Below are positions 1-64,000 of a stretch of 64,000 nucleotides of DNA, piece by piece (positions within the stretch are counted from its first letter, which is position 1; each line of letters starts with the position of its first letter). The translations under genes were made by a program, and so were the position numbers. The notes below the pieces were generated by a model that ran no database searches, was not told where the DNA came from, and saw only the letters and a list, made by a program, of their open reading frames with translations. The DNA lies in contig NZ_CP094459.1 of assembly GCF_022809715.1 (NCBI RefSeq), forward strand, positions 186,001 through 250,000, given 5' to 3'. Source of the stretch: Burkholderia pyrrocinia (lineage in GTDB: Bacteria; Pseudomonadota; Gammaproteobacteria; Burkholderiales; Burkholderiaceae).

Positions 1-722
1 TGCAGCGTGAAGCGCGCGGGTTCGATCGCCGACAGCGCGCTCGCGTGCAACGCAACGTCCTTGTCCGGATAGCCGAGCAGCAGGTGCACGAAATCGGGCG
101 CCGTGCCGTTGTCGCGGCGCGTCTTGACGGTCGCGCTCACTGTTTCCGGCACGCCGAACAGCGCGAGCGCCTGGTCGATCAGGTGCGGGCCGAGGTCGAG
201 CAGCAGGCCGCCGCCGCGGGCGGGCTCCTCGCGCCAGCGCGTGCGCGGCGTCGGCCGGAAGCGGTCGAAGTGCGACGCGAAGTAGGTGAGCCGGCCGAGC
301 TCGCCCGATTCGATGACACGGCGCACGGTCAGGAAATCGCCGTCCCAGCGGCGGTTGTGGAACGGCGCGAACAGCCGGCTGCGCGCGTTCGCGAGCCGCG
401 CGAGCGCAAGTGCTTCGTCGGCGGTGAGCGTGACCGGCTTGTCGACGACCACGTGACGGCCGGCTTCGAGCACCTGGCGTGCGAGCGCGAAGTGCGTGTC
501 GTTCGGCGTGGCGATCACCACGCACTCGATGTCGTCGAGGCCGAGCAGCGTGTCGAGGTCGGGGACGACGCGCGCGCCCGGATACGCGGCCCGTGCGCGA
601 TCGGGCTGGCCCGTCGCGATCGCGGCGACTTCAGTGCGGCCGCTCGTGGCGATCACGGGCGCGTGGAACGTCGCGCCGGCGAAACCGAAACCCATCAAAC
701 CAATCCTGAGCAATGACGACAT
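1..722 (-). CDS. Gfo/Idh/MocA-family oxidoreductase (3' end outside window)
   Basis: The reading frame starts at the ATG complementary to 720-722 and runs off the left edge, so only the N-terminal 240 residues are present. An AGGA sits about 7 nt before the ATG. The N-terminus contains the dinucleotide-binding glycine motif GFGFAGATFH. It is followed by CVVIATPNDTHFALA and the sugar-dehydrogenase hallmark VDKPVTLTADEALAL, whose Lys-Pro pair is conserved in the family. Downstream, RRWDGDFLTV and GGGLLLDLGPHLIDQ match the start of the C-terminal substrate domain. The family oxidises or reduces sugars, inositols and related alcohols with NAD(P). The substrate here cannot be told. It faces away from the SGNH gene and does not look like part of the glycosylation island. 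Confidence 0.85.
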   Translation of the reverse strand, partial: MSSLLRIGLMGFGFAGATFHAPVIATSGRTEVAAIATGQPDRARAAYPGARVVPDLDTLLGLDDIECVVIATPNDTHFALARQVLEAGRHVVVDKPVTLTADEALALARLANARSRLFAPFHNRRWDGDFLTVRRVIESGELGRLTYFASHFDRFRPTPRTRWREEPARGGGLLLDLGPHLIDQALALFGVPETVSATVKTRRDNGTAPDFVHLLLGYPDKDVALHASALSAIEPARFTL

Positions 723-955
723 GGCAATTCCTGGCTGCGAAGGAAATTAAAGGATGGCGCGCCGAGGCGGCGCGAAGACGACCGGCTATTTTGGCATGGC
801 GCCGCCGCTCGTACTGGCGCGTTGGGCGAAATGCGCGGAGAGACGCGGCGCATGCGCAAAGGAAGCCGGCATTTGCGCGAGACCGCGCACCGTGCGCGCG
901 TGGCTGCCTGCCCGGCTTCGCGGTAAACGGCGCGTCGCGCGGGCGCTGAGCCGTG

Positions 956-1663
956 TCATGCGGCCGCCCGCTGCCGCACGGCGGCCGCGACCTGTGCGGC
1001 CCACACGGCGCATGCGGCTGCGCCGGGGTGGAAGCCGTCCGCGGCCATCAGGTGGCGCTCGAGCGGCAGCGCGACCCGCAGGAACGTGCAATGCGGCTGC
1101 GCGGCGGCCCAGCCGGCGAGCGCCGCGTTGAGCCGTTTCGCGCGCAGCCCGAGATACCACGCGAGCGGCTGCGGCAGCGCCGGAAAGCGTTCCATCGGCG
1201 GTACTGCCGACAGGATCACGTGCCCGACCCGGAAGCGCCCGGCGAGCGTCCGGACGAGTTCTGCCTGCGCCGCCTGCCAGCGCGCCGGCGGCACGCCGCC
1301 CGTCACGTCGTTGACGCCGAGCGACGTCACGGCCACGTCGAACGGCTCGGCCGGCTCGGCAGCGAGCCAGTCGACGAGATCCCGGGTGGTCAGGCCCGTG
1401 CGTGCGAGCAGCTTCCAGCTCACGCGGTGCGTGGCCGCCAGTTCGCTCGCCAGTTGCCCGGACAGCGCGTCGCGCTGCGTCGCGACGCCGACGCCCGCGG
1501 CGGCCGAATCGCCGACCACCAGCACGCGCAGCGGCGGGCCGTCGCCGGCCACGCCGTCGCGCGGGCCGGCCGCCTCGGGCAGCCGCGGCGTGACGCGCCG
1601 CACGTAGCGCCCCTGTGCGAACAGCAGCGGGCCGAGGGCGGCGGTGGCGAGCGGGTATCCCAT
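956..1663 (-). CDS. SGNH/GDSL-type esterase (lysophospholipase-like)
   Basis: A 235-residue protein of the SGNH hydrolase fold. The block I nucleophile motif is VVGDSAAAG (Ser53). Block III is LGVND (Asn118). The catalytic Asp-His pair lies in DGFHPG (Asp209, His212). All four invariant positions are therefore present. I chose the ATG at 1663 (MGYPLATAALG) over a TTG 33 bases upstream, because the residues between look like leader sequence. The N-terminal stretch is hydrophobic and could act as a signal or membrane-associated segment. The family hydrolyses lipid or carbohydrate esters; the real substrate is unknown. It is divergent from rep, with about 300 bp between them. Confidence 0.8.
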   Translation of the reverse strand: MGYPLATAALGPLLFAQGRYVRRVTPRLPEAAGPRDGVAGDGPPLRVLVVGDSAAAGVGVATQRDALSGQLASELAATHRVSWKLLARTGLTTRDLVDWLAAEPAEPFDVAVTSLGVNDVTGGVPPARWQAAQAELVRTLAGRFRVGHVILSAVPPMERFPALPQPLAWYLGLRAKRLNAALAGWAAAQPHCTFLRVALPLERHLMAADGFHPGAAACAVWAAQVAAAVRQRAAA

Positions 1664-1959
1664 GGTGTCGATCCGGTGGTGTTTCAGACGTTTCAAGCGG
1701 TTCAGGCGGGCCCGGCACGGGGCGCCGCCGGTGTGTGCGTATTGTGGCCGATCGGTGCGCGAACGGGGCCGGATTGGCCGGACGGACGGGGTGCGACCGG
1801 CCGATCCGCCCGCACGGCCCCGTCCGGCGGCGCTCCCGAAATACGCGCCGCCGACGTGTTAACATGCGCGTCCTGCCCGCGTGTCCGCCTGCTTCGCCAG
1901 CCTGCCGCGCACGGCATCCTCCCGGCGTTCCGCCGTCAACCGCAACACCATCCGCCATC

Positions 1960-4047
1960 ATGTCCGCAGGCCTCAATTCCGCCCAGAACGAAGCGGTGCG
2001 CTACCTCGACGGTCCCTGTCTCGTGCTCGCCGGCGCGGGCAGCGGCAAGACCCGCGTGATCACGCAGAAGATCGCGCACCTGATCGAAGCGAAAGGCTTC
2101 GAGCCGCGCCACATCGCCGCCGTCACGTTCACGAACAAGGCGGCCGCCGAAATGCGCGAGCGCGTGGGGAAGCTGCTCGAGGGCAAGACGCTCACCACGC
2201 CCGGCAAGGAAGGCCGCAAGGTGCCCGTCAACCAGCTCACCGTCTGCACGTTCCATTCGCTCGGCGTGCAGATCCTGCGTCAGGAGGCCGAGCACGTCGG
2301 CCTGAAGCCGCAGTTCTCGATCATGGATTCGGACGACTGCTTCGGGATGATCCAGGAGCAGCTCGGCACCACCGACAAGGGGCTGATCCGCAAGATCCAG
2401 AGCATCATCTCGCTGTGGAAGAACGGCCTGATCATGCCCGACGAGGCGATGGCGATCGCGGCCAACGAGGACGAGCACCAGGCCGCGCTGGTCTACCGCA
2501 ACTACGTCGCGACGCTGCATGCGTACCAGGCGGTCGACTTCGACGACCTGATCCGCCTGCCCGCCGAGCTGTTCGCGAAGAACGAGCAGGTGCGCGACCG
2601 CTGGCAGAACAAGCTGCGCTACCTGCTGATCGACGAGTACCAGGACACCAACGCGTGCCAGTACGAGCTGCTGAAGCTGCTCGCCGGCCCGCGCGCCGCG
2701 TTCACGGCGGTCGGCGACGACGACCAGGCGATCTACGGCTGGCGTGGCGCGACGCTCGAGAACCTCGCGCAGCTCGGCAAGGATTTCCCGAAGCTGCACC
2801 TGGTCAAGCTCGAGCAGAACTACCGGTCGACGGTGCGGATCCTGACCGCGGCGAACAACGTGATCGCGAACAACCCGAAGCTGTTCGAGAAGAAGCTGTG
2901 GTCCGAGCACGGGATGGGCGATTCGATCACCGTCACGCCGTGCAACGACGAGGAGCACGAGGCCGAATCGGTCGTGTTCCGGCTGTCCGCGCACAAGTTC
3001 GAGCGGCGCGCGCAGTTCCGCGACTACGCGATCCTGTATCGCGGCAATTTCCAGGCGCGGATCTTCGAGCAGGTGCTGCGGCGCGAGCGGATCCCGTACG
3101 TGCTGTCCGGCGGCCAGTCGTTCTTCGACAAGGCCGAGATCAAGGACCTGTGCGCGTACCTGCGGCTGATCGCGAACGCCGACGACGATCCCGCGTTCAT
3201 CCGCGCGGTCACGACGCCGCGCCGCGGGATCGGCAACACGACGCTCGAGGCGCTCGGCTCGTTCGCTGGGCAGGCGAAGGTGTCGCTGTTCGAGGCCGTG
3301 TACATGGGCGGCATCGAGGCGCGGCTGTCCGCGCGCCAGGTCGAGCCGCTCAGGATGTTCTGCGACTTCATCCAGCGCCTGACCGAGCGCGCGGACAAGG
3401 AGCCCGCGACCGTCGTGCTCGACGACATGATGGAGGCGATCCACTACGAGGCGTACCTGTACGACGCGTTCGACGAGCGCCAGGCGCAGTCGAAGTGGCA
3501 GAACGTCCTCGAATTCCTCGAATGGCTGAAGCGCAAGGGCACGAAGCCCGAGACGGAGGCCGTCGACGGCGAGGCCGAAGGCTTCCACAATGCGGACGGG
3601 CTCGCCGATACGGGCAAGAACCTGCTCGGCCTGATCCAGACCGTCGCGCTGATGTCGATGCTCGAGGGCAAGGACGAGGATCCGGATGCCGTGCGGCTGT
3701 CGACCGTCCATGCGTCGAAGGGGCTCGAGTATCCGCACGTGTTCCTGGTCGGCGTCGAGGAGGGCATCATGCCGCACCGCGGCGGCAGCGAGGACGACGG
3801 CCCGATCGACAGCGAGCGGATCGAGGAAGAGCGCCGGCTGATGTACGTCGCGATCACGCGCGCGCAGCGCAGCCTGCACCTGAACTGGTGCAAGAAGCGC
3901 AAGCGGGCGCGCGAGACGGTCGTGTGCGAGCCGTCGCGCTTCATCCCCGAGATGGGCCTCGACGAAGCGCCGCCGCCCACGCCGGAAGAAGCGCCGATGT
4001 CGCCGAAGGATCGGCTCGCGAGCCTGAAGGCGTTGCTGCAGAAGTGA
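1960..4047 (+). CDS. rep: ATP-dependent DNA helicase Rep (UvrD/PcrA superfamily 1)
   Basis: A 695-residue SF1A 3'-5' helicase, close to the usual Rep length of about 670. Motif I (LAGAGSGKT, Lys30) and motif Ia (VTFTNKAAAEM) lie in domain 1A. They are followed by the Walker B box LLIDEYQDTN near residue 223, GDDDQAIYGWRGA, the LEQNYRS motif, STVHASKGLEYPHV and the motif VI region YVAITRAQR. The start ATG gives MSAGLNSAQNEAV, which aligns with the E. coli Rep N-terminus (known of the family). Open frame continues upstream but has no better start. Rep restarts stalled replication forks and clears bound proteins. It is monocistronic and ends at a strong intrinsic terminator. Confidence 0.9.
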   Translation: MSAGLNSAQNEAVRYLDGPCLVLAGAGSGKTRVITQKIAHLIEAKGFEPRHIAAVTFTNKAAAEMRERVGKLLEGKTLTTPGKEGRKVPVNQLTVCTFHSLGVQILRQEAEHVGLKPQFSIMDSDDCFGMIQEQLGTTDKGLIRKIQSIISLWKNGLIMPDEAMAIAANEDEHQAALVYRNYVATLHAYQAVDFDDLIRLPAELFAKNEQVRDRWQNKLRYLLIDEYQDTNACQYELLKLLAGPRAAFTAVGDDDQAIYGWRGATLENLAQLGKDFPKLHLVKLEQNYRSTVRILTAANNVIANNPKLFEKKLWSEHGMGDSITVTPCNDEEHEAESVVFRLSAHKFERRAQFRDYAILYRGNFQARIFEQVLRRERIPYVLSGGQSFFDKAEIKDLCAYLRLIANADDDPAFIRAVTTPRRGIGNTTLEALGSFAGQAKVSLFEAVYMGGIEARLSARQVEPLRMFCDFIQRLTERADKEPATVVLDDMMEAIHYEAYLYDAFDERQAQSKWQNVLEFLEWLKRKGTKPETEAVDGEAEGFHNADGLADTGKNLLGLIQTVALMSMLEGKDEDPDAVRLSTVHASKGLEYPHVFLVGVEEGIMPHRGGSEDDGPIDSERIEEERRLMYVAITRAQRSLHLNWCKKRKRARETVVCEPSRFIPEMGLDEAPPPTPEEAPMSPKDRLASLKALLQK

Positions 4048-4103
4048 TGTGATGCGGCGGCGCCGTCGGGCGCACGGCGATCCGGCGGCCCGGCAAAACA
4101 AAA

Positions 4104-4137
4104 CCCCCGCGATGCGTGTGCTTCGCGGGGGTTTTTT
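4104..4137. terminator. intrinsic terminator, probably bidirectional
   Basis: A 9-bp stem of the type CCCCCGCGA/TCGCGGGGG (4104-4112 with 4123-4131) is followed by six T on the plus strand and preceded by an A-rich tract. It can end both rep and the convergent cytochrome gene. Confidence 0.85.
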
Positions 4138-4152
4138 ACGGGTGGGCCGGCG

Positions 4153-5046
4153 TTACTTCGACGCGTTGACCATGTAGTCGACGGCTGCCTTCACGTCGGC
4201 GTCCGACGCGGTCGATCCGCCCTTCGGTGGCATCGCACCCTTGCCGTGCAGCGCGTAGTTGTAGACCGTATCCATCGATTCCTTCAGGCGCGGCGCCCAG
4301 TCTTCCTTGCTGCCGAACTTCGGCGCGCCGAGCACGCCTGCCGCGTGGCAGGCCTGGCAGGTCGACGTGTACAGCGCCTTGCCGGCGGTTGCCGCATCGG
4401 CGCTGGCCGGAGCGGCCGCGGGCTGTTCGCCGGCCTTCGGGATCGCGGCCATCGCGGCCTGCGCCGCGGCGATCTGCGCGCTCGCGGCGTCGGCCGCACC
4501 AGATGCGCCTGCCGCACCGCTGGCGGGCTGCGCCGCGTTGGCGGCCGGCGCGGCCGGTTCGGGGAAGTTCGCGCCGTCGTTGTTCGCCATGTAGACGATC
4601 GCACGGGCGATTTCATAGTCGCTGACGTCGTCGGGGCTCGTGCCGCCGCGCGGCGGCATCGCGCCCTTGCCAGCGAGGGCCGTCTTCAGCAGCGTGTCGA
4701 AGCCTTGCGAGATGCGCGGCGCCCAGTCGTCCTTGTTGCCGAACTTCGGCGCGCCGGCGGCGCCCGTGCCGTGGCAGGTCACGCAGACGGCCTTGTAGAC
4801 TGCCTCGCCGGTCTTGTACGTGCGGGGCGCGTTGGCGTCCTTCACGTCGACCTGCGCGAGCGGCTTGATACGTGCGGCGACCTGCTCGTCGGACAGCGCG
4901 TCCGTGCCGGCGCCGGAACGGAACGCATGGTTCGCATAGGTGGCGAACAGGATGATCAGGACGATCGGGATCGCGAACGACGCGATGATGACGGCAACCA
5001 ACTGCCCGGGGGTTTTGACGGGAGATTCGTGGGGTGCTTCGCTCAT
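4153..5046 (-). CDS. membrane-anchored diheme cytochrome c (c5-like)
   Basis: A 297-residue protein with one N-terminal transmembrane anchor (about residues 16-38, LVAVIIASFAIPIVLIILFA) and two separate c-type heme domains. The heme-attachment motifs are CVTCH (Cys88, Cys91, His92) and CQACH (Cys230, Cys233, His234). Each is followed about 40 residues later by a matching GKGAMPP loop, whose Met is the likely axial ligand. The two domains look like a tandem duplication (KFGNKDDWAPR in one, KFGSKEDWAPR in the other). They are joined by an Ala/Pro-rich linker at about 160-220. It probably carries electrons in the periplasm, on the outer face of the inner membrane. The partner oxidase is not visible here. 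Confidence 0.88.
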   Translation of the reverse strand: MSEAPHESPVKTPGQLVAVIIASFAIPIVLIILFATYANHAFRSGAGTDALSDEQVAARIKPLAQVDVKDANAPRTYKTGEAVYKAVCVTCHGTGAAGAPKFGNKDDWAPRISQGFDTLLKTALAGKGAMPPRGGTSPDDVSDYEIARAIVYMANNDGANFPEPAAPAANAAQPASGAAGASGAADAASAQIAAAQAAMAAIPKAGEQPAAAPASADAATAGKALYTSTCQACHAAGVLGAPKFGSKEDWAPRLKESMDTVYNYALHGKGAMPPKGGSTASDADVKAAVDYMVNASK

Positions 5047-5250
5047 GCTTGCCTCGTCTCCATGAATAGGAATTGTGAGCGCGGTGCAACGGCAAAATGG
5101 CAGTCCAATGAAGCACGGACGATTATAGACGGAACGTTTACATCACGGCGAGCGGCGCGATGGCGCGTGTTTACCCGCACGCAGCGCGGCCCGGCGGCGA
5201 TTCGGCAGGCAAGGTGGACGCGTCATGGGAAACCGGGTATCCTTGCCGTC

Positions 5251-5277
5251 TTGCCAATTGTGGGCGGCCTGTATATT
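5251..5277 (+). promoter_or_regulatory. weak candidate sigma-70 promoter for tRNA-Arg
   Basis: TTGCCA at 5251-5256 and TATATT at 5272-5277 lie 21 nt before the mature tRNA 5' end. The spacer is only 15 bp, so this is tentative. Confidence 0.35.
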
Positions 5278-5298
5278 GGGGTCGTTTCACTGTCACAC

Positions 5299-5374
5299 GC
5301 GCCCGTAGCTCAATGGATAGAGTACTGCCCTCCGAAGGCAGGGGTTGCTGGTTCGATCCCAGCCGGGCGCGCCA
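5299..5374 (+). tRNA. tRNA-Arg (anticodon CCG)
   Basis: A complete 76-nt cloverleaf. The acceptor stem GCGCCCG pairs with CGGGCGC. The D stem is GCTC/GAGT. The anticodon stem CTGCC/GGCAG encloses the loop CTCCGAA, which gives anticodon CCG and so reads CGG arginine codons. The T stem GCTGG/CCAGC has loop TTCGATC. The 3' CCA is encoded in the DNA. It lies at the edge of the accessory region, but I found no second copy of its 3' end that would mark an integrated element. Confidence 0.97.
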
Positions 5375-5659
5375 AAACATGCCTGTTCAGGCTCTCGTCG
5401 GTTTCTCCGTACTACCGCTTCCCTTCCCGCAGTGAAATCGCAGCCAACTGGCGGCCATCAGCGCCTTTCGGTGTCGTGATCCTTGATCGGCTGAGTCTGT
5501 GCTTGCCTAGCGTCCCCCTTCCGAGCCAATCGCATCGCACGGCTCCGGGCAGGACCGGCGGACAGGCGTCTCACCGCATCGCCGTTATGCGAGAATCGCC
5601 CGCAACGACAACTCCAAGCGTCGATCGCGGCGGCCGTCCGCGCATCGCGCCGACTCCCG

Positions 5660-7231
5660 ATGGCTGCCATCCCGTCTTCCTCGACCGCAGTCGATGCCCG
5701 CACGCTGACCGATGCGCAGCAAGCCTTGCTCGCGCGCCTGCACGCGTATTCCCCCGACGACCCGAACGCGCCGCTGCCGTACAGCCGGCGCCTCGCCGAC
5801 GCCGAAGGATGGTCGCACGAGCACGCGCTGGCCGTGATCGACGAATACAAGCGCTTCGCGTTTCTCGCGCAGGCGGCCGGGCACCCGGTCACGCCGTCGG
5901 TCGCGGTCGATGCCGCGTGGCATTTCCACCTGCAATACACGCTCGAATACTGGGACGTCTTCTGCGCCGGTGTGCTGCGCGCGCGGCTGCATCACATGCC
6001 CGGCACGGGCGCGCCGGACGAAGCCGCCGTGTACGCGCAGCGCTATCGCGACACGCTCGACAGCTATCGACGGCTGTTCGGCCGCGAGCCGCCGGAGTCG
6101 ATCTGGCCACCTGCGGACCTGCATGCCGCGCCCGGATCGCCGCAGCCGGACCTGCCGGCCGCGGACGAGCCGGTCGAACCGGATTCGCCGGCCGCCCCGC
6201 CGGCCGGCAGGACCTGGCGCAACCGGCTGCCGAAGCTCGTGTGGCCGGCGGCCGCCGCGAGTGTCGCCGCGACCTGCGCATCGGCGCAGGACTTCGACGT
6301 GCTGGACTACACAGGGCCGCAGTTTCTCGCGTTCTACGTGCCGGCCTGCATCGTCGCGTTGCTGCTGATCGTGGGCCTGCAACAGATCGAGTATCGCTAC
6401 CGGCGCTGGGGCGCGCGCGCTCGCGAAGCACCGTCGAACCTGACGGTCGAGGAAGTCGCGTATCTCGCCGGAGACGAATCGAGGGCTGTGCAAGTCGCGA
6501 CGCTGTCGCTCATCCAGGCGGGCGCGATCGACCTGAGGATGGCGGGGCGACTGGGCGCGCGCGTGCAGAGCATCGACGTGACGCGCGCCGGCGCATATGC
6601 GGACGAATGCTACTGGCTGGATGGGCAACCGGGCGGGGAGGCCAGCTTCGGCGCGTTCCGGCAGCTTCTGGCGCGTCGGTTCTCCGAATATGCGGATTCG
6701 TTGCGCAACTGCGGCTGGTTTTGGGCGCCCGGCGAGATGCGGACGGCGCGCATGGCCGCGCGCACGATTGCGCTGCTGGTGCTCGGCACGGGCGCGGCGA
6801 AACTGGCGGTCGGGCTGAGTCGAGGGCGGCCGGTCCTGTTGCTCGTCATCTGCATGGCGGCGTTCGCGATCGCATACTGCTTCGTCGCGCGGCGCCTGAC
6901 CGGATTCGGGCGCGGCGGCCTGACGGTGGGTGGGAAGGCGTCGCTTGACGCATACCGGAGCGCACGCCGCGGCGAGTCCGATTCGCCGGACGAGTCGCTC
7001 TGGGCTGCCGCGCTGTTTGGTGCGGGAGCGTTGGCCGGCACCGCGTGGGCCGTGCATTCGAGTGCGCTGATGGAGCCGCCGCCGTTGATGCGGGCCACGA
7101 TGGCGGCGCGTACGGGCGGTTCGGATTCGTCCGGCAGCAGCGGCTCGTCGTCGAGCTGCGGTTCGTCGAGTTCGTGCAGTTCCAGCTCATGCGGTTCGAG
7201 CAGTTGCGGCGGGTGCTCGTCGAGCAATTGA
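5660..7231 (+). CDS. TIGR04222-like membrane protein with Ser/Gly/Cys-rich tail
   Basis: A 523-residue protein of unknown function. Residues about 20-165 form a soluble domain containing AAWHFHLQYTLEYWDVFC, a His-rich motif like those in glycine-rich-domain proteins. Hydrophobic segments follow near residues 193-208, 214-238, about 370-415 and 450-475, so the middle is membrane-embedded. The C-terminus is a low-complexity tail of Ser, Gly and Cys (SSGSSGSSSSCGSSSSC and similar). This layout fits the TIGR04222 family as I know it (inference without a profile search). The repeated Cys tail suggests a modified or metal-binding segment, but no function can be assigned. It stands alone between the tRNA and the glycosylation island. 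Confidence 0.65.
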   Translation: MAAIPSSSTAVDARTLTDAQQALLARLHAYSPDDPNAPLPYSRRLADAEGWSHEHALAVIDEYKRFAFLAQAAGHPVTPSVAVDAAWHFHLQYTLEYWDVFCAGVLRARLHHMPGTGAPDEAAVYAQRYRDTLDSYRRLFGREPPESIWPPADLHAAPGSPQPDLPAADEPVEPDSPAAPPAGRTWRNRLPKLVWPAAAASVAATCASAQDFDVLDYTGPQFLAFYVPACIVALLLIVGLQQIEYRYRRWGARAREAPSNLTVEEVAYLAGDESRAVQVATLSLIQAGAIDLRMAGRLGARVQSIDVTRAGAYADECYWLDGQPGGEASFGAFRQLLARRFSEYADSLRNCGWFWAPGEMRTARMAARTIALLVLGTGAAKLAVGLSRGRPVLLLVICMAAFAIAYCFVARRLTGFGRGGLTVGGKASLDAYRSARRGESDSPDESLWAAALFGAGALAGTAWAVHSSALMEPPPLMRATMAARTGGSDSSGSSGSSSSCGSSSSCSSSSCGSSSCGGCSSSN

Positions 7232-7578
7232 GCGCGAATGGTGCGGCGTGTGTGGGTGAGGGCGGGTTGGCCGGATCGAGGCGACGCTGCTGCGGAAGTC
7301 GACCCCGGGACGCCGTGATGGAACAGCGGGCGCCTGCCGCCGGGCGCCGAAGGCAAGTCCATTTCGATGCCGGCCCTATCCTGGCAGTTGACTCGGGATC
7401 AGACCAGCCTCATCGACAGAACAGAAGTCAGAACGCCGTTCTTATTCGTTGTCGGTTGTTGTCGCGTGCTTCCTATACTGCATCGTCCATGATCGCGGCC
7501 GATGTGCCGCGTCGTTTCCCCGTTCCTGCCAGGCGGCCCAGGCATCGAGCCGCGGCGCCGGCACACTTGCGATCGCGA
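7232..7578. other. 347-bp intergenic region with a candidate promoter
   Basis: No convincing gene on either strand. A possible sigma-70 promoter, TTGTCG at 7449-7454 and TATACT at 7474-7479 (19-bp spacer), precedes the acyltransferase gene. It would give a leader of about 90 nt. That fits the downstream ATG at 7579 better than the ATG at 7490. Confidence 0.4.
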
Positions 7579-8322
7579 ATGAACGTTACGACCTCCGACG
7601 ACTGTATTGGCGTGTTGCCCGACCATCCGTGGGCGAAGCATTTCATTGTGCTGGGCTACCGGGATGGTGCCGTTTCGTCTATTCCAAACAATTTCTTCCG
7701 CGACTGGCTCGACGAAGAGGCGCAGGTCGGCACCTTTCATATCGGCCGTTGCTCGGGGCTTGGTGTGGGCTCGATCGTGAAGTACGACCAGGGCCATCAG
7801 AAACTCGTGATCGGCAAGAACGTGGCCGGCGGAATGCGCCTGCGTTTCCTGCTGAACGGTCAGCACGAGATGCGCACCATTTCCACGAGCATGTTCAGCA
7901 TTTACGGTAACGGCCTCGTAAACGCGCCGATGCCGCAATACGCGGATACCGTGATTCACAACGACGTCTGGATCGGCGATGAAGCGCTGTTCCTTGGCGG
8001 TAGCCAGATCGAGAGCGGATGCGTGATCGGCGCACGGGCCGTCGTTCCGCCCAATTTCCGCACCGAGGCTTACGGGATCTATGCGGGTTCGCCGGCCCGT
8101 CTGGTTCGCTTCCGCTTCACGGAGAAAGTGCGCGAACAACTGCTGCAGCTCGCGTGGTGGGATATGCCGCTCGACTGGATCAAGCAGAACAACGACGCAT
8201 TTCTTGTCGATCTCACCGCCGACGAAGGGCGTGCGCTCGACACCCTCGCGGCGCTCAAGGAGGCCAAGGACCGTGCTGTAAGCACGTCCGGGCACCCGGC
8301 CGCTGCACCGACCGCCATCTGA
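7579..8322 (+). CDS. CatB/Vat-type hexapeptide acetyltransferase
   Basis: A 247-residue left-handed parallel beta-helix protein of the xenobiotic acetyltransferase (XAT/CatB) type. The central part carries hexapeptide repeats (for example HNDVWIGDEALFLGGSQIESGCVIGARAVV). The family signature YGIYAGSPARLVRFRF follows, and then a C-terminal helical tail. NVAGGMRLRFLLNGQHEM matches the active-site loop, with the catalytic-type His in GQHEM. It probably transfers an acetyl or other acyl group from acyl-CoA to a hydroxyl or amine, perhaps on a sugar of the island. The gene looks less GC-rich than its neighbours, which hints at separate acquisition. It is followed 36 bp later by the TPR-glycosyltransferase. 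An ATG at 7490 would add 30 residues that look unlike the family. Confidence 0.75.
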   Translation: MNVTTSDDCIGVLPDHPWAKHFIVLGYRDGAVSSIPNNFFRDWLDEEAQVGTFHIGRCSGLGVGSIVKYDQGHQKLVIGKNVAGGMRLRFLLNGQHEMRTISTSMFSIYGNGLVNAPMPQYADTVIHNDVWIGDEALFLGGSQIESGCVIGARAVVPPNFRTEAYGIYAGSPARLVRFRFTEKVREQLLQLAWWDMPLDWIKQNNDAFLVDLTADEGRALDTLAALKEAKDRAVSTSGHPAAAPTAI

Positions 8323-8358
8323 CCGTCCGTTCGCGATGCGGGCACATCGCCGCATGAC

Positions 8359-10308
8359 ATGATGTCTGCTTCCGACGATTCCGCGCCCGTTCAACAAGCC
8401 GCGACCCTGTGCCAGGACGGACGGTTCGCCGACGCACTGTCGCTCGTCGCGCCGCTGCTCGACGCGCCGGCGCCGGACGTTGCGGCGCTGCACGTCGCAG
8501 CCGTCTGCGCGCTCGGCCTGAACCGGCTGGCCGACGCGGAGGCCTGGTGGCGGCGGGCGATCGACGCGATGCCGGTGTTCGATCCGCCATACGACGGCCT
8601 CGACGCGCTGCTCGTGTCGCAGGGGCGGCTGCCCGAAGCCGAGGCGATCGTCCGCCGGCAGCTCGCTTCCGTCACGCCGTTGCGTGCATCTCACCATCAC
8701 CGGCTCGGCAAGGTGCTCGAAGCGCTCGGCCGGCTCGACGAAGCCGAACAGGCGTTCGGGCAGGCGCTGCTGATCGAGCCGCAGTCCGCCGACGTGCTGA
8801 CCGATCTCGGCAACGTGCTGCGCGTTCTCGGCCGGCCGGCCGAGGCGGAACTCGCGTACCGGCTCGCGATTGCGGTTCGCGCCGACCACGCGCTAGCGCA
8901 CGCGAATCTCGGCGCGATCCTCATCGACATGCAGCGGCTGCCGGAAGCGGAAGCGGCGAGCCGGCAGGCGCTCACGTTTTGCCCGGACCATCCGGAAGCG
9001 CATTACAACCTCGGCATCGCGCTGCAGAATCTCGATCACCTGCCCGAAGCGGAGGCGGCCTATCGCGATGCGATCCGTTGCCGCCCCGGCCTGCCGCAGC
9101 CGCACAACAATCTCGGCTGCGTCCTGCGCGCGCAGGGCCGCCACGACGAAGCGACGGCCGCGTTCAGCGACGCGCTCGCGCTCGCGCCGCAGATGGCCGA
9201 AGCACATTACAACCTGGGCACGACGTTCGAGCATGCCGGCCGCCACGACGACGCCGAACGCGCGTACCGCCGCGCGCTCGAGCTGCGCGCCGACTATGGC
9301 GATGCCCGTTTCGGGCTGGCGACGCTGTTGCTCGGCCTTGGCCGGTTCGAGGAAGGCTGGCGCCGCTACGAATCGCGCTACGAGCTGTCGGCGTTCGTGC
9401 ATCGCCGGACGCGCGAGGTGCTGCGGTGCGCGCAGTGGCAAGGCGAGCCGCTCGCCGGCAAGACGCTGCTCGTCTGGCAGGAAGACGGCCTCGGCGACAT
9501 GCTGCAGTTCAGCCGCTATTTCGCGGAATTTCGCGCGCGGCACGCGGCGCGCGTGGTCTTCGCGTGCCAGCCCGCGCTGCATCGGCTGATGGAGACGGTC
9601 GACGGCGTCGACGAAGTGCTCGATCACGATGCGGCCGCGGCGCGTGTGCAGGAATTCGACTACTGGACAAGCCTGCTGAGCGCGCCGCTGCACGTCGGTA
9701 CGACGCTCGACACGATCCCGCCGCCGGTGCGGCTCGTGCCCGATCCCGCCCGCGTCGCACGCTGGCGCACGCGCCTCGATGCGCTGCCGGCCGGCCCGCG
9801 CGTCGGGCTCGTGTGGAAGGGCAACCCGAAGCATCACAACGATGCGCACCGCTCGCTGCCGTCGCTGGCTTTGCTGACGCTGTTGTGGAGCGTTTCAGGC
9901 GTGAATTTCGTGAGCCTGCAGAAGGGGCAGGGCGAGGACGAGGCGCGCGATCCGCCGGGCGGGCTGCCGTTGCTGCATCTCGGCTCGGAGATCGACGACC
10001 TCGCGGATACCGCTGCGATCGTCGCGCAGCTCGATCTCGTGGTGTGCGTCGATACGTCCACCGCGCATCTGGCCGCATCGCTCGGCAAGCGTTGCTGGGT
10101 GCTGCTGCCGAATCAGGACGTCGACTGGCGCTGGATGCACGACCGCGACGATTCGCCGTGGTATCCAGGCACGGTGCGGCTGTTTCGGCGTGGGCGCGAC
10201 GAGAACTGGATTCAGGTGGCCGAGCGCGTGCGCGGGGCGTTTGCGGCGTATTTTGGAGCGAACGACGTGCCGTCTTGCGCGTTCGTGGAGACCGGTGGCA
10301 AGCGTTGA
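8359..10308 (+). CDS. TPR-repeat glycosyltransferase (GT9/heptosyltransferase-like C-terminus)
   Basis: A 649-residue two-part protein. Residues about 10-335 form tandem tetratricopeptide repeats with the recurring pattern A-x-Y-N-L-G-x-x-L-x-x-x-x-x-x-x-E-A, for example AEAHYNLGTTFEHAGRHDDA. From about residue 370 a two-lobed transferase domain follows. It contains LVWQEDGLGDMLQFSRYF, RVGLVWKGNPKHHNDAHRS and VVCVDTSTAHLAASLGK, the last being typical of GT9-like enzymes. It probably glycosylates a protein, with the TPR part holding the acceptor. Together with the OGT-type enzyme at 16.3 kb it gives the island two unrelated TPR-glycosyltransferases. A second ATG lies directly after the first. 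Confidence 0.82.
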   Translation: MMSASDDSAPVQQAATLCQDGRFADALSLVAPLLDAPAPDVAALHVAAVCALGLNRLADAEAWWRRAIDAMPVFDPPYDGLDALLVSQGRLPEAEAIVRRQLASVTPLRASHHHRLGKVLEALGRLDEAEQAFGQALLIEPQSADVLTDLGNVLRVLGRPAEAELAYRLAIAVRADHALAHANLGAILIDMQRLPEAEAASRQALTFCPDHPEAHYNLGIALQNLDHLPEAEAAYRDAIRCRPGLPQPHNNLGCVLRAQGRHDEATAAFSDALALAPQMAEAHYNLGTTFEHAGRHDDAERAYRRALELRADYGDARFGLATLLLGLGRFEEGWRRYESRYELSAFVHRRTREVLRCAQWQGEPLAGKTLLVWQEDGLGDMLQFSRYFAEFRARHAARVVFACQPALHRLMETVDGVDEVLDHDAAAARVQEFDYWTSLLSAPLHVGTTLDTIPPPVRLVPDPARVARWRTRLDALPAGPRVGLVWKGNPKHHNDAHRSLPSLALLTLLWSVSGVNFVSLQKGQGEDEARDPPGGLPLLHLGSEIDDLADTAAIVAQLDLVVCVDTSTAHLAASLGKRCWVLLPNQDVDWRWMHDRDDSPWYPGTVRLFRRGRDENWIQVAERVRGAFAAYFGANDVPSCAFVETGGKR

Positions 10309-10497
10309 ATGTCGCGACGACCGCAACGCGCCGGCCGGCCCTTCGCGCGAGCACCGGGAATTACCCGCCTTTGCCGAATCTGTTCGTCGTTTCGAATCGA
10401 TCGCGCGTCGCTAGAATCAACGCGTTTTCGGGGCAACGTCCGACCGGCAGTATCGGGCACGTGTTCCCGTCATGCATGACATCGACCAAGGCCGGCC

Positions 10498-11280
10498 ATG
10501 AATAACTGGAAGTTTGTCCCTGTTGAAAGCCTCGTGAGCGAGGAAGCGCTCGCGCGCGCGCAAGCGTTCGATCTCGATCGCCACGTCGTCGAGACGACGG
10601 TGCGCGGGCTCACGTTCCGCTGGCTCGCGCCGAGCAAGCGACTGTTGTGGATGGCGGCGGGTCTCGAATACATCGAACCGGAACTGCTGGACTGGATCGA
10701 CCGGTTGCCGCCCGCATCCGTCTACTACGATTTCGGCGCGAGCAACGGGATCTTCGCGCTGTATGCCGCAAAGCGCGGCCTGAAGGTGATCGCGATCGAA
10801 CCCGATCCGTCGAACTACTTCCTGCTGTCGTGGAACGCGTACCTCAACGCGCAGGACGGGCTCGACATCCAGGCGTTCAACGTGGCGGCTTCCGACCGGT
10901 TCGCGATCGACCAGCTGTACATCCGCAAGATGGAACTCGGCGCGCACGAGAAGATCGTCGGCCAGCCGTCGCTGGTGTCCGGCGAAACGTTCGCGCCGAA
11001 CCACGTGCATGCGATCCAGGTCGTCCACTTCGATCGCTGGCGCGAGCAGTTCGGTCTGCCGCAGCCCGAGTACGTCAAGATCGACGTCGACGGGCACGAG
11101 GTTCCGCTCATTGACGGCGCGACACAGGGACTGGGCGCGTGCAGGCAACTGCTGATCGAGATCGAGGACGCGAAGATGGACCTGCTCACACGCCGTCTCG
11201 GCGAGCTCGGTCTGACGATCGCGAGCAAGCATCCGGTGCAGAACTACGCGGGATTGTGGAACTGCATCTTCGTGCGCTGA
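10498..11280 (+). CDS. FkbM-family SAM-dependent methyltransferase
   Basis: A 260-residue class I methyltransferase. Motif I is SVYYDFGASNGIFALYAA. Motif II is LKVIAIEPDPSNYFLL, with the acidic residue that binds the SAM ribose. Later come DRWREQFGLPQPEYVKIDVDGHE and LLIEIEDA, the KIDVDGxE box typical of FkbM proteins. Family members O-methylate sugars, polyketides and other small molecules. Here it probably methylates a hydroxyl on the island's glycan. It lies 189 bp after the TPR-glycosyltransferase and converges on the PhyH gene. Confidence 0.85.
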   Translation: MNNWKFVPVESLVSEEALARAQAFDLDRHVVETTVRGLTFRWLAPSKRLLWMAAGLEYIEPELLDWIDRLPPASVYYDFGASNGIFALYAAKRGLKVIAIEPDPSNYFLLSWNAYLNAQDGLDIQAFNVAASDRFAIDQLYIRKMELGAHEKIVGQPSLVSGETFAPNHVHAIQVVHFDRWREQFGLPQPEYVKIDVDGHEVPLIDGATQGLGACRQLLIEIEDAKMDLLTRRLGELGLTIASKHPVQNYAGLWNCIFVR

Positions 11281-11287
11281 TCGCCGA

Positions 11288-11307
11288 GGCCCGCCGCAAC
11301 GCGGGCC
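11288..11307. terminator. hairpin between convergent genes, weak terminator
   Basis: GGCCCGC (11288-11294) and GCGGGCC (11301-11307) form a 7-bp stem with a 6-nt loop between the converging FkbM and PhyH genes. There is no T tract, so termination would have to be Rho-assisted. Confidence 0.35.
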
Positions 11308-11311
11308 GCGC

Positions 11312-12016
11312 TCAGAATCCCGACAGATAGACCTGCCGGTCGACGGCGGTACGGTAGGCGCTGACGAATCCGCGATGGCTCCATTGATCGCACGAGAAAT
11401 CGTCGAAGCGGCACGACAGCGACAGTTTCCAGTCGGTGATGTCGCTGGTGAGTGTCCGGTGCACGAGATAGGGCGACATGAAGAGCACGTTCCCTGCGTC
11501 GATCTCGAGGTCGCAGGCGCCGTCGATCTCCTGGTCGTCGAGCACGTAGCCGCGATCGGTCTGCTCGCCAGGCCACAGTCCGCGCCGATGGCTGCCCGGG
11601 ACGATGCGCAGTCCCGGCGCTCCTTTGCGCACATCGGCGATCGACGTCCATGCGATCACGCCGCGAGAGGACGTTCCCATGCTCGGCCAGTCCTGGTGAT
11701 ACGGCAGCCCGTAGTTGTTGCCGATGCGATCGTTCGCCGTGTAGTGGGTGACGATCGGGCCCGTCTGCACCGGCATCGCGATGCCGAGATGGCGGTCGAG
11801 CGCGGCAGTCAGCTCGGGGGAGCAGAAGAAGCGCTTCACGTCGATATCCTCGGCGAGCAGCTTGATGATGTTGCGGTTGCGCATCGCGTCGTCGCCGAAT
11901 CGCGGAATGAAATGCCGCTCGAACTTCGTCCGCACGACGTGCATCAGCGATTGCAGCGCATTGTTCGCGACGATCGCGTAACCGAGTTCCCGAAAATCGC
12001 CAGCGATCACATCCAT
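11312..12016 (-). CDS. phytanoyl-CoA dioxygenase (PhyH)-family Fe(II)/2-oxoglutarate enzyme
   Basis: A 234-residue protein. The facial triad is visible as HQD in LPYHQDWPSMG (His107, Asp109) and VHRT (His186). LRIVPGSHRRG is the usual PhyH core loop. It probably hydroxylates, or otherwise oxidises, a C-H bond of a small molecule using Fe(II), O2 and 2-oxoglutarate. Its ATG overlaps the end of the beta-propeller gene by 10 nt, so the two are translationally coupled. It is the last gene of the six-gene minus-strand operon starting at 16114. In this setting the substrate is likely a sugar or its acyl group; that is inference only. Confidence 0.8.
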   Translation of the reverse strand: MDVIAGDFRELGYAIVANNALQSLMHVVRTKFERHFIPRFGDDAMRNRNIIKLLAEDIDVKRFFCSPELTAALDRHLGIAMPVQTGPIVTHYTANDRIGNNYGLPYHQDWPSMGTSSRGVIAWTSIADVRKGAPGLRIVPGSHRRGLWPGEQTDRGYVLDDQEIDGACDLEIDAGNVLFMSPYLVHRTLTSDITDWKLSLSCRFDDFSCDQWSHRGFVSAYRTAVDRQVYLSGF

Positions 12017-12984
12017 TCCGTCTCACCCTGTATTCCGCTGCCGACCTGCGCTTGCGCGTAACCGAAGCCGGTCGCGCCGAAGCCGTCGCCGTTGTAGAAC
12101 ATGTACAGGCGCTCGCCGACCTGCACGACTTCGGGATACGCGACCATGAACCCGTCCCAGCCGCTCGGCGACACGTCGAGCCCCGCATCCTCGTCACGTC
12201 GCCGCCAGGCGATGCCGTCGGTCGATTCGGCATAGCCGATCCGGTAGCTGACCGACGAGCGCTCGCGGTAGCCGTCGTGGCTGCGCTTGCAGAACCACAT
12301 CCGGTAAAGGCTGCCGTCGAAATGGACCGATGCGCGTGCCAGTCCGCCTTCGTGGTCGTCGAGGTAGTCGATCGCGACGCGGCCGCCGCGTGTCCAGTGA
12401 ATGCCGTCGCGCGATTCCGCGTATTTCAGGTGATAGCGCGCCTCGGGCTTGCCGTCGACCAGCGTCCAGCCGGTGCACGACAGATACCAGTTGCGCCAGA
12501 TTCCATGCTCGATCCGGACGCAGGTCGTGCCGCAGAAATACGGCTCGTCGGCCGTGCGGTCCATCACCGGCCCGTCGAACAGGCGCCGGTAGCGTCGGCC
12601 GCCGTCCTCGCTGATCGCGAGGCCCACTGCGTTGTGGTACGGAATCGTATTGCGCACGTTCCAGCCGATGTAATACAGATAGCGAACGCCGTCGTGCTCG
12701 ACGACCGACGACGGCATCGTGCCGCAATCGTCGAACGCGCCCAGCGCGCCCGGCGGCAGCACCGGTTCCGGATCGATGGAGACGATTTCGGCGGGCGCGC
12801 TTGCGCGGACGGCCATGCTCGCGATCGCGCTGCGATTACCAGCGTCGCGGCTGCTGAACAACAGTTGCAGCGTATCGCTGTCGACACCCGCTACCGTCGG
12901 AATCTGCGCGTGCGATTTCGCCCAGGGCAGCCGCGCATCGGGCGCATAGATCAGCCCCCGCTTGTCCCAATGTAAGCCTGCCAC
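12007..12984 (-). CDS. five-bladed beta-propeller protein, GH43/GH32-like fold
   Basis: I place the start at a GTG (12984) with AGGAGA 5 nt upstream and 8 bp after the preceding stop, giving 325 residues. The sequence repeats blade-like elements: LAISEDGGRRYRRL, YHLKYAESRDGIHW, YRIGYAESTDGIAWRRR and PEVVQVGERLYMFYNGDG. The W-S/D-x-D-G type motifs recur as in GH43/GH32/GH130 propellers and in the propeller domain of some glycosyltransferase-associated proteins. I cannot identify a complete glycosidase triad with confidence. Such proteins occur in surface-glycan clusters without a firm function. It might bind or trim the glycan. It is coupled to PhyH downstream and closely follows the acyltransferase. 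Confidence 0.65.
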   Translation of the reverse strand: MAGLHWDKRGLIYAPDARLPWAKSHAQIPTVAGVDSDTLQLLFSSRDAGNRSAIASMAVRASAPAEIVSIDPEPVLPPGALGAFDDCGTMPSSVVEHDGVRYLYYIGWNVRNTIPYHNAVGLAISEDGGRRYRRLFDGPVMDRTADEPYFCGTTCVRIEHGIWRNWYLSCTGWTLVDGKPEARYHLKYAESRDGIHWTRGGRVAIDYLDDHEGGLARASVHFDGSLYRMWFCKRSHDGYRERSSVSYRIGYAESTDGIAWRRRDEDAGLDVSPSGWDGFMVAYPEVVQVGERLYMFYNGDGFGATGFGYAQAQVGSGIQGETEWM

Positions 12985-12992
12985 GGGCTCTC

Positions 12993-13652
12993 CTAGATCT
13001 TCAGGTCGGTGCTGGCCATTGCGAGCTTGACGGCGGGATTGCCCTTGTACACCGACCAGGGTTCGGTCGATTTCGTGATCGCGGATGCCATCGTGACGAA
13101 CGTGCCTTCGCCGATCGTCACGCCGTCGCGCAGCGTGGCGTTCACGCCGACGAAGCTGTACGCGCCGATATCGCAATGACCGGACATGACGACATGCGAG
13201 GTCATCGTCACGTGATCGCCGACGCGCCCGTGATGCCCGATATGGTTGCCGCTCCACAGCACGACGTTGTTGCCGATGGTCGTGAACGGCTGCAGCGTGT
13301 TGTCTTCGAGGATGAAGCAGTTCTCGCCGATCGTGTTGTGGCAGACGGTCGCGCGCGAGCTGACATAGCTGATCAGCGAATAGCCGCGGGCCTTGAGCTC
13401 GTTGAAGATCTTTTCGCGCTCGCGGTTCATCCGCTTCGGCGACATCGGCGCGAAGAAGCTGAACTCGCCGGGCGGGTGGGACTCGACGACGTCCTCGAAC
13501 GCGATCACGGGCAGGCCCTTGAACGTGCCGCTTTCCGGCAGGTACTGCCGGTTCACGCAGAACGCGGCCACCGTATGCGGCGAATCGTGCTCGAGGTAGT
13601 AGTGCGCGAGTTCCGCATAATCCTGCAGGCCGAACAGAATGACGTTTGCCAT
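12993..13652 (-). CDS. NeuD/PglD-type sugar O- or N-acyltransferase
   Basis: A 219-residue protein. The N-terminal Rossmann-like domain (about 1-85) begins MANVILFGLQDYAELAHYYL, and a left-handed beta-helix follows (about 95-200). The latter includes NCFILEDNTLQPFTTIGNNV, WSGNHIGHHGRVGDHV and the C-terminal loop YKGNPAVKL. His residues in NHIGHHGRV match the catalytic His of NeuD/PglD enzymes, which acylate amino sugars. It directly follows the methyltransferase, whose stop and this ATG overlap as TGATG. The family normally acetylates or otherwise acylates the amino group made by a DegT aminotransferase, and one is encoded three genes upstream. Open frame extends upstream but belongs to a shadow of the neighbour. 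Confidence 0.83.
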   Translation of the reverse strand: MANVILFGLQDYAELAHYYLEHDSPHTVAAFCVNRQYLPESGTFKGLPVIAFEDVVESHPPGEFSFFAPMSPKRMNREREKIFNELKARGYSLISYVSSRATVCHNTIGENCFILEDNTLQPFTTIGNNVVLWSGNHIGHHGRVGDHVTMTSHVVMSGHCDIGAYSFVGVNATLRDGVTIGEGTFVTMASAITKSTEPWSVYKGNPAVKLAMASTDLKI

Positions 13653-14287
13653 CAGTTGTGCTCCCTGTACACGTACGTCGTGTACTCGTACAGCCCGTAG
13701 TCGTGCCGCAGTACGTAGTGGCGCGACAGCTCGCGCGACAGGAAGTGCGTCAGCTGCGTGACCGGTACATGGAACAGGTCGTCGCGCTCCCAGTCGACTT
13801 CCTTCGACATCACGTTGAACGCGATGCCCTTGCGCGCCTTCGGGAACACGACGCGCAGCACGCGCGAGAAATAGTCGAACATCTCGTCGTAGCCGAGCTC
13901 GCGCTTCTCGGTGAAGACGCCGTTCATCACGATGTAGTCGTATTCGCCGAGCCGGTCGGGCTCCGCGAGCACGTCGACGCACTGGTAGGCGTTGTCCGGA
14001 TACTTGCGTCGGGACAAGTCGCAGAACGCCGGGGACGCATCGAGCCCGGCATAGCGCAGGCCGTCGACGCCGTGGTCCAGCATGTACTGGTACAGATGCG
14101 ACGCCCCGCAGCCGAAATCGAGCAGCGTGGCGGGCGCCGAGCCGGGCTTCACCAGGTCGAGCATCACGCGATATCGCGTGTCGGCGTCCTCGGCATTGGG
14201 CCAGTCCACGCCGCGATGCGTATCGCCGTGACGCTCGAGGCACGACTCGTAGTGACGGATGAGGGTGTTATGAAGATCGTCTTTCAT
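13652..14287 (-). CDS. SAM-dependent methyltransferase (class I)
   Basis: A 211-residue protein. Motif I is TLLDFGCGASHLYQYML, followed by LRYAGLDASPAFCDLSRRKY and EYDYIVMNGVFTEKRE, typical of small class I methyltransferases. Its ATG overlaps the WbqC stop by 4 nt (ATGA), and its stop overlaps the next ATG. It is therefore locked into the aminotransferase-WbqC-methyltransferase-acyltransferase unit. The acceptor is unknown; an N- or O-methylated sugar, or a methylated acyl group, would fit the context. The start at 14287 was chosen from this coupling; longer upstream frame overlaps WbqC and has no family-like sequence. Confidence 0.82.
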   Translation of the reverse strand: MKDDLHNTLIRHYESCLERHGDTHRGVDWPNAEDADTRYRVMLDLVKPGSAPATLLDFGCGASHLYQYMLDHGVDGLRYAGLDASPAFCDLSRRKYPDNAYQCVDVLAEPDRLGEYDYIVMNGVFTEKRELGYDEMFDYFSRVLRVVFPKARKGIAFNVMSKEVDWERDDLFHVPVTQLTHFLSRELSRHYVLRHDYGLYEYTTYVYREHN

Positions 14288-14994
14288 GACAGCGTGGCGC
14301 CAGCCAGCAGTTGGTCGATCGACGCGTCGTCGTTGCACATCAGCACGTCGATGATCGACAGCGCGGGAACGAATGCGCCGCGAACGGGCGTGTACGGCGC
14401 GAGTCCGGGTGTCAGGAACTTCAGCTGCAGGCCGGCGGCGGCGAAAGCGTGCGGGTCGTACAGTTCCTGCCCGCCGACCGGGTTCACGTAGATGTCCGCG
14501 TGCTCCTGCCGGCCGATGTCGATGATGCGCGCCTGGGCCTTCAGGTCCGCGTTCGCGTAGCGTCGCGACGTGGCGACGATGTTCGTGTCGAGCCGCAGGT
14601 GGTTGCGCAGCGTGATCAGGCCGTGCAGCAGGAAATCGGCGAGGTTGGGCGCGTCGTGCATCAGGATGCGTTCGACGACCGGAAACACGCGCGCGAAATG
14701 CGGCGAGCGTGCATAGCTCTGATGGATCGTGCGCAGGATCCGGGGCCGCCACGCCGCATCGTCCGCGACTTCGATATCGCAGATAAGCCGGTTCTGGCTC
14801 GCCTGCCGCAACGGCATGGTGATCATGTGCGGCGCGCCGTTGACGTTGATGCGGTTGCGATTGATCCAGCCGCGATTGATGAAGCTCACGTCGTCGAACA
14901 CGACGAACGTGTCGACGCTGGCCATCAACTGGAAATAGCCGACGTACGGGAAGAAGTACGGCTGCATGACCGCCAGCGTGCGTTCAGCTTGCAT
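14284..14994 (-). CDS. WbqC-family protein
   Basis: A 236-residue protein with the family signature at the N-terminus: LAVMQPYFFPYVGYFQLMASVD, then FVVFDDVSFINRGWINRNRI and MITMPLRQASQNRLI. Further conserved parts are YARSPHFARVFPVVERIL and the C-terminal YVNPVGGQELYD. WbqC proteins are common in O-antigen and flagellin-modification clusters and have no settled biochemical role. It overlaps the aminotransferase stop by 11 nt and the methyltransferase start by 4 nt, which suggests that its product acts on the aminotransferase product. Confidence 0.88.
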   Translation of the reverse strand: MQAERTLAVMQPYFFPYVGYFQLMASVDTFVVFDDVSFINRGWINRNRINVNGAPHMITMPLRQASQNRLICDIEVADDAAWRPRILRTIHQSYARSPHFARVFPVVERILMHDAPNLADFLLHGLITLRNHLRLDTNIVATSRRYANADLKAQARIIDIGRQEHADIYVNPVGGQELYDPHAFAAAGLQLKFLTPGLAPYTPVRGAFVPALSIIDVLMCNDDASIDQLLAGATLS

Positions 14995-16114
14995 GTTGCG
15001 TCAGGCTCGCCTCGGCCAGCACGATGTCGATGATCCGGTCCTGGTCGTGCGCGGTGAGCGCCGGGTAGATCGGCAGGCACAGCACCTGATGCGCGATTTC
15101 GCTGGCGACGGGCAGGTTCGAGCGTGCCGACGACGGCAGGCCGCGATAGGTCGGGAACTCGCTGATCAGCGGGTAGAAGTACCGGCGCGCCGCGACATTG
15201 TGCGCACGCAGCGCATCGTAGATCGCGTCGCGCGTCACGGGGAAGTCGCGGGTGATGCGCACCGGAAAATACGAATGATTGCGGGTGCTGTGCTCGGGAA
15301 CCGGGGGGAGCAGCAGGCCCGACACGTTTTTCAATGCCGCTCGATAGCGTTCATCCACGCGCGCGCGACCGTCCGCGATCCGGTCCATGTGCTGAAGCTG
15401 CAGCAGGCCGAATGCCGCCTGTACTTCGTTCATCTTGCCGTTGATGCCGGGGCCGATCACCGTCACTTCGTCGACGAAGCCGAAGTTCTTCAGATGATCG
15501 ATGCGGCGCTTCGTCTTCGCGTCGCGGCAGATGAGCGCGCCGCCCTCGAACGTGTTGAAGATCTTGGTGCCGTGAAAGCTGAGCACGGACATGTCGCCGA
15601 ATTCGAGCACCGAGCGGCCGTGGCGACGCACGCCGAATGCATGCGCGGCGTCATAGAGCACGCGCAGGCCGTAGGTGTCGGCGATCCGTTCGATCGCGTC
15701 GACGTCGCACGGGTAGCCGTAGACATGTACGGGCAGGATCGCGGTCGTCTGCGGCGTGATCGCCGCTTCGATGCGCGCGGCATCGAGATTCATGGTCACC
15801 GGATCGATATCGACGAAAACCGGGCGAATGCCGTTCCAGTGCAGCGCGTGCGTCGTGGCGACGAAGCTGAACGGCGTCGTGATGACTTCGCCGGTGATTT
15901 TCATCGCCTGCAGTGCGGTGATCAGCGCGAGCGTCGCGTTGGAAAACAGCGAAATATGCTCCACACCCAGGAATTCGCAGAGCGACCGTTCAAGCTCCGC
16001 ATGGAAGCGGCCGCCGTTGGTGACGATCTTGCTCTCCCAGATCTGGTTCAGATACGGGAGGAACTCGTCCAGCGGAGGCATGTAGGGCTGTGTGACGGGT
16101 ATGAGCTTGTCCAT
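14984..16114 (-). CDS. DegT/DnrJ/EryC1/StrS-family sugar aminotransferase
   Basis: A 376-residue PLP enzyme. The Schiff-base lysine is Lys184 in SVLSFHGTKIFNTFEGG. The PLP-ring Asp is Asp155 in VLYDAAHAFGV. VTNGGRFHAELE and PFSFVATTHALHWNGIRPVFVDID are standard family blocks. Such enzymes convert nucleotide-activated keto sugars to amino sugars, for instance dTDP-4-keto-6-deoxyglucose to dTDP-Qui4N. Published work on B. cenocepacia flagellin reported a Qui4N-derived sugar, so a VioA-like role is plausible but the regiochemistry (C3 or C4) is not visible. It opens the tightly overlapping six-gene operon. No dTDP-sugar dehydratase (rmlB) is in the window, so the substrate must be made elsewhere. 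Confidence 0.88.
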   Translation of the reverse strand: MDKLIPVTQPYMPPLDEFLPYLNQIWESKIVTNGGRFHAELERSLCEFLGVEHISLFSNATLALITALQAMKITGEVITTPFSFVATTHALHWNGIRPVFVDIDPVTMNLDAARIEAAITPQTTAILPVHVYGYPCDVDAIERIADTYGLRVLYDAAHAFGVRRHGRSVLEFGDMSVLSFHGTKIFNTFEGGALICRDAKTKRRIDHLKNFGFVDEVTVIGPGINGKMNEVQAAFGLLQLQHMDRIADGRARVDERYRAALKNVSGLLLPPVPEHSTRNHSYFPVRITRDFPVTRDAIYDALRAHNVAARRYFYPLISEFPTYRGLPSSARSNLPVASEIAHQVLCLPIYPALTAHDQDRIIDIVLAEASLTQHAS

Positions 16115-16299
16115 GATGCTGTCCCGAAGTCGTACGTCTCGAGCGCAAATGCGCACACCGGTGATCGTGAGAACACTCTAGCGGGTGCGACGCCCGGCTG
16201 ATCGGCCGAGCAGGAGGCGGTTTGCGAGTCAATTCGCGGTAATGCCGCCGCTCGCTCGCCGGGCCGGCCGGTCGCGCCGCATGCAACCGGCCCGTGCGT

Positions 16300-18654
16300 T
16301 CAGCCGGCCGCTTCGTGGACGAGCATCGAGGTCGGCCGGTCGGGCAGGACCGCATCGAACGAGACCGGCGCATCGCCCGCGCACCAGCGGCGCCACATCA
16401 TCCGCAACGCGACCGACAGCCCCTGCGCGACGACGTCGGGATGGAACGGCGCCGACGCTAGGCAGCGGTCGCGCAGGCCGCTGCGCAGCGTCTGCAGCAT
16501 GTCGGGATCGTCGGCGAGCGCGATCGCCTTGCGGACGAACTCGTCCTTGTCGTGCGCAATGAAGGCGTCGAGATCGACCCGCTTGAGCCAGCTTGCGGAG
16601 CCGCGGGTCGGGATCGAAAACCCGGCGAGCGTCACGGTCGGCACGCCCATCCACAGCGCGTTGAGCGTCGTCGTCGAGCCGGCGTACGGGAACGTGTCGA
16701 GGCAAATGTCGACGCGATGATGCTGCTGCAGATAAACGGGGATGGTCGCGCGCGGCTGGAACGTCAGGCGCGCGGGATCGATGCCTTCGGCCGCAAACCA
16801 GCCGGCGATCGTGTCGCGATCGCGATCCTGCTCGATCGCGCCGATCACCATCCGCGCGTCGGGCTTCGCGCGCAGCACCGCGGCCCACAGCGCGATCACG
16901 TCCTGGCGCAGCTTGTTGAGCCGGTTGAAGCTGCCGTAGGTGACGTAGCCGTTGTGCAGCGCAGGCAAGCCGTTGACGGGCGGGCAGTTCGCCGGCGGCG
17001 AGTACGGCGCGAGCGCGGGCATGCGCACGATTTTCTCGACGAACTGGTCGTCCAGCTCGCCGGCCGGCGTGACGATGCTGTCACTGAGGTAGTAGTCGAT
17101 CGTGCTCATGCCGGTCGTGCCCGGGTAGCCGATCCACGATGCCTGCAGCGGCGCGGGTTTGCGTGCGAGCGCGACCAGGCGGTTGCGGCCGGTGTGACCG
17201 GAGAGATCGATCAGGATATCGATGCGATCGTTGCGGATCTGTTCGGCGAGCGCGGCGTCGCCCAGCGTCGTCACGGTTTTCCACGTGGTGGCGTGCGCAC
17301 GCAGTTTGGCGGTGACGTGATCGTCGATCACGAAGTTGTAGTAGAAGTGCAGCGATAGATTCGGGTCGCGGCTCAGGTGTTCGACGACGGGCAGCAAGTA
17401 GTGCGCGACCGCGTGGTTCAGCAGGTCGCCGGACACGAAGCCGATCCGCAACGCGCGCTCGGGGTCGCGAGAGTTGGCGTAATTTTTCGGCAGTACGTGT
17501 CTTTCGTGCCGTTTGCCGAATGCGCGATGTTCGTCGAGCAACATCTGCGGCGTGTTGGTGTCGTCGTGAATCAGGCTGAACAGCAGCGAACTGTGCGACA
17601 CGCTGTCGTTCGGATCGATTTCGATGGTGCGCCGCAGCCAGGGAACCGCTTCCTGCGCGGCGCCCTGGTCCAGCAGCACGAAGCCGAGTGCCCCGTTGGG
17701 CGATGCCGCATGCGGCGCCAGTTCCACCGCGCGTCGGCATGCCGCGACGGCTTCCTGCTGGCGCCGCAGCCCGTGCAACGCGATGCCGAGAATCCGGTGC
17801 GCCTCCACATTCGTCGCTTGTGCGGCAATGATCAGGCGGCATTGGGTTTCCGCTTCCTGGAGCCGGGTCATGAGTCGCAGCGTATCGGCGAGCAGCGTCC
17901 GCAACAGGAGGTCGCCGGGAAAGCCTTCAAGTGCGCGATAGGCGATATCGATCATCTCGGCGTATTGCAGGTCTCTGTAAAGCGAGACCGCAAGGGCACG
18001 CAGGCACGCGGCGTCGTCCGGATATTCGGCGACGAGTCGCCGCGCGAGCGCGAGCGCTTCCGCCGATCGTTTCTTGTCGAAGAGTCCGGCGTGCTTCTGC
18101 AGCTTGTGCAACGGCGCTTTGCGCACGGGGCCGGCGGGGACGTCGCCGTTGGTGCTTTCGTGGGGCGCGTTCCGGGACGAAATATTCAGCGTGATGCCGG
18201 CCGGGCTGCCCGGGCCGGCGGCGGGTGCCGTGGGAAACGTCGCGGTGGGCGTTGCCATTTGCGAGATCAGGCCGTCCAGTGCGGGGCCGTGTACGCCGCG
18301 CTGCTGTGCCATTTCGACGGCGATCCATGCGGCAGGTGCCTGGTCCGCCCGGTACAACGCGTTGATGTAGCTGACCCAGCATTGGCCATTGCCGGGATTT
18401 TCCCCGAGCGCGATCTCGAAGTGCGGAATCGCGTCGGCCGGCTGCCCGGCGTCGACCAGCAGCACCGCGAGGTTGTAGTTCGCTTCCGCGTGTCCCGGGA
18501 CGGCATCGAGGATCGCGTCATACAGCGCTTTCGCATCGTCGAACGCGCCGTCGTGATGGCGCTCGATGGCATTCTGCATGACGAGTGCGATATCTTGCTC
18601 GAACTGCTGCTCCGGGCTGAGCGTGGCGCGATCGGACGAGTCGAGTGGAAGCAT
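16300..18654 (-). CDS. TPR-containing O-GlcNAc-transferase-like (GT41/SPINDLY) protein glycosyltransferase
   Basis: A 784-residue protein if read from the ATG at 18654; no clear ribosome-binding site is visible there. The N-terminal half contains TPR repeats (for example HAEANYNLAVLLVDAGQPADAIPHF). The C-terminal half is an OGT-type catalytic domain with LRIGFVSGDLLNHAVAHYLLP, IDILIDLSGHTGRNRL, PLQASWIGYPGTTGMSTIDYYLSD and YVTYGSFNRLNKLR. The last is the usual sugar-nucleotide-binding region. It is the gene nearest to fliT/fliD and on the same strand. A glycosyltransferase linked to the flagellin cluster is reported to glycosylate flagellin in B. cenocepacia, and this is the best candidate here. 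Confidence 0.85.
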   Translation of the reverse strand: MLPLDSSDRATLSPEQQFEQDIALVMQNAIERHHDGAFDDAKALYDAILDAVPGHAEANYNLAVLLVDAGQPADAIPHFEIALGENPGNGQCWVSYINALYRADQAPAAWIAVEMAQQRGVHGPALDGLISQMATPTATFPTAPAAGPGSPAGITLNISSRNAPHESTNGDVPAGPVRKAPLHKLQKHAGLFDKKRSAEALALARRLVAEYPDDAACLRALAVSLYRDLQYAEMIDIAYRALEGFPGDLLLRTLLADTLRLMTRLQEAETQCRLIIAAQATNVEAHRILGIALHGLRRQQEAVAACRRAVELAPHAASPNGALGFVLLDQGAAQEAVPWLRRTIEIDPNDSVSHSSLLFSLIHDDTNTPQMLLDEHRAFGKRHERHVLPKNYANSRDPERALRIGFVSGDLLNHAVAHYLLPVVEHLSRDPNLSLHFYYNFVIDDHVTAKLRAHATTWKTVTTLGDAALAEQIRNDRIDILIDLSGHTGRNRLVALARKPAPLQASWIGYPGTTGMSTIDYYLSDSIVTPAGELDDQFVEKIVRMPALAPYSPPANCPPVNGLPALHNGYVTYGSFNRLNKLRQDVIALWAAVLRAKPDARMVIGAIEQDRDRDTIAGWFAAEGIDPARLTFQPRATIPVYLQQHHRVDICLDTFPYAGSTTTLNALWMGVPTVTLAGFSIPTRGSASWLKRVDLDAFIAHDKDEFVRKAIALADDPDMLQTLRSGLRDRCLASAPFHPDVVAQGLSVALRMMWRRWCAGDAPVSFDAVLPDRPTSMLVHEAAG

Positions 18655-18795
18655 GGCGGGGGACGCGGTTATTCGGTGTTTATCATTATCAGTAACGTGC
18701 GGTCGCGCCGAACTCGCGAGATGGTGCCAAAAGCGCGGCCAATTCCATCGATTGGACAGGGATGACGCGGCGGAGCGGCGACATACCGGATGCAC

Positions 18796-18821
18796 AAAAA
18801 AACGCCCGCACGAGGCGGGCG
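18796..18821 (-). terminator. intrinsic terminator after fliT
   Basis: On the minus strand the stem CGCCCGC/GCGGGCG (18815-18821 with 18803-18809, 5-nt loop) is followed by seven T. It separates fliC-fliD-fliT transcription from the island. Confidence 0.85.
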
Positions 18822-18906
18822 GAGGCGAACGAGCACGCCCTCACATCAGCGCGTAGTTCTTGTTGTCGGGTTGGCGCGCGCAGGTTGGCGCGGCGTTTGC
18901 GGTGCG

Positions 18907-19206
18907 TTAGCGGCTCGCGACGTTCTGGTACTGGCCGACGGCCTGCACGCGGCCCATCGCCGCCTGGTATTCGTCGGTCAGCTCCTGCTGCGCGCGTTGC
19001 GCGTCGGCGAAGATACGTTCGTTGCTGGCCTGCATGCGGCGGATCGCGGCGATACCGGCCGGCGGCTGGTCGGCCGCGAGCAACGCGACGAGCGGCTCGC
19101 GCGCGTCGACGAGGCGTGTCGCCTCGATCCAGTCGGCCATCGATGCCGCATGTTCGATCGCATCGGTGAGCGCGTCGAGCTTCGCGATCAGTTCGGTCTG
19201 TTCCAT
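18907..19206 (-). CDS. fliT: FliT-like flagellar export chaperone
   Basis: A 99-residue, almost entirely helical protein (MEQTELIAKLDALTDAIEHAASMADW...). It sits 25 nt after fliD on the same strand, the usual position for FliT, the cytoplasmic chaperone of the cap protein FliD. In enterics it also inhibits FlhDC (known of the family). It is a little shorter than E. coli FliT (121 residues). Similarity at the sequence level is low, as usual for this family, so the call rests on size, helicity and position. An AGGAG lies 8 nt before the ATG, and a terminator follows. Confidence 0.78.
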   Translation of the reverse strand: MEQTELIAKLDALTDAIEHAASMADWIEATRLVDAREPLVALLAADQPPAGIAAIRRMQASNERIFADAQRAQQELTDEYQAAMGRVQAVGQYQNVASR

Positions 19207-19231
19207 CGTGGCTCTCCTGTCCGGCCGGCGG

Positions 19232-20740
19232 TCAGCCCTTGTTGTTCGACATCGCGCCGGCGCTGTTCGCGCCGCCGAACAGCTGCGTCAGGTACTGCGA
19301 GTTGCTGTTCATCGTCGCCATCAGCGTGTTGAGCGCGGTGAACTGCGCCTGGTACTGCTTGGTCAGCTGTGCCGCGTAGTTCGACAGGTTCGTCTGCTGC
19401 GTCGTGACGCTCTTCAGGTCGTTGCTGAGCGCCGTCGTGCGCGCGGCGATCAGCCCGTTCGTCTTCGTGTAATTCGTAATGTTCGTCGTCAGCTGCTCGC
19501 CGATTCCGTTCGTCGAGTTGAACAGCGACGCGACGCCCGACGGGTTGCTCTGCAGCGCGGTGTTGAGCGTCGTGCTGTCGGTCTTCAGCGTGCCGTCGGC
19601 CTGCAGCGTGACGCCGATCGACGCGAGGTTGATCGTCGAGCCGTTGTTGTTCACGCCGCTCGCGACGATCGACGCAAGCGAGTTCTTGATCGTGTTCAGC
19701 GTCGAATCGCCGAGCAGCGGGCCTTGCGACGACGCGCCGGACGTGAAGCTCGACAGCGAGCCCATCGTCGTGACGAGCGTGTTGTAGAGCGTCACGAAGT
19801 TGTTGACCGCGGCGGCCTGGGTTTTCGTATCGGTGGCGACCGTCAGCGTCTGGGTCTGGTTCGCGTTGACGGCGGCCGTGGTCAGGTTCAGCGTGACGCC
19901 GGTGATCGCGCTCGTCACGGTGTTGCTCGCGCTCGTGCCGGCGATGCCGTTGATCGTGAACGCAGCGTCCTGCGCGGCCGTGCTCTGCTTCCACGCGGCG
20001 CTGCCGTTCGCGGACGTGAACGTCGACTGGCCGCCCGTCGTGCTGGCCGTCGACGTGACGCCGAGGCTGGACAGGCCGTTGTCGCCGGACACGTTGCTGA
20101 GCGCGACGCTGATCGTGTTCGCCGCGCCGGTCGGCGTCGAGCTGAGCACGAGGTGCGCGCCGTCGCTGCCGTTGACGACCGATGCGACGATGCCCGGGTT
20201 GCCGGCCGTGCTGTTGATCGCAGCGGCGATGCCGGACAGCGTGTTGTTCGTGCTGTTGACGTCGACCGTGAACGACTGGCTGCCGAGCGACAGCGTCATC
20301 GTGCCGGTGCCGAGCGCCGTCGACGAACCGAACGCGGCCGACGACAGCGACTGCGACGTCGCGATCTGCGTGACGCCGACCGAATAGCTGCCGGCGACGG
20401 CGCCGGCGCCGGCGGTCGCGGTAAGGCCGGTGCCGCTCGCGGTCGCGGTGAAGGTGTTCTGCAGCGAGCCGTTCGACAGCGTCGTGAGGCTGGTCTGCAG
20501 CGCGCTCAGCGCGGCCGAAAGGGCGCCGTACGCGGAAATCTGGGTGTTGTCGCTGGCCTGCTTCGCGTTGAGCGCGGCGCTTTGACCGGCGGTCTTCGCA
20601 TTGACGAGCGCCGTCACGAGCGAGTTGACGTCCATCGACGAGTTGCCGGTCGAACCGCTGATGATCGATTGCGCGGCTTGCTGCAGCTGGCTGTTGGCCG
20701 CGTTGGTGGCGGAATTGACGGCGGAATTGATCGTCGACAT
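19232..20740 (-). CDS. fliD: flagellar filament cap protein FliD (HAP2)
   Basis: A 502-residue, Ser/Thr/Ala/Asn-rich secreted protein. Its N-terminal region contains DVNSLVTALVNAKTAGQSAAL and ISAYGALSAALSALQTSL. These match the FliD N-terminal coiled-coil domain. The C-terminus (LIAARTTALSNDLKSVTTQQTNLSNYAAQL and the Gln-rich stretch after it) matches the FliD C-terminal domain. It caps the growing filament and folds incoming flagellin. The central variable region is rich in Thr and Ser, which would be targets if the cap were also glycosylated. It lies between fliC and fliT on one strand, and GGAG stands before its ATG. Confidence 0.95.
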   Translation of the reverse strand: MSTINSAVNSATNAANSQLQQAAQSIISGSTGNSSMDVNSLVTALVNAKTAGQSAALNAKQASDNTQISAYGALSAALSALQTSLTTLSNGSLQNTFTATASGTGLTATAGAGAVAGSYSVGVTQIATSQSLSSAAFGSSTALGTGTMTLSLGSQSFTVDVNSTNNTLSGIAAAINSTAGNPGIVASVVNGSDGAHLVLSSTPTGAANTISVALSNVSGDNGLSSLGVTSTASTTGGQSTFTSANGSAAWKQSTAAQDAAFTINGIAGTSASNTVTSAITGVTLNLTTAAVNANQTQTLTVATDTKTQAAAVNNFVTLYNTLVTTMGSLSSFTSGASSQGPLLGDSTLNTIKNSLASIVASGVNNNGSTINLASIGVTLQADGTLKTDSTTLNTALQSNPSGVASLFNSTNGIGEQLTTNITNYTKTNGLIAARTTALSNDLKSVTTQQTNLSNYAAQLTKQYQAQFTALNTLMATMNSNSQYLTQLFGGANSAGAMSNNKG

Positions 20741-20793
20741 CGTGTTGCTCCGTGCGGCGGATGATCCGTGAAATGCTGGGTGAAGACCTGGCT

Positions 20794-20857
20794 GCGGGGC
20801 GAAGCCCCGCGCGCCAAGCGTTTGCGGCCGGGCCGCGCGTTACGCGGGGCCCGGCCG
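20794..20857 (-). terminator. two strong hairpins between fliC and fliD
   Basis: GCGGGGC-GAA-GCCCCGC occupies 20794-20810. A longer GC-rich hairpin pairs 20825-20834 with 20848-20857 and extends inward after one mismatch (20836-20839 with 20843-20846). Neither has a T tract. They may attenuate or stabilise fliC mRNA, so that flagellin is made in excess over fliD. Confidence 0.6.
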
Positions 20858-20872
20858 TCGGTTGCTACGCGA

Positions 20873-22027
20873 TTACTGCAGGAGCTTCAGGACCTGCTGC
20901 GGCAGCGAGTTCGCTTGTGCGAGCACCGAGATGCCTGCTTGCTGCAGCACCTGGTTCTTCGACATGTTCGCGGTTTCCTGCGCGAAGTTCGCGTCGGTGA
21001 TCTGCGACTGTGCCGACGACAGGTCGGTCGATTCTGCCTGCTGCGCCGTTGCGATCGCCGTGAAGCGGTTTTGTGCCGCGCCGAGTGCTGCCTGCACGTT
21101 GTTCACCGTTTGCAGCGCGTTGTCGATCGACACCATCGCGACGTTCGCACCGCTGACCGTGCTGATGTCGAGGTTCGACACGGTCTTCGGCGTGTTGACG
21201 GCGTTGATCTGCGCGATCGCATTGTTGATCGCCGTCAGCTGTGCGGCGGTGGTGCCTGCGCCCGTTGCGCCCGATTGCAGCGACAGCGCGCCGACTGCCG
21301 TGCCCGTGCCGGCCGTTGCGTTCGAGCCGAACACTGCCGTTGCTGCACCAGCGGCAATGCCCTGGCCGTTCTGGTCCGTGAACGAGTAGCCGCCCTTGCC
21401 GTCGGAAATCACGTTGATCGCGGTGATCGCTGCGGCCGAACCGGTATATGCGCCGGCTGCGTCAAGGCTCAGGCCCGTCACCGTGCCGACCGTCTGGCCC
21501 TTCTGCACCAGGCCGCCGCCGATCTTCGCAGCCGACATGCTTTGGCTCAGGTCCAGCGAAATCGTCTGGCCGACGTTCGCGCCGACCTGGAACGACACGA
21601 TGCCTGCCGAGCCGTCGAGAATGTTCGTGCCGTTGTACGTCGTTTGCGACGAGATACGGTTCACTTCCTGGATCTGCTGCGCAACTTCCTGTTGCAGTGC
21701 TGCCTGGTCGGTCGTGGACATCGTGCCCGTCGACGCCTGGACGGCCAGCTGGCGGATACGCTGCAGGCTGTTCGTCAGCGACGACAGTGCGCTCGATGCC
21801 GTTTGGATCATCGACACGCCGTCGTTCGCGTTCGACACGCCCTGGTTCAGGCCGTTGATCTGCGTTTGCATCCGCGTCGAAATCGCGAGGCCGGCTGCGT
21901 CGTCGGCTGCGCTGTTGATGCGCTTGCCCGACGACAGACGCGTGATGGCTTGCGACAGTGCGCCTTGCGAGCCGTTGAGGTTCTGCTGAGCAACCAGCGA
22001 GTTGATGTTGCTATTAATTCCGAGCAT
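20873..22027 (-). CDS. fliC: flagellin
   Basis: A 384-residue flagellin with the conserved D0/D1 domains. The N-terminal part starts MLGINSNINSLVAQQNLNGS and contains RLSSGKRINSAADDAAGLAI and LQRIRQLAVQAS, the region recognised by TLR5 in other flagellins. The C-terminal part (about 310-384) contains AALGAAQNRFTAIA and ends LPQQVLKLLQ. The central 150-300 region is short and rich in Ser, Thr, Ala and Gly. These Ser/Thr residues are the likely attachment sites for sugars made by the adjacent island. The gene has its own sigma-28 promoter and an AGGAG before the ATG. The filament is assembled outside the cell. Confidence 0.98.
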   Translation of the reverse strand: MLGINSNINSLVAQQNLNGSQGALSQAITRLSSGKRINSAADDAAGLAISTRMQTQINGLNQGVSNANDGVSMIQTASSALSSLTNSLQRIRQLAVQASTGTMSTTDQAALQQEVAQQIQEVNRISSQTTYNGTNILDGSAGIVSFQVGANVGQTISLDLSQSMSAAKIGGGLVQKGQTVGTVTGLSLDAAGAYTGSAAAITAINVISDGKGGYSFTDQNGQGIAAGAATAVFGSNATAGTGTAVGALSLQSGATGAGTTAAQLTAINNAIAQINAVNTPKTVSNLDISTVSGANVAMVSIDNALQTVNNVQAALGAAQNRFTAIATAQQAESTDLSSAQSQITDANFAQETANMSKNQVLQQAGISVLAQANSLPQQVLKLLQ

Positions 22028-22117
22028 GGAAAAATCTCCTGTTTAAGCCGAAAGCCCTGGAAAGCCGTTTTGGCGTCGGCGGAAGCACTCGTTCATTGCT
22101 GGCCGCCTCAGAGCAGG

Positions 22118-22144
22118 ATTTCGGCGTGCCAAAACAAAACTTGA
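22118..22144 (-). promoter_or_regulatory. sigma-28 (FliA) promoter of fliC
   Basis: On the minus strand TCAAGTTT (22144-22137) and GCCGAAAT (22125-22118) are separated by exactly 11 bp. This is close to the enterobacterial consensus TAAAGTTT-N11-GCCGATAA. The expected start near 22110 leaves a leader of about 85 nt. Confidence 0.9.
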
Positions 22145-22547
22145 GGGGTGCGTTGAGATTCGTCCCGATTTTTTATCGTTCTTTGTCATTTCGGACGGGG
22201 TGGGTCAGATGCCCGGTTAACAGGGGGCAGAGACCGGCCCTGGCGACGGAGTTGCAAGGCTGTGCACACGGAATCGACAAAAGGATGGTTTTGTCTGTGA
22301 TTCCCTGATATGATGGCGGGCTGAATTGAGATTTCTGTCACGCCTTTGCCGGTTTCGGCATGTCTGCTGGCAGTCAAACGCGGCGCTGCACGCGGTTGTG
22401 AAGCGTACTCGCGGTGCTTTCCGCCTCTCTTTTCCGGCCTCCGAGGCCGTATTTCCGCTCGTTTCGCCTGTTGTGGGGACGCTCGGATGGCCGGTGCGTG
22501 GCGCTTGGCCGCTACGTTTTTGACCGTTTAAGCAATTTAGGAACGAC
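22145..22547. other. intergenic region between divergent fliC and rpsU
   Basis: No gene is seen. A candidate extended -10 promoter for rpsU, TG-A-TATGAT, lies at 22306-22314, about 230 bp before the rpsU ATG. No good -35 stands at the right distance. The rest holds no repeat or further signal that I can support. Confidence 0.4.
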
Positions 22548-22760
22548 ATGACGACGATTCTTCTGAAAGAAAACGAGCCGTTCGAAGTGGCGATTCGCCG
22601 CTTTCGTCGCGCTATCGAAAAAAATGGCCTGATCGCTGAACTGCGCGAACGCCAGTCTTACGAAAAGCCGACCGCAGTCCGCAAGCGCAAGAAGGCAGCA
22701 GCCGTCAAGCGCCTGCACAAGCGTCTGCGCAGCCAGATGCTGCCGAAGAAGCTCCACTAA
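22548..22760 (+). CDS. rpsU: 30S ribosomal protein S21
   Basis: A 70-residue basic protein ([27 protein letters not shown]... ending MLPKKLH) that matches bacterial S21 over its whole length. S21 sits on the platform of the small subunit and helps early steps of initiation at mRNA leaders. It is transcribed divergently from fliC and ends at its own terminator. Burkholderia genomes often hold more than one S21 gene, so this may be one of several paralogues. Confidence 0.97.
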
Positions 22761-22782
22761 GAGCGTCTTACGGTTTGCCGCG

Positions 22783-22827
22783 AAACGGCGGAGTGTGTCT
22801 CGAAAGAGGCCGCTCCGCCGTTTTGCT
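22783..22827 (+). terminator. intrinsic terminator of rpsU
   Basis: An 11-bp stem AAACGGCGGAG/CTCCGCCGTTT (22783-22793 with 22813-22823) is followed by TTTTGCTTTT-type sequence. Confidence 0.85.
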
Positions 22828-23000
22828 TTTGGAGGCCGGGGGAAAGTCCCGATGCCGTGTCGGCGAGGCCGCCGACACGCGCGTGCCGGTGATCTATCTG
22901 TCGCTCGCGGTCGGTCGTGCCGGCGTCGTCACGCGCCGCGCGGTGACTGGACGGGGCGGAGCCGATGCAGGCTCACTCAGGGTGATTGGGTTGGCGGCCG

Positions 23001-23603
23001 TCAGCCCGCCTTGCGCCGGCGTGCCGGCTGCTTGCCGCCGAGTGCCGCGCATTGCGCGTGGCACGGGCAGCCGGCCTCGTGATCGTTGACCATGCCGGTC
23101 GCCTGCATCAGCGCATAGCAGATCGTCGAACCGACGAACTTGCAGCCGTACGCCTTCAGCGCGTTGCTGAGCGCGTCGGACTGCTCGGTCGACGCGGGCG
23201 CGTCGCGATACGACTCCCATGCGTTCTGGACCGGCGTGTTGCCGACGAACGACCACAGGAACGCGGCGAGCGACCCGTGCTCGTCGCGGATGCGCTGCAC
23301 GGCGCGCGCGTTGGTCACCGCAGATTGCACCTTCGCGCGGTTGCGCACGATGGCGGGATTCTCCAGCAGTTTCTCGATGTGCTTCGGCGTGAAGCGCGCG
23401 ACGGCGTCGACATCGAAATCGGCGAACGCTTCGCGATAGCCCGCGCGCTTGTTCAGGATCGTCGACCACGACAGCCCGGCCTGCGCGCCTTCCAGGATCA
23501 GCATTTCGAACAGGTGGCGATCGTCGTGCGACGGCACGCCCCACTCGGTATCGTGATAGTGAGCATCCGCTTCCGTCTTCACCCAGTTGCACCGCTGCGA
23601 CAT
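23001..23603 (-). CDS. tag: DNA-3-methyladenine glycosylase I
   Basis: A 200-residue TagI enzyme that excises 3-methyladenine from alkylated DNA. The base-recognition residues are at the positions known from E. coli Tag: Trp21 in HDTEWGVPSHDDRHLFEML, Glu38 in ILEGAQAGLSW, and Trp46. The zinc ligands are Cys5 and His17 at the N-terminus and the C-terminal DHEAGCPCH. VGNTPVQNAW and CKFVGSTICYALMQATGMVNDH are standard family blocks. It is monocistronic and convergent with rpsU. A basic tail (GKQPARRRKAG) extends beyond the usual end. Confidence 0.95.
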   Translation of the reverse strand: MSQRCNWVKTEADAHYHDTEWGVPSHDDRHLFEMLILEGAQAGLSWSTILNKRAGYREAFADFDVDAVARFTPKHIEKLLENPAIVRNRAKVQSAVTNARAVQRIRDEHGSLAAFLWSFVGNTPVQNAWESYRDAPASTEQSDALSNALKAYGCKFVGSTICYALMQATGMVNDHEAGCPCHAQCAALGGKQPARRRKAG

Positions 23604-23745
23604 CGTCTGCCTCGTTTTCAGTGTCGGTTCGATCGCGCCAGCATAGCGGAAGCCCTTTTCGCGGGATAGCCGGCCGAACGGCAGATGGGCGCGCGGTACC
23701 GATCCGGTTAAGCTTGGCGCCTGTTCGAATCAGCGGGATGAAGGC

Positions 23746-24627
23746 ATGGCGACATTACTTTTTGCGATCGGCATCGACGGCGGCGGCACGGGTACGCGCG
23801 CGGTGCTGGCCGACCGGCACGGGCGCGAGCTCGCGCAGGGGCGCGGCGGCCCGTCGGGGCTCGGTCTCGGCATCGAGCGTGCGTGGGCGTCGATCGGCGC
23901 AGCCTGCGCGGATGCGTTCACGCAGGCCGGCTTTGCGTTCGACTGGCCGCAATGCGCGCTCGGCTGCGGGCTCGCAGGCGTCAACAATGCGGCATGGCTC
24001 GCCGCGTTCCGCGCGCAGGCGCCGCTCGGCGCGCTCGCAATCGAGAGCGACGCGTATACGACCGTCGTCGGCGCGCACGGCGGCGCGCCGGGGCTCATCG
24101 TCGCGCTGGGCACCGGCAGCATCGCGGCGGCGCTCGATGCGGGCGGCGTATGCCGGATCGCGGGCGGCTTCGGCTTTCCGTCCGGCGACGAGGCGAGCGG
24201 CGCGTGGCTCGGCGTGCGTGCGCTCGCATATGCGCAACAGGCGCTCGACGGCCGCGTGCCGCGCGACGCGTTCGCCGACGCGCTGCTCGCGGAAACGGGC
24301 GCGCAGGATCGCGACGCGCTCGTCCAGTGGTCGTGCGATGCGAACCAGACGATCTACGCGCGGCTCGCGCCGGTCGTGTTCGCGCACCGCTCGCACCCGG
24401 TCGCGGGCGCGCTGATCGCGCAGGCCGGCGAAGAGATCGGCAAGATGATCGATGCGCTCGATCCGCAGCAGGCGCTGCCGGTCGCGCTGTGCGGCGGGCT
24501 CGCGGATGCGCTCGCGCCGGCCGTGCCGGCGCGCCACGCCGCGCGGCTGCGCGCGCCGCTCGACGATTCGGCGCACGGCGCGCTGCGGCTCGCGCTGCAG
24601 GCGCTGCGGGCGGCGGAAGGTGCTTGA
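23746..24627 (+). CDS. BadF/BadG/BcrA/BcrD-type ATPase (N-acetylglucosamine kinase-like)
   Basis: A 293-residue actin-like ATPase-fold protein. PHOSPHATE 1 is FAIGIDGGGTGTRAVLADRHG at the N-terminus. PHOSPHATE 2 is GLIVALGTGSIAAALD. The adenosine-type motif is VALCGGLADAL. FPSGDEASGAWLGVRA matches eukaryote-type N-acetylglucosamine kinases. It probably phosphorylates an amino sugar such as GlcNAc released from cell wall turnover, in the cytoplasm. No PTS or aminosugar permease lies nearby, so the pathway is unclear. The gene starts 143 bp from the divergent tag gene. Confidence 0.8.
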   Translation: MATLLFAIGIDGGGTGTRAVLADRHGRELAQGRGGPSGLGLGIERAWASIGAACADAFTQAGFAFDWPQCALGCGLAGVNNAAWLAAFRAQAPLGALAIESDAYTTVVGAHGGAPGLIVALGTGSIAAALDAGGVCRIAGGFGFPSGDEASGAWLGVRALAYAQQALDGRVPRDAFADALLAETGAQDRDALVQWSCDANQTIYARLAPVVFAHRSHPVAGALIAQAGEEIGKMIDALDPQQALPVALCGGLADALAPAVPARHAARLRAPLDDSAHGALRLALQALRAAEGA

Positions 24628-24772
24628 ATGTGGCTGAACGTGTCTGACGCGGGTTGACGGCGCGCCGCAGCGGCGCCGAAGGCGGCGCCTGACCGGGAAC
24701 CGTCCGGCGCGCAGCCGGGCGCGACGTTAGAATGGCCGTTCCGCAGAGCCCTGAGCGCCATTCTTCCGTCCC

Positions 24773-25597
24773 ATGTACAAAGTCATCGCCACCGATCTCG
24801 ACGGTACCCTGCTGAACAGCGACCACCAGCTCGATCCGTACACGATCGATACCGTCCGCCGGCTCGAGCGCGACGGCCTGCAGTTCGTGATCGCCACCGG
24901 GCGCCATTACGCGGACGTCGCGGGCATTCGCGACGTGCTCGGCATCCGGCCGTACCTGATCACGTCGAACGGCGCGCGCGTGCATGCGCCGGACGACACG
25001 ACGATCCACGCGCAGGACATCGATCCCGCGATCGTCCGCGGCCTCGTGCAGCCGGACGTCGTCGGCACGCATGGCCGCGTGATCGTCAACCTGTTCACCG
25101 ACCAGGGCTGGCTGATCGACCGCGATGCACCGCACCTGCTCGAATTCCACCAGGATTCGGGCTTCCGGTACGACGTGATCGACATGCCCGCGCACGACGG
25201 CGCGGATATCGCGAAGGTGCTGTATATCGGCGAACCGGCCGATCTGGCGCTCGTCGCCGAGCAGATGCGCGTGCGGTTCGGCGATGCGCTGTACGTCACG
25301 TACTCGCTGCCCGACTGTCTGGAAGTGATGACCGCGAACGTGTCGAAGGGCCGTGCGCTGCGCACGGTGCTCGCGCGGCTCGGCGTCGATACCGGTCACT
25401 GCATCGCGTTCGGCGACAACATGAACGACATCGACCTGCTCGAAACCGCCGGCCACGCGTTCATGATGAACAACGCAAATCCCGACCTGGTCGCGCGGCT
25501 GCCGCACATCCCGCGAATCGGCAACAACTTCGATGCGGGCGTCGCCCGCCACCTGCGCACGCTGTTCTCGCTCGAGGACAACGTCGCTGCTTCCTGA
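24773..25597 (+). CDS. Cof-type HAD-IIB family phosphatase
   Basis: A 274-residue haloacid-dehalogenase phosphatase. Motif I is IATDLDGTLLNSD, with nucleophile Asp8 and acid/base Asp10. Motif II is FVIATGRHY. The motif III lysine is in NVSKGRALRTVL, and motif IV is IAFGDNMNDIDLLE. The type IIB cap lies between motifs II and III. Relatives such as YidA and YbiV dephosphorylate sugar phosphates and related metabolites. It lies 145 bp after the kinase in the same direction, but with no overlap, so a shared operon is possible and not shown. Confidence 0.88.
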   Translation: MYKVIATDLDGTLLNSDHQLDPYTIDTVRRLERDGLQFVIATGRHYADVAGIRDVLGIRPYLITSNGARVHAPDDTTIHAQDIDPAIVRGLVQPDVVGTHGRVIVNLFTDQGWLIDRDAPHLLEFHQDSGFRYDVIDMPAHDGADIAKVLYIGEPADLALVAEQMRVRFGDALYVTYSLPDCLEVMTANVSKGRALRTVLARLGVDTGHCIAFGDNMNDIDLLETAGHAFMMNNANPDLVARLPHIPRIGNNFDAGVARHLRTLFSLEDNVAAS

Positions 25598-25632
25598 GCG
25601 AACAACCCGAGCGTGCTTCCCGCGCGGCAATG

Positions 25633-25656
25633 AAAAACGGGCGCCAGGGGCGCCCG
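25633..25656 (-). terminator. intrinsic terminator of aqpZ
   Basis: The stem CGGGCGCC/GGCGCCCG (25638-25645 with 25649-25656) reads into five T on the minus strand, about 75 bp beyond the aqpZ stop. Confidence 0.8.
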
Positions 25657-25728
25657 TCGAAATTGCCTGCCTCGATGTTCTTCGACAGCGTGAGGCTCGC
25701 TGTTCTGCTCGCGTGACCCCGTAGTGTT

Positions 25729-26469
25729 TTATTCGCTTGTGCGAGCCGATGCCGGCAGCAGGTCGACGGCGTCGTCGCGCCCCGCGACCAGCGGGTAGAT
25801 GATCCCGGCGAGTACCGCGCCGATCAGCGGTGCCACCCAGAACAGCCAGAGCTGGCCGATCGCGTCGCCGCCGACGAACAGCGCCGGGCCGGTCGAGCGC
25901 GCCGGGTTCACCGACGTGTTGGTGACCGGAATCGAGATCAGGTGAATCAGCGTCAGGCACAGGCCGATCGCGATCGGCGCGAAGCCGGCCGGCGCGCGCT
26001 TGTCGGTGGCGCCGAGGATCACGAACAGGAAGAAGCCCGTCATCACGACTTCGCAGATGAACGCCGCAGCCAGCGAGTAGTGGCCGGGCGAGCGCTCGCC
26101 GAAGCCGTTCGTCGCAAAGCCGCTGCCGACGACGTCGAAGCCCGGCTTGCCGGTCGCGATCAGGTACAGCACGAACGCGCCGAGCGTCGCGCCGACAACC
26201 TGCGCGACGATGTACGGCGCGAGATCGCGTGCCGGGAAACGCCCGGCAACCGTCAGGCCGACGCTCACCGCCGGATTCAGGTGGCAACCCGAAATGTGGC
26301 CGATTGCGAATGCCATCGTCAGCACGGTCAGGCCAAAGGCAAGTGCGACGCCGGCAAAGCCGATGCCGAGGCCCGGAAAGGCGGCGGCCAGCACGGCGCT
26401 TCCGCACCCGCCGAGCACCAGCCAGAACGTGCCGAATACCTCTGCAGCGAGACGCTGAGAAAGATTCAT
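25729..26469 (-). CDS. aqpZ: aquaporin Z
   Basis: A 246-residue MIP-family channel with six transmembrane helices. Both half-helix motifs are intact: [13 protein letters not shown] and [48 protein letters not shown] is the typical AqpZ N-terminus. RSTGP after the second NPA gives the arginine of the selectivity filter. It conducts water across the inner membrane. It is monocistronic. The next plus-strand gene is an H-NS-family protein 300 bp away. Confidence 0.95.
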
Positions 26470-26769
26470 GTAAGGACCTCGTCCAAGTGGATTGAAGACA
26501 ACCGGTCGACACGACGGATTTATTCCGTCGCCCGGAATTGGTCTGGATTATAGGAAATGAATCGGGTCCGGGAGGGTCAACGATTGTTAAATTTGAATGG
26601 CTGACGAATGCCTTTTATTAGAATAAGCCCGCATTCTCGATATAGCCGAATTGGTTAAAGATGACAGTATTTATTTCGAAGGGTAGGGCGGCAGTGCGGA
26701 TGGCGTAACGGATGTTTGTGTCCCGGTCGGATTCGCCGGGGCCGCATCATCGAAAAGGGAGTCGAAAAA
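26470..26769. other. AT-richer intergenic region before the H-NS-family gene
   Basis: Clearly richer in A and T than the coding DNA around it. A possible promoter, TTGAAT at 26593-26598 and TAGAAT at 26619-26624, has a 20-bp spacer, which is long. AT-rich DNA next to an H-NS-type gene is a possible autoregulatory site. No gene is seen. Confidence 0.35.
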
Positions 26770-27066
26770 ATGTCTCAATACGCGAAACTCAAGGCGCAGA
26801 TCGCCGATCTGCAGGCCCAGGCGGACGACGTACGCCGCCAGGAAGTGGCGGCGGTGATTGCCGACGTTCAGCGAATGATTGCCGAATACGGCCTGACGGC
26901 CCAGGACCTGGGCTTCGCGGAGCGGGCGCGGCGCGGCCGCCCGCCGAAGAAGGCGCCGCTGCCCCCGAAATACCGTGATCCGAAGTCGGGTGCGACCTGG
27001 AGCGGGCGCGGCAAGCCGCCGAATTGGATCGCCGGGAAAAACCGCGATCGATTCCTGATCGAATGA
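26770..27066 (+). CDS. H-NS-family nucleoid-associated protein (first copy)
   Basis: A 98-residue protein with an N-terminal helical oligomerisation part (MSQYAKLKAQIADLQAQADD...). A flexible linker with a basic AT-hook-like RRGRPPKK follows. The C-terminal DNA-binding motif is KYRDPKSGATWSGRGKPPNW, matching the H-NS/BpH3 consensus. It likely binds AT-rich DNA and silences acquired genes. The start was set at the ATG at 26770, with GGGAG 8 nt upstream, rather than at an upstream in-frame ATG. A second, closely related copy is at 63049. A strong terminator follows directly. Confidence 0.9.
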   Translation: MSQYAKLKAQIADLQAQADDVRRQEVAAVIADVQRMIAEYGLTAQDLGFAERARRGRPPKKAPLPPKYRDPKSGATWSGRGKPPNWIAGKNRDRFLIE

Positions 27067-27081
27067 CTGAAAGCCAAAAAG

Positions 27082-27113
27082 AAAGAGCCGCATCGTCGAT
27101 GCGGCTCTTTTGC
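27082..27113 (+). terminator. intrinsic terminator after H-NS-family gene
   Basis: A 12-bp stem AAAGAGCCGCAT/ATGCGGCTCTTT (27082-27093 with 27099-27110) with a small loop is followed by TTTGCTTT-like sequence. Confidence 0.88.
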
Positions 27114-27177
27114 TTTGCGGTTTTGCGCGCCGATTTCGGCGCGGATTTTACGGAATATTTCCGCGCGGATTTCCGCG

Positions 27178-28242
27178 TCAGGCGCCTGCGACCCGGCGCA
27201 ATGCCGGTTGCCTGGTCGCCGTGCAAAGCGATTCGTAAGTCTCGACATAACGCTGCGCCATGGCCTTCGAGCTGAAACGCGTGTCGAAACGTTCGCGGAT
27301 CGCGGTGCGCGACAGGCTGTCGATCCGGTGCAAGGCGCCGACCGCGCCCTGCACGTCCTCGACGATGAAGCCGGTCACGCCGTCCTCGATCACTTCCGGC
27401 ACCGAGCCGCGATTGAACGCGACGACCGGCGTACCGCAAGCCATCGCCTCGATCATCACCAGGCCGAAGGGTTCCGGCCAGTCGATCGGGAACAGCAGCG
27501 CCTTCGCACCGGACAGGAACGCGGGCTTCTGCGCTTCGTTGATCTCGCCGATGAATTCGACGTGTGCCTGGCCGAGCAGCGGCTCGATCACTTCCTTGAA
27601 GTAGTCGGCGTCGGCCTTGTCGACCTTCGCGGCGATCTTCAGCGGCAGCCCGCTTTGCGCGGCGATCCGGATCGCCGTGTCGACGCGCTTTTCGGGACAG
27701 ATCCGGCCGAGGAACGCGAGGTATTCGGGCTTCACGCCCGGCTGCGGCGTGAGCAGCGTGTCGGGCAGCCCGTGGTACACGGTGCCGGCCCACGCGGCCT
27801 GCGGCAGCGGCTTGCGCTGGTTGTTCGAGATCGACACGACCGGCGCGTCCGGGAACGAGTCGAACACGGGCTGCAGCTCCGGCAGGTCGAGGCGGCCGTG
27901 CAGCGTCGTCACGTACGGCGTGTCGAGGCGCGACATCAGCGGGAACGGCAGGTAGTCGAGGTGGAAGTGCAGCACGTCGAATTCATGTGCGACGCGGGCG
28001 ACCTGCTCAAGGAGCCGCATGTGGGGCGCCATCGAATCGCGGATCGACGGGTCGAGCCGCAGTGCGCGCGGCCAGGCCGCCTCGAGGCGGGCCGACGTGA
28101 CGGAGTCGCCGCTGGCGAACAGCGTCACGTCGTGCCCGAGTTCGACGAGCGCCTCGGTGAGGTAGGACACGACACGCTCGGTGCCGCCGTAGAGTTTCGG
28201 CGGGACGGCTTCGTAAAGGGGCGCGATCTGGGCAATTCGCAT
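27178..28242 (-). CDS. GT4-family glycosyltransferase
   Basis: A 354-residue GT-B enzyme. The N-terminal domain starts MRIAQIAPLYEAVPPKLYGGTERVVSYL, with the glycine-rich loop typical of GT4. The C-terminal nucleotide-sugar domain holds YLAFLGRICPEKRVDTAI and the EX7E motif in EPFGLVMIEAMACGTPVVA. The start at 28242 was chosen from this N-terminus; further upstream frame is not family-like. The donor and acceptor are unknown. It is adjacent to flhDC but divergent from it, so a flagellar role is not implied. It stands alone on its strand. Confidence 0.85.
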   Translation of the reverse strand: MRIAQIAPLYEAVPPKLYGGTERVVSYLTEALVELGHDVTLFASGDSVTSARLEAAWPRALRLDPSIRDSMAPHMRLLEQVARVAHEFDVLHFHLDYLPFPLMSRLDTPYVTTLHGRLDLPELQPVFDSFPDAPVVSISNNQRKPLPQAAWAGTVYHGLPDTLLTPQPGVKPEYLAFLGRICPEKRVDTAIRIAAQSGLPLKIAAKVDKADADYFKEVIEPLLGQAHVEFIGEINEAQKPAFLSGAKALLFPIDWPEPFGLVMIEAMACGTPVVAFNRGSVPEVIEDGVTGFIVEDVQGAVGALHRIDSLSRTAIRERFDTRFSSKAMAQRYVETYESLCTATRQPALRRVAGA

Positions 28243-28909
28243 GGATGTTCTCCGATGTCGATCCGTGTGGGCGCTGCGGCGCCGATGCGGATCCCCTACA
28301 AGGTTGCGGAACTCGCCGACGCACGCTGTTGGCGGTACGTGGCCGGGCCCTGGGCGGGGTGCGCGGGGCGCCGGACGGCAAGCTGCGGGGCGGGCCGGCA
28401 CGGCTCGCGCCGCCGCCCATTGGAGTCCATTATCGGTATCGGCCTGAGGGGTTCGAGTGTTTTTTCAAACACTTAAGGCTTGTTACACGATGAAATACGC
28501 AAAAACCCCGAGAAAAAGGGCGGGAAAACATAAATCGAGACAGAATCAACTATTGTTGCGCCATCGTGAAAAACCACTATAATTTTTACCGATCCGATTG
28601 TCGGCGGCCTTGCCGGCAAGCCTTCCGCCATTGCGCGGCGGCCATCGGGCCCATCTCGGCCGAATTCGCGCCGTCACCCGCTTTCCCGATTGCCTCCTTT
28701 CAATTCGCCTTGTCGGAAAAATTCCTACACGGTTTACAGACAAATCCTGCGCGGCATACGCCACTTCGCTGATACCGACATAAATGCCGTTTGGCCAAAA
28801 TTCGCCCTGTAAGAATATAAACGAGCCGACTGAGCGCCAGGTGCGCCCTGATCGAGCAAACGTTGTCATAACACGAATGGCCAAAGCAAAGCTCTTTAAC
28901 GGGGGAATC
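28243..28909 (+). promoter_or_regulatory. flhDC upstream region with two candidate promoters
   Basis: This 667-bp gap separates the GT4 gene from flhD. One candidate promoter is TTGCGC at 28556-28561 with TATAAT at 28578-28583 (16-bp spacer), giving a leader of about 320 nt. A second is TTGGCC at 28791-28796 with TATAAA at 28816-28821 (19-bp spacer), giving about 80 nt. A 7-bp hairpin, AGTGTTT/AAACACT, lies at 28456-28473. flhDC is the top of the flagellar hierarchy, so several inputs are expected here. Confidence 0.5.
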
Positions 28910-29230
28910 ATGAGCGCTACCAGCGAAATGCTCAGTGAGATCAAAGAGGTCAACCTGTCGTACCTCCTCCTCGCGCAACGCCTGTTGCGGGAAGACAAGG
29001 CGATGGGCATGTTCCGCATGGGAATTTCCCAGGAACTTGCCGACGTGCTCGCGAACCTCACGCTCGCACAGACCGTGAAGCTCGCCGCGTCGAACCAGAT
29101 GCTGTGCCGCTTCCGCTTCGACGATCACGCGCTGCTGTCGTCGCTCGCCGACAAGGGCCGCAGCGATGTCGTCGCGCATGCCCACTCGGCCATCCTGATG
29201 GCCGGGCAGCAGGTCGAAGGCGTCCGCTGA
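28910..29230 (+). CDS. flhD: flagellar transcriptional activator FlhD
   Basis: A 106-residue helical protein with MLSEIKEVNLSYLLLAQRLLREDKA and GISQELADVLANLTLAQTVKLA, which match FlhD across its length. FlhD joins FlhC in the FlhD4C2 complex that activates class II flagellar genes with sigma-70. The start is the ATG at 28910, and the purine-rich run GGGGGAA is just upstream. The open frame continues upstream without homology. flhC follows after 92 bp, a longer gap than in E. coli. Confidence 0.95.
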   Translation: MSATSEMLSEIKEVNLSYLLLAQRLLREDKAMGMFRMGISQELADVLANLTLAQTVKLAASNQMLCRFRFDDHALLSSLADKGRSDVVAHAHSAILMAGQQVEGVR

Positions 29231-29322
29231 TCCATCCCGCCTTGCGTTTGTCCCGGCGTGCCGCGCCGGCCGGCAGCGTATTGGCCATCCATCCGAACCA
29301 CGTCAAGCGGACAGTTATCACC

Positions 29323-29877
29323 ATGGCAAGCAAAAGCGTCGTGATCGAGGTGAAGGAAATCACCCTCGCCATCGAACTGATCGAACTGGGCGCCAGGCTG
29401 CAGTTGCTGGAGGCGGAGACGAGCCTGTCGCGGGACCGTCTGATCAAGCTGTACAAGGAACTGAAGGGCGTGTCGCCGCCGAAGGGGATGCTGCCGTTCT
29501 CGACCGACTGGTTCATGACGTGGCAGCCGAACATCCACTCGTCGCTGTTCTACAACATCTACCGGTTCATGCAGGACCACGGCCGCTGCGAGCCGATCCA
29601 GTCGATCGTGAAAGCGTACCGGCTCTATCAGGAGCACGTGAACCTGTCCGGCGACGAGGCCGCGCTGAGCCTCACGCGCGCGTGGACGCTCGTGCGCTTC
29701 TTCGATTCGGGGATGCTGCAGATGACCCCGTGCACGCGCTGCGGCGGCCACTTCGTCGCGCATGCGCATGATCCGCATCAAGGTTTCGTCTGCGGCCTGT
29801 GCCAGCCGCCGTCGCGCGCGGGCAAGACCCGCAAGGCCGCCGCCGCGCGCGCCGAACTGGCCGCCGCCGCGGCCTGA
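29323..29877 (+). CDS. flhC: flagellar transcriptional activator FlhC
   Basis: A 184-residue protein. The zinc site uses four cysteines, Cys137 and Cys140 in PCTRCGGHF and Cys157 and Cys160 in VCGLCQPP, at the same numbers as in E. coli FlhC. It is the DNA-contacting partner of FlhD. The C-terminus ends in an Ala-rich tail (RKAAAARAELAAAAA) beyond the usual fold. The ATG at 29323 has no strong ribosome-binding site, so its translation may depend on flhD. After the gene, GC-rich DNA of about 100 bp leads to the sigma-28 promoter of motA. Confidence 0.95.
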   Translation: MASKSVVIEVKEITLAIELIELGARLQLLEAETSLSRDRLIKLYKELKGVSPPKGMLPFSTDWFMTWQPNIHSSLFYNIYRFMQDHGRCEPIQSIVKAYRLYQEHVNLSGDEAALSLTRAWTLVRFFDSGMLQMTPCTRCGGHFVAHAHDPHQGFVCGLCQPPSRAGKTRKAAAARAELAAAAA

Positions 29878-29978
29878 GCGCCGGGCAGGGCCGGGCGGGG
29901 CGCGAGCGGCTGCCGCGGGCCGCGCGAACCGTCTGCCGACTGCTGGTAAACACCGTCGGGCCGCCGCCGGGCGGCCGC

Positions 29979-30005
29979 GAAAGTTTTCCTGCCGACTGCC
30001 GTAAA
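29979..30005 (+). promoter_or_regulatory. sigma-28 (FliA) promoter of the motA-che operon
   Basis: GAAAGTTT (29979-29986) and GCCGTAAA (29998-30005) are separated by 11 bp, close to TAAAGTTT-N11-GCCGATAA. Transcription would start about 40 nt before the motA GTG. It puts motility and chemotaxis genes in class III, like fliC. Confidence 0.9.
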
Positions 30006-30052
30006 CCTGTTTAACGGCGATCTTCCCGCCGGTCTTTCATGAGGGACAGGCA

Positions 30053-30913
30053 GTGCTGATTATCGTGGGAACACTCGTGACGCTGTTGTCGGTCTTCGGC
30101 GGTTATGCGCTGGCAGGCGGGCATCTGGGCGCCCTGATCCAGCCCATCGAGATCCTGATGATCGTAGGCGCCGGCGTCGGCGCATTCATCCTCGGCAACG
30201 GTGGCAAGACCATCATGGCCACGCTGCGCGTGCTGCCGACGCTCTTCAAGGGCTCGAAATACACGAAGGACGTCTATATGGAGCTGATGGCGCTCCTGTA
30301 CGTGCTGCTCGCGAAGGCGCGCAAGGAAGGCACGCTGACGCTCGAGGCCGACATCGACGATCCGGAAAAGAGCCCGATCTTCACGCAATACCCGAAGATC
30401 CTCGCCGATCACCACATCGTCGAATTCCTGACCGACTACCTGCGCCTGATGGTGGGCGGCAACATGAACGCGTTCGAGATCGAGAGCCTGATGGACGAGG
30501 AGATCGAGACGCACCACTCGGAAGGCGAAGGCCCCGCGCACGCGCTGATGCGCGTCGGCGACGCGATGCCGGCGTTCGGCATCGTCGCGGCCGTGATGGG
30601 CGTCGTGCACACGATGGCGTCCGCGGACAAGCCGCCCGCGGTGCTCGGCGCGATGATCGCGCAGGCGCTGGTCGGCACGTTCCTCGGGATCCTGCTGTCG
30701 TACGGGCTGATCGGGCCGCTCGCGAGCCTCGCGGAGCAGCGCGTCGCCGAGTCGACCAAGATGTTCCAGTGCATCAAGGTGACGATCCTCGCGACGCTGA
30801 ACGGCTATGCGCCGGCGATCGCGGTCGAGTTCGGCCGGAAGGTGCTGTTCTCGACCGAGCGGCCGTCGTTTTCCGAGCTCGAAGAGCACGTGCGCCGCGT
30901 GAAGGCGAAGTGA
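30053..30913 (+). CDS. motA: flagellar motor stator protein MotA
   Basis: A 286-residue, four-helix inner-membrane protein. The N-terminus is LIIVGTLVTLLSVFGGYALAGGHLGALIQP. The cytoplasmic loop carries the rotor-contacting charged segments (SKYTKDVYMELMALLYVLLAKARKEG). The last two helices are in GDAMPAFGIVAAVMGVVHTM and LVGTFLGILLSYGLIGPL, with the conserved Pro of the proton channel. It starts with GTG, preceded by GAGGGACA. MotA and MotB make the proton-driven stator. motB follows after 13 nt. Confidence 0.97.
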   Translation: MLIIVGTLVTLLSVFGGYALAGGHLGALIQPIEILMIVGAGVGAFILGNGGKTIMATLRVLPTLFKGSKYTKDVYMELMALLYVLLAKARKEGTLTLEADIDDPEKSPIFTQYPKILADHHIVEFLTDYLRLMVGGNMNAFEIESLMDEEIETHHSEGEGPAHALMRVGDAMPAFGIVAAVMGVVHTMASADKPPAVLGAMIAQALVGTFLGILLSYGLIGPLASLAEQRVAESTKMFQCIKVTILATLNGYAPAIAVEFGRKVLFSTERPSFSELEEHVRRVKAK

Positions 30914-30926
30914 CGCGGAGCGACCA

Positions 30927-31946
30927 ATGAGCAAGAGCAAGGATCGCGCGATCGTCGTCAAGCGGGTGGCCCCGGCGAAGAAGGGCCACCACGGCGGCGC
31001 ATGGAAGCTCGCGTACGCGGACTTCATGACCGCGATGATGGCGTTCTTCCTGCTGATGTGGCTGCTGAGCTCGGTCACGCCGGTGCAGCTGAAGGGGATC
31101 GCCGAATACTTCAACACGCCGCTGAAGGCCGCGCTGTTCGGCAGCGGCGACCGCAACTCGCAGGACTCGAGCATCATCAACGGCGGCGGCCGCGACCTGT
31201 CGAGCACCGACGCCGGCACGCTGCGCCGCACCGACGGCACGACGTCGCTCGCCGAGCGCGTCGCGAAGCCGGTCGACGAGCATGCGCAAGCGCAGGCGCA
31301 GGGCGCGATCGAGCGGCTCGAGCAGGCGCGCCTGCACGACCTGCAGATCAAGCTGATGGCCGCGATCGAGGCCAACCCGACGCTGCGCCAGTTCAAGCAG
31401 CAGATCCGCATCGACTCGACGCTGATGGGGCTGCGCATCGAGATCGTCGATACGCAGAAGCGGCCGATGTTCGCGATGTCGAGCGACCACGTCGAGCCGT
31501 ACATGCGCGACATCCTGCGCGAAATCGGCAAGACGCTGAACGACGTGCCGAACCGGATCATCGTCCAGGGCCATACCGACGCCGTGCCGTACGCAGGCGG
31601 CGAGGGCGGCTACAGCAACTGGGAACTGTCGGCCGACCGTGCGAACGCGTCGCGCCGCGAGTTGATTTCCGGCGGCATGGACGAGGCGAAAGTGCTGCGC
31701 GTGCTCGGCCTCGCGTCGACGCAGAACCTGAACAAGGCCGACCCGCTCGATCCGGAAAACCGCCGGATCAGCGTGATCGTGCTGAACCGCAAATCCGAAG
31801 AAGCGCTGATGCGCGACGACGCGACGACCACGACGCTGTCGGCCGACGCGGCGGGCTCGAAGCTGCTCGCGCAGCAGCTCGCCGGCCCGGTGCCGGCCGC
31901 GCGTCCGGCGGTCGCGAGCGCCGCCGCCGCGGCGCCGAAACCCTGA
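30927..31946 (+). CDS. motB: flagellar motor stator protein MotB
   Basis: A 339-residue protein with a single transmembrane helix (about 28-50). It contains the essential proton-binding Asp32 in LAYADFMTAMMAFFLLMWLL. A periplasmic OmpA-like peptidoglycan-binding domain follows, containing IIVQGHTDAVPYAGG, NWELSADRANASRREL and ENRRISVIVL. It anchors the stator to the cell wall. The C-terminal tail is rich in Ala and Pro. It lies between motA and cheY in the same transcription unit. Confidence 0.97.
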   Translation: MSKSKDRAIVVKRVAPAKKGHHGGAWKLAYADFMTAMMAFFLLMWLLSSVTPVQLKGIAEYFNTPLKAALFGSGDRNSQDSSIINGGGRDLSSTDAGTLRRTDGTTSLAERVAKPVDEHAQAQAQGAIERLEQARLHDLQIKLMAAIEANPTLRQFKQQIRIDSTLMGLRIEIVDTQKRPMFAMSSDHVEPYMRDILREIGKTLNDVPNRIIVQGHTDAVPYAGGEGGYSNWELSADRANASRRELISGGMDEAKVLRVLGLASTQNLNKADPLDPENRRISVIVLNRKSEEALMRDDATTTTLSADAAGSKLLAQQLAGPVPAARPAVASAAAAAPKP

Positions 31947-31970
31947 CGTTCCCGAGATTCCGAGACAGAC

Positions 31971-32348
31971 ATGATCCGAACCATTCTCGCCATCGACGAC
32001 TCCGCGACCATGCGTGCGCTGCTGCAGGCAACGCTTGCGCAGGCCGGCTACGACGTGACGGTGGCGCCGGACGGCGAAGCCGGCTTCGACATGGCCGCGA
32101 CCGCGCCGTACGACCTGGTGCTGACCGACCAGAACATGCCGCGCAAGAACGGGCTCGAGGTGATCGCCGCGCTGCGCAAGCTGACCGCGTATGCGAACAC
32201 GCCGATCCTCGTGCTGACGACCGAAGGCAGCGATGCCTTCAAGGACGCCGCGCGCGACGCGGGCGCGACCGGCTGGATCGAGAAGCCGATCGATCCGGTC
32301 GTGCTGGTCGACCTGGTCGCGACGCTGTCCGAGCCGGCTGCCTCCTGA
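31971..32348 (+). CDS. cheY: CheY-like response regulator (first copy)
   Basis: A 125-residue single receiver domain. The acidic pair is Asp9-Asp10, the phosphoacceptor is Asp53 in LVLTDQNMP, Thr83 is the switch residue, and Lys105 is in WIEKPIDP. It has no output domain, so it must act by protein contact. It sits directly before cheA. The other CheY (40161) looks more like classical motor-binding CheY. This one may be a phosphate sink or a sensor-side regulator, but no direct sign tells which. Confidence 0.85.
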   Translation: MIRTILAIDDSATMRALLQATLAQAGYDVTVAPDGEAGFDMAATAPYDLVLTDQNMPRKNGLEVIAALRKLTAYANTPILVLTTEGSDAFKDAARDAGATGWIEKPIDPVVLVDLVATLSEPAAS

Positions 32349-32381
32349 AATGAACGCGACGAATCCAACCGGTGACCGGGC

Positions 32382-34646
32382 ATGACTCTCGATATCACGC
32401 AGTTCTACCAGACCTTTTTCGACGAAGCGGACGAGTTGCTCGCGCAGATGGAGCAGCTTCTGCTGAACCTCGACGTCGACTCGCCCGACCCCGAAGACCT
32501 GGCCGCGATCTTCCGCGCCGCGCATTCGATCAAGGGCGGCGCGGCGACGTTCGGCTTTTCCGCGCTGACCGATACGACGCACATCCTCGAATCGCTCCTC
32601 GACCGCGCGCGCAACCATGAGTTGACGCTGACCAAGGAGATGATCGACGCGTTCCTCGAGACCAAGGACGTGTTGTCCGACCAGCTCGTCGACTACCGCG
32701 CGAGCGCCGAACCGGACGCGGCAGCCGCCGCGACGATCTGCGCGAAGCTCGAACGGCTGAAGGCCGAGAGCGGCGCGGCCGCGCCTGCCGCGCCGGTCGC
32801 CGCTGCTGCCGCACCGGCTGCCCCGGCTGCCCCGGCCGCACCGACCGCGGAGCCCGCCGGCGGCGGCGATCGCGCGCCCGATCATGTGGTCGAGCAGGCC
32901 GTCGCGGCCGCGCATCCGGCGGCCGACGCGGGCGAAGACGGCCCGCACCTGAAGATCACGCTGGCGGGCGTCGACGCGAAGGACCGGGAACTGCTCAGCG
33001 AAGAACTCGGCAACCTCGGCCGGATCGTCGGCCGCGAGGAAGCGGGCGCCGACCTGACGCTGTGGCTCGAATCGGACGTGCCGTCCGACGACATCGTCGC
33101 GGTGTGCTGCTTCGTGATCGACGAAAGCCAGATCCGCATCGCGCACGGCACGGCGCCGGCCGCGCCGGCGGCACCGGCTGCCGCGCAGGACGCCGCTGCA
33201 CCGGCCGCCGAACCGGCTGCCGCCGCGCAACCCGCCGCGCGGGTCGAGGTATTCGCGCCGCAGGCCGCCGCGCCGCAACCGGCCGCACCGGCACCGGCTC
33301 CCGCTCCCGCAGCCGTCGAGCCGGCCGCGGCAACGCAACCGCCGCAGCAACCCCAACGGCCGCAGGCCGAACATGCGGCGCAGGCCGCCGCGCATCACGA
33401 CGACAAGCGCCCGCGCCCGGCCGCCGCGGCCGCATCGGGCGCCGAAGGCAGCTCGATCCGCGTCGGCGTCGAGAAGGTCGACCAGCTGATCAACCTCGTC
33501 GGCGAGCTCGTGATTACGCAGGCGATGCTCGCGGAGACCGCGAGCGCGTTCGATCCGGCGCTGCACGACCGCCTGTTCAACGGGATGGCGCAGCTCGAGC
33601 GCAACGCGCGCGACCTGCAGGAAGCCGTGATGTCGATCCGCATGATGCCGATGGACTACGTGTTCAGCCGCTTCCCGCGGCTCGTGCGCGACCTCGCCGG
33701 CAAGCTCGGCAAGCAGGTCGAGCTCGTCACGTTCGGCCAGGCGACCGAGCTCGACAAGAGCCTGATCGAACGGATCATCGACCCGCTCACGCACCTCGTG
33801 CGCAACAGCCTCGACCACGGGATCGAAACCGTCGACAAGCGCGTCGCCGCCGGCAAGGACGCGGTCGGCCAGCTCGTGCTGTCGGCCGCGCATCACGGCG
33901 GCAACATCGTGATCGAGGTCAGCGACGACGGCGCGGGCCTGAACCGCGAGCGGATCCTCGCGAAGGCCGCGAAGCAGGGCATGCCGGTGTCCGACAACAT
34001 CAGCGACGACGAAGTCTGGCAGCTGATCTTCGCGCCGGGCTTCTCGACCGCCGAGACGGTGACCGACGTGTCGGGCCGCGGCGTCGGGATGGACGTCGTG
34101 AAGCGCAACATCCAGTCGATGGGCGGCCACGTCGAGATCACGTCGCAGGCCGGCCGCGGTACGACCACGCGGATCGTGCTGCCGCTGACGCTCGCGATCC
34201 TCGACGGGATGTCGGTGAAGGTCGGCAGCGAGATCTTCATCCTGCCGCTGAACTTCGTGATGGAGTCGCTGCAGCCGTCGATCGACGACATCTACACGGT
34301 CGGCAACGGCGAGCGCGTGGTGCGCGTGCGCGGCGAATACCTGCCGCTGGTCGCACTGCACGAGGTGTTCTCGGTCGAGGACGCGCGCACCGACCCGACG
34401 CAGGGGATCGTCACGATCATGCAAACCGAGGGGCGCCGCTTCGCAATGCTGATCGACGAACTGGTCGGCCAGCAGCAGGTGGTCGTGAAGAACCTCGAAA
34501 CCAATTATCGCAAGGTGCACGGCATCTCGGCGGCGACCATCCTCGGCGACGGCAGCGTCGCGCTGATCGTCGACGTCGCGGCGCTGAACCGAGAAACCCG
34601 TGCGACGCACGGCGCCCGAGCCGGCGCCGAGCTCGCGATGTTCTGA
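32382..34646 (+). CDS. cheA: chemotaxis sensor histidine kinase CheA
   Basis: A 754-residue kinase. The P1 domain has the phosphorylated His48 in IFRAAHSIKGGAATFGF. After a long Ala/Pro-rich linker and the CheY-binding P2-like region comes a second Ala/Pro linker. The dimerisation domain is RVGVEKVDQLINLVGELVI. The ATP domain follows, with the N box HLVRNSLDHGIE and the G boxes VSDDGAGLNR and GRGVGMDVV. The C-terminal P5 is the CheW-like receptor-coupling domain. It receives receptor signals through CheW and phosphorylates CheY and CheB. The linkers are longer than in E. coli CheA (654 residues). Confidence 0.97.
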   Translation: MTLDITQFYQTFFDEADELLAQMEQLLLNLDVDSPDPEDLAAIFRAAHSIKGGAATFGFSALTDTTHILESLLDRARNHELTLTKEMIDAFLETKDVLSDQLVDYRASAEPDAAAAATICAKLERLKAESGAAAPAAPVAAAAAPAAPAAPAAPTAEPAGGGDRAPDHVVEQAVAAAHPAADAGEDGPHLKITLAGVDAKDRELLSEELGNLGRIVGREEAGADLTLWLESDVPSDDIVAVCCFVIDESQIRIAHGTAPAAPAAPAAAQDAAAPAAEPAAAAQPAARVEVFAPQAAAPQPAAPAPAPAPAAVEPAAATQPPQQPQRPQAEHAAQAAAHHDDKRPRPAAAAASGAEGSSIRVGVEKVDQLINLVGELVITQAMLAETASAFDPALHDRLFNGMAQLERNARDLQEAVMSIRMMPMDYVFSRFPRLVRDLAGKLGKQVELVTFGQATELDKSLIERIIDPLTHLVRNSLDHGIETVDKRVAAGKDAVGQLVLSAAHHGGNIVIEVSDDGAGLNRERILAKAAKQGMPVSDNISDDEVWQLIFAPGFSTAETVTDVSGRGVGMDVVKRNIQSMGGHVEITSQAGRGTTTRIVLPLTLAILDGMSVKVGSEIFILPLNFVMESLQPSIDDIYTVGNGERVVRVRGEYLPLVALHEVFSVEDARTDPTQGIVTIMQTEGRRFAMLIDELVGQQQVVVKNLETNYRKVHGISAATILGDGSVALIVDVAALNRETRATHGARAGAELAMF

Positions 34647-34676
34647 CTCTCGCCATTCAACCGATTGGGGGCAAAC

Positions 34677-35219
34677 GTGTCTGCTGAAGTCCAAATGATT
34701 CATCCGGCCGCGGCGAACGCGGCCAATGCGACAACCGGCCGCCGCGACGCGGCGCAAGGCGACGCGACGGGCCAGGAATTCCTCGTGTTCACGCTCGGCG
34801 ACGAGGAATACGGGATCGACATCCTGAAGGTGCAGGAAATCCGCGGCTACGACAGCGTCACGCGCATCGCGAACGCGCCGGACTTCATCAAGGGCGTGAT
34901 CAACCTGCGCGGCATCATCGTGCCGATCGTCGACATGCGGATCAAGTTCCATCTCGGCCGCGTCGAGTACGACCACCAGACCGTCGTGATCATCCTGAAC
35001 GTCGCGCACCGCGTGGTCGGGATGGTGGTCGACGGCGTGTCGGACGTGCTGACGCTGCAGACCGACCAGATCATGCCGGCGCCGGAATTCGGCGCGACGC
35101 TGACGACCGAGTACCTGACGGGCCTCGGCACGGTCGACGGCCGGATGCTGATCCTGATGGACATCGAGAAGCTGATGTCGAGCCGTGAAATGGCGCTGAT
35201 CGAGACACTCGGCGGGTAA
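34677..35219 (+). CDS. cheW: chemotaxis coupling protein CheW
   Basis: A 180-residue CheW-like SH3-fold protein: [47 protein letters not shown] and [14 protein letters not shown] are the family blocks. It links chemoreceptors to CheA. I chose the GTG at 34677, with a run of five G at 34667-34671, over an in-frame TTG 12 nt upstream. The N-terminal 30 residues are Ala-rich and likely flexible. Confidence 0.95.
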
Positions 35220-35256
35220 GCGCGCCGCGCGCGCAGGAATTTCGGGAGAATCTGCA

Positions 35257-37227
35257 ATGTTGCATAACTGGTCGATCCGCACGACGCTGACGGCGGTCGG
35301 ACTCATCCTCGTGTGCCTGGCCGCCGCGGTCGGCGGGCTCGGCCTCTACGCGCTCAATCACGCGAGTCGTTCGCTCGATGAGATCGCGCACGTCGACCTG
35401 CCGGCGATCCACACGCTGGACGACACGGCCGCGCACCTGCTGCGCTCACGCGTTGCGCTCGACCGCTTCCGTACGCTGACCGAAGCCGGCAATGCGGCCG
35501 AGGCGGCGAAGGTGCTCGACCGGGCGCAGGAGCTGTATGCGAAGTCGAACCAGAACTGGCAGGCGTTCCAGTCGCTGCCGAAGCTCGGTGTCGAGCAGGC
35601 GCTCCTCGACGAGCTCACCGCCCGCTACACGACGATCATGAAGGAAGGCGTCGAGCCCGAATTTGCCGCGGCGCGCGCGGGCGACATGGCGGCGTACCAC
35701 GCGATTGCCGACGCGAAGATCAGCCCGCTGTTCGTCGCGTTCGACCAGACGGCGGCGGCCGTGATCGCGTCGCTGCAGAAGCGCGCGGAAGAGCGCCGTG
35801 CCGCGACGCAGTCGCAGATCTCGCTGATGGTCGCGCTGATCGCGGCCGGCATCGCGATTGCGTTCGTGGTCGTGATCGCGATCCGCTTCGCGATGCGCGG
35901 GCTGATCGTGAAGCCGCTCGAGGACGCGATCGCGCACTTCGAGCGGATCGCCGGCGGCGATCTCACGCAGCCGGTGAACGTGTCCAGCACGAACGAGATG
36001 GGCCGCCTGTTCGGCGGCATCAAGCGGATGCAGGACGCCGTCACGACGATGGTGCAGTCCGTGCATCGCGGCACCGAATCGATCGACGTCGGCGCGCGCG
36101 AGATCGCGACCGGCAACATCGACCTGTCGCAGCGCACCGAGGAGCAGGCCGCGTCGCTGCAGGAAACCGCATCGAGCATGGAGCAGCTGACGGGCACCGT
36201 GCGGCAGAACGCGGAGAACGCGCGGCAGGCGAGCCAGCTCGCGGTGAACGCGTCGGACATCGCGACGCAGGGCGGCGAGGTGGTCGGCCAGGTCGTGTCG
36301 ACGATGCAGGACATCGCGACGAGTTCGGGCAAGGTCGTCGACATCATCGGCACGATCGAAGGCATCGCGTTCCAGACCAACATCCTCGCGCTGAACGCGG
36401 CGGTCGAAGCCGCGCGTGCGGGCGAGCAGGGCCGCGGCTTCGCGGTGGTCGCGGGCGAGGTGCGCTCGCTTGCGCAGCGCAGCGCGAGCGCCGCGAAGGA
36501 AATCAAGCAGCTGATCGGCGATTCGGCCGAGAAGGTCGACAGCGGGTCGGCGCTCGTCGCGCGCGCGGGCTCGACGATGGACGAGATCGTGCAGGCCGTG
36601 CGCCGCGTGACCGACATCATGGGCGAGATCAGCGCCGCGTCGGAAGAGCAGTCGACCGGCATCGAGCAGGTCAACCGTGCAGTCAGCCAGATGGATTCGG
36701 TCACGCAGCAGAACGCGGCGCTCGTCGAGCAGGCAGCGGCCGCGGCCGCGTCGCTCGAGGAGCAGACGCGCCAGATGAAGGCGATCGTGTCGGGCTGGCG
36801 CGTGACGGGCGGCATCGTGCTCGCGCCGGCGCGCGGCGTCGCGCGGCCGGGCGCGCATGGTTCGGCGAGCGTGCCGGCACTGCCGTCGGAGCCGCGTCGC
36901 GACGCGGCGCCGGTCGCCGCGCTGCCGGCGCCGCAGGCGGCGGCACAACCGGCACGGCGCGCCGCGCCGGGGTCGCATGCGGCCACGTCGGCGGCGGGCG
37001 CAAGCCAAGCGAAGCGCGCGGCGGACTCCGATGCGCGCACGCAGAAGGAAGCACCCGCGTCCCGCGGCGCCGCTGCAGGCGGCTACGGGCCGCGTCTCGC
37101 GAAGTCGGCCGCCGCCCCGGCGGACAAGCCGGCCGCGAAGCCCGCGCTCGTGCGCCCCGCGCTGAACGGCGAGAAGCCGGCGCTGGCCGCGGCCGGCACG
37201 TCCGACGACGACTGGGAGACCTTCTAA
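35257..37227 (+). CDS. tar: methyl-accepting chemotaxis protein (Tar-type)
   Basis: A 656-residue chemoreceptor. TM1 (about 8-30) and TM2 (about 188-212) flank a periplasmic four-helix-bundle ligand domain. A HAMP domain follows (about 213-265). The signalling tip is [35 protein letters not shown]. The Gln/Glu-rich methylation helices are present. The extreme C-terminus is DDDWETF after a long Ala/Pro linker, matching the CheR/CheB-docking pentapeptide NWETF of Tar and Tsr except for Asp in place of Asn. The ligand cannot be told from sequence. Position before cheR fits adaptation. Confidence 0.93.
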
Positions 37228-37230
37228 GCC

Positions 37231-38223
37231 ATGCCGAACGCGCGCGCGCCGTTTCGACCCGATGCACCGGATGCCTCGCCTCGCGCGGGCGAGCCGGGGC
37301 GCGACTTCGCGTTCACCGGCGCGGATTTTGCCCGCATCCGCGCGCTGATCCACCAACGCGCGGGGATCTCGCTGTCCGAGCACAAGCGCGACATGGCGTA
37401 CAGCCGTCTCGCGCGGCGGCTGCGCGCGCGCGGCCTCGACACGTTCCGCGACTACCTCGACCTGCTCGAGCAGGAAGACGATCCGCTCGAGTGGGAGGCG
37501 TTCACCAACGCGCTGACGACCAACCTGACCGCGTTCTTCCGCGAGTCGCATCACTTCCCGATCCTGTCGGAGTTCGTGAAGGGGCGGCCGGCGCCCGTGT
37601 CGGTATGGTGCTCGGCGGCGTCGACCGGCGAGGAGCCGTACTCGATCGCGATCACGCTGATCGAGGCGCTCGGCGAATCGGCGGCGCGCGGCGCGTCGAT
37701 CCTCGCGACCGATCTCGACACGCAGGTGCTCGCGAAGGCGGAAGCCGGCATCTATACGTACGACCAGGTCAAGCACCTGTCGCCCGAGCGGCTGAAGCGC
37801 TTTTTCCTGAAGGGCACGGGCGCGCAGGCCGGCCGCGTGAAGGTGCGTCCCGAGCTGCGCGCGATGATCCGCTTCGAGCAGCTGAACCTGACCGATGCGG
37901 ACTACGGGATCGCGAAGCCGTTCGACGCGATCTTCTGCCGCAACGTGATGATCTATTTCGACAAGCCGACGCAGGGGCAGGTGCTGTCGCGCTTCGAGCC
38001 GCTCGTGAAGCCGGGCGGGCTGCTGTTCGCCGGCCATTCGGAAAACTTCACGTACGTCACGCAGGCGTTCCGCCTGCGCGGGCAGACGGTGTACGAACTG
38101 ACGCGCGACGCCGCGCAGGGTGCGCGGCCGCGTGGCGCGCAGGCGCCCGCGGCGGCCGCCATGCCGTCGCGCGTGCCCGCACGGGCCGCGGACGCCGCGC
38201 CCGCCTATGGAGATCGCGGATGA
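37231..38223 (+). CDS. cheR: chemotaxis protein methyltransferase CheR
   Basis: A 330-residue enzyme. The N-terminal helical domain contains [23 protein letters not shown]. The SAM domain includes [49 protein letters not shown] and [10 protein letters not shown]. It methylates glutamates on chemoreceptors. It lies 3 nt after the receptor stop, and its stop overlaps the cheD ATG as ATGA. The last about 40 residues ([18 protein letters not shown]...) are a disordered extension beyond the usual end. Confidence 0.96.
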
Positions 38224-39005
38224 GCGCACTGCCGATCGCGACCAATCGCTATTTCGACAACCACTTCGGCCGTCCCGGCGTGAAGCTGTTGCCGAACGAG
38301 TTCTACACGACGTCCGAGGACATGGTGCTGATGACCGTGCTCGGCTCGTGCGTCGCCGCGTGCCTGCACGACCCGTACGCGGGCATCGGCGGGATGAACC
38401 ACTTCATGCTGCCCGACGACGGCACCGATCCGGGCGCGGCCGCGTCGGAATCGATGCGCTACGGTGCGTATGCGATGGAAGTGCTGATCAACGAGCTGAT
38501 CAAGGCCGGCGGGCGCCGCGAGCGCATCGAGGCGAAGGTGTTCGGCGGCGCGGCCGTGCTGGCCGGGATGACGACCATCAACATCGGCGATCGCAACGCG
38601 GATTTCGTGCGCCGCTACCTCGCGCTCGAGCGCATCCGCATCACGGCGGAAGACCTGCAGGGCGTGCACCCGCGCAAGGTCGCGTTCATGCCGCACACGG
38701 GGCGCGCGATGGTGAAGAAGCTGCGGCTGCAGGTGCCTGGCGTCACCGAGCGCGAAGCCGCGCTCGCGCGCGAGGCCGAGCGCGCCGCACGGCCGCGCGC
38801 GCACGTCGAGCTGTTCGCGGCGAAGCGGCCGGCCGCGCCGCAGCCGGCGCGCCCGCGCATCGAACTGTTCGGCGCGCGCAGCGCGAGCCCGGGCGGCACC
38901 GGCGCGGGCAGTGCCGGCGGCGTGCGGGCGGCGAACCCATATGCCGGGAGCCCGGGCGCCGGAAGCGCGTACGCGGGGAACCTATCGAAAAAGCAGGAGG
39001 CATGA
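38220..39005 (+). CDS. cheD: chemoreceptor glutamine deamidase CheD
   Basis: A 261-residue protein. [16 protein letters not shown] holds the catalytic Cys, and GGMNHFMLP holds the catalytic His of the CheD Cys-His-Thr site. [25 protein letters not shown] is another family block. CheD deamidates receptor glutamines to glutamates, making methylation sites. It overlaps cheR by 4 nt and cheB by 4 nt. The C-terminal 60 residues are Ala/Gly/Pro-rich and not part of the fold. The ATG at 38220 is fixed by the overlap. Confidence 0.95.
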
Positions 39006-40093
39006 CCGCAGTGCAGAAGATCAAAGTATTGTGCGTCGACGATTCGGCGCTGATCCGCAGCCTGATGACGGAGATCATCAACAGCCAGCCCGACATGGCG
39101 GTGTGTGCGACCGCACCCGATCCGATCGTCGCGCGCGAGCTCATCAAGCAGCACAACCCCGACGTGCTCACGCTCGACGTCGAAATGCCGCGCATGGACG
39201 GGCTCGACTTCCTCGAGAAGCTGATGCGCCTGCGGCCGATGCCGGTCGTGATGGTGTCGTCGCTGACCGAGCGCGGCTCGGAGATCACGCTGCGCGCGCT
39301 CGAGCTCGGCGCGGTGGATTTCGTCACCAAGCCGCGCGTCGGGATTCGCGACGGGATGCTCGACTACGCGGAAAAGCTCGCCGACAAGATCCGCGCGGCG
39401 TCGCGCGCACGCGTGCGCCAGGCGCCGCAGCCGCAGGCCGCCGCGCGCACGGCGGACAGCCAGGCGGCCGCGCCGATGATCAACAACCCGCTCGTCAGTA
39501 CCGAGAAGCTGATCATCATCGGCGCGTCGACGGGCGGCACCGAGGCGATCCGCGAAGTGCTGACGCCGCTGCCGCCGGATGCGCCGGCGGTGCTGATCGC
39601 GCAGCACATGCCGCCCGGCTTCACGAAATCGTTCGCGCAGCGGCTGAACGGCCTGTGCCGGATCGCGGTGAAGGAAGCCGAGCACGGCGAGCGCGTGCTG
39701 CCGGGCCACGCGTACATCGCGCCGGGCCATGCGCACCTGCTGCTCGCGAGAAGCGGCGCGAACTACATCGCGCAGCTGTCGGACGAGCCGCCGGTGAACC
39801 GTCACCGCCCGTCGGTCGACGTGCTGTTCCGCTCGGCGGCGACGCACGCGGGCAAGAACGCGATCGGCGTGATCCTCACCGGGATGGGCCGCGACGGCGC
39901 GGCCGGCCTGCTGGAAATGAAACGCGCGGGCGCTTACACGTTCGCGCAGGATGAAGCGAGCTGTATCGTGTTCGGGATGCCGCGCGAGGCGATCGCGCTC
40001 GGCGGTGCGGACGAGGTTGTGCCGCTCGCCGACATGAGCCGCCGCGTGATGGCGCGACTGGCGACGATGGGCGACCGCGTGCAGCGCGTGTGA
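39002..40093 (+). CDS. cheB: protein-glutamate methylesterase/deamidase CheB
   Basis: A 363-residue two-domain enzyme. The receiver domain (1-125) has phosphoacceptor Asp59 in [20 protein letters not shown]. The C-terminal methylesterase domain carries the Ser-His-Asp site in [31 protein letters not shown] and [12 protein letters not shown]. Phosphorylation by CheA activates receptor demethylation. The overlap with cheD places them in one translational unit. Confidence 0.97.
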
Positions 40094-40160
40094 ATGGAAT
40101 GTCACGGGGCGCGTGCCACGATACGCGTCCTGACGGAAACGAATCTGGAAAGGAACGACG

Positions 40161-40556
40161 ATGGACAAGAGCATGAAAATCCTGGTGGTGGACGATTTCC
40201 CGACGATGCGCCGGATCGTCCGCAACCTGCTCAAGGAACTGGGCTACACGAACGTCGACGAAGCGGAGGACGGTGCGGCCGGTCTCGCGCGGCTGCGCGG
40301 CGGCGGCTTCGAATTCGTGATCTCGGACTGGAACATGCCGAACCTCGACGGCCTCGCGATGCTGAAGGAAATCCGCGCGGACGCGACGCTCACGCACCTG
40401 CCGGTGCTGATGGTCACGGCCGAGTCGAAGAAGGAGAACATCATCGCGGCCGCGCAGGCGGGCGCGAGCGGCTACGTCGTGAAACCGTTCACGGCCGCGA
40501 CGCTCGACGAGAAGCTGAACAAGATCATCGACAAGATGGCGAAGACCGGGAGCTGA
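40161..40556 (+). CDS. cheY: chemotaxis response regulator CheY (second copy)
   Basis: A 131-residue receiver protein close to E. coli Che[24 protein letters not shown], phosphoacceptor Asp56 in [15 protein letters not shown], Thr86, Tyr105 and Lys108 in YVVKPF. Tyr105 (Tyr106 in E. coli) is the residue tied to motor binding. It likely binds FliM to change the direction of rotation. It immediately precedes cheZ, its phosphatase. A 67-bp gap separates it from cheB; a good ribosome-binding site (GGAAAGGA) precedes the ATG. Confidence 0.96.
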
Positions 40557-40557
40557 C

Positions 40558-41289
40558 GTGAACGAGCCGATCCATGCGGCGCTCGCCGGCGCGGGGTTCA
40601 GTGCCGACAGCCACCCCGAAGGCGCCGATCTCGCGAGCGACCGCATTCTCGCGCGCATCGGCCAGGTCACGCGCGCGCTGCGCGATTCGATGCGCGAGCT
40701 CGGGCTCGACAAGCATGTCGAGCGCGCGGCGGAAGCCGTGCCCGATGCGCGCGACCGGCTGCGCTACGTCGCGACGATGACCGAGCAGGCCGCGGTGCGC
40801 GTGCTGAACGCGATCGAGGTCGCGAAGCCCATGCAGGAGCGCATCCAGAACGAGGCTGAGGCGCTTGACGCGCGTTGGGCGCAGTGGTACGCGGCGCCGA
40901 TCGAGCACGCGGAAGTGCGCGAGCTGATGGACGATACGCGCACGTTCCTGCGCACGCTGCCCGAGTCGACGTCGGCGACCAGCGCGCAGCTGCTCGAGAT
41001 CATGCTCGCGCAGGATTTCCAGGACCTGACCGGGCAGGTGATCAAGAAGATCATGGACATGGTCTACCTGATCGAGCAGCAGCTCCTCACCGTGCTCGTC
41101 GAGAACATCGCGCCCGAGCGGCGCGAGCAGTTCGCGGCCACCGCGGCCGCGCTCGCGGCCGAGCAGATGAGCTCGACCGGCAGCCCGGAGTCGCTGCTGA
41201 ACGGCCCGCAGATCGCGCCGGAAGGCAAGTCCGACGTGGTCCAGGACCAGGGACAGGTCGACGACCTGCTCGCGAGCCTGGGCTTTTGA
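40558..41289 (+). CDS. cheZ: CheY-P phosphatase CheZ
   Basis: A 243-residue helical protein that starts with GTG 1 nt after the cheY stop codon. The central long helix contains [25 protein letters not shown], with the catalytic Gln of CheZ in [11 protein letters not shown]. The extreme C-terminus [11 protein letters not shown] is the CheY-binding peptide. It removes phosphate from CheY to end the signal. It closes the motA-che operon; no clear terminator is seen after it. Confidence 0.95.
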
Positions 41290-41551
41290 GCTTGCTGCAG
41301 TGCATCGGCGCGCTCCGTTTCGCGGGGCCGTCCGATGCGCGCGTCACGCCGTTCCCGCCACGTTTTCCCACGCTCGCCGTGCACGCGCGCACCCTGTTCG
41401 GGCTGCGTCGAATTGACACTTCGACACACTCAGCAGGCATACTACGCGTCAGCAGTAATGGAGCGTCATTCGTACGATTTCATATGTTGACCGGCGGCGC
41501 GGGCACGATGGCTGTGCCGCCGGCAACGAAGCCAGTCCCTTGGGGGGGAAC
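41290..41551 (+). promoter_or_regulatory. candidate promoter of the DUF2844-DUF3443 pair
   Basis: TTGACA at 41413-41418 and CATACT at 41438-41443, with a 19-bp spacer. The region holds no gene that I can support. Confidence 0.45.
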
Positions 41552-42055
41552 GTGAAGCTGAAACGCTTGGGCTGGGCCGTCGCACACGCGACGGCTGCAA
41601 TGGGTGTGCTGTGGACCGTCCACGCACACGCGGAACTGGGCGGCGCGCCGATGTCGCCGCCGGCGGACGATCGGGCTGCAACCGTGCGTGCGATGCAGCG
41701 CGCGATGCGTTCGGCCGATGGCGTGCAGACGAGCACGGCCGCCTATACCGTCCGCGAGATCACGCTCGGGTCGGGCACCGTCATCCACGAATACACGTCG
41801 GCCGCCGGCAGCGTGTTCGGTCTCGCATGGCGCGGGCCGACGATGCCGGATCTCGCGTCGCTGCTCGGCAGCTATTTCCCGCAGTACACCGCCGGCGTCC
41901 AGGCGGCGCATGCGGCGCACGGCTGGCGCGCGCCCGTGTCCGTCGACACCAGCGGCCTCGTGATCCGGACGGGCGGCCACATGGGCGCCTTCTCGGGCCA
42001 GGCGTGGCTGCCGGCGGCACTGCCTGCCGGCCTCGCCGGCAACGACATCCAGTGA
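41552..42055 (+). CDS. DUF2844-family exported protein
   Basis: A 167-residue protein read from a GTG preceded by a run of G; a TTG 12 nt upstream is in frame too. The N-terminus MKLKRLGWAVAHATAAMGVLWTVHAHA is a signal peptide, cut before ELGGAP. The mature part includes YTVREITLGSGTVIHEYTSA and GSVFGLAWRGPTMPDLASLLG, typical of DUF2844 as I know it. It is probably periplasmic or surface-located, with no known function. The DUF3443 gene follows after 16 bp, and the pair appears to form an operon. Confidence 0.75.
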   Translation: MKLKRLGWAVAHATAAMGVLWTVHAHAELGGAPMSPPADDRAATVRAMQRAMRSADGVQTSTAAYTVREITLGSGTVIHEYTSAAGSVFGLAWRGPTMPDLASLLGSYFPQYTAGVQAAHAAHGWRAPVSVDTSGLVIRTGGHMGAFSGQAWLPAALPAGLAGNDIQ

Positions 42056-42071
42056 CAGCGGGAGAGCGATC

Positions 42072-43328
42072 TTGAGAATTCCTCGTACATTCAAGCGCTG
42101 GCTCGGCGTGCTGGGCCTCGCGGCCGCGACCGCCGTGCTCGTGACGGCATGCGGCGGCGGCGACGACGGCGGCAGCTCCGGCAACAACGGCGGCAGTAAC
42201 GGTAACGGCAACGGCTCGAGCGTGTCGGACGGCAATACCGCGAATACGGCCGTCATCACCGTCGGCACCGGCGTCGCGAACGTGATCAACATCCCGACCG
42301 TCAACGTGAAGGTCTGCGTGCCGGGCACGTCGAACTGCCAGGTGGTCAAGAACGTGCTCGTCGATACCGCATCCTACGGGCTGCGGCTCGTCGGCAGCGC
42401 GGTGTCGGGCGTGCTCGGCAACCTGCCGCAGGTGACGAGCGGCGGCGCGCCGGTCGCCGAGTGCGGCAAGTTCGTGTCGAGCTACACGTGGGGCTCGGTG
42501 CGCACGGTCGACCTGTCGATCGGCACCGAACAGGCGAACTCGCTGCCCGTGCAGATCATCGGCGACCTCGGCACGACGAGCGTGCCGACCTCGTGCACGA
42601 ACGGCGGCGCGTCGGCCAACTCGGCGAGCGCGCTCGGCGCGAACGGGATCCTCGGCATCGGGCCGGCGCCGGTCGACTGCGGCACGACCTGCGCGACGTC
42701 GACGTCGTCGAGCAACAACTACTACGCGTGCCCGAACGGCAATGCGAGCTGTGCGGTCGCGCTCGTGCCGGTCGCGCAGCAGGTGGCCAACCCGGTTCAT
42801 CATTTCGCGAACGACAACAACGGCGTGATCGTGCAGATGCCGAACGTCTCGAGCAGCGGGCAGGCCAGCGCGACGGGCCTGCTGATCTTCGGGATCGGCA
42901 CGCAGGGCAACAACGGGCTCGGCGCGTCGACCGTCATGACGTCGACCACGACGGGCGACGTCAGCGCGTCGTTCCTCGGCAGCACGGTGACGGCTTTCTT
43001 CGATACCGGTTCGAACGCGTATTTCTTCAACGATTCGGCGCAGACGGTCTGTTCGAGGAACTCGCAGTTCTACTGCCCGTCCTCGACGACCACCTATACG
43101 GCGACGCTGACCGGCCAGAACAGCGCGAGCGGCACCGTGTCGATGCCCGTCGCGAACGCGGATACGCTGTTCTCGAACGCGTCGACGTTCGCGTTCAACG
43201 ACATCGCGGGCCCGTTCGGTTCGTCCGGATGGCTCGACATCGGCATGCCGCACTTCTACGGCAAGACGATCTACTTCGGGATGGACAAGCGCTCGAGCGG
43301 CGGCGCGGCGCCTTTCGTCGCGTTCTGA
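42072..43328 (+). CDS. DUF3443-family lipoprotein, pepsin-like features
   Basis: A 418-residue lipoprotein read from a TTG with GGGAGAG upstream. The lipobox is LVTAC (Cys27), followed by a Gly/Asn/Ser spacer. The body has two Asp-Thr-x-Ser motifs: VLVDTASYGLRLV (Asp98) and AFFDTGSNAYFF (Asp311), about 210 residues apart. NGILGIGPAP lies between. This spacing and the ILGIG motif resemble the two lobes of pepsin-type aspartic proteases (inference). Several Cys pairs, such as DCGTTC, suggest disulfides. It follows the DUF2844 gene and ends at an intrinsic terminator. No function is established for the family. Confidence 0.75.
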   Translation: MRIPRTFKRWLGVLGLAAATAVLVTACGGGDDGGSSGNNGGSNGNGNGSSVSDGNTANTAVITVGTGVANVINIPTVNVKVCVPGTSNCQVVKNVLVDTASYGLRLVGSAVSGVLGNLPQVTSGGAPVAECGKFVSSYTWGSVRTVDLSIGTEQANSLPVQIIGDLGTTSVPTSCTNGGASANSASALGANGILGIGPAPVDCGTTCATSTSSSNNYYACPNGNASCAVALVPVAQQVANPVHHFANDNNGVIVQMPNVSSSGQASATGLLIFGIGTQGNNGLGASTVMTSTTTGDVSASFLGSTVTAFFDTGSNAYFFNDSAQTVCSRNSQFYCPSSTTTYTATLTGQNSASGTVSMPVANADTLFSNASTFAFNDIAGPFGSSGWLDIGMPHFYGKTIYFGMDKRSSGGAAPFVAF

Positions 43329-43353
43329 CGCGGCACGGCCGCAGGCAGCAAAG

Positions 43354-43380
43354 AGGGGGCGAGCGATCGCCCCCTTTTTT
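43354..43380 (+). terminator. intrinsic terminator after DUF3443 gene
   Basis: The stem AGGGGGCGA/TCGCCCCCT (43354-43362 with 43367-43375) is followed by a T run. Confidence 0.9.
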
Positions 43381-43489
43381 ATCCGGAGGTTGCGCGCGCA
43401 CTACGGATCGGATCGCCGCCGTGTGTGCGCGCAGCGCCTACGATGTAAGACCGGCACCGGTGCCGGCACGACATCGAGGAGGCAGCGTC

Positions 43490-43987
43490 ATGAGCCCGCG
43501 CATACAACGCATCACGCCGTTCCTGTGGTTCGACCGCGACGCCGAGGCGGCCGCCGGTTTCTACGTGTCGGTGTTCGACAACGCGCGCATCGTGCACGTC
43601 GCGCGCTACGGCAAGGCCGGCGCGCACGCGTCCGGACAGGCCGAGGGCACGGTGATGACGGTCGCGTTCGAGCTCGACGGGCAGGCGTTCGTCGCGCTGA
43701 ACGGCGGCCCCGTGTTCCAGATCACGCCGGCCGTATCGTTCGTCGTCAACTGCCGCGACCAGGACGAGATCGACCGCTACTGGGCGCGGCTGTCCGAAGG
43801 CGGCGACGAGCGTGCGCAGCAGTGCGGCTGGTTGCGCGACCGCTTCGGCGTGTCGTGGCAGGTCGTGCCCGCGCAGATGTCCGAACTGATGACGGGCGAT
43901 CCGGCGCGCGCCGAGCGTGTGATGGCGCAGGTGATGACGATGAAGAAGCTCGATCTCGGCGCGCTGCAGCGGGCGGCGGCCGGTTAG
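43490..43987 (+). CDS. VOC-family (PhnB-like) protein
   Basis: A 165-residue protein of the vicinal-oxygen-chelate fold, subtype PhnB/3-demethylubiquinone methyltransferase-like. The blocks are ITPFLWFDRDAEAAAGFYVSVFDN, TVAFELDGQAFVALNGGP and GGDERAQQCGWLRDRFGVSWQVVP. Despite the old name, such proteins are not shown to be methyltransferases. No metal-ligand set can be assigned with certainty. A GAGGAGG sits 10 nt before the ATG. The 3' end overlaps the convergent lipoprotein gene by 4 bp. Confidence 0.88.
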   Translation: MSPRIQRITPFLWFDRDAEAAAGFYVSVFDNARIVHVARYGKAGAHASGQAEGTVMTVAFELDGQAFVALNGGPVFQITPAVSFVVNCRDQDEIDRYWARLSEGGDERAQQCGWLRDRFGVSWQVVPAQMSELMTGDPARAERVMAQVMTMKKLDLGALQRAAAG

Positions 43988-44400
43988 GGCCCAGGCCGGA
44001 GGCCGGCGCTTACCGCCGTCGTATGGTCGAGAAAGTGGCGGCCGGGCCCGTACGCGGTGCTTTCGATGCGCGCGGCGGCGGCCGGCGCGACGGCGCGCCC
44101 GCCCGCATCGACCGACACCGATTCGATCTCGACGACCGGCACGCACCAGGCCGCGCGAGCGCGTTCCGCCGGTTGGCCATGCGCGTCGAAACAGCGGAAC
44201 GCGAAGCTCGCGGCGACATCCGGTGCGCGCCAGGTTTGCGTCGACCCGTTCCACGCATAGCGCACGACGATCGTGCCGGGATGCGGCGCGCCCGGCGCCT
44301 GCGCACCGGGCGGCAGGTCGGGCGTACCGGGCGTGCCCGCGCAGCCGGCGGCGAGCGCGCAGGCGAGCGACAGCAGCGGAGCGAGCGGATGACGGAACAC
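43984..44400 (-). CDS. small lipoprotein of unknown function
   Basis: A 138-residue product read from a GTG at 44400. The N-terminus FRHPLAPLLSLACALAAGC is a lipoprotein signal with lipobox LAAGC. The mature part includes GTIVVRYAWNGSTQTWRAPDVAASF and two Cys (RCF, WCV). I do not recognise a family. No clear ribosome-binding site is seen, so start and existence are less sure than for neighbours. It converges on the VOC gene. Confidence 0.6.
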   Translation of the reverse strand: MFRHPLAPLLSLACALAAGCAGTPGTPDLPPGAQAPGAPHPGTIVVRYAWNGSTQTWRAPDVAASFAFRCFDAHGQPAERARAAWCVPVVEIESVSVDAGGRAVAPAAAARIESTAYGPGRHFLDHTTAVSAGLRPGP

Positions 44401-44766
44401 GATGCGATGCGAGCGGGATCGGGAATGGCGAAGGGTGGCGCGACCGGCGCGCTCGCGTCATGCCGATCGGCCGGTAAATCGAATGCCGCACGCCTGGATC
44501 GATTATCGATCGCGTCGGGATTCATTCGGTTGTAATCAAACGCCGGATTATCCGAGGGTATGGTTTCTGTCAGGTCTTCAAGATTATTAAAATGACGCGG
44601 CATGCAAGCCGGCGGAGCCGCATTACGCTATGACAGCCGTTCCAGAGCCGGTGCGACGGGGTTTCGCCTGGCCGGCATGCGAAAAGAGATGGAGCCTGTC
44701 GAAATTCGAACATATAATTCCCGCGTTGTTTCCGGGGTCGTAAATATAAAACAGGAGGGTAATAAA
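44401..44766 (+). other. intergenic region before DUF805 gene
   Basis: No gene is supported. TATAAT at 44713-44718 is a good -10 about 50 nt before the DUF805 ATG, but no matching -35 is obvious. The DNA here is less GC-rich than the coding regions. Confidence 0.4.
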
Positions 44767-45147
44767 ATGAATTTTTCCGAGGCTGTTCGTTCCGTACTCA
44801 ATCAATACGCGAAATTCGAAGGCCGTGCGCGTCGTGCCGAATACTGGTATTTCGCGCTGCTGAGCTGCATTCTTTCGATCGCCGCGCAGGTGATCGGCGC
44901 GATCGGCCGCGACGCGGGCCTGATCGCGCTGCTGCTGCTGGGCGCGATCTTCCTGATTTCGCTGGCGCTGATCATTCCGGGCATCGCGGTCAGCGTGCGC
45001 CGCCTGCACGATACGGGCCGCTCGGGCTGGTTCCTGCTGCTCGGGCTCATTCCGGTCGTCGGCCCCATTCTGCTGCTCGTGTGGATGTGCTCGCGCGGCA
45101 CCGCAGGCCCGAACCGCTTCGGCTCGGATCCGATCCCGGCGGTCTGA
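44767..45147 (+). CDS. DUF805-family small membrane protein
   Basis: A 126-residue protein. The start has the DUF805 signature: MNFSEAVRSVLNQYAKFEGRARRAEYWYFALL. About three to four transmembrane helices follow, and ISVRRLHDTGRSGWFLLLGLIPVVG-like sequence is present as VSVRRLHDTGRSGWFLLLG. The end, AGPNRFGSDP, is also typical. It lies in the inner membrane; function is unknown. AGGAGG is 7 nt before the ATG. A 13-bp perfect hairpin follows the gene. Confidence 0.88.
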   Translation: MNFSEAVRSVLNQYAKFEGRARRAEYWYFALLSCILSIAAQVIGAIGRDAGLIALLLLGAIFLISLALIIPGIAVSVRRLHDTGRSGWFLLLGLIPVVGPILLLVWMCSRGTAGPNRFGSDPIPAV

Positions 45148-45156
45148 GCGCCGCCT

Positions 45157-45185
45157 GCCCCGACGCGACGCCGTCGCGTCGGGGC
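45157..45185. terminator. perfect 13-bp hairpin after DUF805 gene
   Basis: GCCCCGACGCGAC (45157-45169) pairs with GTCGCGTCGGGGC (45173-45185) around a 3-nt loop. It starts 9 nt after the stop. No T run follows directly, so termination is likely but not certain. Confidence 0.6.
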
Positions 45186-45479
45186 CTGACTTCCCCGTTT
45201 TCTCCGCTTCACCGTTCCCCGTTTCACTCCGCCACCGTCCCGTCCGGGAACCTTGCCGGAAACCTCGCTCCACCGTTGCGCCGATCGCCGCGTTTTTCCG
45301 CCGCATCGCACCCCGTCGCGCGCCGCTCCGTCCCCATCCAGCCTCGTTCGCACCGGCTCGCCCGATTCCCCGAAATACCCCCCTTTCCCGGCTTTGCTCG
45401 ACCGATCGGCGTTTGACGCCTCCATGAATAATCGGTGTCACTGGAAAGCGGCATTCCGCCGTACCCGACTGGAGGCCCC
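45186..45479. other. leader region of the flhB-fliA operon
   Basis: No gene. I see neither a convincing sigma-28 nor sigma-54 site; a class II (FlhDC/sigma-70) promoter is expected somewhere here. Confidence 0.3.
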
Positions 45480-46676
45480 GTGGCAGACGAGAGCGATCTC
45501 GACAAGACCGAAGCCGCCACTCCCAGGCGCCGCGAGAAGGCGCGCGAGGAGGGGCAGGTCGCGCGTTCGCGCGAACTGGCTTCGTTCGCGCTGCTCGCGG
45601 CCGGGTTCTACGGTGCATGGCTGCTCGCGGGCCCGTCGGGTGCGCATCTGCAGGCGATGCTGCGCGGCGCGTTCACGTTCGACCGCGCGACCGCGTTCGA
45701 CACGAACCGGATGCTGTCGGCGGCCGGCAGCGCGAGCCTCGAAGGCTTCGCCGCGCTGCTGCCGATCCTCGTGCTCACCGGCGTCGCGGCGCTGCTCGCG
45801 CCGATGGCGCTCGGCGGCTGGCTGATCTCGCAGAAAACCTTCGAACTGAAGTTCGACCGCCTGAACCCGATCTCGGGCCTCGGCCGGATCTTCTCGATCC
45901 AGGGGCCGATCCAGCTCGGCATGTCGCTCGCGAAGACGCTCGTCGTCGGCGGGATCGGCGGCATCGCGATCTGGCGCAGCAAGGACGAGCTGCTCGGCCT
46001 CGCGACGCAGCCGCTCGGCGCGGCGCTGCCCGACGCGCTGCATCTCGTCGCCGTGTGCTGCGGCACGACGGTCGCCGGGATGCTGGTGGTCGCCGCGCTC
46101 GATGTGCCTTACCAAATCTGGCAGTACAACAAGAAGTTGCGCATGACGAAGGAAGAAGTGAAGCGCGAGCATCGCGAGAACGAAGGCGATCCGCACGTGA
46201 AGGGACGGATCCGCCAGCAGCAGCGCGCGATCGCGCGCCGCCGGATGATGGCGGCCGTGCCGAAGGCCGACGTGGTCGTCACGAACCCGACGCACTTCGC
46301 CGTCGCGCTGCAATACACGGACGGCGAGATGCGCGCACCGAAGGTCGTCGCGAAGGGCGTGAACCTCGTCGCCGCGCGCATCCGCGAACTCGCGGCCGAG
46401 CACAACGTGCCGCTGCTCGAGGCGCCGCCGCTCGCGCGTGCGCTGTATCACAACGTCGAAATCGAACGCGAGATTCCCGGCTCGCTGTACTCGGCCGTCG
46501 CCGAAGTGCTCGCGTGGGTCTACCAGCTCAAGCGCTTCCGTTCGGAAGGCGGCGCGTTCCCCGCGGTGCCGGTCGATCTCGACGTGCCGGCCGAACTCGA
46601 CAAGGGCACGTCGGTGCCCGCCGACGATGAACGCGAGGAAGCCGAAGACACGCTCGGCACGCAAGGAGCCACGTGA
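45480..46676 (+). CDS. flhB: flagellar type III export switch protein FlhB
   Basis: A 398-residue protein read from a GTG with GGAGG 5 bases upstream. The N-terminal ADESDLDKTEAATPRRREKAREEGQVARS is the FlhB start. Four transmembrane helices follow. The autocleavage site is Asn269-Pro270-Thr271-His272 in VVVTNPTHFAVALQY. Cleavage after Asn switches export from hook to filament substrates (known of the family). The C-terminal tail is acidic. It is the first gene of flhB-flhA-flhF-flhG-fliA. Confidence 0.97.
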   Translation: MADESDLDKTEAATPRRREKAREEGQVARSRELASFALLAAGFYGAWLLAGPSGAHLQAMLRGAFTFDRATAFDTNRMLSAAGSASLEGFAALLPILVLTGVAALLAPMALGGWLISQKTFELKFDRLNPISGLGRIFSIQGPIQLGMSLAKTLVVGGIGGIAIWRSKDELLGLATQPLGAALPDALHLVAVCCGTTVAGMLVVAALDVPYQIWQYNKKLRMTKEEVKREHRENEGDPHVKGRIRQQQRAIARRRMMAAVPKADVVVTNPTHFAVALQYTDGEMRAPKVVAKGVNLVAARIRELAAEHNVPLLEAPPLARALYHNVEIEREIPGSLYSAVAEVLAWVYQLKRFRSEGGAFPAVPVDLDVPAELDKGTSVPADDEREEAEDTLGTQGAT

Positions 46677-46682
46677 TGATTA

Positions 46683-46757
46683 GCCCCCACGCTCACATTC
46701 GTTCGCTGCCCCCCGAGGGGGCGGCTGCCTCCCTTGGGGCGGCCCGGCGGGAGGCAG
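46683..46757. repeat. Burkholderiales palindromic intergenic repeat between flhB and flhA
   Basis: A short GC-rich element with two hairpins. GCCCCC-CGA-GGGGGC lies at 46708-46722. The second pairs CTGCCTCCC (46725-46733) with GGGAGGCAG (46749-46757). I recognise the pattern with CTGCCCCCCGAGGGGGC and CTTGGGGCGGCCCGGCGG as a dispersed repeat of Burkholderia and relatives. The second stem covers the flhA ribosome-binding site. Confidence 0.75.
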
Positions 46758-46758
46758 C

Positions 46759-48858
46759 ATGAGCACCCCGACCGGCCTGTTCGCGAAGCGCACGAACCCG
46801 TTCGCGGGCACCAACCTGCGCGCGCTCGCGGGCCCCGTCCTCATCTGCATGATCCTGGGGATGATGATCCTGCCGCTGCCGCCGATGCTGCTGGATCTGC
46901 TGTTCACGTTCAACATCGCGCTGTCGGTGATGGTGCTGCTCGTCAGCATGTACACGATGAAGCCGCTCGACTTCGCGGCGTTCCCGAGCGTGCTGCTGTT
47001 CTCGACGCTGTTGCGCCTGTCGCTGAACGTGGCGTCGACGCGCGTCGTGCTGCTCGAGGGCCACACGGGCCCCGACGCGGCCGGCCAGGTGATCGAGGCG
47101 TTCGGCCACTTCCTCGTCGGCGGCAACTTCGCGGTCGGCATCGTCGTGTTCGTGATCCTGATGATCATCAACTTCATGGTGATCACGAAGGGCGCGGGGC
47201 GGATCGCCGAAGTGTCCGCGCGCTTCACGCTCGACGCGATGCCCGGCAAGCAGATGGCGATCGACGCCGACCTGAACGCGGGCCTCATCAACGAGGAACA
47301 GGCGCGCAAGCGCCGCCTGGCCGTGTCGCAGGAAGCCGAGTTCTACGGGTCGATGGACGGCGCGTCGAAGTTCGTGCGCGGCGACGCGATCGCGGGCCTG
47401 ATCATCATGGCGATCAACGTGATCGGCGGGCTGATCGTCGGGATGGTCCAGCACGACATGAGCTTCGCGGCGGCCGGCACCAACTACACGCTGCTGACGA
47501 TCGGCGACGGCCTCGTCGCGCAGATCCCGTCGCTCGTGATCTCGACTGCGGCCGGCGTGATCGTGTCGCGCGTCGCGACCGACGAGGACATCGGCACGCA
47601 GATCACCGGGCAGCTGTTCACCAACCCGCGCGTGCTGACGATCACCGGCGTGATCATCGTGATCATGGGGCTGATCCCGGGGATGCCGCACTTCGCGTTC
47701 CTCGCGCTCGGCGGCGGCGCGATCTGGCTGGCCCGCACGCAGACGAAGCGCGCGGCGGCCCGCAAGGCGGCCGGCGACGTGACCGACATCGCGCCGCCCG
47801 CCGTGCTGCCGTCCGATAGCCACGAGGCGACCTGGGACGACGTGCAGCTGATCGACCCGCTCGGCCTCGAAGTCGGCTACCGGCTGATCCCGCTGGTCGA
47901 CAAGAACAGCGACGGCGAGCTGCTCAAGCGCATCAAGAGCATCCGCAAGAAATTCGCGCAGGAAATCGGCTTCCTGCCGCCGGTGATCCATATCCGCGAC
48001 AACCTCGAACTGCGGCCGAACGCATACCGGATCGCGCTGAAGGGCGTCGAGATCGGCATCGGCGAAGTGTTCCCGGGCCAGTGGCTCGCGATCAACCCCG
48101 GCCAGGTGACGGCCGCGCTGCCGGGCGCCCTGACGCAGGATCCCGCGTTCGGGCTGCCGGCCGTGTGGATCGACGTCGCGCTGCGCGAACAGGCGCAGGT
48201 GTACGGCTACACGGTGGTCGACGCGAGCACGGTCGTCGCGACGCACCTGAACCATCTCGTCGTCCAGCACGCTGCCGAGCTGCTCGGCCGCCAGGAAGTG
48301 CAGGCGCTCGTCGAGCGCACCGGCAAGGACGCGCCGTCGCTCGTCGAGGACCTCGTGCCGAAGACGATCTCGCTGACGACGCTGCAGAAGGTGCTGCAGA
48401 ACCTGCTCGAGGAAGGCGTGCCGATCCGCGACATGCGCACGATCCTCGAGGCCGTGTCCGAACATGCGGGCCGCGGCGACGCGTTCGAGATCACCGCCGC
48501 GGTGCGGCTCTCGCTCGGCCGCGCGATCACGCAGCAGTGGTATCCGGGCGCGGGCGAGATGCAGGTGATGGGCCTCGACTCGAATCTGGAGCGCGTGCTG
48601 TCGCAGGCGCTCGCCACCGGCGCGAATCCGGGCCTCGAACCCGGCCTCGCGCACAACCTTCTGACCGGCACGCAGCAAGCGATGCTGCGTCAACAGAATC
48701 TCGGGCTGCCGCCGGTGCTGCTGGTGCAGCACGCGCTGCGCGCGATGCTCGCGCGTTTCCTGCGCCGCAGCCTGCCGCAATTGAAAGTGCTGTCGTATGC
48801 CGAAGTGCCGGACACACGCACGATCAAAGTCGTTAACGTCATCGGGGGTTCCGCTTGA
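46759..48858 (+). CDS. flhA: flagellar type III export gate protein FlhA
   Basis: A 699-residue protein. The N-terminal half has about eight transmembrane helices: VLICMILGMMILPLPPMLLDLLFTFNIALS and so on. The cytoplasmic FHIPEP-type loop holds FPSVLLFSTLLRLSLNVASTR, and GRIAEVSARFTLDAMPGKQMAIDADLNAG is the highly conserved segment. The C-terminal cytoplasmic domain (about 350-699) docks chaperone-substrate complexes such as FliT-FliD. The ATG follows GGGAGG within a repeat hairpin. Its stop overlaps the flhF TTG by 4 nt. Confidence 0.98.
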   Translation: MSTPTGLFAKRTNPFAGTNLRALAGPVLICMILGMMILPLPPMLLDLLFTFNIALSVMVLLVSMYTMKPLDFAAFPSVLLFSTLLRLSLNVASTRVVLLEGHTGPDAAGQVIEAFGHFLVGGNFAVGIVVFVILMIINFMVITKGAGRIAEVSARFTLDAMPGKQMAIDADLNAGLINEEQARKRRLAVSQEAEFYGSMDGASKFVRGDAIAGLIIMAINVIGGLIVGMVQHDMSFAAAGTNYTLLTIGDGLVAQIPSLVISTAAGVIVSRVATDEDIGTQITGQLFTNPRVLTITGVIIVIMGLIPGMPHFAFLALGGGAIWLARTQTKRAAARKAAGDVTDIAPPAVLPSDSHEATWDDVQLIDPLGLEVGYRLIPLVDKNSDGELLKRIKSIRKKFAQEIGFLPPVIHIRDNLELRPNAYRIALKGVEIGIGEVFPGQWLAINPGQVTAALPGALTQDPAFGLPAVWIDVALREQAQVYGYTVVDASTVVATHLNHLVVQHAAELLGRQEVQALVERTGKDAPSLVEDLVPKTISLTTLQKVLQNLLEEGVPIRDMRTILEAVSEHAGRGDAFEITAAVRLSLGRAITQQWYPGAGEMQVMGLDSNLERVLSQALATGANPGLEPGLAHNLLTGTQQAMLRQQNLGLPPVLLVQHALRAMLARFLRRSLPQLKVLSYAEVPDTRTIKVVNVIGGSA

Positions 48859-50633
48859 ACATTCGCAAATTCACCGGCGCAACGAGCCGCGACGCGCTTC
48901 GTCTCGTGCGCGAGGCGCTCGGCGCCGACGCGGTCGTGCTGTCGAACCGCACGCTCGATGACGGCAGCGTCGAAATCGTCGCATTGGCCGATTCGGACCT
49001 GGCCGCGGTGACGCCGCCGGCCGCCGCACGGCCGCGCATCGCGGCGCCGCGCGTGCCGGATTCCGTGCCGGCCGCCGCGGTGCCGGGCATCGTGTCGCGC
49101 CCGGGCGCCGCGTTCGCGCGCCCGAGCGTCAATCCGTATGCGGCGGGCGATGGCGGGCTGCCGGACGTGTTCTCGTCGGTGTTCGGCGCAAGTGCCGAAG
49201 CGAACGAAACGGACGACGCGGACGACGCGGACGAGACGGCGGCGCAACCTTCGACGATCGATGCGGACGCAGCGGCAACGCCGTCGACCGCCGCACCGGC
49301 CGCCGGATGGCCGGCCCCCGCTTCCGAACCCGCGCCGTGGCTCGTCGAGCACGCGAAGCGCCTGACGCAGCAGCGCGATGCGCTGATCGCGCGCACGCAG
49401 GCGACGCCTGCTGCGCCGCAAGCGAGCGCACCCGCGCCGCAGGGCGCCGCGAGCGCATCGTCGCCCGACTGGGCACGCGACATCGTGCGCGATGCCGAAC
49501 GCCGGATGCCGGCCGCCGCCCCGCGCAAGCCCGACACGAACGCCGCGAACGCCGCGAACGCCGCGAAAGCGGCCGAGCGCACGCGCCTGTCCGCCGACAC
49601 CGCCGCCGCGGTGGCCGATGCGGTGAAATCGCGCGTCGAGCGAATCGTCAACGACACGGTGATGCACGAGCTCGGCGAACTGCGCGGGATGATGGAAGAG
49701 CAGTTCGACAGCCTGATGTGGCACGACCGCCAGCGTCGCAGCGCCGTGCACGGCGCGCTGACGAAGCACCTGTTCGCGGCCGGCCTGTCCGCGCAGCTCG
49801 TGCGGATGCTCGTCGACAATCTGCCGTCCGGCGACGACGCGCAGACCTTCGAACAGGCCGCCGAATGGGCGCAGTCGGTGCTCGCGGCGAACCTGCCGGT
49901 GCTCGACAGCGAGGACGCGCTGATGGAGCGCGGCGGCGTGTTCGCGCTGATGGGGCCGACGGGCGTCGGCAAGACCACCACCACCGCGAAGCTGGCCGCG
50001 CGCTGCGTGATGCGCTTCGGCGCGAGCAAGGTCGCGCTGCTGACCACCGACAGCTACCGGATCGGCGGCCACGAGCAACTGCGCATCTTCGGCAAGATCC
50101 TCGGCGTGCCGGTGCACGCGGTGAAGGATGCGGGCGATCTCGCGCTCGCGCTGTCCGAACTGCGCAACAAGCACATCGTGCTGATCGACACGATCGGCAT
50201 GAGCCAGCGCGACCGCGCGGTGTCCGACCAGATCGCGATGCTGCACGGCGCGAACGCACCGGTGCAGCGCCTGCTGCTGCTCAACGCGACGAGCCACGGC
50301 GACACGCTCAACGAAGTCGTGCAGGCGTACCGCAGCGCGGGCGAGCATCCGGATCTCGCCGGCTGCATCCTCACGAAGCTCGACGAGGCGACCCACCTCG
50401 GCGGCGTGCTCGACACGGTGATCCGCTACAAGCTGCCGGTTCACTACGTGTCGACCGGCCAGAAGGTGCCGGAGAACCTGTATGTCGCATCGACCAAGTT
50501 CCTGCTGAAGAGCGCGTTCTGTGTGCCGCGCGACGGCTCGCCCTTCGTGCCGCAAGACGAAGACATGCCGACGCTGCTCTCCGCACTGACCGCACGTTCC
50601 ACCGCCGAGCTGCACGAGGTGCGATTTGGATAA
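48855..50633 (+). CDS. flhF: flagellar-placement GTPase FlhF
   Basis: A 592-residue SRP-type GTPase. It begins with TTG: MNIRKFTGATSRDALRLVREALGADAVVLSN, the FlhF N-terminal B domain. A long, Ala/Pro-rich and variable segment follows (about 60-260). Then comes the NG domain with GPTGVGKTTTTAKLAARC (G1, about 366-375), TTDSYRIGGHEQLRIFGKILG, VLIDTIGMSQRD (G3) and ILTKLDEATHLGG (G4). It sets the site of flagellar assembly together with FlhG. It is longer than most FlhFs because of the variable part. Overlaps: 4 nt with flhA and 8 nt with flhG. Confidence 0.96.
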   Translation: MNIRKFTGATSRDALRLVREALGADAVVLSNRTLDDGSVEIVALADSDLAAVTPPAAARPRIAAPRVPDSVPAAAVPGIVSRPGAAFARPSVNPYAAGDGGLPDVFSSVFGASAEANETDDADDADETAAQPSTIDADAAATPSTAAPAAGWPAPASEPAPWLVEHAKRLTQQRDALIARTQATPAAPQASAPAPQGAASASSPDWARDIVRDAERRMPAAAPRKPDTNAANAANAAKAAERTRLSADTAAAVADAVKSRVERIVNDTVMHELGELRGMMEEQFDSLMWHDRQRRSAVHGALTKHLFAAGLSAQLVRMLVDNLPSGDDAQTFEQAAEWAQSVLAANLPVLDSEDALMERGGVFALMGPTGVGKTTTTAKLAARCVMRFGASKVALLTTDSYRIGGHEQLRIFGKILGVPVHAVKDAGDLALALSELRNKHIVLIDTIGMSQRDRAVSDQIAMLHGANAPVQRLLLLNATSHGDTLNEVVQAYRSAGEHPDLAGCILTKLDEATHLGGVLDTVIRYKLPVHYVSTGQKVPENLYVASTKFLLKSAFCVPRDGSPFVPQDEDMPTLLSALTARSTAELHEVRFG

Positions 50634-51444
50634 ACGAATCATCGACCAGGCCGAAGGGCTGCGGCGCCTGCTGGCCGGGCGCGCGTCGCGCATCGTCGCG
50701 GTGACGGGCGGGCCGGCGGGTGTCGGCTGCACGTCCACCACCGTGAACCTGGCGGCGGCGCTCGCGTCGCTCGGCAAGGACGTGCTCGTCGTCGACGAGC
50801 GCGCCGACGTGCATTCGGCCAGCGCGACGCTCGCGGGCGCGTGGCTGCGCGACGGCGAGCGCACGCGGGTGGCCGCCGGCTTCGGCCTGTGCGCGGCCGC
50901 GCGGCTCGCGCGCGCCGGCTACAGCGACACGCAACTGAGCGACTTCATCGACGGCCCGGCCGACATCGTCCTCGTCGACGCGCAGCTCGGCGCCGACGGC
51001 TCGTTCTCGGCGCTCGCGCGCGAAGCGCACGACGTGCTGGTCGTCACGCGGGTCGCCGCGCAGGCGATCACCGAGGCGTACGCGTGCATGAAGCGGCTGC
51101 ATTTCGCGCACGCGTTCGCGCAGTTCCGCGTGCTGACCAATCACGTCGGCAGCCATGCGGATGCGAAGACGGCCTTCGACAACCTCGCGGGCGTCGCAAG
51201 CCGCTACCTGACGGTGTCGATTGCCGACGCGGGCTGCGTGAGCGCCGATCCGCTCGTCGAGCATGCGCGCGAGCTGACGCATGCGGTGGTCGACGCGTTC
51301 CCGTCGGCGGCGGCCGCGCGCGACTACCGGCAGATTGCCGCCGACCTGCTGTACTGGCCGATGCGCCCGCGTTCGGGGGCGGACCGCGCCGTTCACGCGG
51401 GCGGCAAGCCGTCGTATGAAGCGGGCGCGGCACACGCCGCGTGA
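50626..51444 (+). CDS. flhG: MinD/ParA-type flagellar number regulator FlhG, altered P-loop
   Basis: A 272-residue protein read from TTG within the end of flhF. The ParA/MinD layout is recognisable: IVAVTGGPAGVGCTSTTVNLAAALASLGKDVLVVDE, then DIVLVDAQLGADGS and VLVVTRVAAQAITEAYACMKRL. The deviant Walker A box would normally read K-G-G-x-G-x-G-K-T. Here Thr replaces the first signature lysine and Cys35 replaces the catalytic one; the codon is TGC at 50728-50730. ATP binding may therefore be weak or different. FlhG normally activates the GTPase of FlhF and limits flagellar number. Confidence 0.85.
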   Translation: MDKRIIDQAEGLRRLLAGRASRIVAVTGGPAGVGCTSTTVNLAAALASLGKDVLVVDERADVHSASATLAGAWLRDGERTRVAAGFGLCAAARLARAGYSDTQLSDFIDGPADIVLVDAQLGADGSFSALAREAHDVLVVTRVAAQAITEAYACMKRLHFAHAFAQFRVLTNHVGSHADAKTAFDNLAGVASRYLTVSIADAGCVSADPLVEHARELTHAVVDAFPSAAAARDYRQIAADLLYWPMRPRSGADRAVHAGGKPSYEAGAAHAA

Positions 51445-51466
51445 GCGCTACCGGAAGGAGAGAGCC

Positions 51467-52201
51467 ATGATGTACAACGCTCAAGGAAAGATGTCCCAGG
51501 CCGACGTGCTCGCGCAATATGCGCCGCTCGTGCGTCGCCTCGGGCTGCAGCTCGTCGCGAAGATGCCGGCGAGCGTCGACCTCGACGACCTGATCCAGGC
51601 CGGCATGATCGGCCTGATGGACGCGGCCGGCCGCTACAAGGAAGACCAGGGCGCGCAGTTCGAGACCTACGCGACGCAGCGCATCCGCGGCGCGATGCTC
51701 GACGAGCTGCGCAGCAACGACTGGCTGCCGCGCAGCCTGCGCAAGACGTCGCGCGAGGTCGAGCACGCGGTGCACCAGGTCGAGCAGCATCTCGGCCGCT
51801 CGGCGAGCGAGACCGAGATCGCGCTGCACCTGAACATGCCGCTCGACGAATACCAGGGGATGCTGCAGGACCTGCACGGCAGCCAGCTCATCTACTACGA
51901 GGATTTCGACCGTGCGGCCGACGACGAGCCGTTCCTCGACCGCTATCGCGTCGATCACGCCGATCCGCTGTCGGCGCTGCTCGACGAGCACCTGCGCGAG
52001 GCGCTCGTCGAGGCGATCGAGCGGCTGCCGGAACGCGAGAAGCTGCTGATGTCGCTGTATTACGAACGGGGTCTGAATCTGCGCGAGATCGGCGCGGTGC
52101 TCGAAGTGAGCGAATCGCGCGTGTGCCAGCTGCACAGCCAGGCCGTCGCGCGGCTGCGCGCGCGGCTGCGCGAACAGGCGTGGGTCGGCGCGGAGTCCTG
52201 A
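51467..52201 (+). CDS. fliA: flagellar sigma factor sigma-28
   Basis: A 244-residue sigma factor. Region 2 contains LAQYAPLVRRLGLQLVAKMPASVDLDDLIQAGMIGLMDA and FETYATQRIRGAMLDELRSNDWLPRSLR. Region 4 contains LPEREKLLMSLYYERGLNLREIGAVLEVSESRVCQLHSQAVARLR, a helix-turn-helix. It directs RNA polymerase to the sigma-28 sites seen here before fliC and motA. Two ATGs stand in tandem after AGGAGAG; I used the first. It is the last gene of the flhB operon, 22 bp after flhG. Open frame upstream is not homologous. Confidence 0.97.
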   Translation: MMYNAQGKMSQADVLAQYAPLVRRLGLQLVAKMPASVDLDDLIQAGMIGLMDAAGRYKEDQGAQFETYATQRIRGAMLDELRSNDWLPRSLRKTSREVEHAVHQVEQHLGRSASETEIALHLNMPLDEYQGMLQDLHGSQLIYYEDFDRAADDEPFLDRYRVDHADPLSALLDEHLREALVEAIERLPEREKLLMSLYYERGLNLREIGAVLEVSESRVCQLHSQAVARLRARLREQAWVGAES

Positions 52202-52256
52202 CCCTTTCTCGACGGCAACGCGCGCCGACGCCGCGCGCTTGAATCGCTCGCGCCGC

Positions 52257-52287
52257 TTGCGCATTTTGCGCGCCGATTTGCTACAAT
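52257..52287 (+). promoter_or_regulatory. candidate promoter of ahcY
   Basis: TTGCGC (52257-52262) and TACAAT (52282-52287) with a 19-bp spacer stand just before the riboswitch. Confidence 0.55.
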
Positions 52288-52299
52288 CCCTCCCGTTTT

Positions 52300-52419
52300 C
52301 CGAGGAGCGTTGCGACGGACCACTCTGCGTCCGCCAGGCTCGGAAGGCTTCACCAAGCAGCCGTGCGGCGCGCGTTTCGCGACCGTCGCGCCGGCTCCGC
52401 TTCCTGAACGGCGCTCACG
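52300..52419 (+). promoter_or_regulatory. S-adenosylhomocysteine (SAH) riboswitch
   Basis: The P1 strands CCGAG (52300-52304) and CTCGG (52339-52343) enclose GAGCGTTGCGAC and CGCCAGG, the conserved SAH core. GAGCG (52305-52309) is complementary to CGCTC (52412-52416), giving the expected pseudoknot. The intervening GC-rich stem is variable in length in this class. SAH binding switches on ahcY, the enzyme that removes SAH (established for this class in beta- and gammaproteobacteria). Confidence 0.92.
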
Positions 52420-52455
52420 TCACCAATCTAGAACTTTTTTAGAAAGGAGGGCGTG

Positions 52456-53874
52456 ATGAACGCCATTATCGATTCGCAAGCTTCCAAGGATTACGTCGTC
52501 GCCGACATGGCGCTGGCCGGCTGGGGCCGCAAGGAACTGAACATCGCCGAGACCGAAATGCCGGGCCTCGTGCAGATCCGCGACGAATACAAGGCGCAGC
52601 AGCCGCTGAAGGGCGCGCGCATCGCCGGTTCGCTGCACATGACGATCCAGACCGGCGTGCTGATCGAGACGCTGAAGGCGCTCGGCGCGGACGTCCGCTG
52701 GGCCTCGTGCAACATCTTCTCGACGCAGGACCACGCAGCGGCTGCGATCGTCGAAGCCGGCACGCCGGTGTTCGCGTTCAAGGGCGAGTCGCTCGACGAA
52801 TACTGGGAGTTCTCGCACCGCATCTTCGAATGGCCGAACGGCGAATTCGCGAACATGATCCTGGACGACGGCGGCGACGCAACGCTGCTGCTGATCCTCG
52901 GCTCGAAGGCCGAGAAGGACCGTTCGGTGATCGCGAAGCCGACCAACGAGGAAGAAGTCGCGCTGTACAAGTCGATCGCGAAGCACCTCGACATCGACGC
53001 GACCTGGTACTCGAAGCGCCTCGCGCACATCAAGGGCGTGACCGAAGAAACCACGACCGGCGTGCACCGCCTGTACCAGATGGAAAAGGACGGCCGCCTG
53101 CCGTTCCCGGCGTTCAACGTGAACGATTCGGTCACGAAGTCGAAGTTCGACAACCTGTACGGCTGCCGTGAATCGCTCGTCGACGGCATCAAGCGCGCGA
53201 CCGACGTGATGATCGCGGGCAAGGTCGCGGTCGTCGCCGGCTACGGCGACGTGGGCAAGGGCTGCGCGCAGTCGCTGCGCGGCTTGGGCGCGACCGTGTG
53301 GGTCACCGAAATCGATCCGATCTGCGCGCTGCAGGCGGCGATGGAAGGCTACCGCGTCGTGACGATGGAATACGCGGCCGACAAGGCCGACATCTTCGTG
53401 ACGGCGACCGGCAACTACCACGTGATCAACCACGATCACATGAAGGCGATGCGCCACAACGCGATCGTCTGCAACATCGGCCACTTCGACTCGGAAATCG
53501 ACGTCGCGTCGACCCGCCAGTACCAGTGGGAAAACATCAAGCCGCAGGTCGACCACATCATCTTCCCGGACGGCAAGCGCGTGATCCTGCTGGCGGAAGG
53601 CCGCCTCGTGAACCTCGGCTGCGCGACCGGCCACCCGTCGTTCGTGATGTCGAACTCGTTCGCGAACCAGACGCTCGCGCAGATCGAGCTGTTCGTGCGC
53701 GGCGGCGAGTACGAGAACAAGGTGTACGTGCTGCCGAAGCATCTCGACGAAAAGGTCGCGCGCCTGCACCTCGCGCGCATCGGCGCGAACCTGTCCGTGC
53801 TGTCGGACGAGCAGGCTTCGTACATCGGCGTGCAGAAGGACGGCCCGTTCAAGCCGAACCACTACCGCTACTGA
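52456..53874 (+). CDS. ahcY: adenosylhomocysteinase
   Basis: A 472-residue enzyme that hydrolyses S-adenosylhomocysteine to adenosine and homocysteine using bound NAD+. Blocks include [59 protein letters not shown] and the NAD-binding [27 protein letters not shown] and the C-terminal KPNHYRY are typical. AGGAGG lies 5 nt before the ATG at 52456; a GTG directly before it is a less likely start. It is controlled by the upstream SAH riboswitch and is close to metF, so the module recycles methyl groups. Confidence 0.97.
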
Positions 53875-54034
53875 TGCGCCGCCGCCGCCGTGCCGTGCGC
53901 GCCCCGCTGCGGGGCCCGCGGTGCGGCGGCGGCACGGCGCCGGATCGCCGGCCGTTGCGTTGCGTCTTCGGGCGCGCGCGGCGGCCGGCGGCGGCCACTG
54001 ATCGCACTGATCGACAACCGAACCGGAGCACTCC
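53875..54034. other. 160-bp GC-rich inverted repeats between ahcY and membrane protein gene
   Basis: Immediately after ahcY the DNA contains nested inverted repeats, with a core GCCCC-GCTGC-GGGGC and flanking CGGCGG/CCGCCG runs. There is no T tract. It may slow or partly end transcription. Confidence 0.4.
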
Positions 54035-54388
54035 ATGAGCGTCATCCTCACCTGGGTCATCAACGCGCTCGCGCTGCTGATCATCACGTACCTCGTGCCG
54101 TCGATCCACATCAAGAGCTTCGGCACCGCGCTGATCGTCGCGGTCGTGCTCGGCCTGATCAACACGGTGATCCGCCCGGTGCTGATCCTGCTGACGCTGC
54201 CCGTCACGGTCGTCACGCTCGGGGTGTTCATCCTCGTCGTGAACGCGCTGTGCTTCTGGTTCGCGTCGTCGCTGCTGAAGGGCTTCGAGGTGTCGGGATT
54301 CTGGTCCGCGTTCTTCGGTTCGATCCTGTACAGCATCGTGTCCTGGCTGCTGTCCGCGCTGATCTTCGGCCAGCGCGACATCGGCTGA
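54035..54388 (+). CDS. phage holin family/YvlD-like small membrane protein
   Basis: A 117-residue protein with four predicted transmembrane helices: VILTWVINALALLIITYLVP, ALIVAVVLGLINTVI, VLILLTLPVTVVTLGVFILVV and SAFFGSILYSIVSWLLSALIF. It matches the phage holin family 4 / YvlD family, whose name does not imply a phage origin. It lies between ahcY and metF with a 13-bp gap to metF, so the three genes may be one operon. Its role in methyl metabolism, if any, is unknown. Confidence 0.85.
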   Translation: MSVILTWVINALALLIITYLVPSIHIKSFGTALIVAVVLGLINTVIRPVLILLTLPVTVVTLGVFILVVNALCFWFASSLLKGFEVSGFWSAFFGSILYSIVSWLLSALIFGQRDIG

Positions 54389-54401
54389 CCCCTTTCGAAT
54401 C

Positions 54402-55232
54402 ATGAAACCGATCGAACTCTCGTTTGAATTCTTCCCGCCGAAGACGGCGGACGGCGTCGAAAAGCTGCGCGCAACCCGTGCGCAGCTGCTGCCGCTGAAG
54501 CCGAAATTCGTCTCCGTGACGTTCGGCGCCGGCGGCTCGACGCAGCAGGGCACGCTCGATACCGTGCTCGACATGCAGAAGGACGGCCTCGAGGCCGCGC
54601 CGCACCTGTCGTGCATCGGCTCGTCGCGCGACAGCCTGCGCGCGATCCTCGACCAGTACCGCTCGCACGGCATCCGGCATATCGTCGCGCTGCGCGGCGA
54701 CCTGCCGTCGGGGATGGGCGCGGTGGGCGAGCTGCGCTATGCGTCCGAGCTCGTCAGCTTCATCCGCGCCGAGCATGGCGACTGGTTCCACATCGAGGTC
54801 GCGGGCTACCCCGAGTACCACCCGCAATCGCGCTCGCCGAAGGCCGATCTCGAGAATTTCGCGCGCAAGGTGAAAGCCGGCGCGAATTCCGCGATCACGC
54901 AGTACTTCTTCAACGCCGACGCGTATTTCCGCTTCGTCGACGATGTGCGCAAGCTGGGCGTGGACGTGCCGATCGTGCCGGGCATCATGCCGATCACGAA
55001 CTTCTCGCAGCTGATGCGCTTCTCCGAGATGTGCGGCGCCGAAGTGCCGCGCTGGATCGCGCGCCGGCTCGAGAGCTTCGGCGACGATCGCGAAGCGATC
55101 CGCGCGTTCGGCGCGGACGTCGTCACCGATCTGTGCCGGCGCCTGATCGACGCGGGCGTGCCGGGGCTGCATTTCTACACGCTGAACGCAGCGACCGCGA
55201 CGCGGACGATCTGCGAACGGCTCGTCGTGTAA
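54402..55232 (+). CDS. metF: 5,10-methylenetetrahydrofolate reductase
   Basis: A 276-residue FAD-dependent TIM-barrel enzyme. LSFEFFPPKTADG contains the catalytic Glu (Glu9, equal to Glu28 in E. coli). FVSVTFGAGGSTQQGT is the folate/FAD block. PHLSCIGSSRD, HIVALRGDLPSG and TQYFFNADAYFRFVDD are other family blocks. It makes 5-methyltetrahydrofolate for methionine synthesis. It lies downstream of ahcY and ends at a strong terminator. Confidence 0.97.
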   Translation: MKPIELSFEFFPPKTADGVEKLRATRAQLLPLKPKFVSVTFGAGGSTQQGTLDTVLDMQKDGLEAAPHLSCIGSSRDSLRAILDQYRSHGIRHIVALRGDLPSGMGAVGELRYASELVSFIRAEHGDWFHIEVAGYPEYHPQSRSPKADLENFARKVKAGANSAITQYFFNADAYFRFVDDVRKLGVDVPIVPGIMPITNFSQLMRFSEMCGAEVPRWIARRLESFGDDREAIRAFGADVVTDLCRRLIDAGVPGLHFYTLNAATATRTICERLVV

Positions 55233-55260
55233 GCGCCGCCGCGCGTTTTGCATGCGCAAA

Positions 55261-55293
55261 AGCCCCGCCGGTCTTGCCGGCGGGGCTTTTTTT
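55261..55293 (+). terminator. intrinsic terminator of metF
   Basis: An 11-bp stem AGCCCCGCCGG/CCGGCGGGGCT (55261-55271 with 55277-55287) is followed by seven T. Confidence 0.95.
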
Positions 55294-55304
55294 CGATGCT
55301 TGCG

Positions 55305-56783
55305 TCAGCGCTGTGCCTGCATCAGCGGCGGGCGGCGGTCGAACCACGGCCGTGCCTGTTCGAGCTGCCGCGCGAGCCTGAGCAGCAGCGCGTCGTCGGT
55401 ATGGCGCGCGGCGAACTGCACGCCGATCGGCAGCCCGCGCGCATTCCAGTAGAGCGGTACCGACATCGCCGGCTGGCCGGTCAGGTTGAACAGCTCGGTG
55501 CAGCCGGCCCACGCGAACGCCTTCTCCGACGACTTCGCGAGCATTTCCTTCAGCAGCGGTTTCACCGGCAGCGCGGCGAGCAGCTTCATCTGCGCCGATT
55601 CGAACGGCGTCGGCTGCAGTTCGCCGATCTTCACCGGCGGCCCCGCGAGCGATGCGCACAGGATCACGTCGTAGCGCGACACGAGGCCGGCCACCTGCAC
55701 GGTGAGCTGGCGCTGCCACTCGAGCACGTCCGGCAGGCGCGTGCGCGCGAGGCGCCGGCCGACCACGGCCATCGCCCACGTCGCCGCTTCGAATTCGCCG
55801 CGGCGCGGCGCGCGGCCGGTCAGTGCGCGCGCGCCGAGCACCATCTCCTCGGCGATCGTCGCCCACAGCGTGAGAAAGGTTTCGGCCGCGCGCGCGTAGT
55901 CGATGTGCAGCGTCGCCGGCTCGACGTGGTGGCCGAGCGATTCGAGCAGCACGGCTGCGTCGTCGAGCGCCGCGCGCGTGTCGTCGGCGAGCGCCGGCGC
56001 GAGCATCGGATCGACGACGAGGCCGATCCGCAGCGGGCCGGGCGGCGTATCGAGTTCGCCGAGGAACGTGCCGGGCGCGCCGTGCGGCAGCGTCTGGCCG
56101 GTCGTCACGTCAAGCAGCAGCGCGCTGTCGCGCACGCTGCGCGAAACCGCATGCTGGACGACGAGCTCGCCGTTCGACGGCTGGTCGACGAGCATCGGGT
56201 TGCGGCTCGGCTTCAGGCCGAACAGCCCGCAGCACGATGCCGGGATGCGGATCGAGCCGCCGCCGTCGGACGCATGCGCGAGCGGCACGATGCCGGCCGC
56301 GACGGCCGCCGCCGCGCCGCCGCTCGAGCCGCCGGGCGTGTGGTCGAGATTCCACGGGTTGCGGCACGCGCCGAACAGTTCGGGTTCCGTGTACGGCATC
56401 TGGCCGATCTCCGACGTGTTGGTCTTGCCGAACACGTTGAGGCCGGCCGCGCGGCTGCGCGCGATCACCGGCGAATCGTCGCCGGGCACGAAATACCGGT
56501 AGTGCCGGCTACCCATCGACAGCGGCAGCCCGGCGACCGCCGCACCGAGATCCTTGACGAGATACGGAACGCCCGCGAACGGCGCGTCGGCGCCGGGTTC
56601 GGGCGCGGAGGCCGCGCGCTGGCGCGCGGCGTCGTAGTCCTGCAGCACGATCGCGTTGATCGCGCCGTTGACCGCTTCGGCCTGGCCGATCGCGGCATCG
56701 AGCAATTCGCGCGGGCTTGCCTTGCGGTCGCGTACGAGCGCGGCGAGGCCGATTGCGTCATGCGCGAGATAGTCCGAGTGCAT
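55305..56783 (-). CDS. amidase-signature family hydrolase
   Basis: A 492-residue amidase. The catalytic triad is complete: Lys77 in GVPYLVKDLG, Ser153 in TPGGSSGGAAAAVAAG, and the nucleophile Ser177 in SDGGGSIRIPAS. It resembles 6-aminohexanoate-cyclic-dimer hydrolase-type amidases over its whole length, but the substrate is not known. I used the ATG at 56783, after GGTGA, while a GTG at 56792 adds only three residues. It follows the dienelactone hydrolase gene after about 80 bp on the same strand, so both may be cotranscribed. Confidence 0.9.
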   Translation of the reverse strand: MHSDYLAHDAIGLAALVRDRKASPRELLDAAIGQAEAVNGAINAIVLQDYDAARQRAASAPEPGADAPFAGVPYLVKDLGAAVAGLPLSMGSRHYRYFVPGDDSPVIARSRAAGLNVFGKTNTSEIGQMPYTEPELFGACRNPWNLDHTPGGSSGGAAAAVAAGIVPLAHASDGGGSIRIPASCCGLFGLKPSRNPMLVDQPSNGELVVQHAVSRSVRDSALLLDVTTGQTLPHGAPGTFLGELDTPPGPLRIGLVVDPMLAPALADDTRAALDDAAVLLESLGHHVEPATLHIDYARAAETFLTLWATIAEEMVLGARALTGRAPRRGEFEAATWAMAVVGRRLARTRLPDVLEWQRQLTVQVAGLVSRYDVILCASLAGPPVKIGELQPTPFESAQMKLLAALPVKPLLKEMLAKSSEKAFAWAGCTELFNLTGQPAMSVPLYWNARGLPIGVQFAARHTDDALLLRLARQLEQARPWFDRRPPLMQAQR

Positions 56784-56864
56784 CGCTGTCACCCCCGTTG
56801 TGACTCGTGGCGATGAATGGAGAATAACGCGGGCCCGGCGCGATGGGCCCGCGGCGGGGCGTTT

Positions 56865-57557
56865 TTACAGGTGCTCGGCGAGGAACGTCAGCGTGCGGCC
56901 GTGCGCGAGCGCCGCCGCGCGCTGGTTGTACGACGCGCGGTCCGTGCAGTTGAAGCCGTGCTCGGCGCCCGGATACACGTGGAACGATGCGTGGCCGCGG
57001 CCGGCGAACGCGGCCTTGACCTGATCGACGGCCGCGAGCGGGATCCCGTGGTCGTTTTCCGCGTAGTGGAACAGGATCGGCTGCGTGACCTTGCCGGCCA
57101 GATCGAGCGCGTTCTGGATGCCGCCGCCGTAATAGGCGACCGCCGCGTCGAGCTTGCCGGCTGCGGCCGTGCGGTACGCGAGCTGGCCGCCGAAGCAGTA
57201 GCCGATCGCGGCGAGCTTGCCGGCCACTTCGGGGCGCGCACGCAACGCGTCGGCCGCCGCGCCGATGTCCGCGACCGCGAGACCGACGTCGGTCTTTTTC
57301 AACAGCTCGATGCCCTTGTCGCGATCCGCGCCTTCGTAGGTCAGCTCGACACGCGGCTGCGTGCGCCAGAACACGTCCGGCGCGAGCGCGACGTAGCCGT
57401 CGGCCGCGTACTGGTCGGCGACCGCGCGGATGTGCGAGTTCACGCCGAAGATCTCCTGGATGATGATGACGGCAGGGCCCTTGCCGCGCTTGGGCAGCGC
57501 GAGATAGCCGCCGAAGCTGTCGTTACCGGTCGGGATGTCGATCCATTGGGCAGTCAC
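56865..57557 (-). CDS. dienelactone hydrolase-family protein
   Basis: A 230-residue alpha/beta hydrolase with a cysteine nucleophile: Cys121 in IGYCFGGQLA, Asp169 in AENDHGIP and His200 in YPGAEHGFNC. Glu35 in QEIFGVNSHIRA matches the Glu that holds the Cys in related enzymes. It starts at GTG with AGGAG 8 nt upstream. Chlorocatechol dienelactones are the classical substrates, but most chromosomal homologues have unknown ones. No aromatic-degradation genes lie here. Confidence 0.92.
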   Translation of the reverse strand: MTAQWIDIPTGNDSFGGYLALPKRGKGPAVIIIQEIFGVNSHIRAVADQYAADGYVALAPDVFWRTQPRVELTYEGADRDKGIELLKKTDVGLAVADIGAAADALRARPEVAGKLAAIGYCFGGQLAYRTAAAGKLDAAVAYYGGGIQNALDLAGKVTQPILFHYAENDHGIPLAAVDQVKAAFAGRGHASFHVYPGAEHGFNCTDRASYNQRAAALAHGRTLTFLAEHL

Positions 57558-57803
57558 GTTTTGAACTCCTGGCGTACGGGGTGCGCCGAGCGCGCCCCGG
57601 GTGGAATAGGGCGGCCTAGTGTGCCACCAATCGTCAGGTGTTGCAGGGCACGCGCAACGCGTGCGCCTGCCGCGCGCGCCCGCTTCTCGCGCAGCGATCG
57701 TTTCGATCTCGATTATTCATTTTTCGGCGACGAGCCGCTTCGATAGAGTCGATGTAGCGGCTTTTACAAAGCGCTTTCGCGCATCGTCATCGAAGGATTC
57801 GTC

Positions 57804-58883
57804 ATGCCTGCCCGTCCGTATTCCACCCCCTTTTCCGAACGCTTCGGCCTGCGCCTGCCGCTCGTGCAGGCGCCGATGGTCGGTGCGACCACGGCCGCGA
57901 TGGTCGCCGCCGCATCGAACGCCGGCGCGCTCGGCAGCCTCGGCGCCGGCGCGTTCGAGCCCGACCGTCTCGCGACCGAAGTCGCGGCGATCCGCGCGGC
58001 GACCCATCGCCCGTTCGCGGTCAACCTGTTCGTGCTGCCGGACGCCGCACCCGATGCGGCGACCGTCGCGCGCGCACTCGCGGCGATCGATCCGCTGAAC
58101 GCGACGCTCGGGCTGCCGCCGGGCACCGCGCCCGCGCGCTACGCGCCCGACTTCCGCGCGCAGCTCGATGCGCTCGTGTCGCTGCGCGTGCCGGTCGCGA
58201 GCTTCACGTTCGGCGTGCTCGACGCCGCCGACGTCGCGCGCCTGAAGGCCGCCGGCACCTATGTGATCGGCACCGCGACGCACGTGGCCGAAGGGCTCGC
58301 GTGGCAGGCGGCCGGCGCCGACGCGCTGTCTGCGCAGGGCGCCGAGGCGGGCGGCCATCGCGGCACGTTCATCGGCGCTGCCGAAGACGCGCTGATCGGC
58401 ACGTTCGCGCTCGTGCCGCAGCTCGTCGACGCGACGGGCCTGCCCGTGCTCGCCGCGGGCGGCATCATGGACGGGCGCGGGATCGCGGCCGCGCTCGCGC
58501 TCGGCGCACAGGGCGCGCAGCTCGGCACCGCGTTCCTGACCTGCACGGAAAGCGCGATCGCGGCGGACTGGAAGGCACGCCTGCTGGCTTGCGCGGATAC
58601 GTCGACGCAGGTCACGCGCGCGATCACCGGCCGCCATGCGCGCGGGCTGCGCAACACGCTGATGGCGCGGCTCGGCGAGCGTGTGGCCGACGCCGCGCCG
58701 TACCCGGTGCAGAACGCGCTGACGCAGCCGCTGCGCCAGGCCGCCGCGCGCGCGAACGACGGCGACTACCTGTCGCTGTGGGCCGGGCAGGGCGCGCCGC
58801 TCGCACGGCGGCGCGGCGATGCGTTGACGACGTCGCAGCTCGTCGCCGCGCTCGACGCCGAATGGCGCGCATTGGCCGCCTGA
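57804..58883 (+). CDS. nitronate monooxygenase (2-nitropropane dioxygenase-like)
   Basis: A 359-residue FMN-dependent TIM-barrel protein. LPLVQAPMVGATTAAMVAAASNAGALGSLG is the N-terminal FMN loop. The catalytic-base His is His185 in AEAGGHRGTFIG. LPVLAAGGIMDGRGIAAALALGAQGAQLGTAFL is the phosphate-binding end. It oxidises nitronates, such as the toxin propionate-3-nitronate, to carbonyl and nitrite (class I enzyme; known of the family). The gene is divergent from dienelactone hydrolase with a 246-bp gap and looks monocistronic. Confidence 0.9.
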   Translation: MPARPYSTPFSERFGLRLPLVQAPMVGATTAAMVAAASNAGALGSLGAGAFEPDRLATEVAAIRAATHRPFAVNLFVLPDAAPDAATVARALAAIDPLNATLGLPPGTAPARYAPDFRAQLDALVSLRVPVASFTFGVLDAADVARLKAAGTYVIGTATHVAEGLAWQAAGADALSAQGAEAGGHRGTFIGAAEDALIGTFALVPQLVDATGLPVLAAGGIMDGRGIAAALALGAQGAQLGTAFLTCTESAIAADWKARLLACADTSTQVTRAITGRHARGLRNTLMARLGERVADAAPYPVQNALTQPLRQAAARANDGDYLSLWAGQGAPLARRRGDALTTSQLVAALDAEWRALAA

Positions 58884-59326
58884 ACGGGGCGCTTCATCGA
58901 CCGCCCGAACCGTTCGTATCGAGCGACGAAACGCGCGTGTTGTCACGCGCGTTTCATTCAATGATCGCGGGCACAAAATACCGAATCGAAATGCCCCGGG
59001 AATCGCTTGAAACCACCTTTCGACAAGCTGCCGGAAACTAGCGGAAACCCTTATTCGGCGCGGCTTGTAGCGATATTCGAGTCATCATTCCAAAGTGCGC
59101 ATATCGGTAGTGTTACCACTACCCCAAAAAAGTCCCACAAATTAATTTGATCACCTACACTTGCGCGCAAGTACGGACGGGCGGTTGCTAAAAGCGGCTG
59201 TTTTCACGTGCTTGAGGCCAAGTGCATGAAGGATGCAACCGGCGAATCGTCCAGTGAATGCAAACACAGGGATGGCAGCGGGGCACCGGGCGATGGCGTT
59301 TTTTGGGACCGAAACTGGAGACTTAC
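58884..59326 (+). promoter_or_regulatory. 443-bp upstream region with two palindromes, before the amino acid binding protein
   Basis: No gene. One inverted repeat is GGTAGTG-TTAC-CACTACC at 59106-59123. A second is the perfect palindrome ACTTGCGCGCAAGT at 59159-59172. Around them the DNA is AT-rich (for example TTAATTTGATC). They look like operator sites for regulation of the transporter gene, by an unknown regulator. Confidence 0.5.
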
Positions 59327-60469
59327 ATGAATATCAAAATGCAGAAGCTGTTGCCGATCACCGCAGCGGCGATGCTGTGCGTTGCAGCTGCAAGCAACGC
59401 TGCCGCCGATCAAGTCGTCAAGATCGGCCACGTCGCGCCCTTGACGGGCGGCATTGCCCACCTGGGCAAGGACAACGAAAACGGTGCGCGTCTCGCAGTC
59501 GAGGAGATCAACGCGAAGGGTCTCACGGTCGGCGGCCAGAAAATCACGCTGCAACTCGACCCGCAGGATGACGCGGCCGACCCGCGGCAGGCCACGCAGG
59601 TTGCGCAGAAGCTCGTCGACGACAAGGTCGTCGCCGTCATCGGCCACCTGAACTCGGGCACGTCGATCCCGGCCTCGAAGATCTACAGCGATGCGGGCAT
59701 CGTGCAGATCTCGCCGTCGGCGACCAACCCGGCCTACACGCAGCAAGGCTTCAAGACCACGTACCGCGTGGTGGCGACCGATGCGCAGCAGGGCCCGGCA
59801 CTCGCGAACTACGCGCACTCGAAGGGCATCAAGAGCGTGGCGGTGGTCGACGATTCGACCGCATACGGCCAGGGTCTCGCGAACGAGTTCGAGAAGAAGG
59901 CGAAGGCGCTCGGCCTGAAGGTGATGTCGCACGACGCGACGAACGACAAGGCGGTCGACTTCCGCGCGATTCTGACCAAGATCAAGGGTGAGAACCCGGA
60001 CGCGATCATGTACGGCGGCATGGACGCCACCGGCGGCCCGTTCGCGAAGCAGGCGAAGCAGCTCGGCCTGCGCGCGAAGATCCTCGCGGGCGACGGCGTG
60101 TGCACGGAAAAGCTGGCCGACCTGGCCGGCGATGCGACCGACAACGTCGTGTGCTCGGAAGCCGGTGCTTCGCTCGAGAAGATGCCGGGCGGCGGCGCGT
60201 TCAAGGCGAAGTACGAGAAGCGCTTCGGCCAGCCGATCCAGATCTACGCACCGTTCACGTATGACGCCGTGTACATCGTCGCCGACGCGATGAAGCGCGC
60301 GAACTCGGCGGACCCGGCGAAGATCCTCGCGGCGATGCCGGCGACGAACTACACGGGCGTGATCGGCACGACGACCTTCGACTCGAAGGGCGACCTGCAG
60401 CACGGCGTGATCTCGCTGTACAACTACAAGGGCGGCAAGAAGTCGCTGCTCGACGAAGTGAAGATGTAA
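59327..60469 (+). CDS. branched-chain amino acid ABC transporter substrate-binding protein
   Basis: A 380-residue periplasmic binding protein of the Leu/Ile/Val family. The signal peptide MNIKMQKLLPITAAAMLCVAAASNAAA is cut before DQVVKIGHVAPLTGG. Ligand-binding blocks include VAPLTGGIAHLGKDNENGARLAVEEIN, VVAVIGHLNSGTSIPAS and ISPSATNPAYTQQGF. No ABC permease or ATPase lies next to it, so it is an orphan that must use a distant LivHMGF. GGAG stands 8 nt before the ATG. A terminator follows directly. Confidence 0.93.
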   Translation: MNIKMQKLLPITAAAMLCVAAASNAAADQVVKIGHVAPLTGGIAHLGKDNENGARLAVEEINAKGLTVGGQKITLQLDPQDDAADPRQATQVAQKLVDDKVVAVIGHLNSGTSIPASKIYSDAGIVQISPSATNPAYTQQGFKTTYRVVATDAQQGPALANYAHSKGIKSVAVVDDSTAYGQGLANEFEKKAKALGLKVMSHDATNDKAVDFRAILTKIKGENPDAIMYGGMDATGGPFAKQAKQLGLRAKILAGDGVCTEKLADLAGDATDNVVCSEAGASLEKMPGGGAFKAKYEKRFGQPIQIYAPFTYDAVYIVADAMKRANSADPAKILAAMPATNYTGVIGTTTFDSKGDLQHGVISLYNYKGGKKSLLDEVKM

Positions 60470-60496
60470 CGCAACAGGCGGTCGACAGTAGGGGCG

Positions 60497-60535
60497 AAAG
60501 CGCGCATGCAGCAACGCATGCGCGCTTTCTTTTTG
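60497..60535 (+). terminator. intrinsic terminator of the binding protein gene
   Basis: A 13-bp stem AAAGCGCGCATGC/GCATGCGCGCTTT (60497-60509 with 60516-60528) is followed by CTTTTT. Confidence 0.9.
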
Positions 60536-60554
60536 GCCGACGGGCGCGATGCCG

Positions 60555-61772
60555 TCAGATCTTCAGATGCGCGAGCACCTTCGGCGCGACGGCCGCGACG
60601 AGCGCCGCGCACAGCGCGACGACCGACAGGCCGATCGTCAGGTTCGCGGCCTGGGCGACCGCGCCGATCACGACCGGGCCGAACAGCAGTCCGAAATACG
60701 CAAGCCCGGCCACATGCGCGAGCCCTTCGGCCGCGTGGATGCCTTTCACGCGCGCGGCGGCCGCGAACAGCACGGGCATCATGTTCGCGAGGCCGAGGCC
60801 CATCAGCGTGAAGCCGGTCAGCACGGTGGCCGGATAGGGCAGCAGCAGCGCGCCGATCATCCCCGCGCACGCGAGCGACGCGCTCGCGAACACGAGCTGC
60901 GGCGCGCCGAAGCGGGCGCGCACGGCGTCGCCCGCGAAGCGCGCGATGGCCATCCCGCCCGAGAACGCCGCGTACGCGGCGCTTGCGAGCGCGGGGCTCG
61001 CCGCGACGACGTCGCGCATGTAGACCGTCGCCCAGTCGTACATCGCGCCTTCGGCGATCAGCGCGACGAGCGCGATGCCGCCGAGCATCCACAGCGCGGG
61101 CGAGCGCCAGCGGTTGCCTCCGCCGTGCGCGTGTTCGTGGTGCGGCACATGCGGCAGCACGGCCGGGCTCGCGGCCACGAGCACCGCGGCGCTTGCCGCG
61201 GCCGCAAGCGCGAGATGCACGGCCGGCGCCATGCCGGCCGACAGCAGCGCGCCGCCGGCCGCCGCGCCCGACATCCCGCCGATGCTGAACATGCCGTGCA
61301 GCGACGACATGATCGGCTTGCCGAGCGCGATCTCGACCGCGCTGGCCTCGGCGTTCATCGCGACGTCGAGCGTCGCCATCGAGAAGCCGAACAGCGCGAG
61401 CACGCCGAGCAGCATCCAGTAGTCGGGCACGACGAGGATCAGCGCCGCGCACGCGGACATCACGAGCCCGCCCGCGAGGCACGCGGTGCGCGAGCCGACG
61501 CGCGCGATCCAGCGCGCGATGGTCAGCATCGCGGCGATCGAGCCGCCGGCGACCGCGAACAGCGCGATCGACAGCAGGCCGGGGCTCAGCGCGAACTTGT
61601 CGCGCACGGTCGGCACGTGCACGCCCCACGACGCGTACATCATGCCGGCGACGAAGAACAGCGCCATCGACGCCGTGCGCGCACGCTGGCGGGCCGGGAG
61701 CGGCAGCACGCGATGCGCGTCGGGCGGCGCGGCGAACGGGGACGACGATTCGGGGGAGGCGGATTCGGACAC
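60555..61772 (-). CDS. MFS transporter
   Basis: A 405-residue protein with about 12 transmembrane helices. The N-terminal helix MALFFVAGMMYASWGVHVPTVRDKFALS and ARWIARVGSRTACL, a motif-A-like loop, fit the YbjJ/FsrB type of MFS proteins. A His-rich loop (PHVPHHEHAHGGGNRW) divides the two halves. The substrate is unknown. The GTG start lacks a clear ribosome-binding site. The gene is convergent with the binding protein and divergent from the HugZ-like gene. Confidence 0.85.
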   Translation of the reverse strand: MSESASPESSSPFAAPPDAHRVLPLPARQRARTASMALFFVAGMMYASWGVHVPTVRDKFALSPGLLSIALFAVAGGSIAAMLTIARWIARVGSRTACLAGGLVMSACAALILVVPDYWMLLGVLALFGFSMATLDVAMNAEASAVEIALGKPIMSSLHGMFSIGGMSGAAAGGALLSAGMAPAVHLALAAAASAAVLVAASPAVLPHVPHHEHAHGGGNRWRSPALWMLGGIALVALIAEGAMYDWATVYMRDVVAASPALASAAYAAFSGGMAIARFAGDAVRARFGAPQLVFASASLACAGMIGALLLPYPATVLTGFTLMGLGLANMMPVLFAAAARVKGIHAAEGLAHVAGLAYFGLLFGPVVIGAVAQAANLTIGLSVVALCAALVAAVAPKVLAHLKI

Positions 61773-62033
61773 GGAAGGCTCGTCAAAGGATGCGAGGACG
61801 CACGCGGCGTCCGTCGGAATCGTCCGATTCTATCGAACCGCTTACGATCCTGCCGGGCGCTGCCCGTTCGGTGGATGATCCGGCGATCCGGTCACGTCGC
61901 GGCAGCGCGCCGTCCGTCCGGTGCCTGGCGCCGCATCGGCCGTTCGGCCGATACGCGGCGCGCGGCGCCCGCGGGTAACATCGAAGCGCACGCGGCGTGC
62001 CCGAAGCGCCGCCCTTCGACCGCAGGAGTCTTC

Positions 62034-62693
62034 TTGAACATCGATCCCGCCTTCGCCCTGCATCTGCTGCACCGCTGCGCGCTCGGCACGCTCGCCACCC
62101 ATGCGCGCGATCCGCAGGGCTTCCCGTATCCGACGGTCGTCCCGTTTGCGCCCGATGCAAGCCATCGGCCCGTGATCCTCGTGAGCGGCCTCGCCGAACA
62201 CACGCGCAATCTCGCCGCCGATCCGCGCGCGGGCTTCCTCGTCGTCGACGCGCCCGACGGCGACGTGCTGAACGCCGAACGCGCGACGCTGCTCGGCCGT
62301 TTCGTGCCGCTCGGCGACGATCCGCACGTCACCGCGCGCTACCTGCGCTACGAGCCGGACGCCGCGCGTTATCTCGCGCTCGGCGATTTCACGTTTTGGG
62401 CGCTCGATATCGAGCGGCTGCGCTATATCGGCGGCTTCGGGCGCATGGGCTGGGTCGACGGCACGCATCTCGATGCGCTGCCGCCGCTTCGGTTCGACGA
62501 GGAACAGGCACTGTGGGACGCATACGATGCCGGCGATGCGCGCCGCGACGGGCTCGAGTTGCTCGGCGTCGATCGCCACGGCGCCGACTGGCGGTGCGAC
62601 GGCCGCCGCGTACGCACGCCATTCGACGCGCCGCCGGCCGATGCCGGCGCGCTGCGCGACCGGCTGATCACATGCGCGCGGGATGTGGCGTGA
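62034..62693 (+). CDS. HugZ-like pyridoxamine 5'-phosphate oxidase-fold protein
   Basis: A 219-residue protein read from TTG with AGGAG 5 nt upstream. LHRCALGTLATHARDPQGFPYPTVVPFAPD is the split-barrel flavin/heme domain start. VLVSGLAEHTRNLAADPRAGFLVVD follows. The C-terminal 60 residues resemble the DUF2470 domain that goes with HugZ heme-degrading proteins. It may bind heme or flavin; no heme uptake genes are near, so the role is open. WALDIERLRYIGGFGRMGWV is a family hallmark. Confidence 0.83.
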   Translation: MNIDPAFALHLLHRCALGTLATHARDPQGFPYPTVVPFAPDASHRPVILVSGLAEHTRNLAADPRAGFLVVDAPDGDVLNAERATLLGRFVPLGDDPHVTARYLRYEPDAARYLALGDFTFWALDIERLRYIGGFGRMGWVDGTHLDALPPLRFDEEQALWDAYDAGDARRDGLELLGVDRHGADWRCDGRRVRTPFDAPPADAGALRDRLITCARDVA

Positions 62694-63048
62694 CGTCGCG
62701 GGTTGCCGGTTTGTCCGTTCAGCAAGCCGCACCATTCGATTTTCGCAAACCTCTCGTCCTATGAAAGCTTTGATTTTTAGTATGCAGGGTAATTGCGTAT
62801 GTTGATAGCCTTAATAGACGATCGCTAATGTCCTAATCTCTGTGGAGGAGCGTAAAAATTTGAGAAAAGGCCGCATCCGGTCAAAATGACATGTGCGAAT
62901 TTCAATTGACCTCGGGATTTTCATGAATCCCGCTTCTATCAAATCTTTTTTGTGCTAATCTCTGCCTTCGAAAATCCGAGGCACATATATTTCATGAATG
63001 GTGAGCTGGCTGCAGACCGGCGCCATTAGTCAGATAGAAAGGGAAACT
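62694..63048 (+). promoter_or_regulatory. AT-richer upstream region of second H-NS-family gene, with inverted repeat
   Basis: No gene. CGGGATT-TTCATG-AATCCCG is a perfect 7-bp inverted repeat at 62913-62932, directly after a TTGACC at 62906-62911. No -10 at a normal distance is clear. The repeat may be an operator. Confidence 0.45.
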
Positions 63049-63342
63049 ATGTCTTCTTACAAGGACCTGCTGGCCCAGCGGGAAAAGCTGGAGAAGCAAA
63101 TCGAAGAAGCGAAGTCGCGTGAATACGCTGAAGTGCTGAATGACGTGAAGCAGAAAATTGCCGACTACGGCTTTTCGCTCGCCGAACTCGGCCTCAACCG
63201 CGCGAAGGCAGGTAAGGTTGGCCGTCCGCGCGCAGGCGTGGCCGCGAAATACCGCGATCCGGAAACGGGCGCGACGTGGTCGGGCCGCGGCAAGCCGCCG
63301 CGCTGGATCGCCGGCAAGAACCGCGAACAGTTTGCGATTTAA
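63049..63342 (+). CDS. H-NS-family nucleoid-associated protein (second copy)
   Basis: A 97-residue protein. The N-terminal coiled coil is MSSYKDLLAQREKLEKQIEEAKSRE. The linker contains VGRPRAG, and the C-terminal DNA-binding part is KYRDPETGATWSGRGKPPRW. The C-terminal 35 residues are nearly the same as those of the protein at 26770, while the N-termini differ, so hetero-oligomers are possible. GGGAAA precedes the ATG at 63049; an in-frame ATG 51 nt upstream is less likely. It is monocistronic with its own terminator. Confidence 0.92.
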   Translation: MSSYKDLLAQREKLEKQIEEAKSREYAEVLNDVKQKIADYGFSLAELGLNRAKAGKVGRPRAGVAAKYRDPETGATWSGRGKPPRWIAGKNREQFAI

Positions 63343-63371
63343 ACGTCTGTTTAAGTCGTCTGCCTCAAAAG

Positions 63372-63404
63372 AGCCGCGTGTCCGTTCAGGAGCGCGGCTT
63401 TTTT
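63372..63404 (+). terminator. intrinsic terminator after second H-NS-family gene
   Basis: The stem AGCCGCG/CGCGGCT (63372-63378 with 63393-63399) has a long loop and is followed by six T. Confidence 0.75.
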
Positions 63405-63583
63405 GTTTCCGGACACTCGTCGGTGTGCGGAAGTTTGTCATGAAACTGTAATAATCCGGCGTGAATGAAAATGCGACACGTTCGCATAAGCGATTGATTT
63501 GAATGAGGAATTTGTTGATATTGGCGAGTCTCGCGGGGCGCTTTTGATAGAATTGCGTATCGCACACCGATATCTCATATTTC

Positions 63584-64000
63584 ATGTCCACGTTTTCCGG
63601 CGACGCGCAAAGCGCAGATAAGCACGCAGTTGCGCGCAAGAGTACGCTCGTCAGTATTGTGCTGAATGTCGTGCTTGCGACATTTCAGATCGTCGTCGGC
63701 ACGATTGCGCATTCGCAGGCGTTGATTGCCGACGGTGTGCATTCGATTTCCGATTTGATCTCGGATTTCGTCGTGCTGGTTGCGAATCGGCATAGCGGCG
63801 CATCGCCGGACGCCGACCACAATTACGGGCACAGCCGCTACGAGACGGTCGCGTCGCTGTTTCTCGGCGCTATCCTGATTGCGGTCGGAATCGGCATGCT
63901 CTGGCGCGCCGGCGACCGCCTCGTTAATCTCGAAAACATCCCGGCCGTGCATTTTTCCGCACTGGTCGTCGCGCTGACGGTGCTCGTGTCGAAAGAAGCG
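63584..64000 (+). CDS. cation diffusion facilitator (CDF) metal transporter, 3' end outside window
   Basis: The first 139 codons of a CDF-type metal/proton antiporter. TM helices begin at about residue 21 (TLVSIVLNVVLATFQIVVGTI). The metal site motif is ALIADGVHSISDLISD, with Asp50, Asp57 and Asp61. HNYGHSRYETVASLF matches the second CDF block. It probably exports Zn2+, Fe2+ or Mn2+ from the cytoplasm. The C-terminal cytoplasmic domain lies beyond the right edge of the window. Confidence 0.9.
   Translation, partial: MSTFSGDAQSADKHAVARKSTLVSIVLNVVLATFQIVVGTIAHSQALIADGVHSISDLISDFVVLVANRHSGASPDADHNYGHSRYETVASLFLGAILIAVGIGMLWRAGDRLVNLENIPAVHFSALVVALTVLVSKEA

What the first reader, a model, noticed from the sequence alone, without database searches (positions are those of the whole stretch)
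7579..18654. Accessory glycan-modification island beside fliT-fliD-fliC
Nine genes lie between the Ser/Cys-tailed protein and fliT. They encode two protein-glycosyltransferase candidates, a PLP sugar aminotransferase, WbqC, two methyltransferases, two beta-helix acyltransferases, a beta-propeller and a PhyH dioxygenase. Seen directly: gene families and tight overlaps. Known: B. cenocepacia flagellin carries a Qui4N-type sugar attached by a glycosyltransferase linked to this locus. Inferred: this island makes a more elaborate glycan, acylated, methylated and perhaps hydroxylated. I do not know of a description of this exact gene set.
Basis: partly seen in the sequence, partly recalled or inferred. 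Interest (0 to 1): 0.75.

Follow-up and report, generated by a model that had tools for sequence, protein, structure and literature searches.

The report
Portable amino-sugar cassette for flagellin
Next to a Burkholderia flagellin gene sits a swappable set of sugar genes, seen in similar order in distant bacteria, that probably builds an unusual sugar carrying an attached amino acid and puts it on the flagellum.

The parts
7579..8322 (+). LbH (hexapeptide, Vat/CatB-like) acyltransferase; outer gene, variable among siblings
   Evidence: Pfam PF00132, NCBIfam Vat-like below cut-off; 86-97% identical in L014, L029, L038, L043, L045, L051
8359..10308 (+). TPR protein with GT9-like C-terminus; outer conserved gene
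   Evidence: TPR over cut-off, GT9 20.8 bits below cut-off 22; 85-92% identical in many siblings
10498..11280 (+). FkbM-family methyltransferase, convergent with the cassette
   Evidence: TIGR01444 68 bits, cut-off 37.7; 17 of 80 propeller loci
11312..12016 (-). PhyH-type dioxygenase, HxD at residue 107
   Evidence: PF05721 46.2 bits, cut-off 22; motif; 61 relatives
12007..12984 (-). five-bladed propeller, GH130-like fold, role unknown
12993..13652 (-). NeuD/PglD/VioB-type LbH acyltransferase
   Evidence: TIGR03570 146.9 bits, just below cut-off 160.8; PDB VioB 7txp among matches
13652..14287 (-). class-I SAM methyltransferase
   Evidence: PF08242 37.4 bits, cut-off 30
14284..14994 (-). WbqC protein, proposed BshC-like amino-acid:amino-sugar ligase
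14984..16114 (-). DegT sugar 4-aminotransferase, VioA-like
   Evidence: PF01041 342.6 bits; 58% identity to E. coli O7 VioA over 367 residues
16300..18654 (-). TPR-GT41 (OGT/SPINDLY-like) candidate flagellin glycosyltransferase
   Evidence: PF13844 151.9 bits; nearest solved relative SPINDLY 7y4i
18907..19206 (-). fliT
   Evidence: PF05400 23 bits, below cut-off 29.5; position beside fliD
19232..20740 (-). fliD, used as anchor for the genus comparison
   Evidence: found in 61 of 61 genus genomes
20873..22027 (-). flagellin gene, presumed acceptor
   Evidence: PF00669, PF00700 over cut-off

Best explanation
A flagellin-glycosylation locus into which a portable sugar-building cassette has been exchanged. 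Proposed route: RmlA/RmlB (encoded elsewhere) make dTDP-4-keto-6-deoxyglucose; DegT (VioA-like) makes dTDP-Qui4N; WbqC, an ATP-using ligase with a BshC-like fold, joins an amino acid to the 4-amino group; the NeuD/VioB-type enzyme acylates that amino acid; MT, and where present PhyH and FkbM, methylate and hydroxylate the unit; the TPR-GT41 enzyme transfers it to Ser/Thr of flagellin in the cytosol before export. The GH130-like propeller probably acts on the same nucleotide sugar or glycan, step unknown. Shown by computation: gene content, recurring order, replacement relative to siblings, VioA similarity, WbqC fold, and its association with aminoacyl-Qui4N in four E. coli O types. Inferred: every chemical step, which amino acid, and the acceptor.
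Against: No sequence link between WbqC and BshC; Foldseek alone shows no significant match and no BshC among its 50 rows; one fold match does not prove function, and BshC itself was only a putative ligase in the review I saw. Only four O types were compared. The propeller has no assigned step. In most of the 80 loci no fliD or fliC was found, so the cassette itself is not flagellar. RmlA was not searched.
Confidence: 0.6

Rival explanations
1. The locus decorates flagellin with an ordinary N-acylated Qui4N (acetyl or 3-hydroxybutyryl, as in B. cenocepacia), O-methylated by one of the methyltransferases; WbqC is an acyl-handling helper and adds no amino acid.
For: B. cenocepacia flagellin carries Qui4N(3-OHBut); 11 of 60 sibling loci have only DegT plus a NeuD-type gene there; the NeuD/VioB match is near its cut-off.
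Against: WbqC is present in the two E. coli types with aminoacyl-Qui4N and absent from the two with plain acetyl; no KAS, reductase or ACP family found in the island; it leaves five further cassette genes unexplained.
Confidence: 0.22
2. The cassette serves an O-antigen or other surface polysaccharide and lies beside fliC only by chance or shared regulation.
For: In other phyla the cassette often sits in O-antigen-like clusters; in six of 80 loci DegT directly follows Wzm-Wzt-like genes (labels by my own reading of representatives).
Against: The TPR-GT41 gene and fliT-fliD-fliC are adjacent here and in L066; fliD matches lie within 5 of 80 loci; no transporter or polymerase family found in the island.
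Confidence: 0.12
3. Sub-question on the propeller: it is a GH130-like phosphorylase or nucleotide-sugar transferase (as GT108, recalled) that adds or exchanges a second sugar, so the glycan is at least a disaccharide.
For: Closest folds are beta-1,2-mannoside phosphorylases; a gene that I read as a GT2 glycosyltransferase follows the propeller in 14 of 81 loci.
Against: Below Pfam and NCBIfam cut-offs for GH130; catalytic residues could not be superposed with these tools; no GT108 comparison was made.
Confidence: 0.25

Closest known systems
B. cenocepacia flagellin glycosylation system (Hanuszkiewicz et al. 2014; paper not held, seen through PMC12355684)
   Same: Qui4N-type sugar on flagellin of the same genus; glycosyltransferase gene linked to the flagellin cluster (recalled)
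   Different: Its acyl group is 3-hydroxybutanoyl; a WbqC-MT-NeuD-propeller-PhyH cassette is not mentioned in the passages I saw
Pseudomonas syringae viosamine island (PMC3927599, passages)
   Same: VioA-type aminotransferase, VioB-type acyltransferase and a methyltransferase for a Qui4N sugar of flagellin
   Different: It uses vioS, vioR and acp for the acyl chain; none of these families was found here, and WbqC is not mentioned in that paper (0 occurrences)
E. coli O121 / Shigella dysenteriae 7 and E. coli O123 O-antigen clusters
   Same: DegT-WbqC adjacent; WbqC 35% and 43%, DegT 54% and 55% identical to the window's
   Different: O-antigen, GNAT in place of the NeuD type, no propeller or PhyH annotated in the stretches seen
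BshC, bacillithiol pathway
   Different: BshC is 540 residues in 4wbd with further parts; no detectable sequence similarity
GH130 beta-1,2-mannoside phosphorylases
   Different: Below curated cut-offs; sits in sugar-nucleotide clusters

Membership tests
Flagellin glycosylation locus | Adjacent to flagellin/FliD genes | tested here: met
   fliT, fliD, fliC at 18907-22027
Flagellin glycosylation locus | Cytosolic protein glycosyltransferase | tested here: met
   TPR-GT41, PF13844 151.9 bits
Flagellin glycosylation locus | Flagellin carries the glycan | not testable with these tools
   needs mass spectrometry
Viosamine (VioA) pathway | VioA-like aminotransferase | tested here: met
   58% to O7 VioA over 367 residues; the NCBIfam DesI equivalog is not reached (303.8 of 650 bits)
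P. syringae viosamine island | vioS/vioR/acp acyl-chain genes | tested here: not met
   no such family among the island's proteins
WbqC (PF08889) | Profile over gathering score | tested here: met
   222 bits, cut-off 21.3
BshC (PF10079) | Sequence profile | tested here: not met
   only the WbqC family matched at E 0.1 or better; hhalign against nine BshC sequences negative
BshC (PF10079) | Fold of the core | tested here: met
BshC (PF10079) | Amino acid ligation to a sugar amine | not testable with these tools
   needs enzyme assay
GH130 | Profile over curated cut-off | tested here: not met
   Pfam 21.4 of 26; NCBIfam 42.5 of 450
GH130 | Catalytic acid and phosphate site in place | not tested
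   R46, D85, R234 and D277 are invariant among the 57 aligned sequences, but no superposition of side chains was made

The most novel reading that the evidence does not exclude
WbqC proteins are a widespread class of BshC-like amino-acid:amino-sugar ligases, and this cassette is a mobile biosynthetic unit that makes a 4-(aminoacyl)amino-4,6-dideoxyglucose whose amino-acid part is then methylated, hydroxylated or otherwise tailored (in the manner of the trimethyl-dihydroxy-pyroglutamoyl viosamine of Vibrio anguillarum V-123 or of N-methyl-bacillithiol), with the GH130-like propeller as a new tailoring or transfer enzyme; bacteria swap the unit between flagellin and O-antigen loci.
Probability: 0.35. 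Interest if true: 0.8.

Novelty: new variant of a known kind. Interest (0 to 1): 0.62.

Why it matters
How amino acids are put onto Qui4N in O-antigens is, as far as I recall, unassigned; one search for WbqC with BshC or aminoacyl gave no paper on it among the eight of 155 listed. The BshC-like fold of WbqC together with the O121/O123 against O7/O116 contrast turns this into one in vitro assay. The cassette also suggests that flagellin glycans and O-antigens share interchangeable sugar modules across phyla, so flagellin glycoforms could be predicted from sequence: minimal DegT+NeuD, O123-like, or the present cassette.

Tried and rejected
Considered and set aside. (1) Propeller as a plant-type glutaminyl cyclase: those are also five-bladed (recalled), but the best matches are GH130-like; a cyclase role was not tested. 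(2) A 3-hydroxybutyryl pathway inside the island: no KAS, reductase or ACP family found. (3) A sequence link WbqC-BshC: hhalign both ways and hmmsearch of the PDB were negative (only nine BshC sequences, so the test is shallow). Foldseek alone gave no match at E 0.001. (4) A single-sequence scan of the genome collection with the propeller confirmed no relative; an alignment found 232, of which the best 80 were kept. (5) P. shigelloides clusters in PMC6467956: none of my five terms occurs in the main text. (6) An E. coli search with a Vibrio cassette stretch matched vioA in each of the 15 rows listed of 117 records. (7) Literature: searched open-licence PMC papers only; one search listed 12 papers with 'WbqC', which I did not open. 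No description of this gene set was seen there, which is weak evidence of absence. The 80 context loci were picked for the propeller, so their tallies are not frequencies in nature; contig ends and my simple gene caller hide genes (it gave the window's own NeuD and MT genes no cluster).

Full report
Observation. Translation and family scans confirm ten genes between the Ser/Cys-tailed protein (5660-7231) and fliT. Three run forward (LbH acyltransferase, TPR/GT9-like, FkbM), seven in reverse (PhyH, propeller, NeuD-type LbH, MT, WbqC, DegT, TPR-GT41). From PhyH to DegT the genes overlap or are at most 8 bp apart; 185 bp separate DegT from GT41.

Place in the genus. The window lies in a 7.69 Mb, three-contig genome; the genus is taken from best protein matches named Burkholderia. 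FliD was found in 61 of 61 genus genomes, the window's own included. I took the stretch behind fliD in the 60 others and compared it with the window's proteins. A rule-based sort of the 60 gave: divergent WbqC island 19, DegT+NeuD 11, none of these genes 10, OGT-like only 6, DegT with other neighbours 5, DegT-WbqC-323aa 5 (three of these five also have the GNAT, PhyH and MT genes of L050), contigs too short 4; the window's cassette 0. The propeller has no match in the 64 other genus genomes, yet close proteins are named from B. cepacia and B. cenocepacia (91%) and B. multivorans (87% and 85%) in the protein database, so the cassette seems to be strain-variable; where those copies lie was not seen.

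Exchange. Against L038, the sibling with the closest FliD, DNA identity is 91-93% from the window start to 10259; no match of 120 bp or more at E 1e-10 covers 10260-15051; DegT aligns at 74% and the stretch 16373-20943 at 82%. Protein values show where the change lies: DegT 66% and OGT 59%, against fliT 94% and fliD 96%. L056, L029 and L043 show the same gap. GC3 of the cassette (0.83-0.89) does not stand out from its surroundings (0.76-0.95), so composition gives no sign of foreign origin.

The cassette elsewhere. A propeller alignment (A1) found 232 relatives among species genomes; the best 80 loci were kept. By tblastn at E 1e-5 the loci hold: NeuD-type 66, DegT 63, WbqC 59, MT 51, PhyH 29, FkbM 17, GT41-like 11, TPR/GT9 10, fliD 5, fliC 5, acyl1 3, fliT 2, each of 80. 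By my gene calls, contiguous orders are: NeuD-propeller 52, DegT-WbqC 33, WbqC-MT-NeuD-propeller 25, DegT-WbqC-MT-NeuD-propeller 18, the same plus PhyH 10, and DegT-WbqC-NeuD-propeller without MT 4, each of 80. Hosts include Trinickia, Paraburkholderia, Variovorax, Methylobacter, Flavobacterium, Mucilaginibacter, Prosthecobacter, Paenibacillus and Vibrio. In six loci DegT directly follows Wzm- and Wzt-like genes, and a Vibrio locus (L083) has an RmlA-like gene directly before DegT; these labels are my reading of representative sequences, not a family scan. In Paraburkholderia aspalathi (L066) the order fliC-fliD-fliT-GT41-DegT-WbqC-MT-NeuD-propeller-PhyH is as in the window, without FkbM. Departures: L100, L116 and L133 have DegT-GNAT-SDR-propeller, and L120, L136, L138, L140, L141, L143 and L127 have the propeller without a DegT, WbqC or NeuD match.

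Base sugar. DegT is 58.0% identical to E. coli O7 VioA over 367 residues, 54% and 55% to the DegT of O121 and O123. Its best solved relative is 2po3, which I recall as DesI. The genome has an RmlB over cut-off at C1:864112; RmlA was not searched.

Tailoring. MT beside WbqC recalls N-methyl-bacillithiol, where a methyltransferase acts on the cysteine amine (PMC12719100, passages; abstract of PMC6336425); the two methyltransferases were not compared. Methylated and hydroxylated aminoacyl groups on amino sugars are known, such as 2,4-dihydroxy-3,3,4-trimethylpyroglutamoyl viosamine in V. anguillarum V-123; whether that strain has this cassette was not tested. Amino acids on flagellin sugars have precedents: a Pse derivative written Pse5Am7Ac8GlnAc in C. 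jejuni (PMC3958885 table) and phosphorylated N-methyl-L-threonine in C. difficile (abstract).

Transfer. The GT41 protein's nearest solved relative is plant SPINDLY, which I recall as a protein O-fucosyltransferase, i.e. an enzyme for a 6-deoxy sugar. No export or polymerisation family was found in the island, as expected for cytosolic flagellin glycosylation.

Verdict. The gene families and the flagellar reading hold; the new points are the portable cassette and the predicted amino-acid ligase. I rate it a new variant of a known kind.

Noticed in passing
L050 10452-15342 (oriented as), also L011 and L057; partly L016 and L036: Five sibling flagellar loci carry another cassette, DegT-WbqC-323aa; three of them also have GNAT, a PhyH-like gene and a methyltransferase. 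The 323-aa protein is 35-36% and the GNAT 28% identical to genes of the E. coli O123 cluster, which suggests an acyl-alanyl-Qui4N flagellin sugar there.
   Followed up: partly
L057 (G079) 7207-8013: A partial copy of the window's FkbM gene (79% over 77%) near the LbH gene, beside a different cassette: perhaps a remnant of an earlier exchange.
   Followed up: no
19 of 60 sibling loci, e.g. L006, L022, L023: A divergent island with WbqC at 26-29% identity and DegT at 31-32% near a second FliD type; its sugar is unknown.
   Followed up: no
window 5660-7231: 523-aa protein with a Ser/Cys/Gly-rich tail and no Pfam match; 65-88% identical in its aligned parts in many sibling loci.
   Followed up: no
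G000:C1:3467985-3468395 and G000:C3:125249-126742: A second flagellin and a second FliD (69% identical) lie elsewhere in the genome, apart from each other.
   Followed up: no
G000:C3:891763-892752: A second RmlB-like gene over the cut-off with a TAG inside the match.
   Followed up: no
NZ_CP193495.1 1893763-1894479: A record labelled E. coli O103 carries the O121-type WbqC gene: possible mislabel.
   Followed up: no
L120, L136, L138, L140, L141, L143: Propeller homologues in a shared neighbourhood without DegT, WbqC or NeuD matches, so the family has a second context.
   Followed up: no
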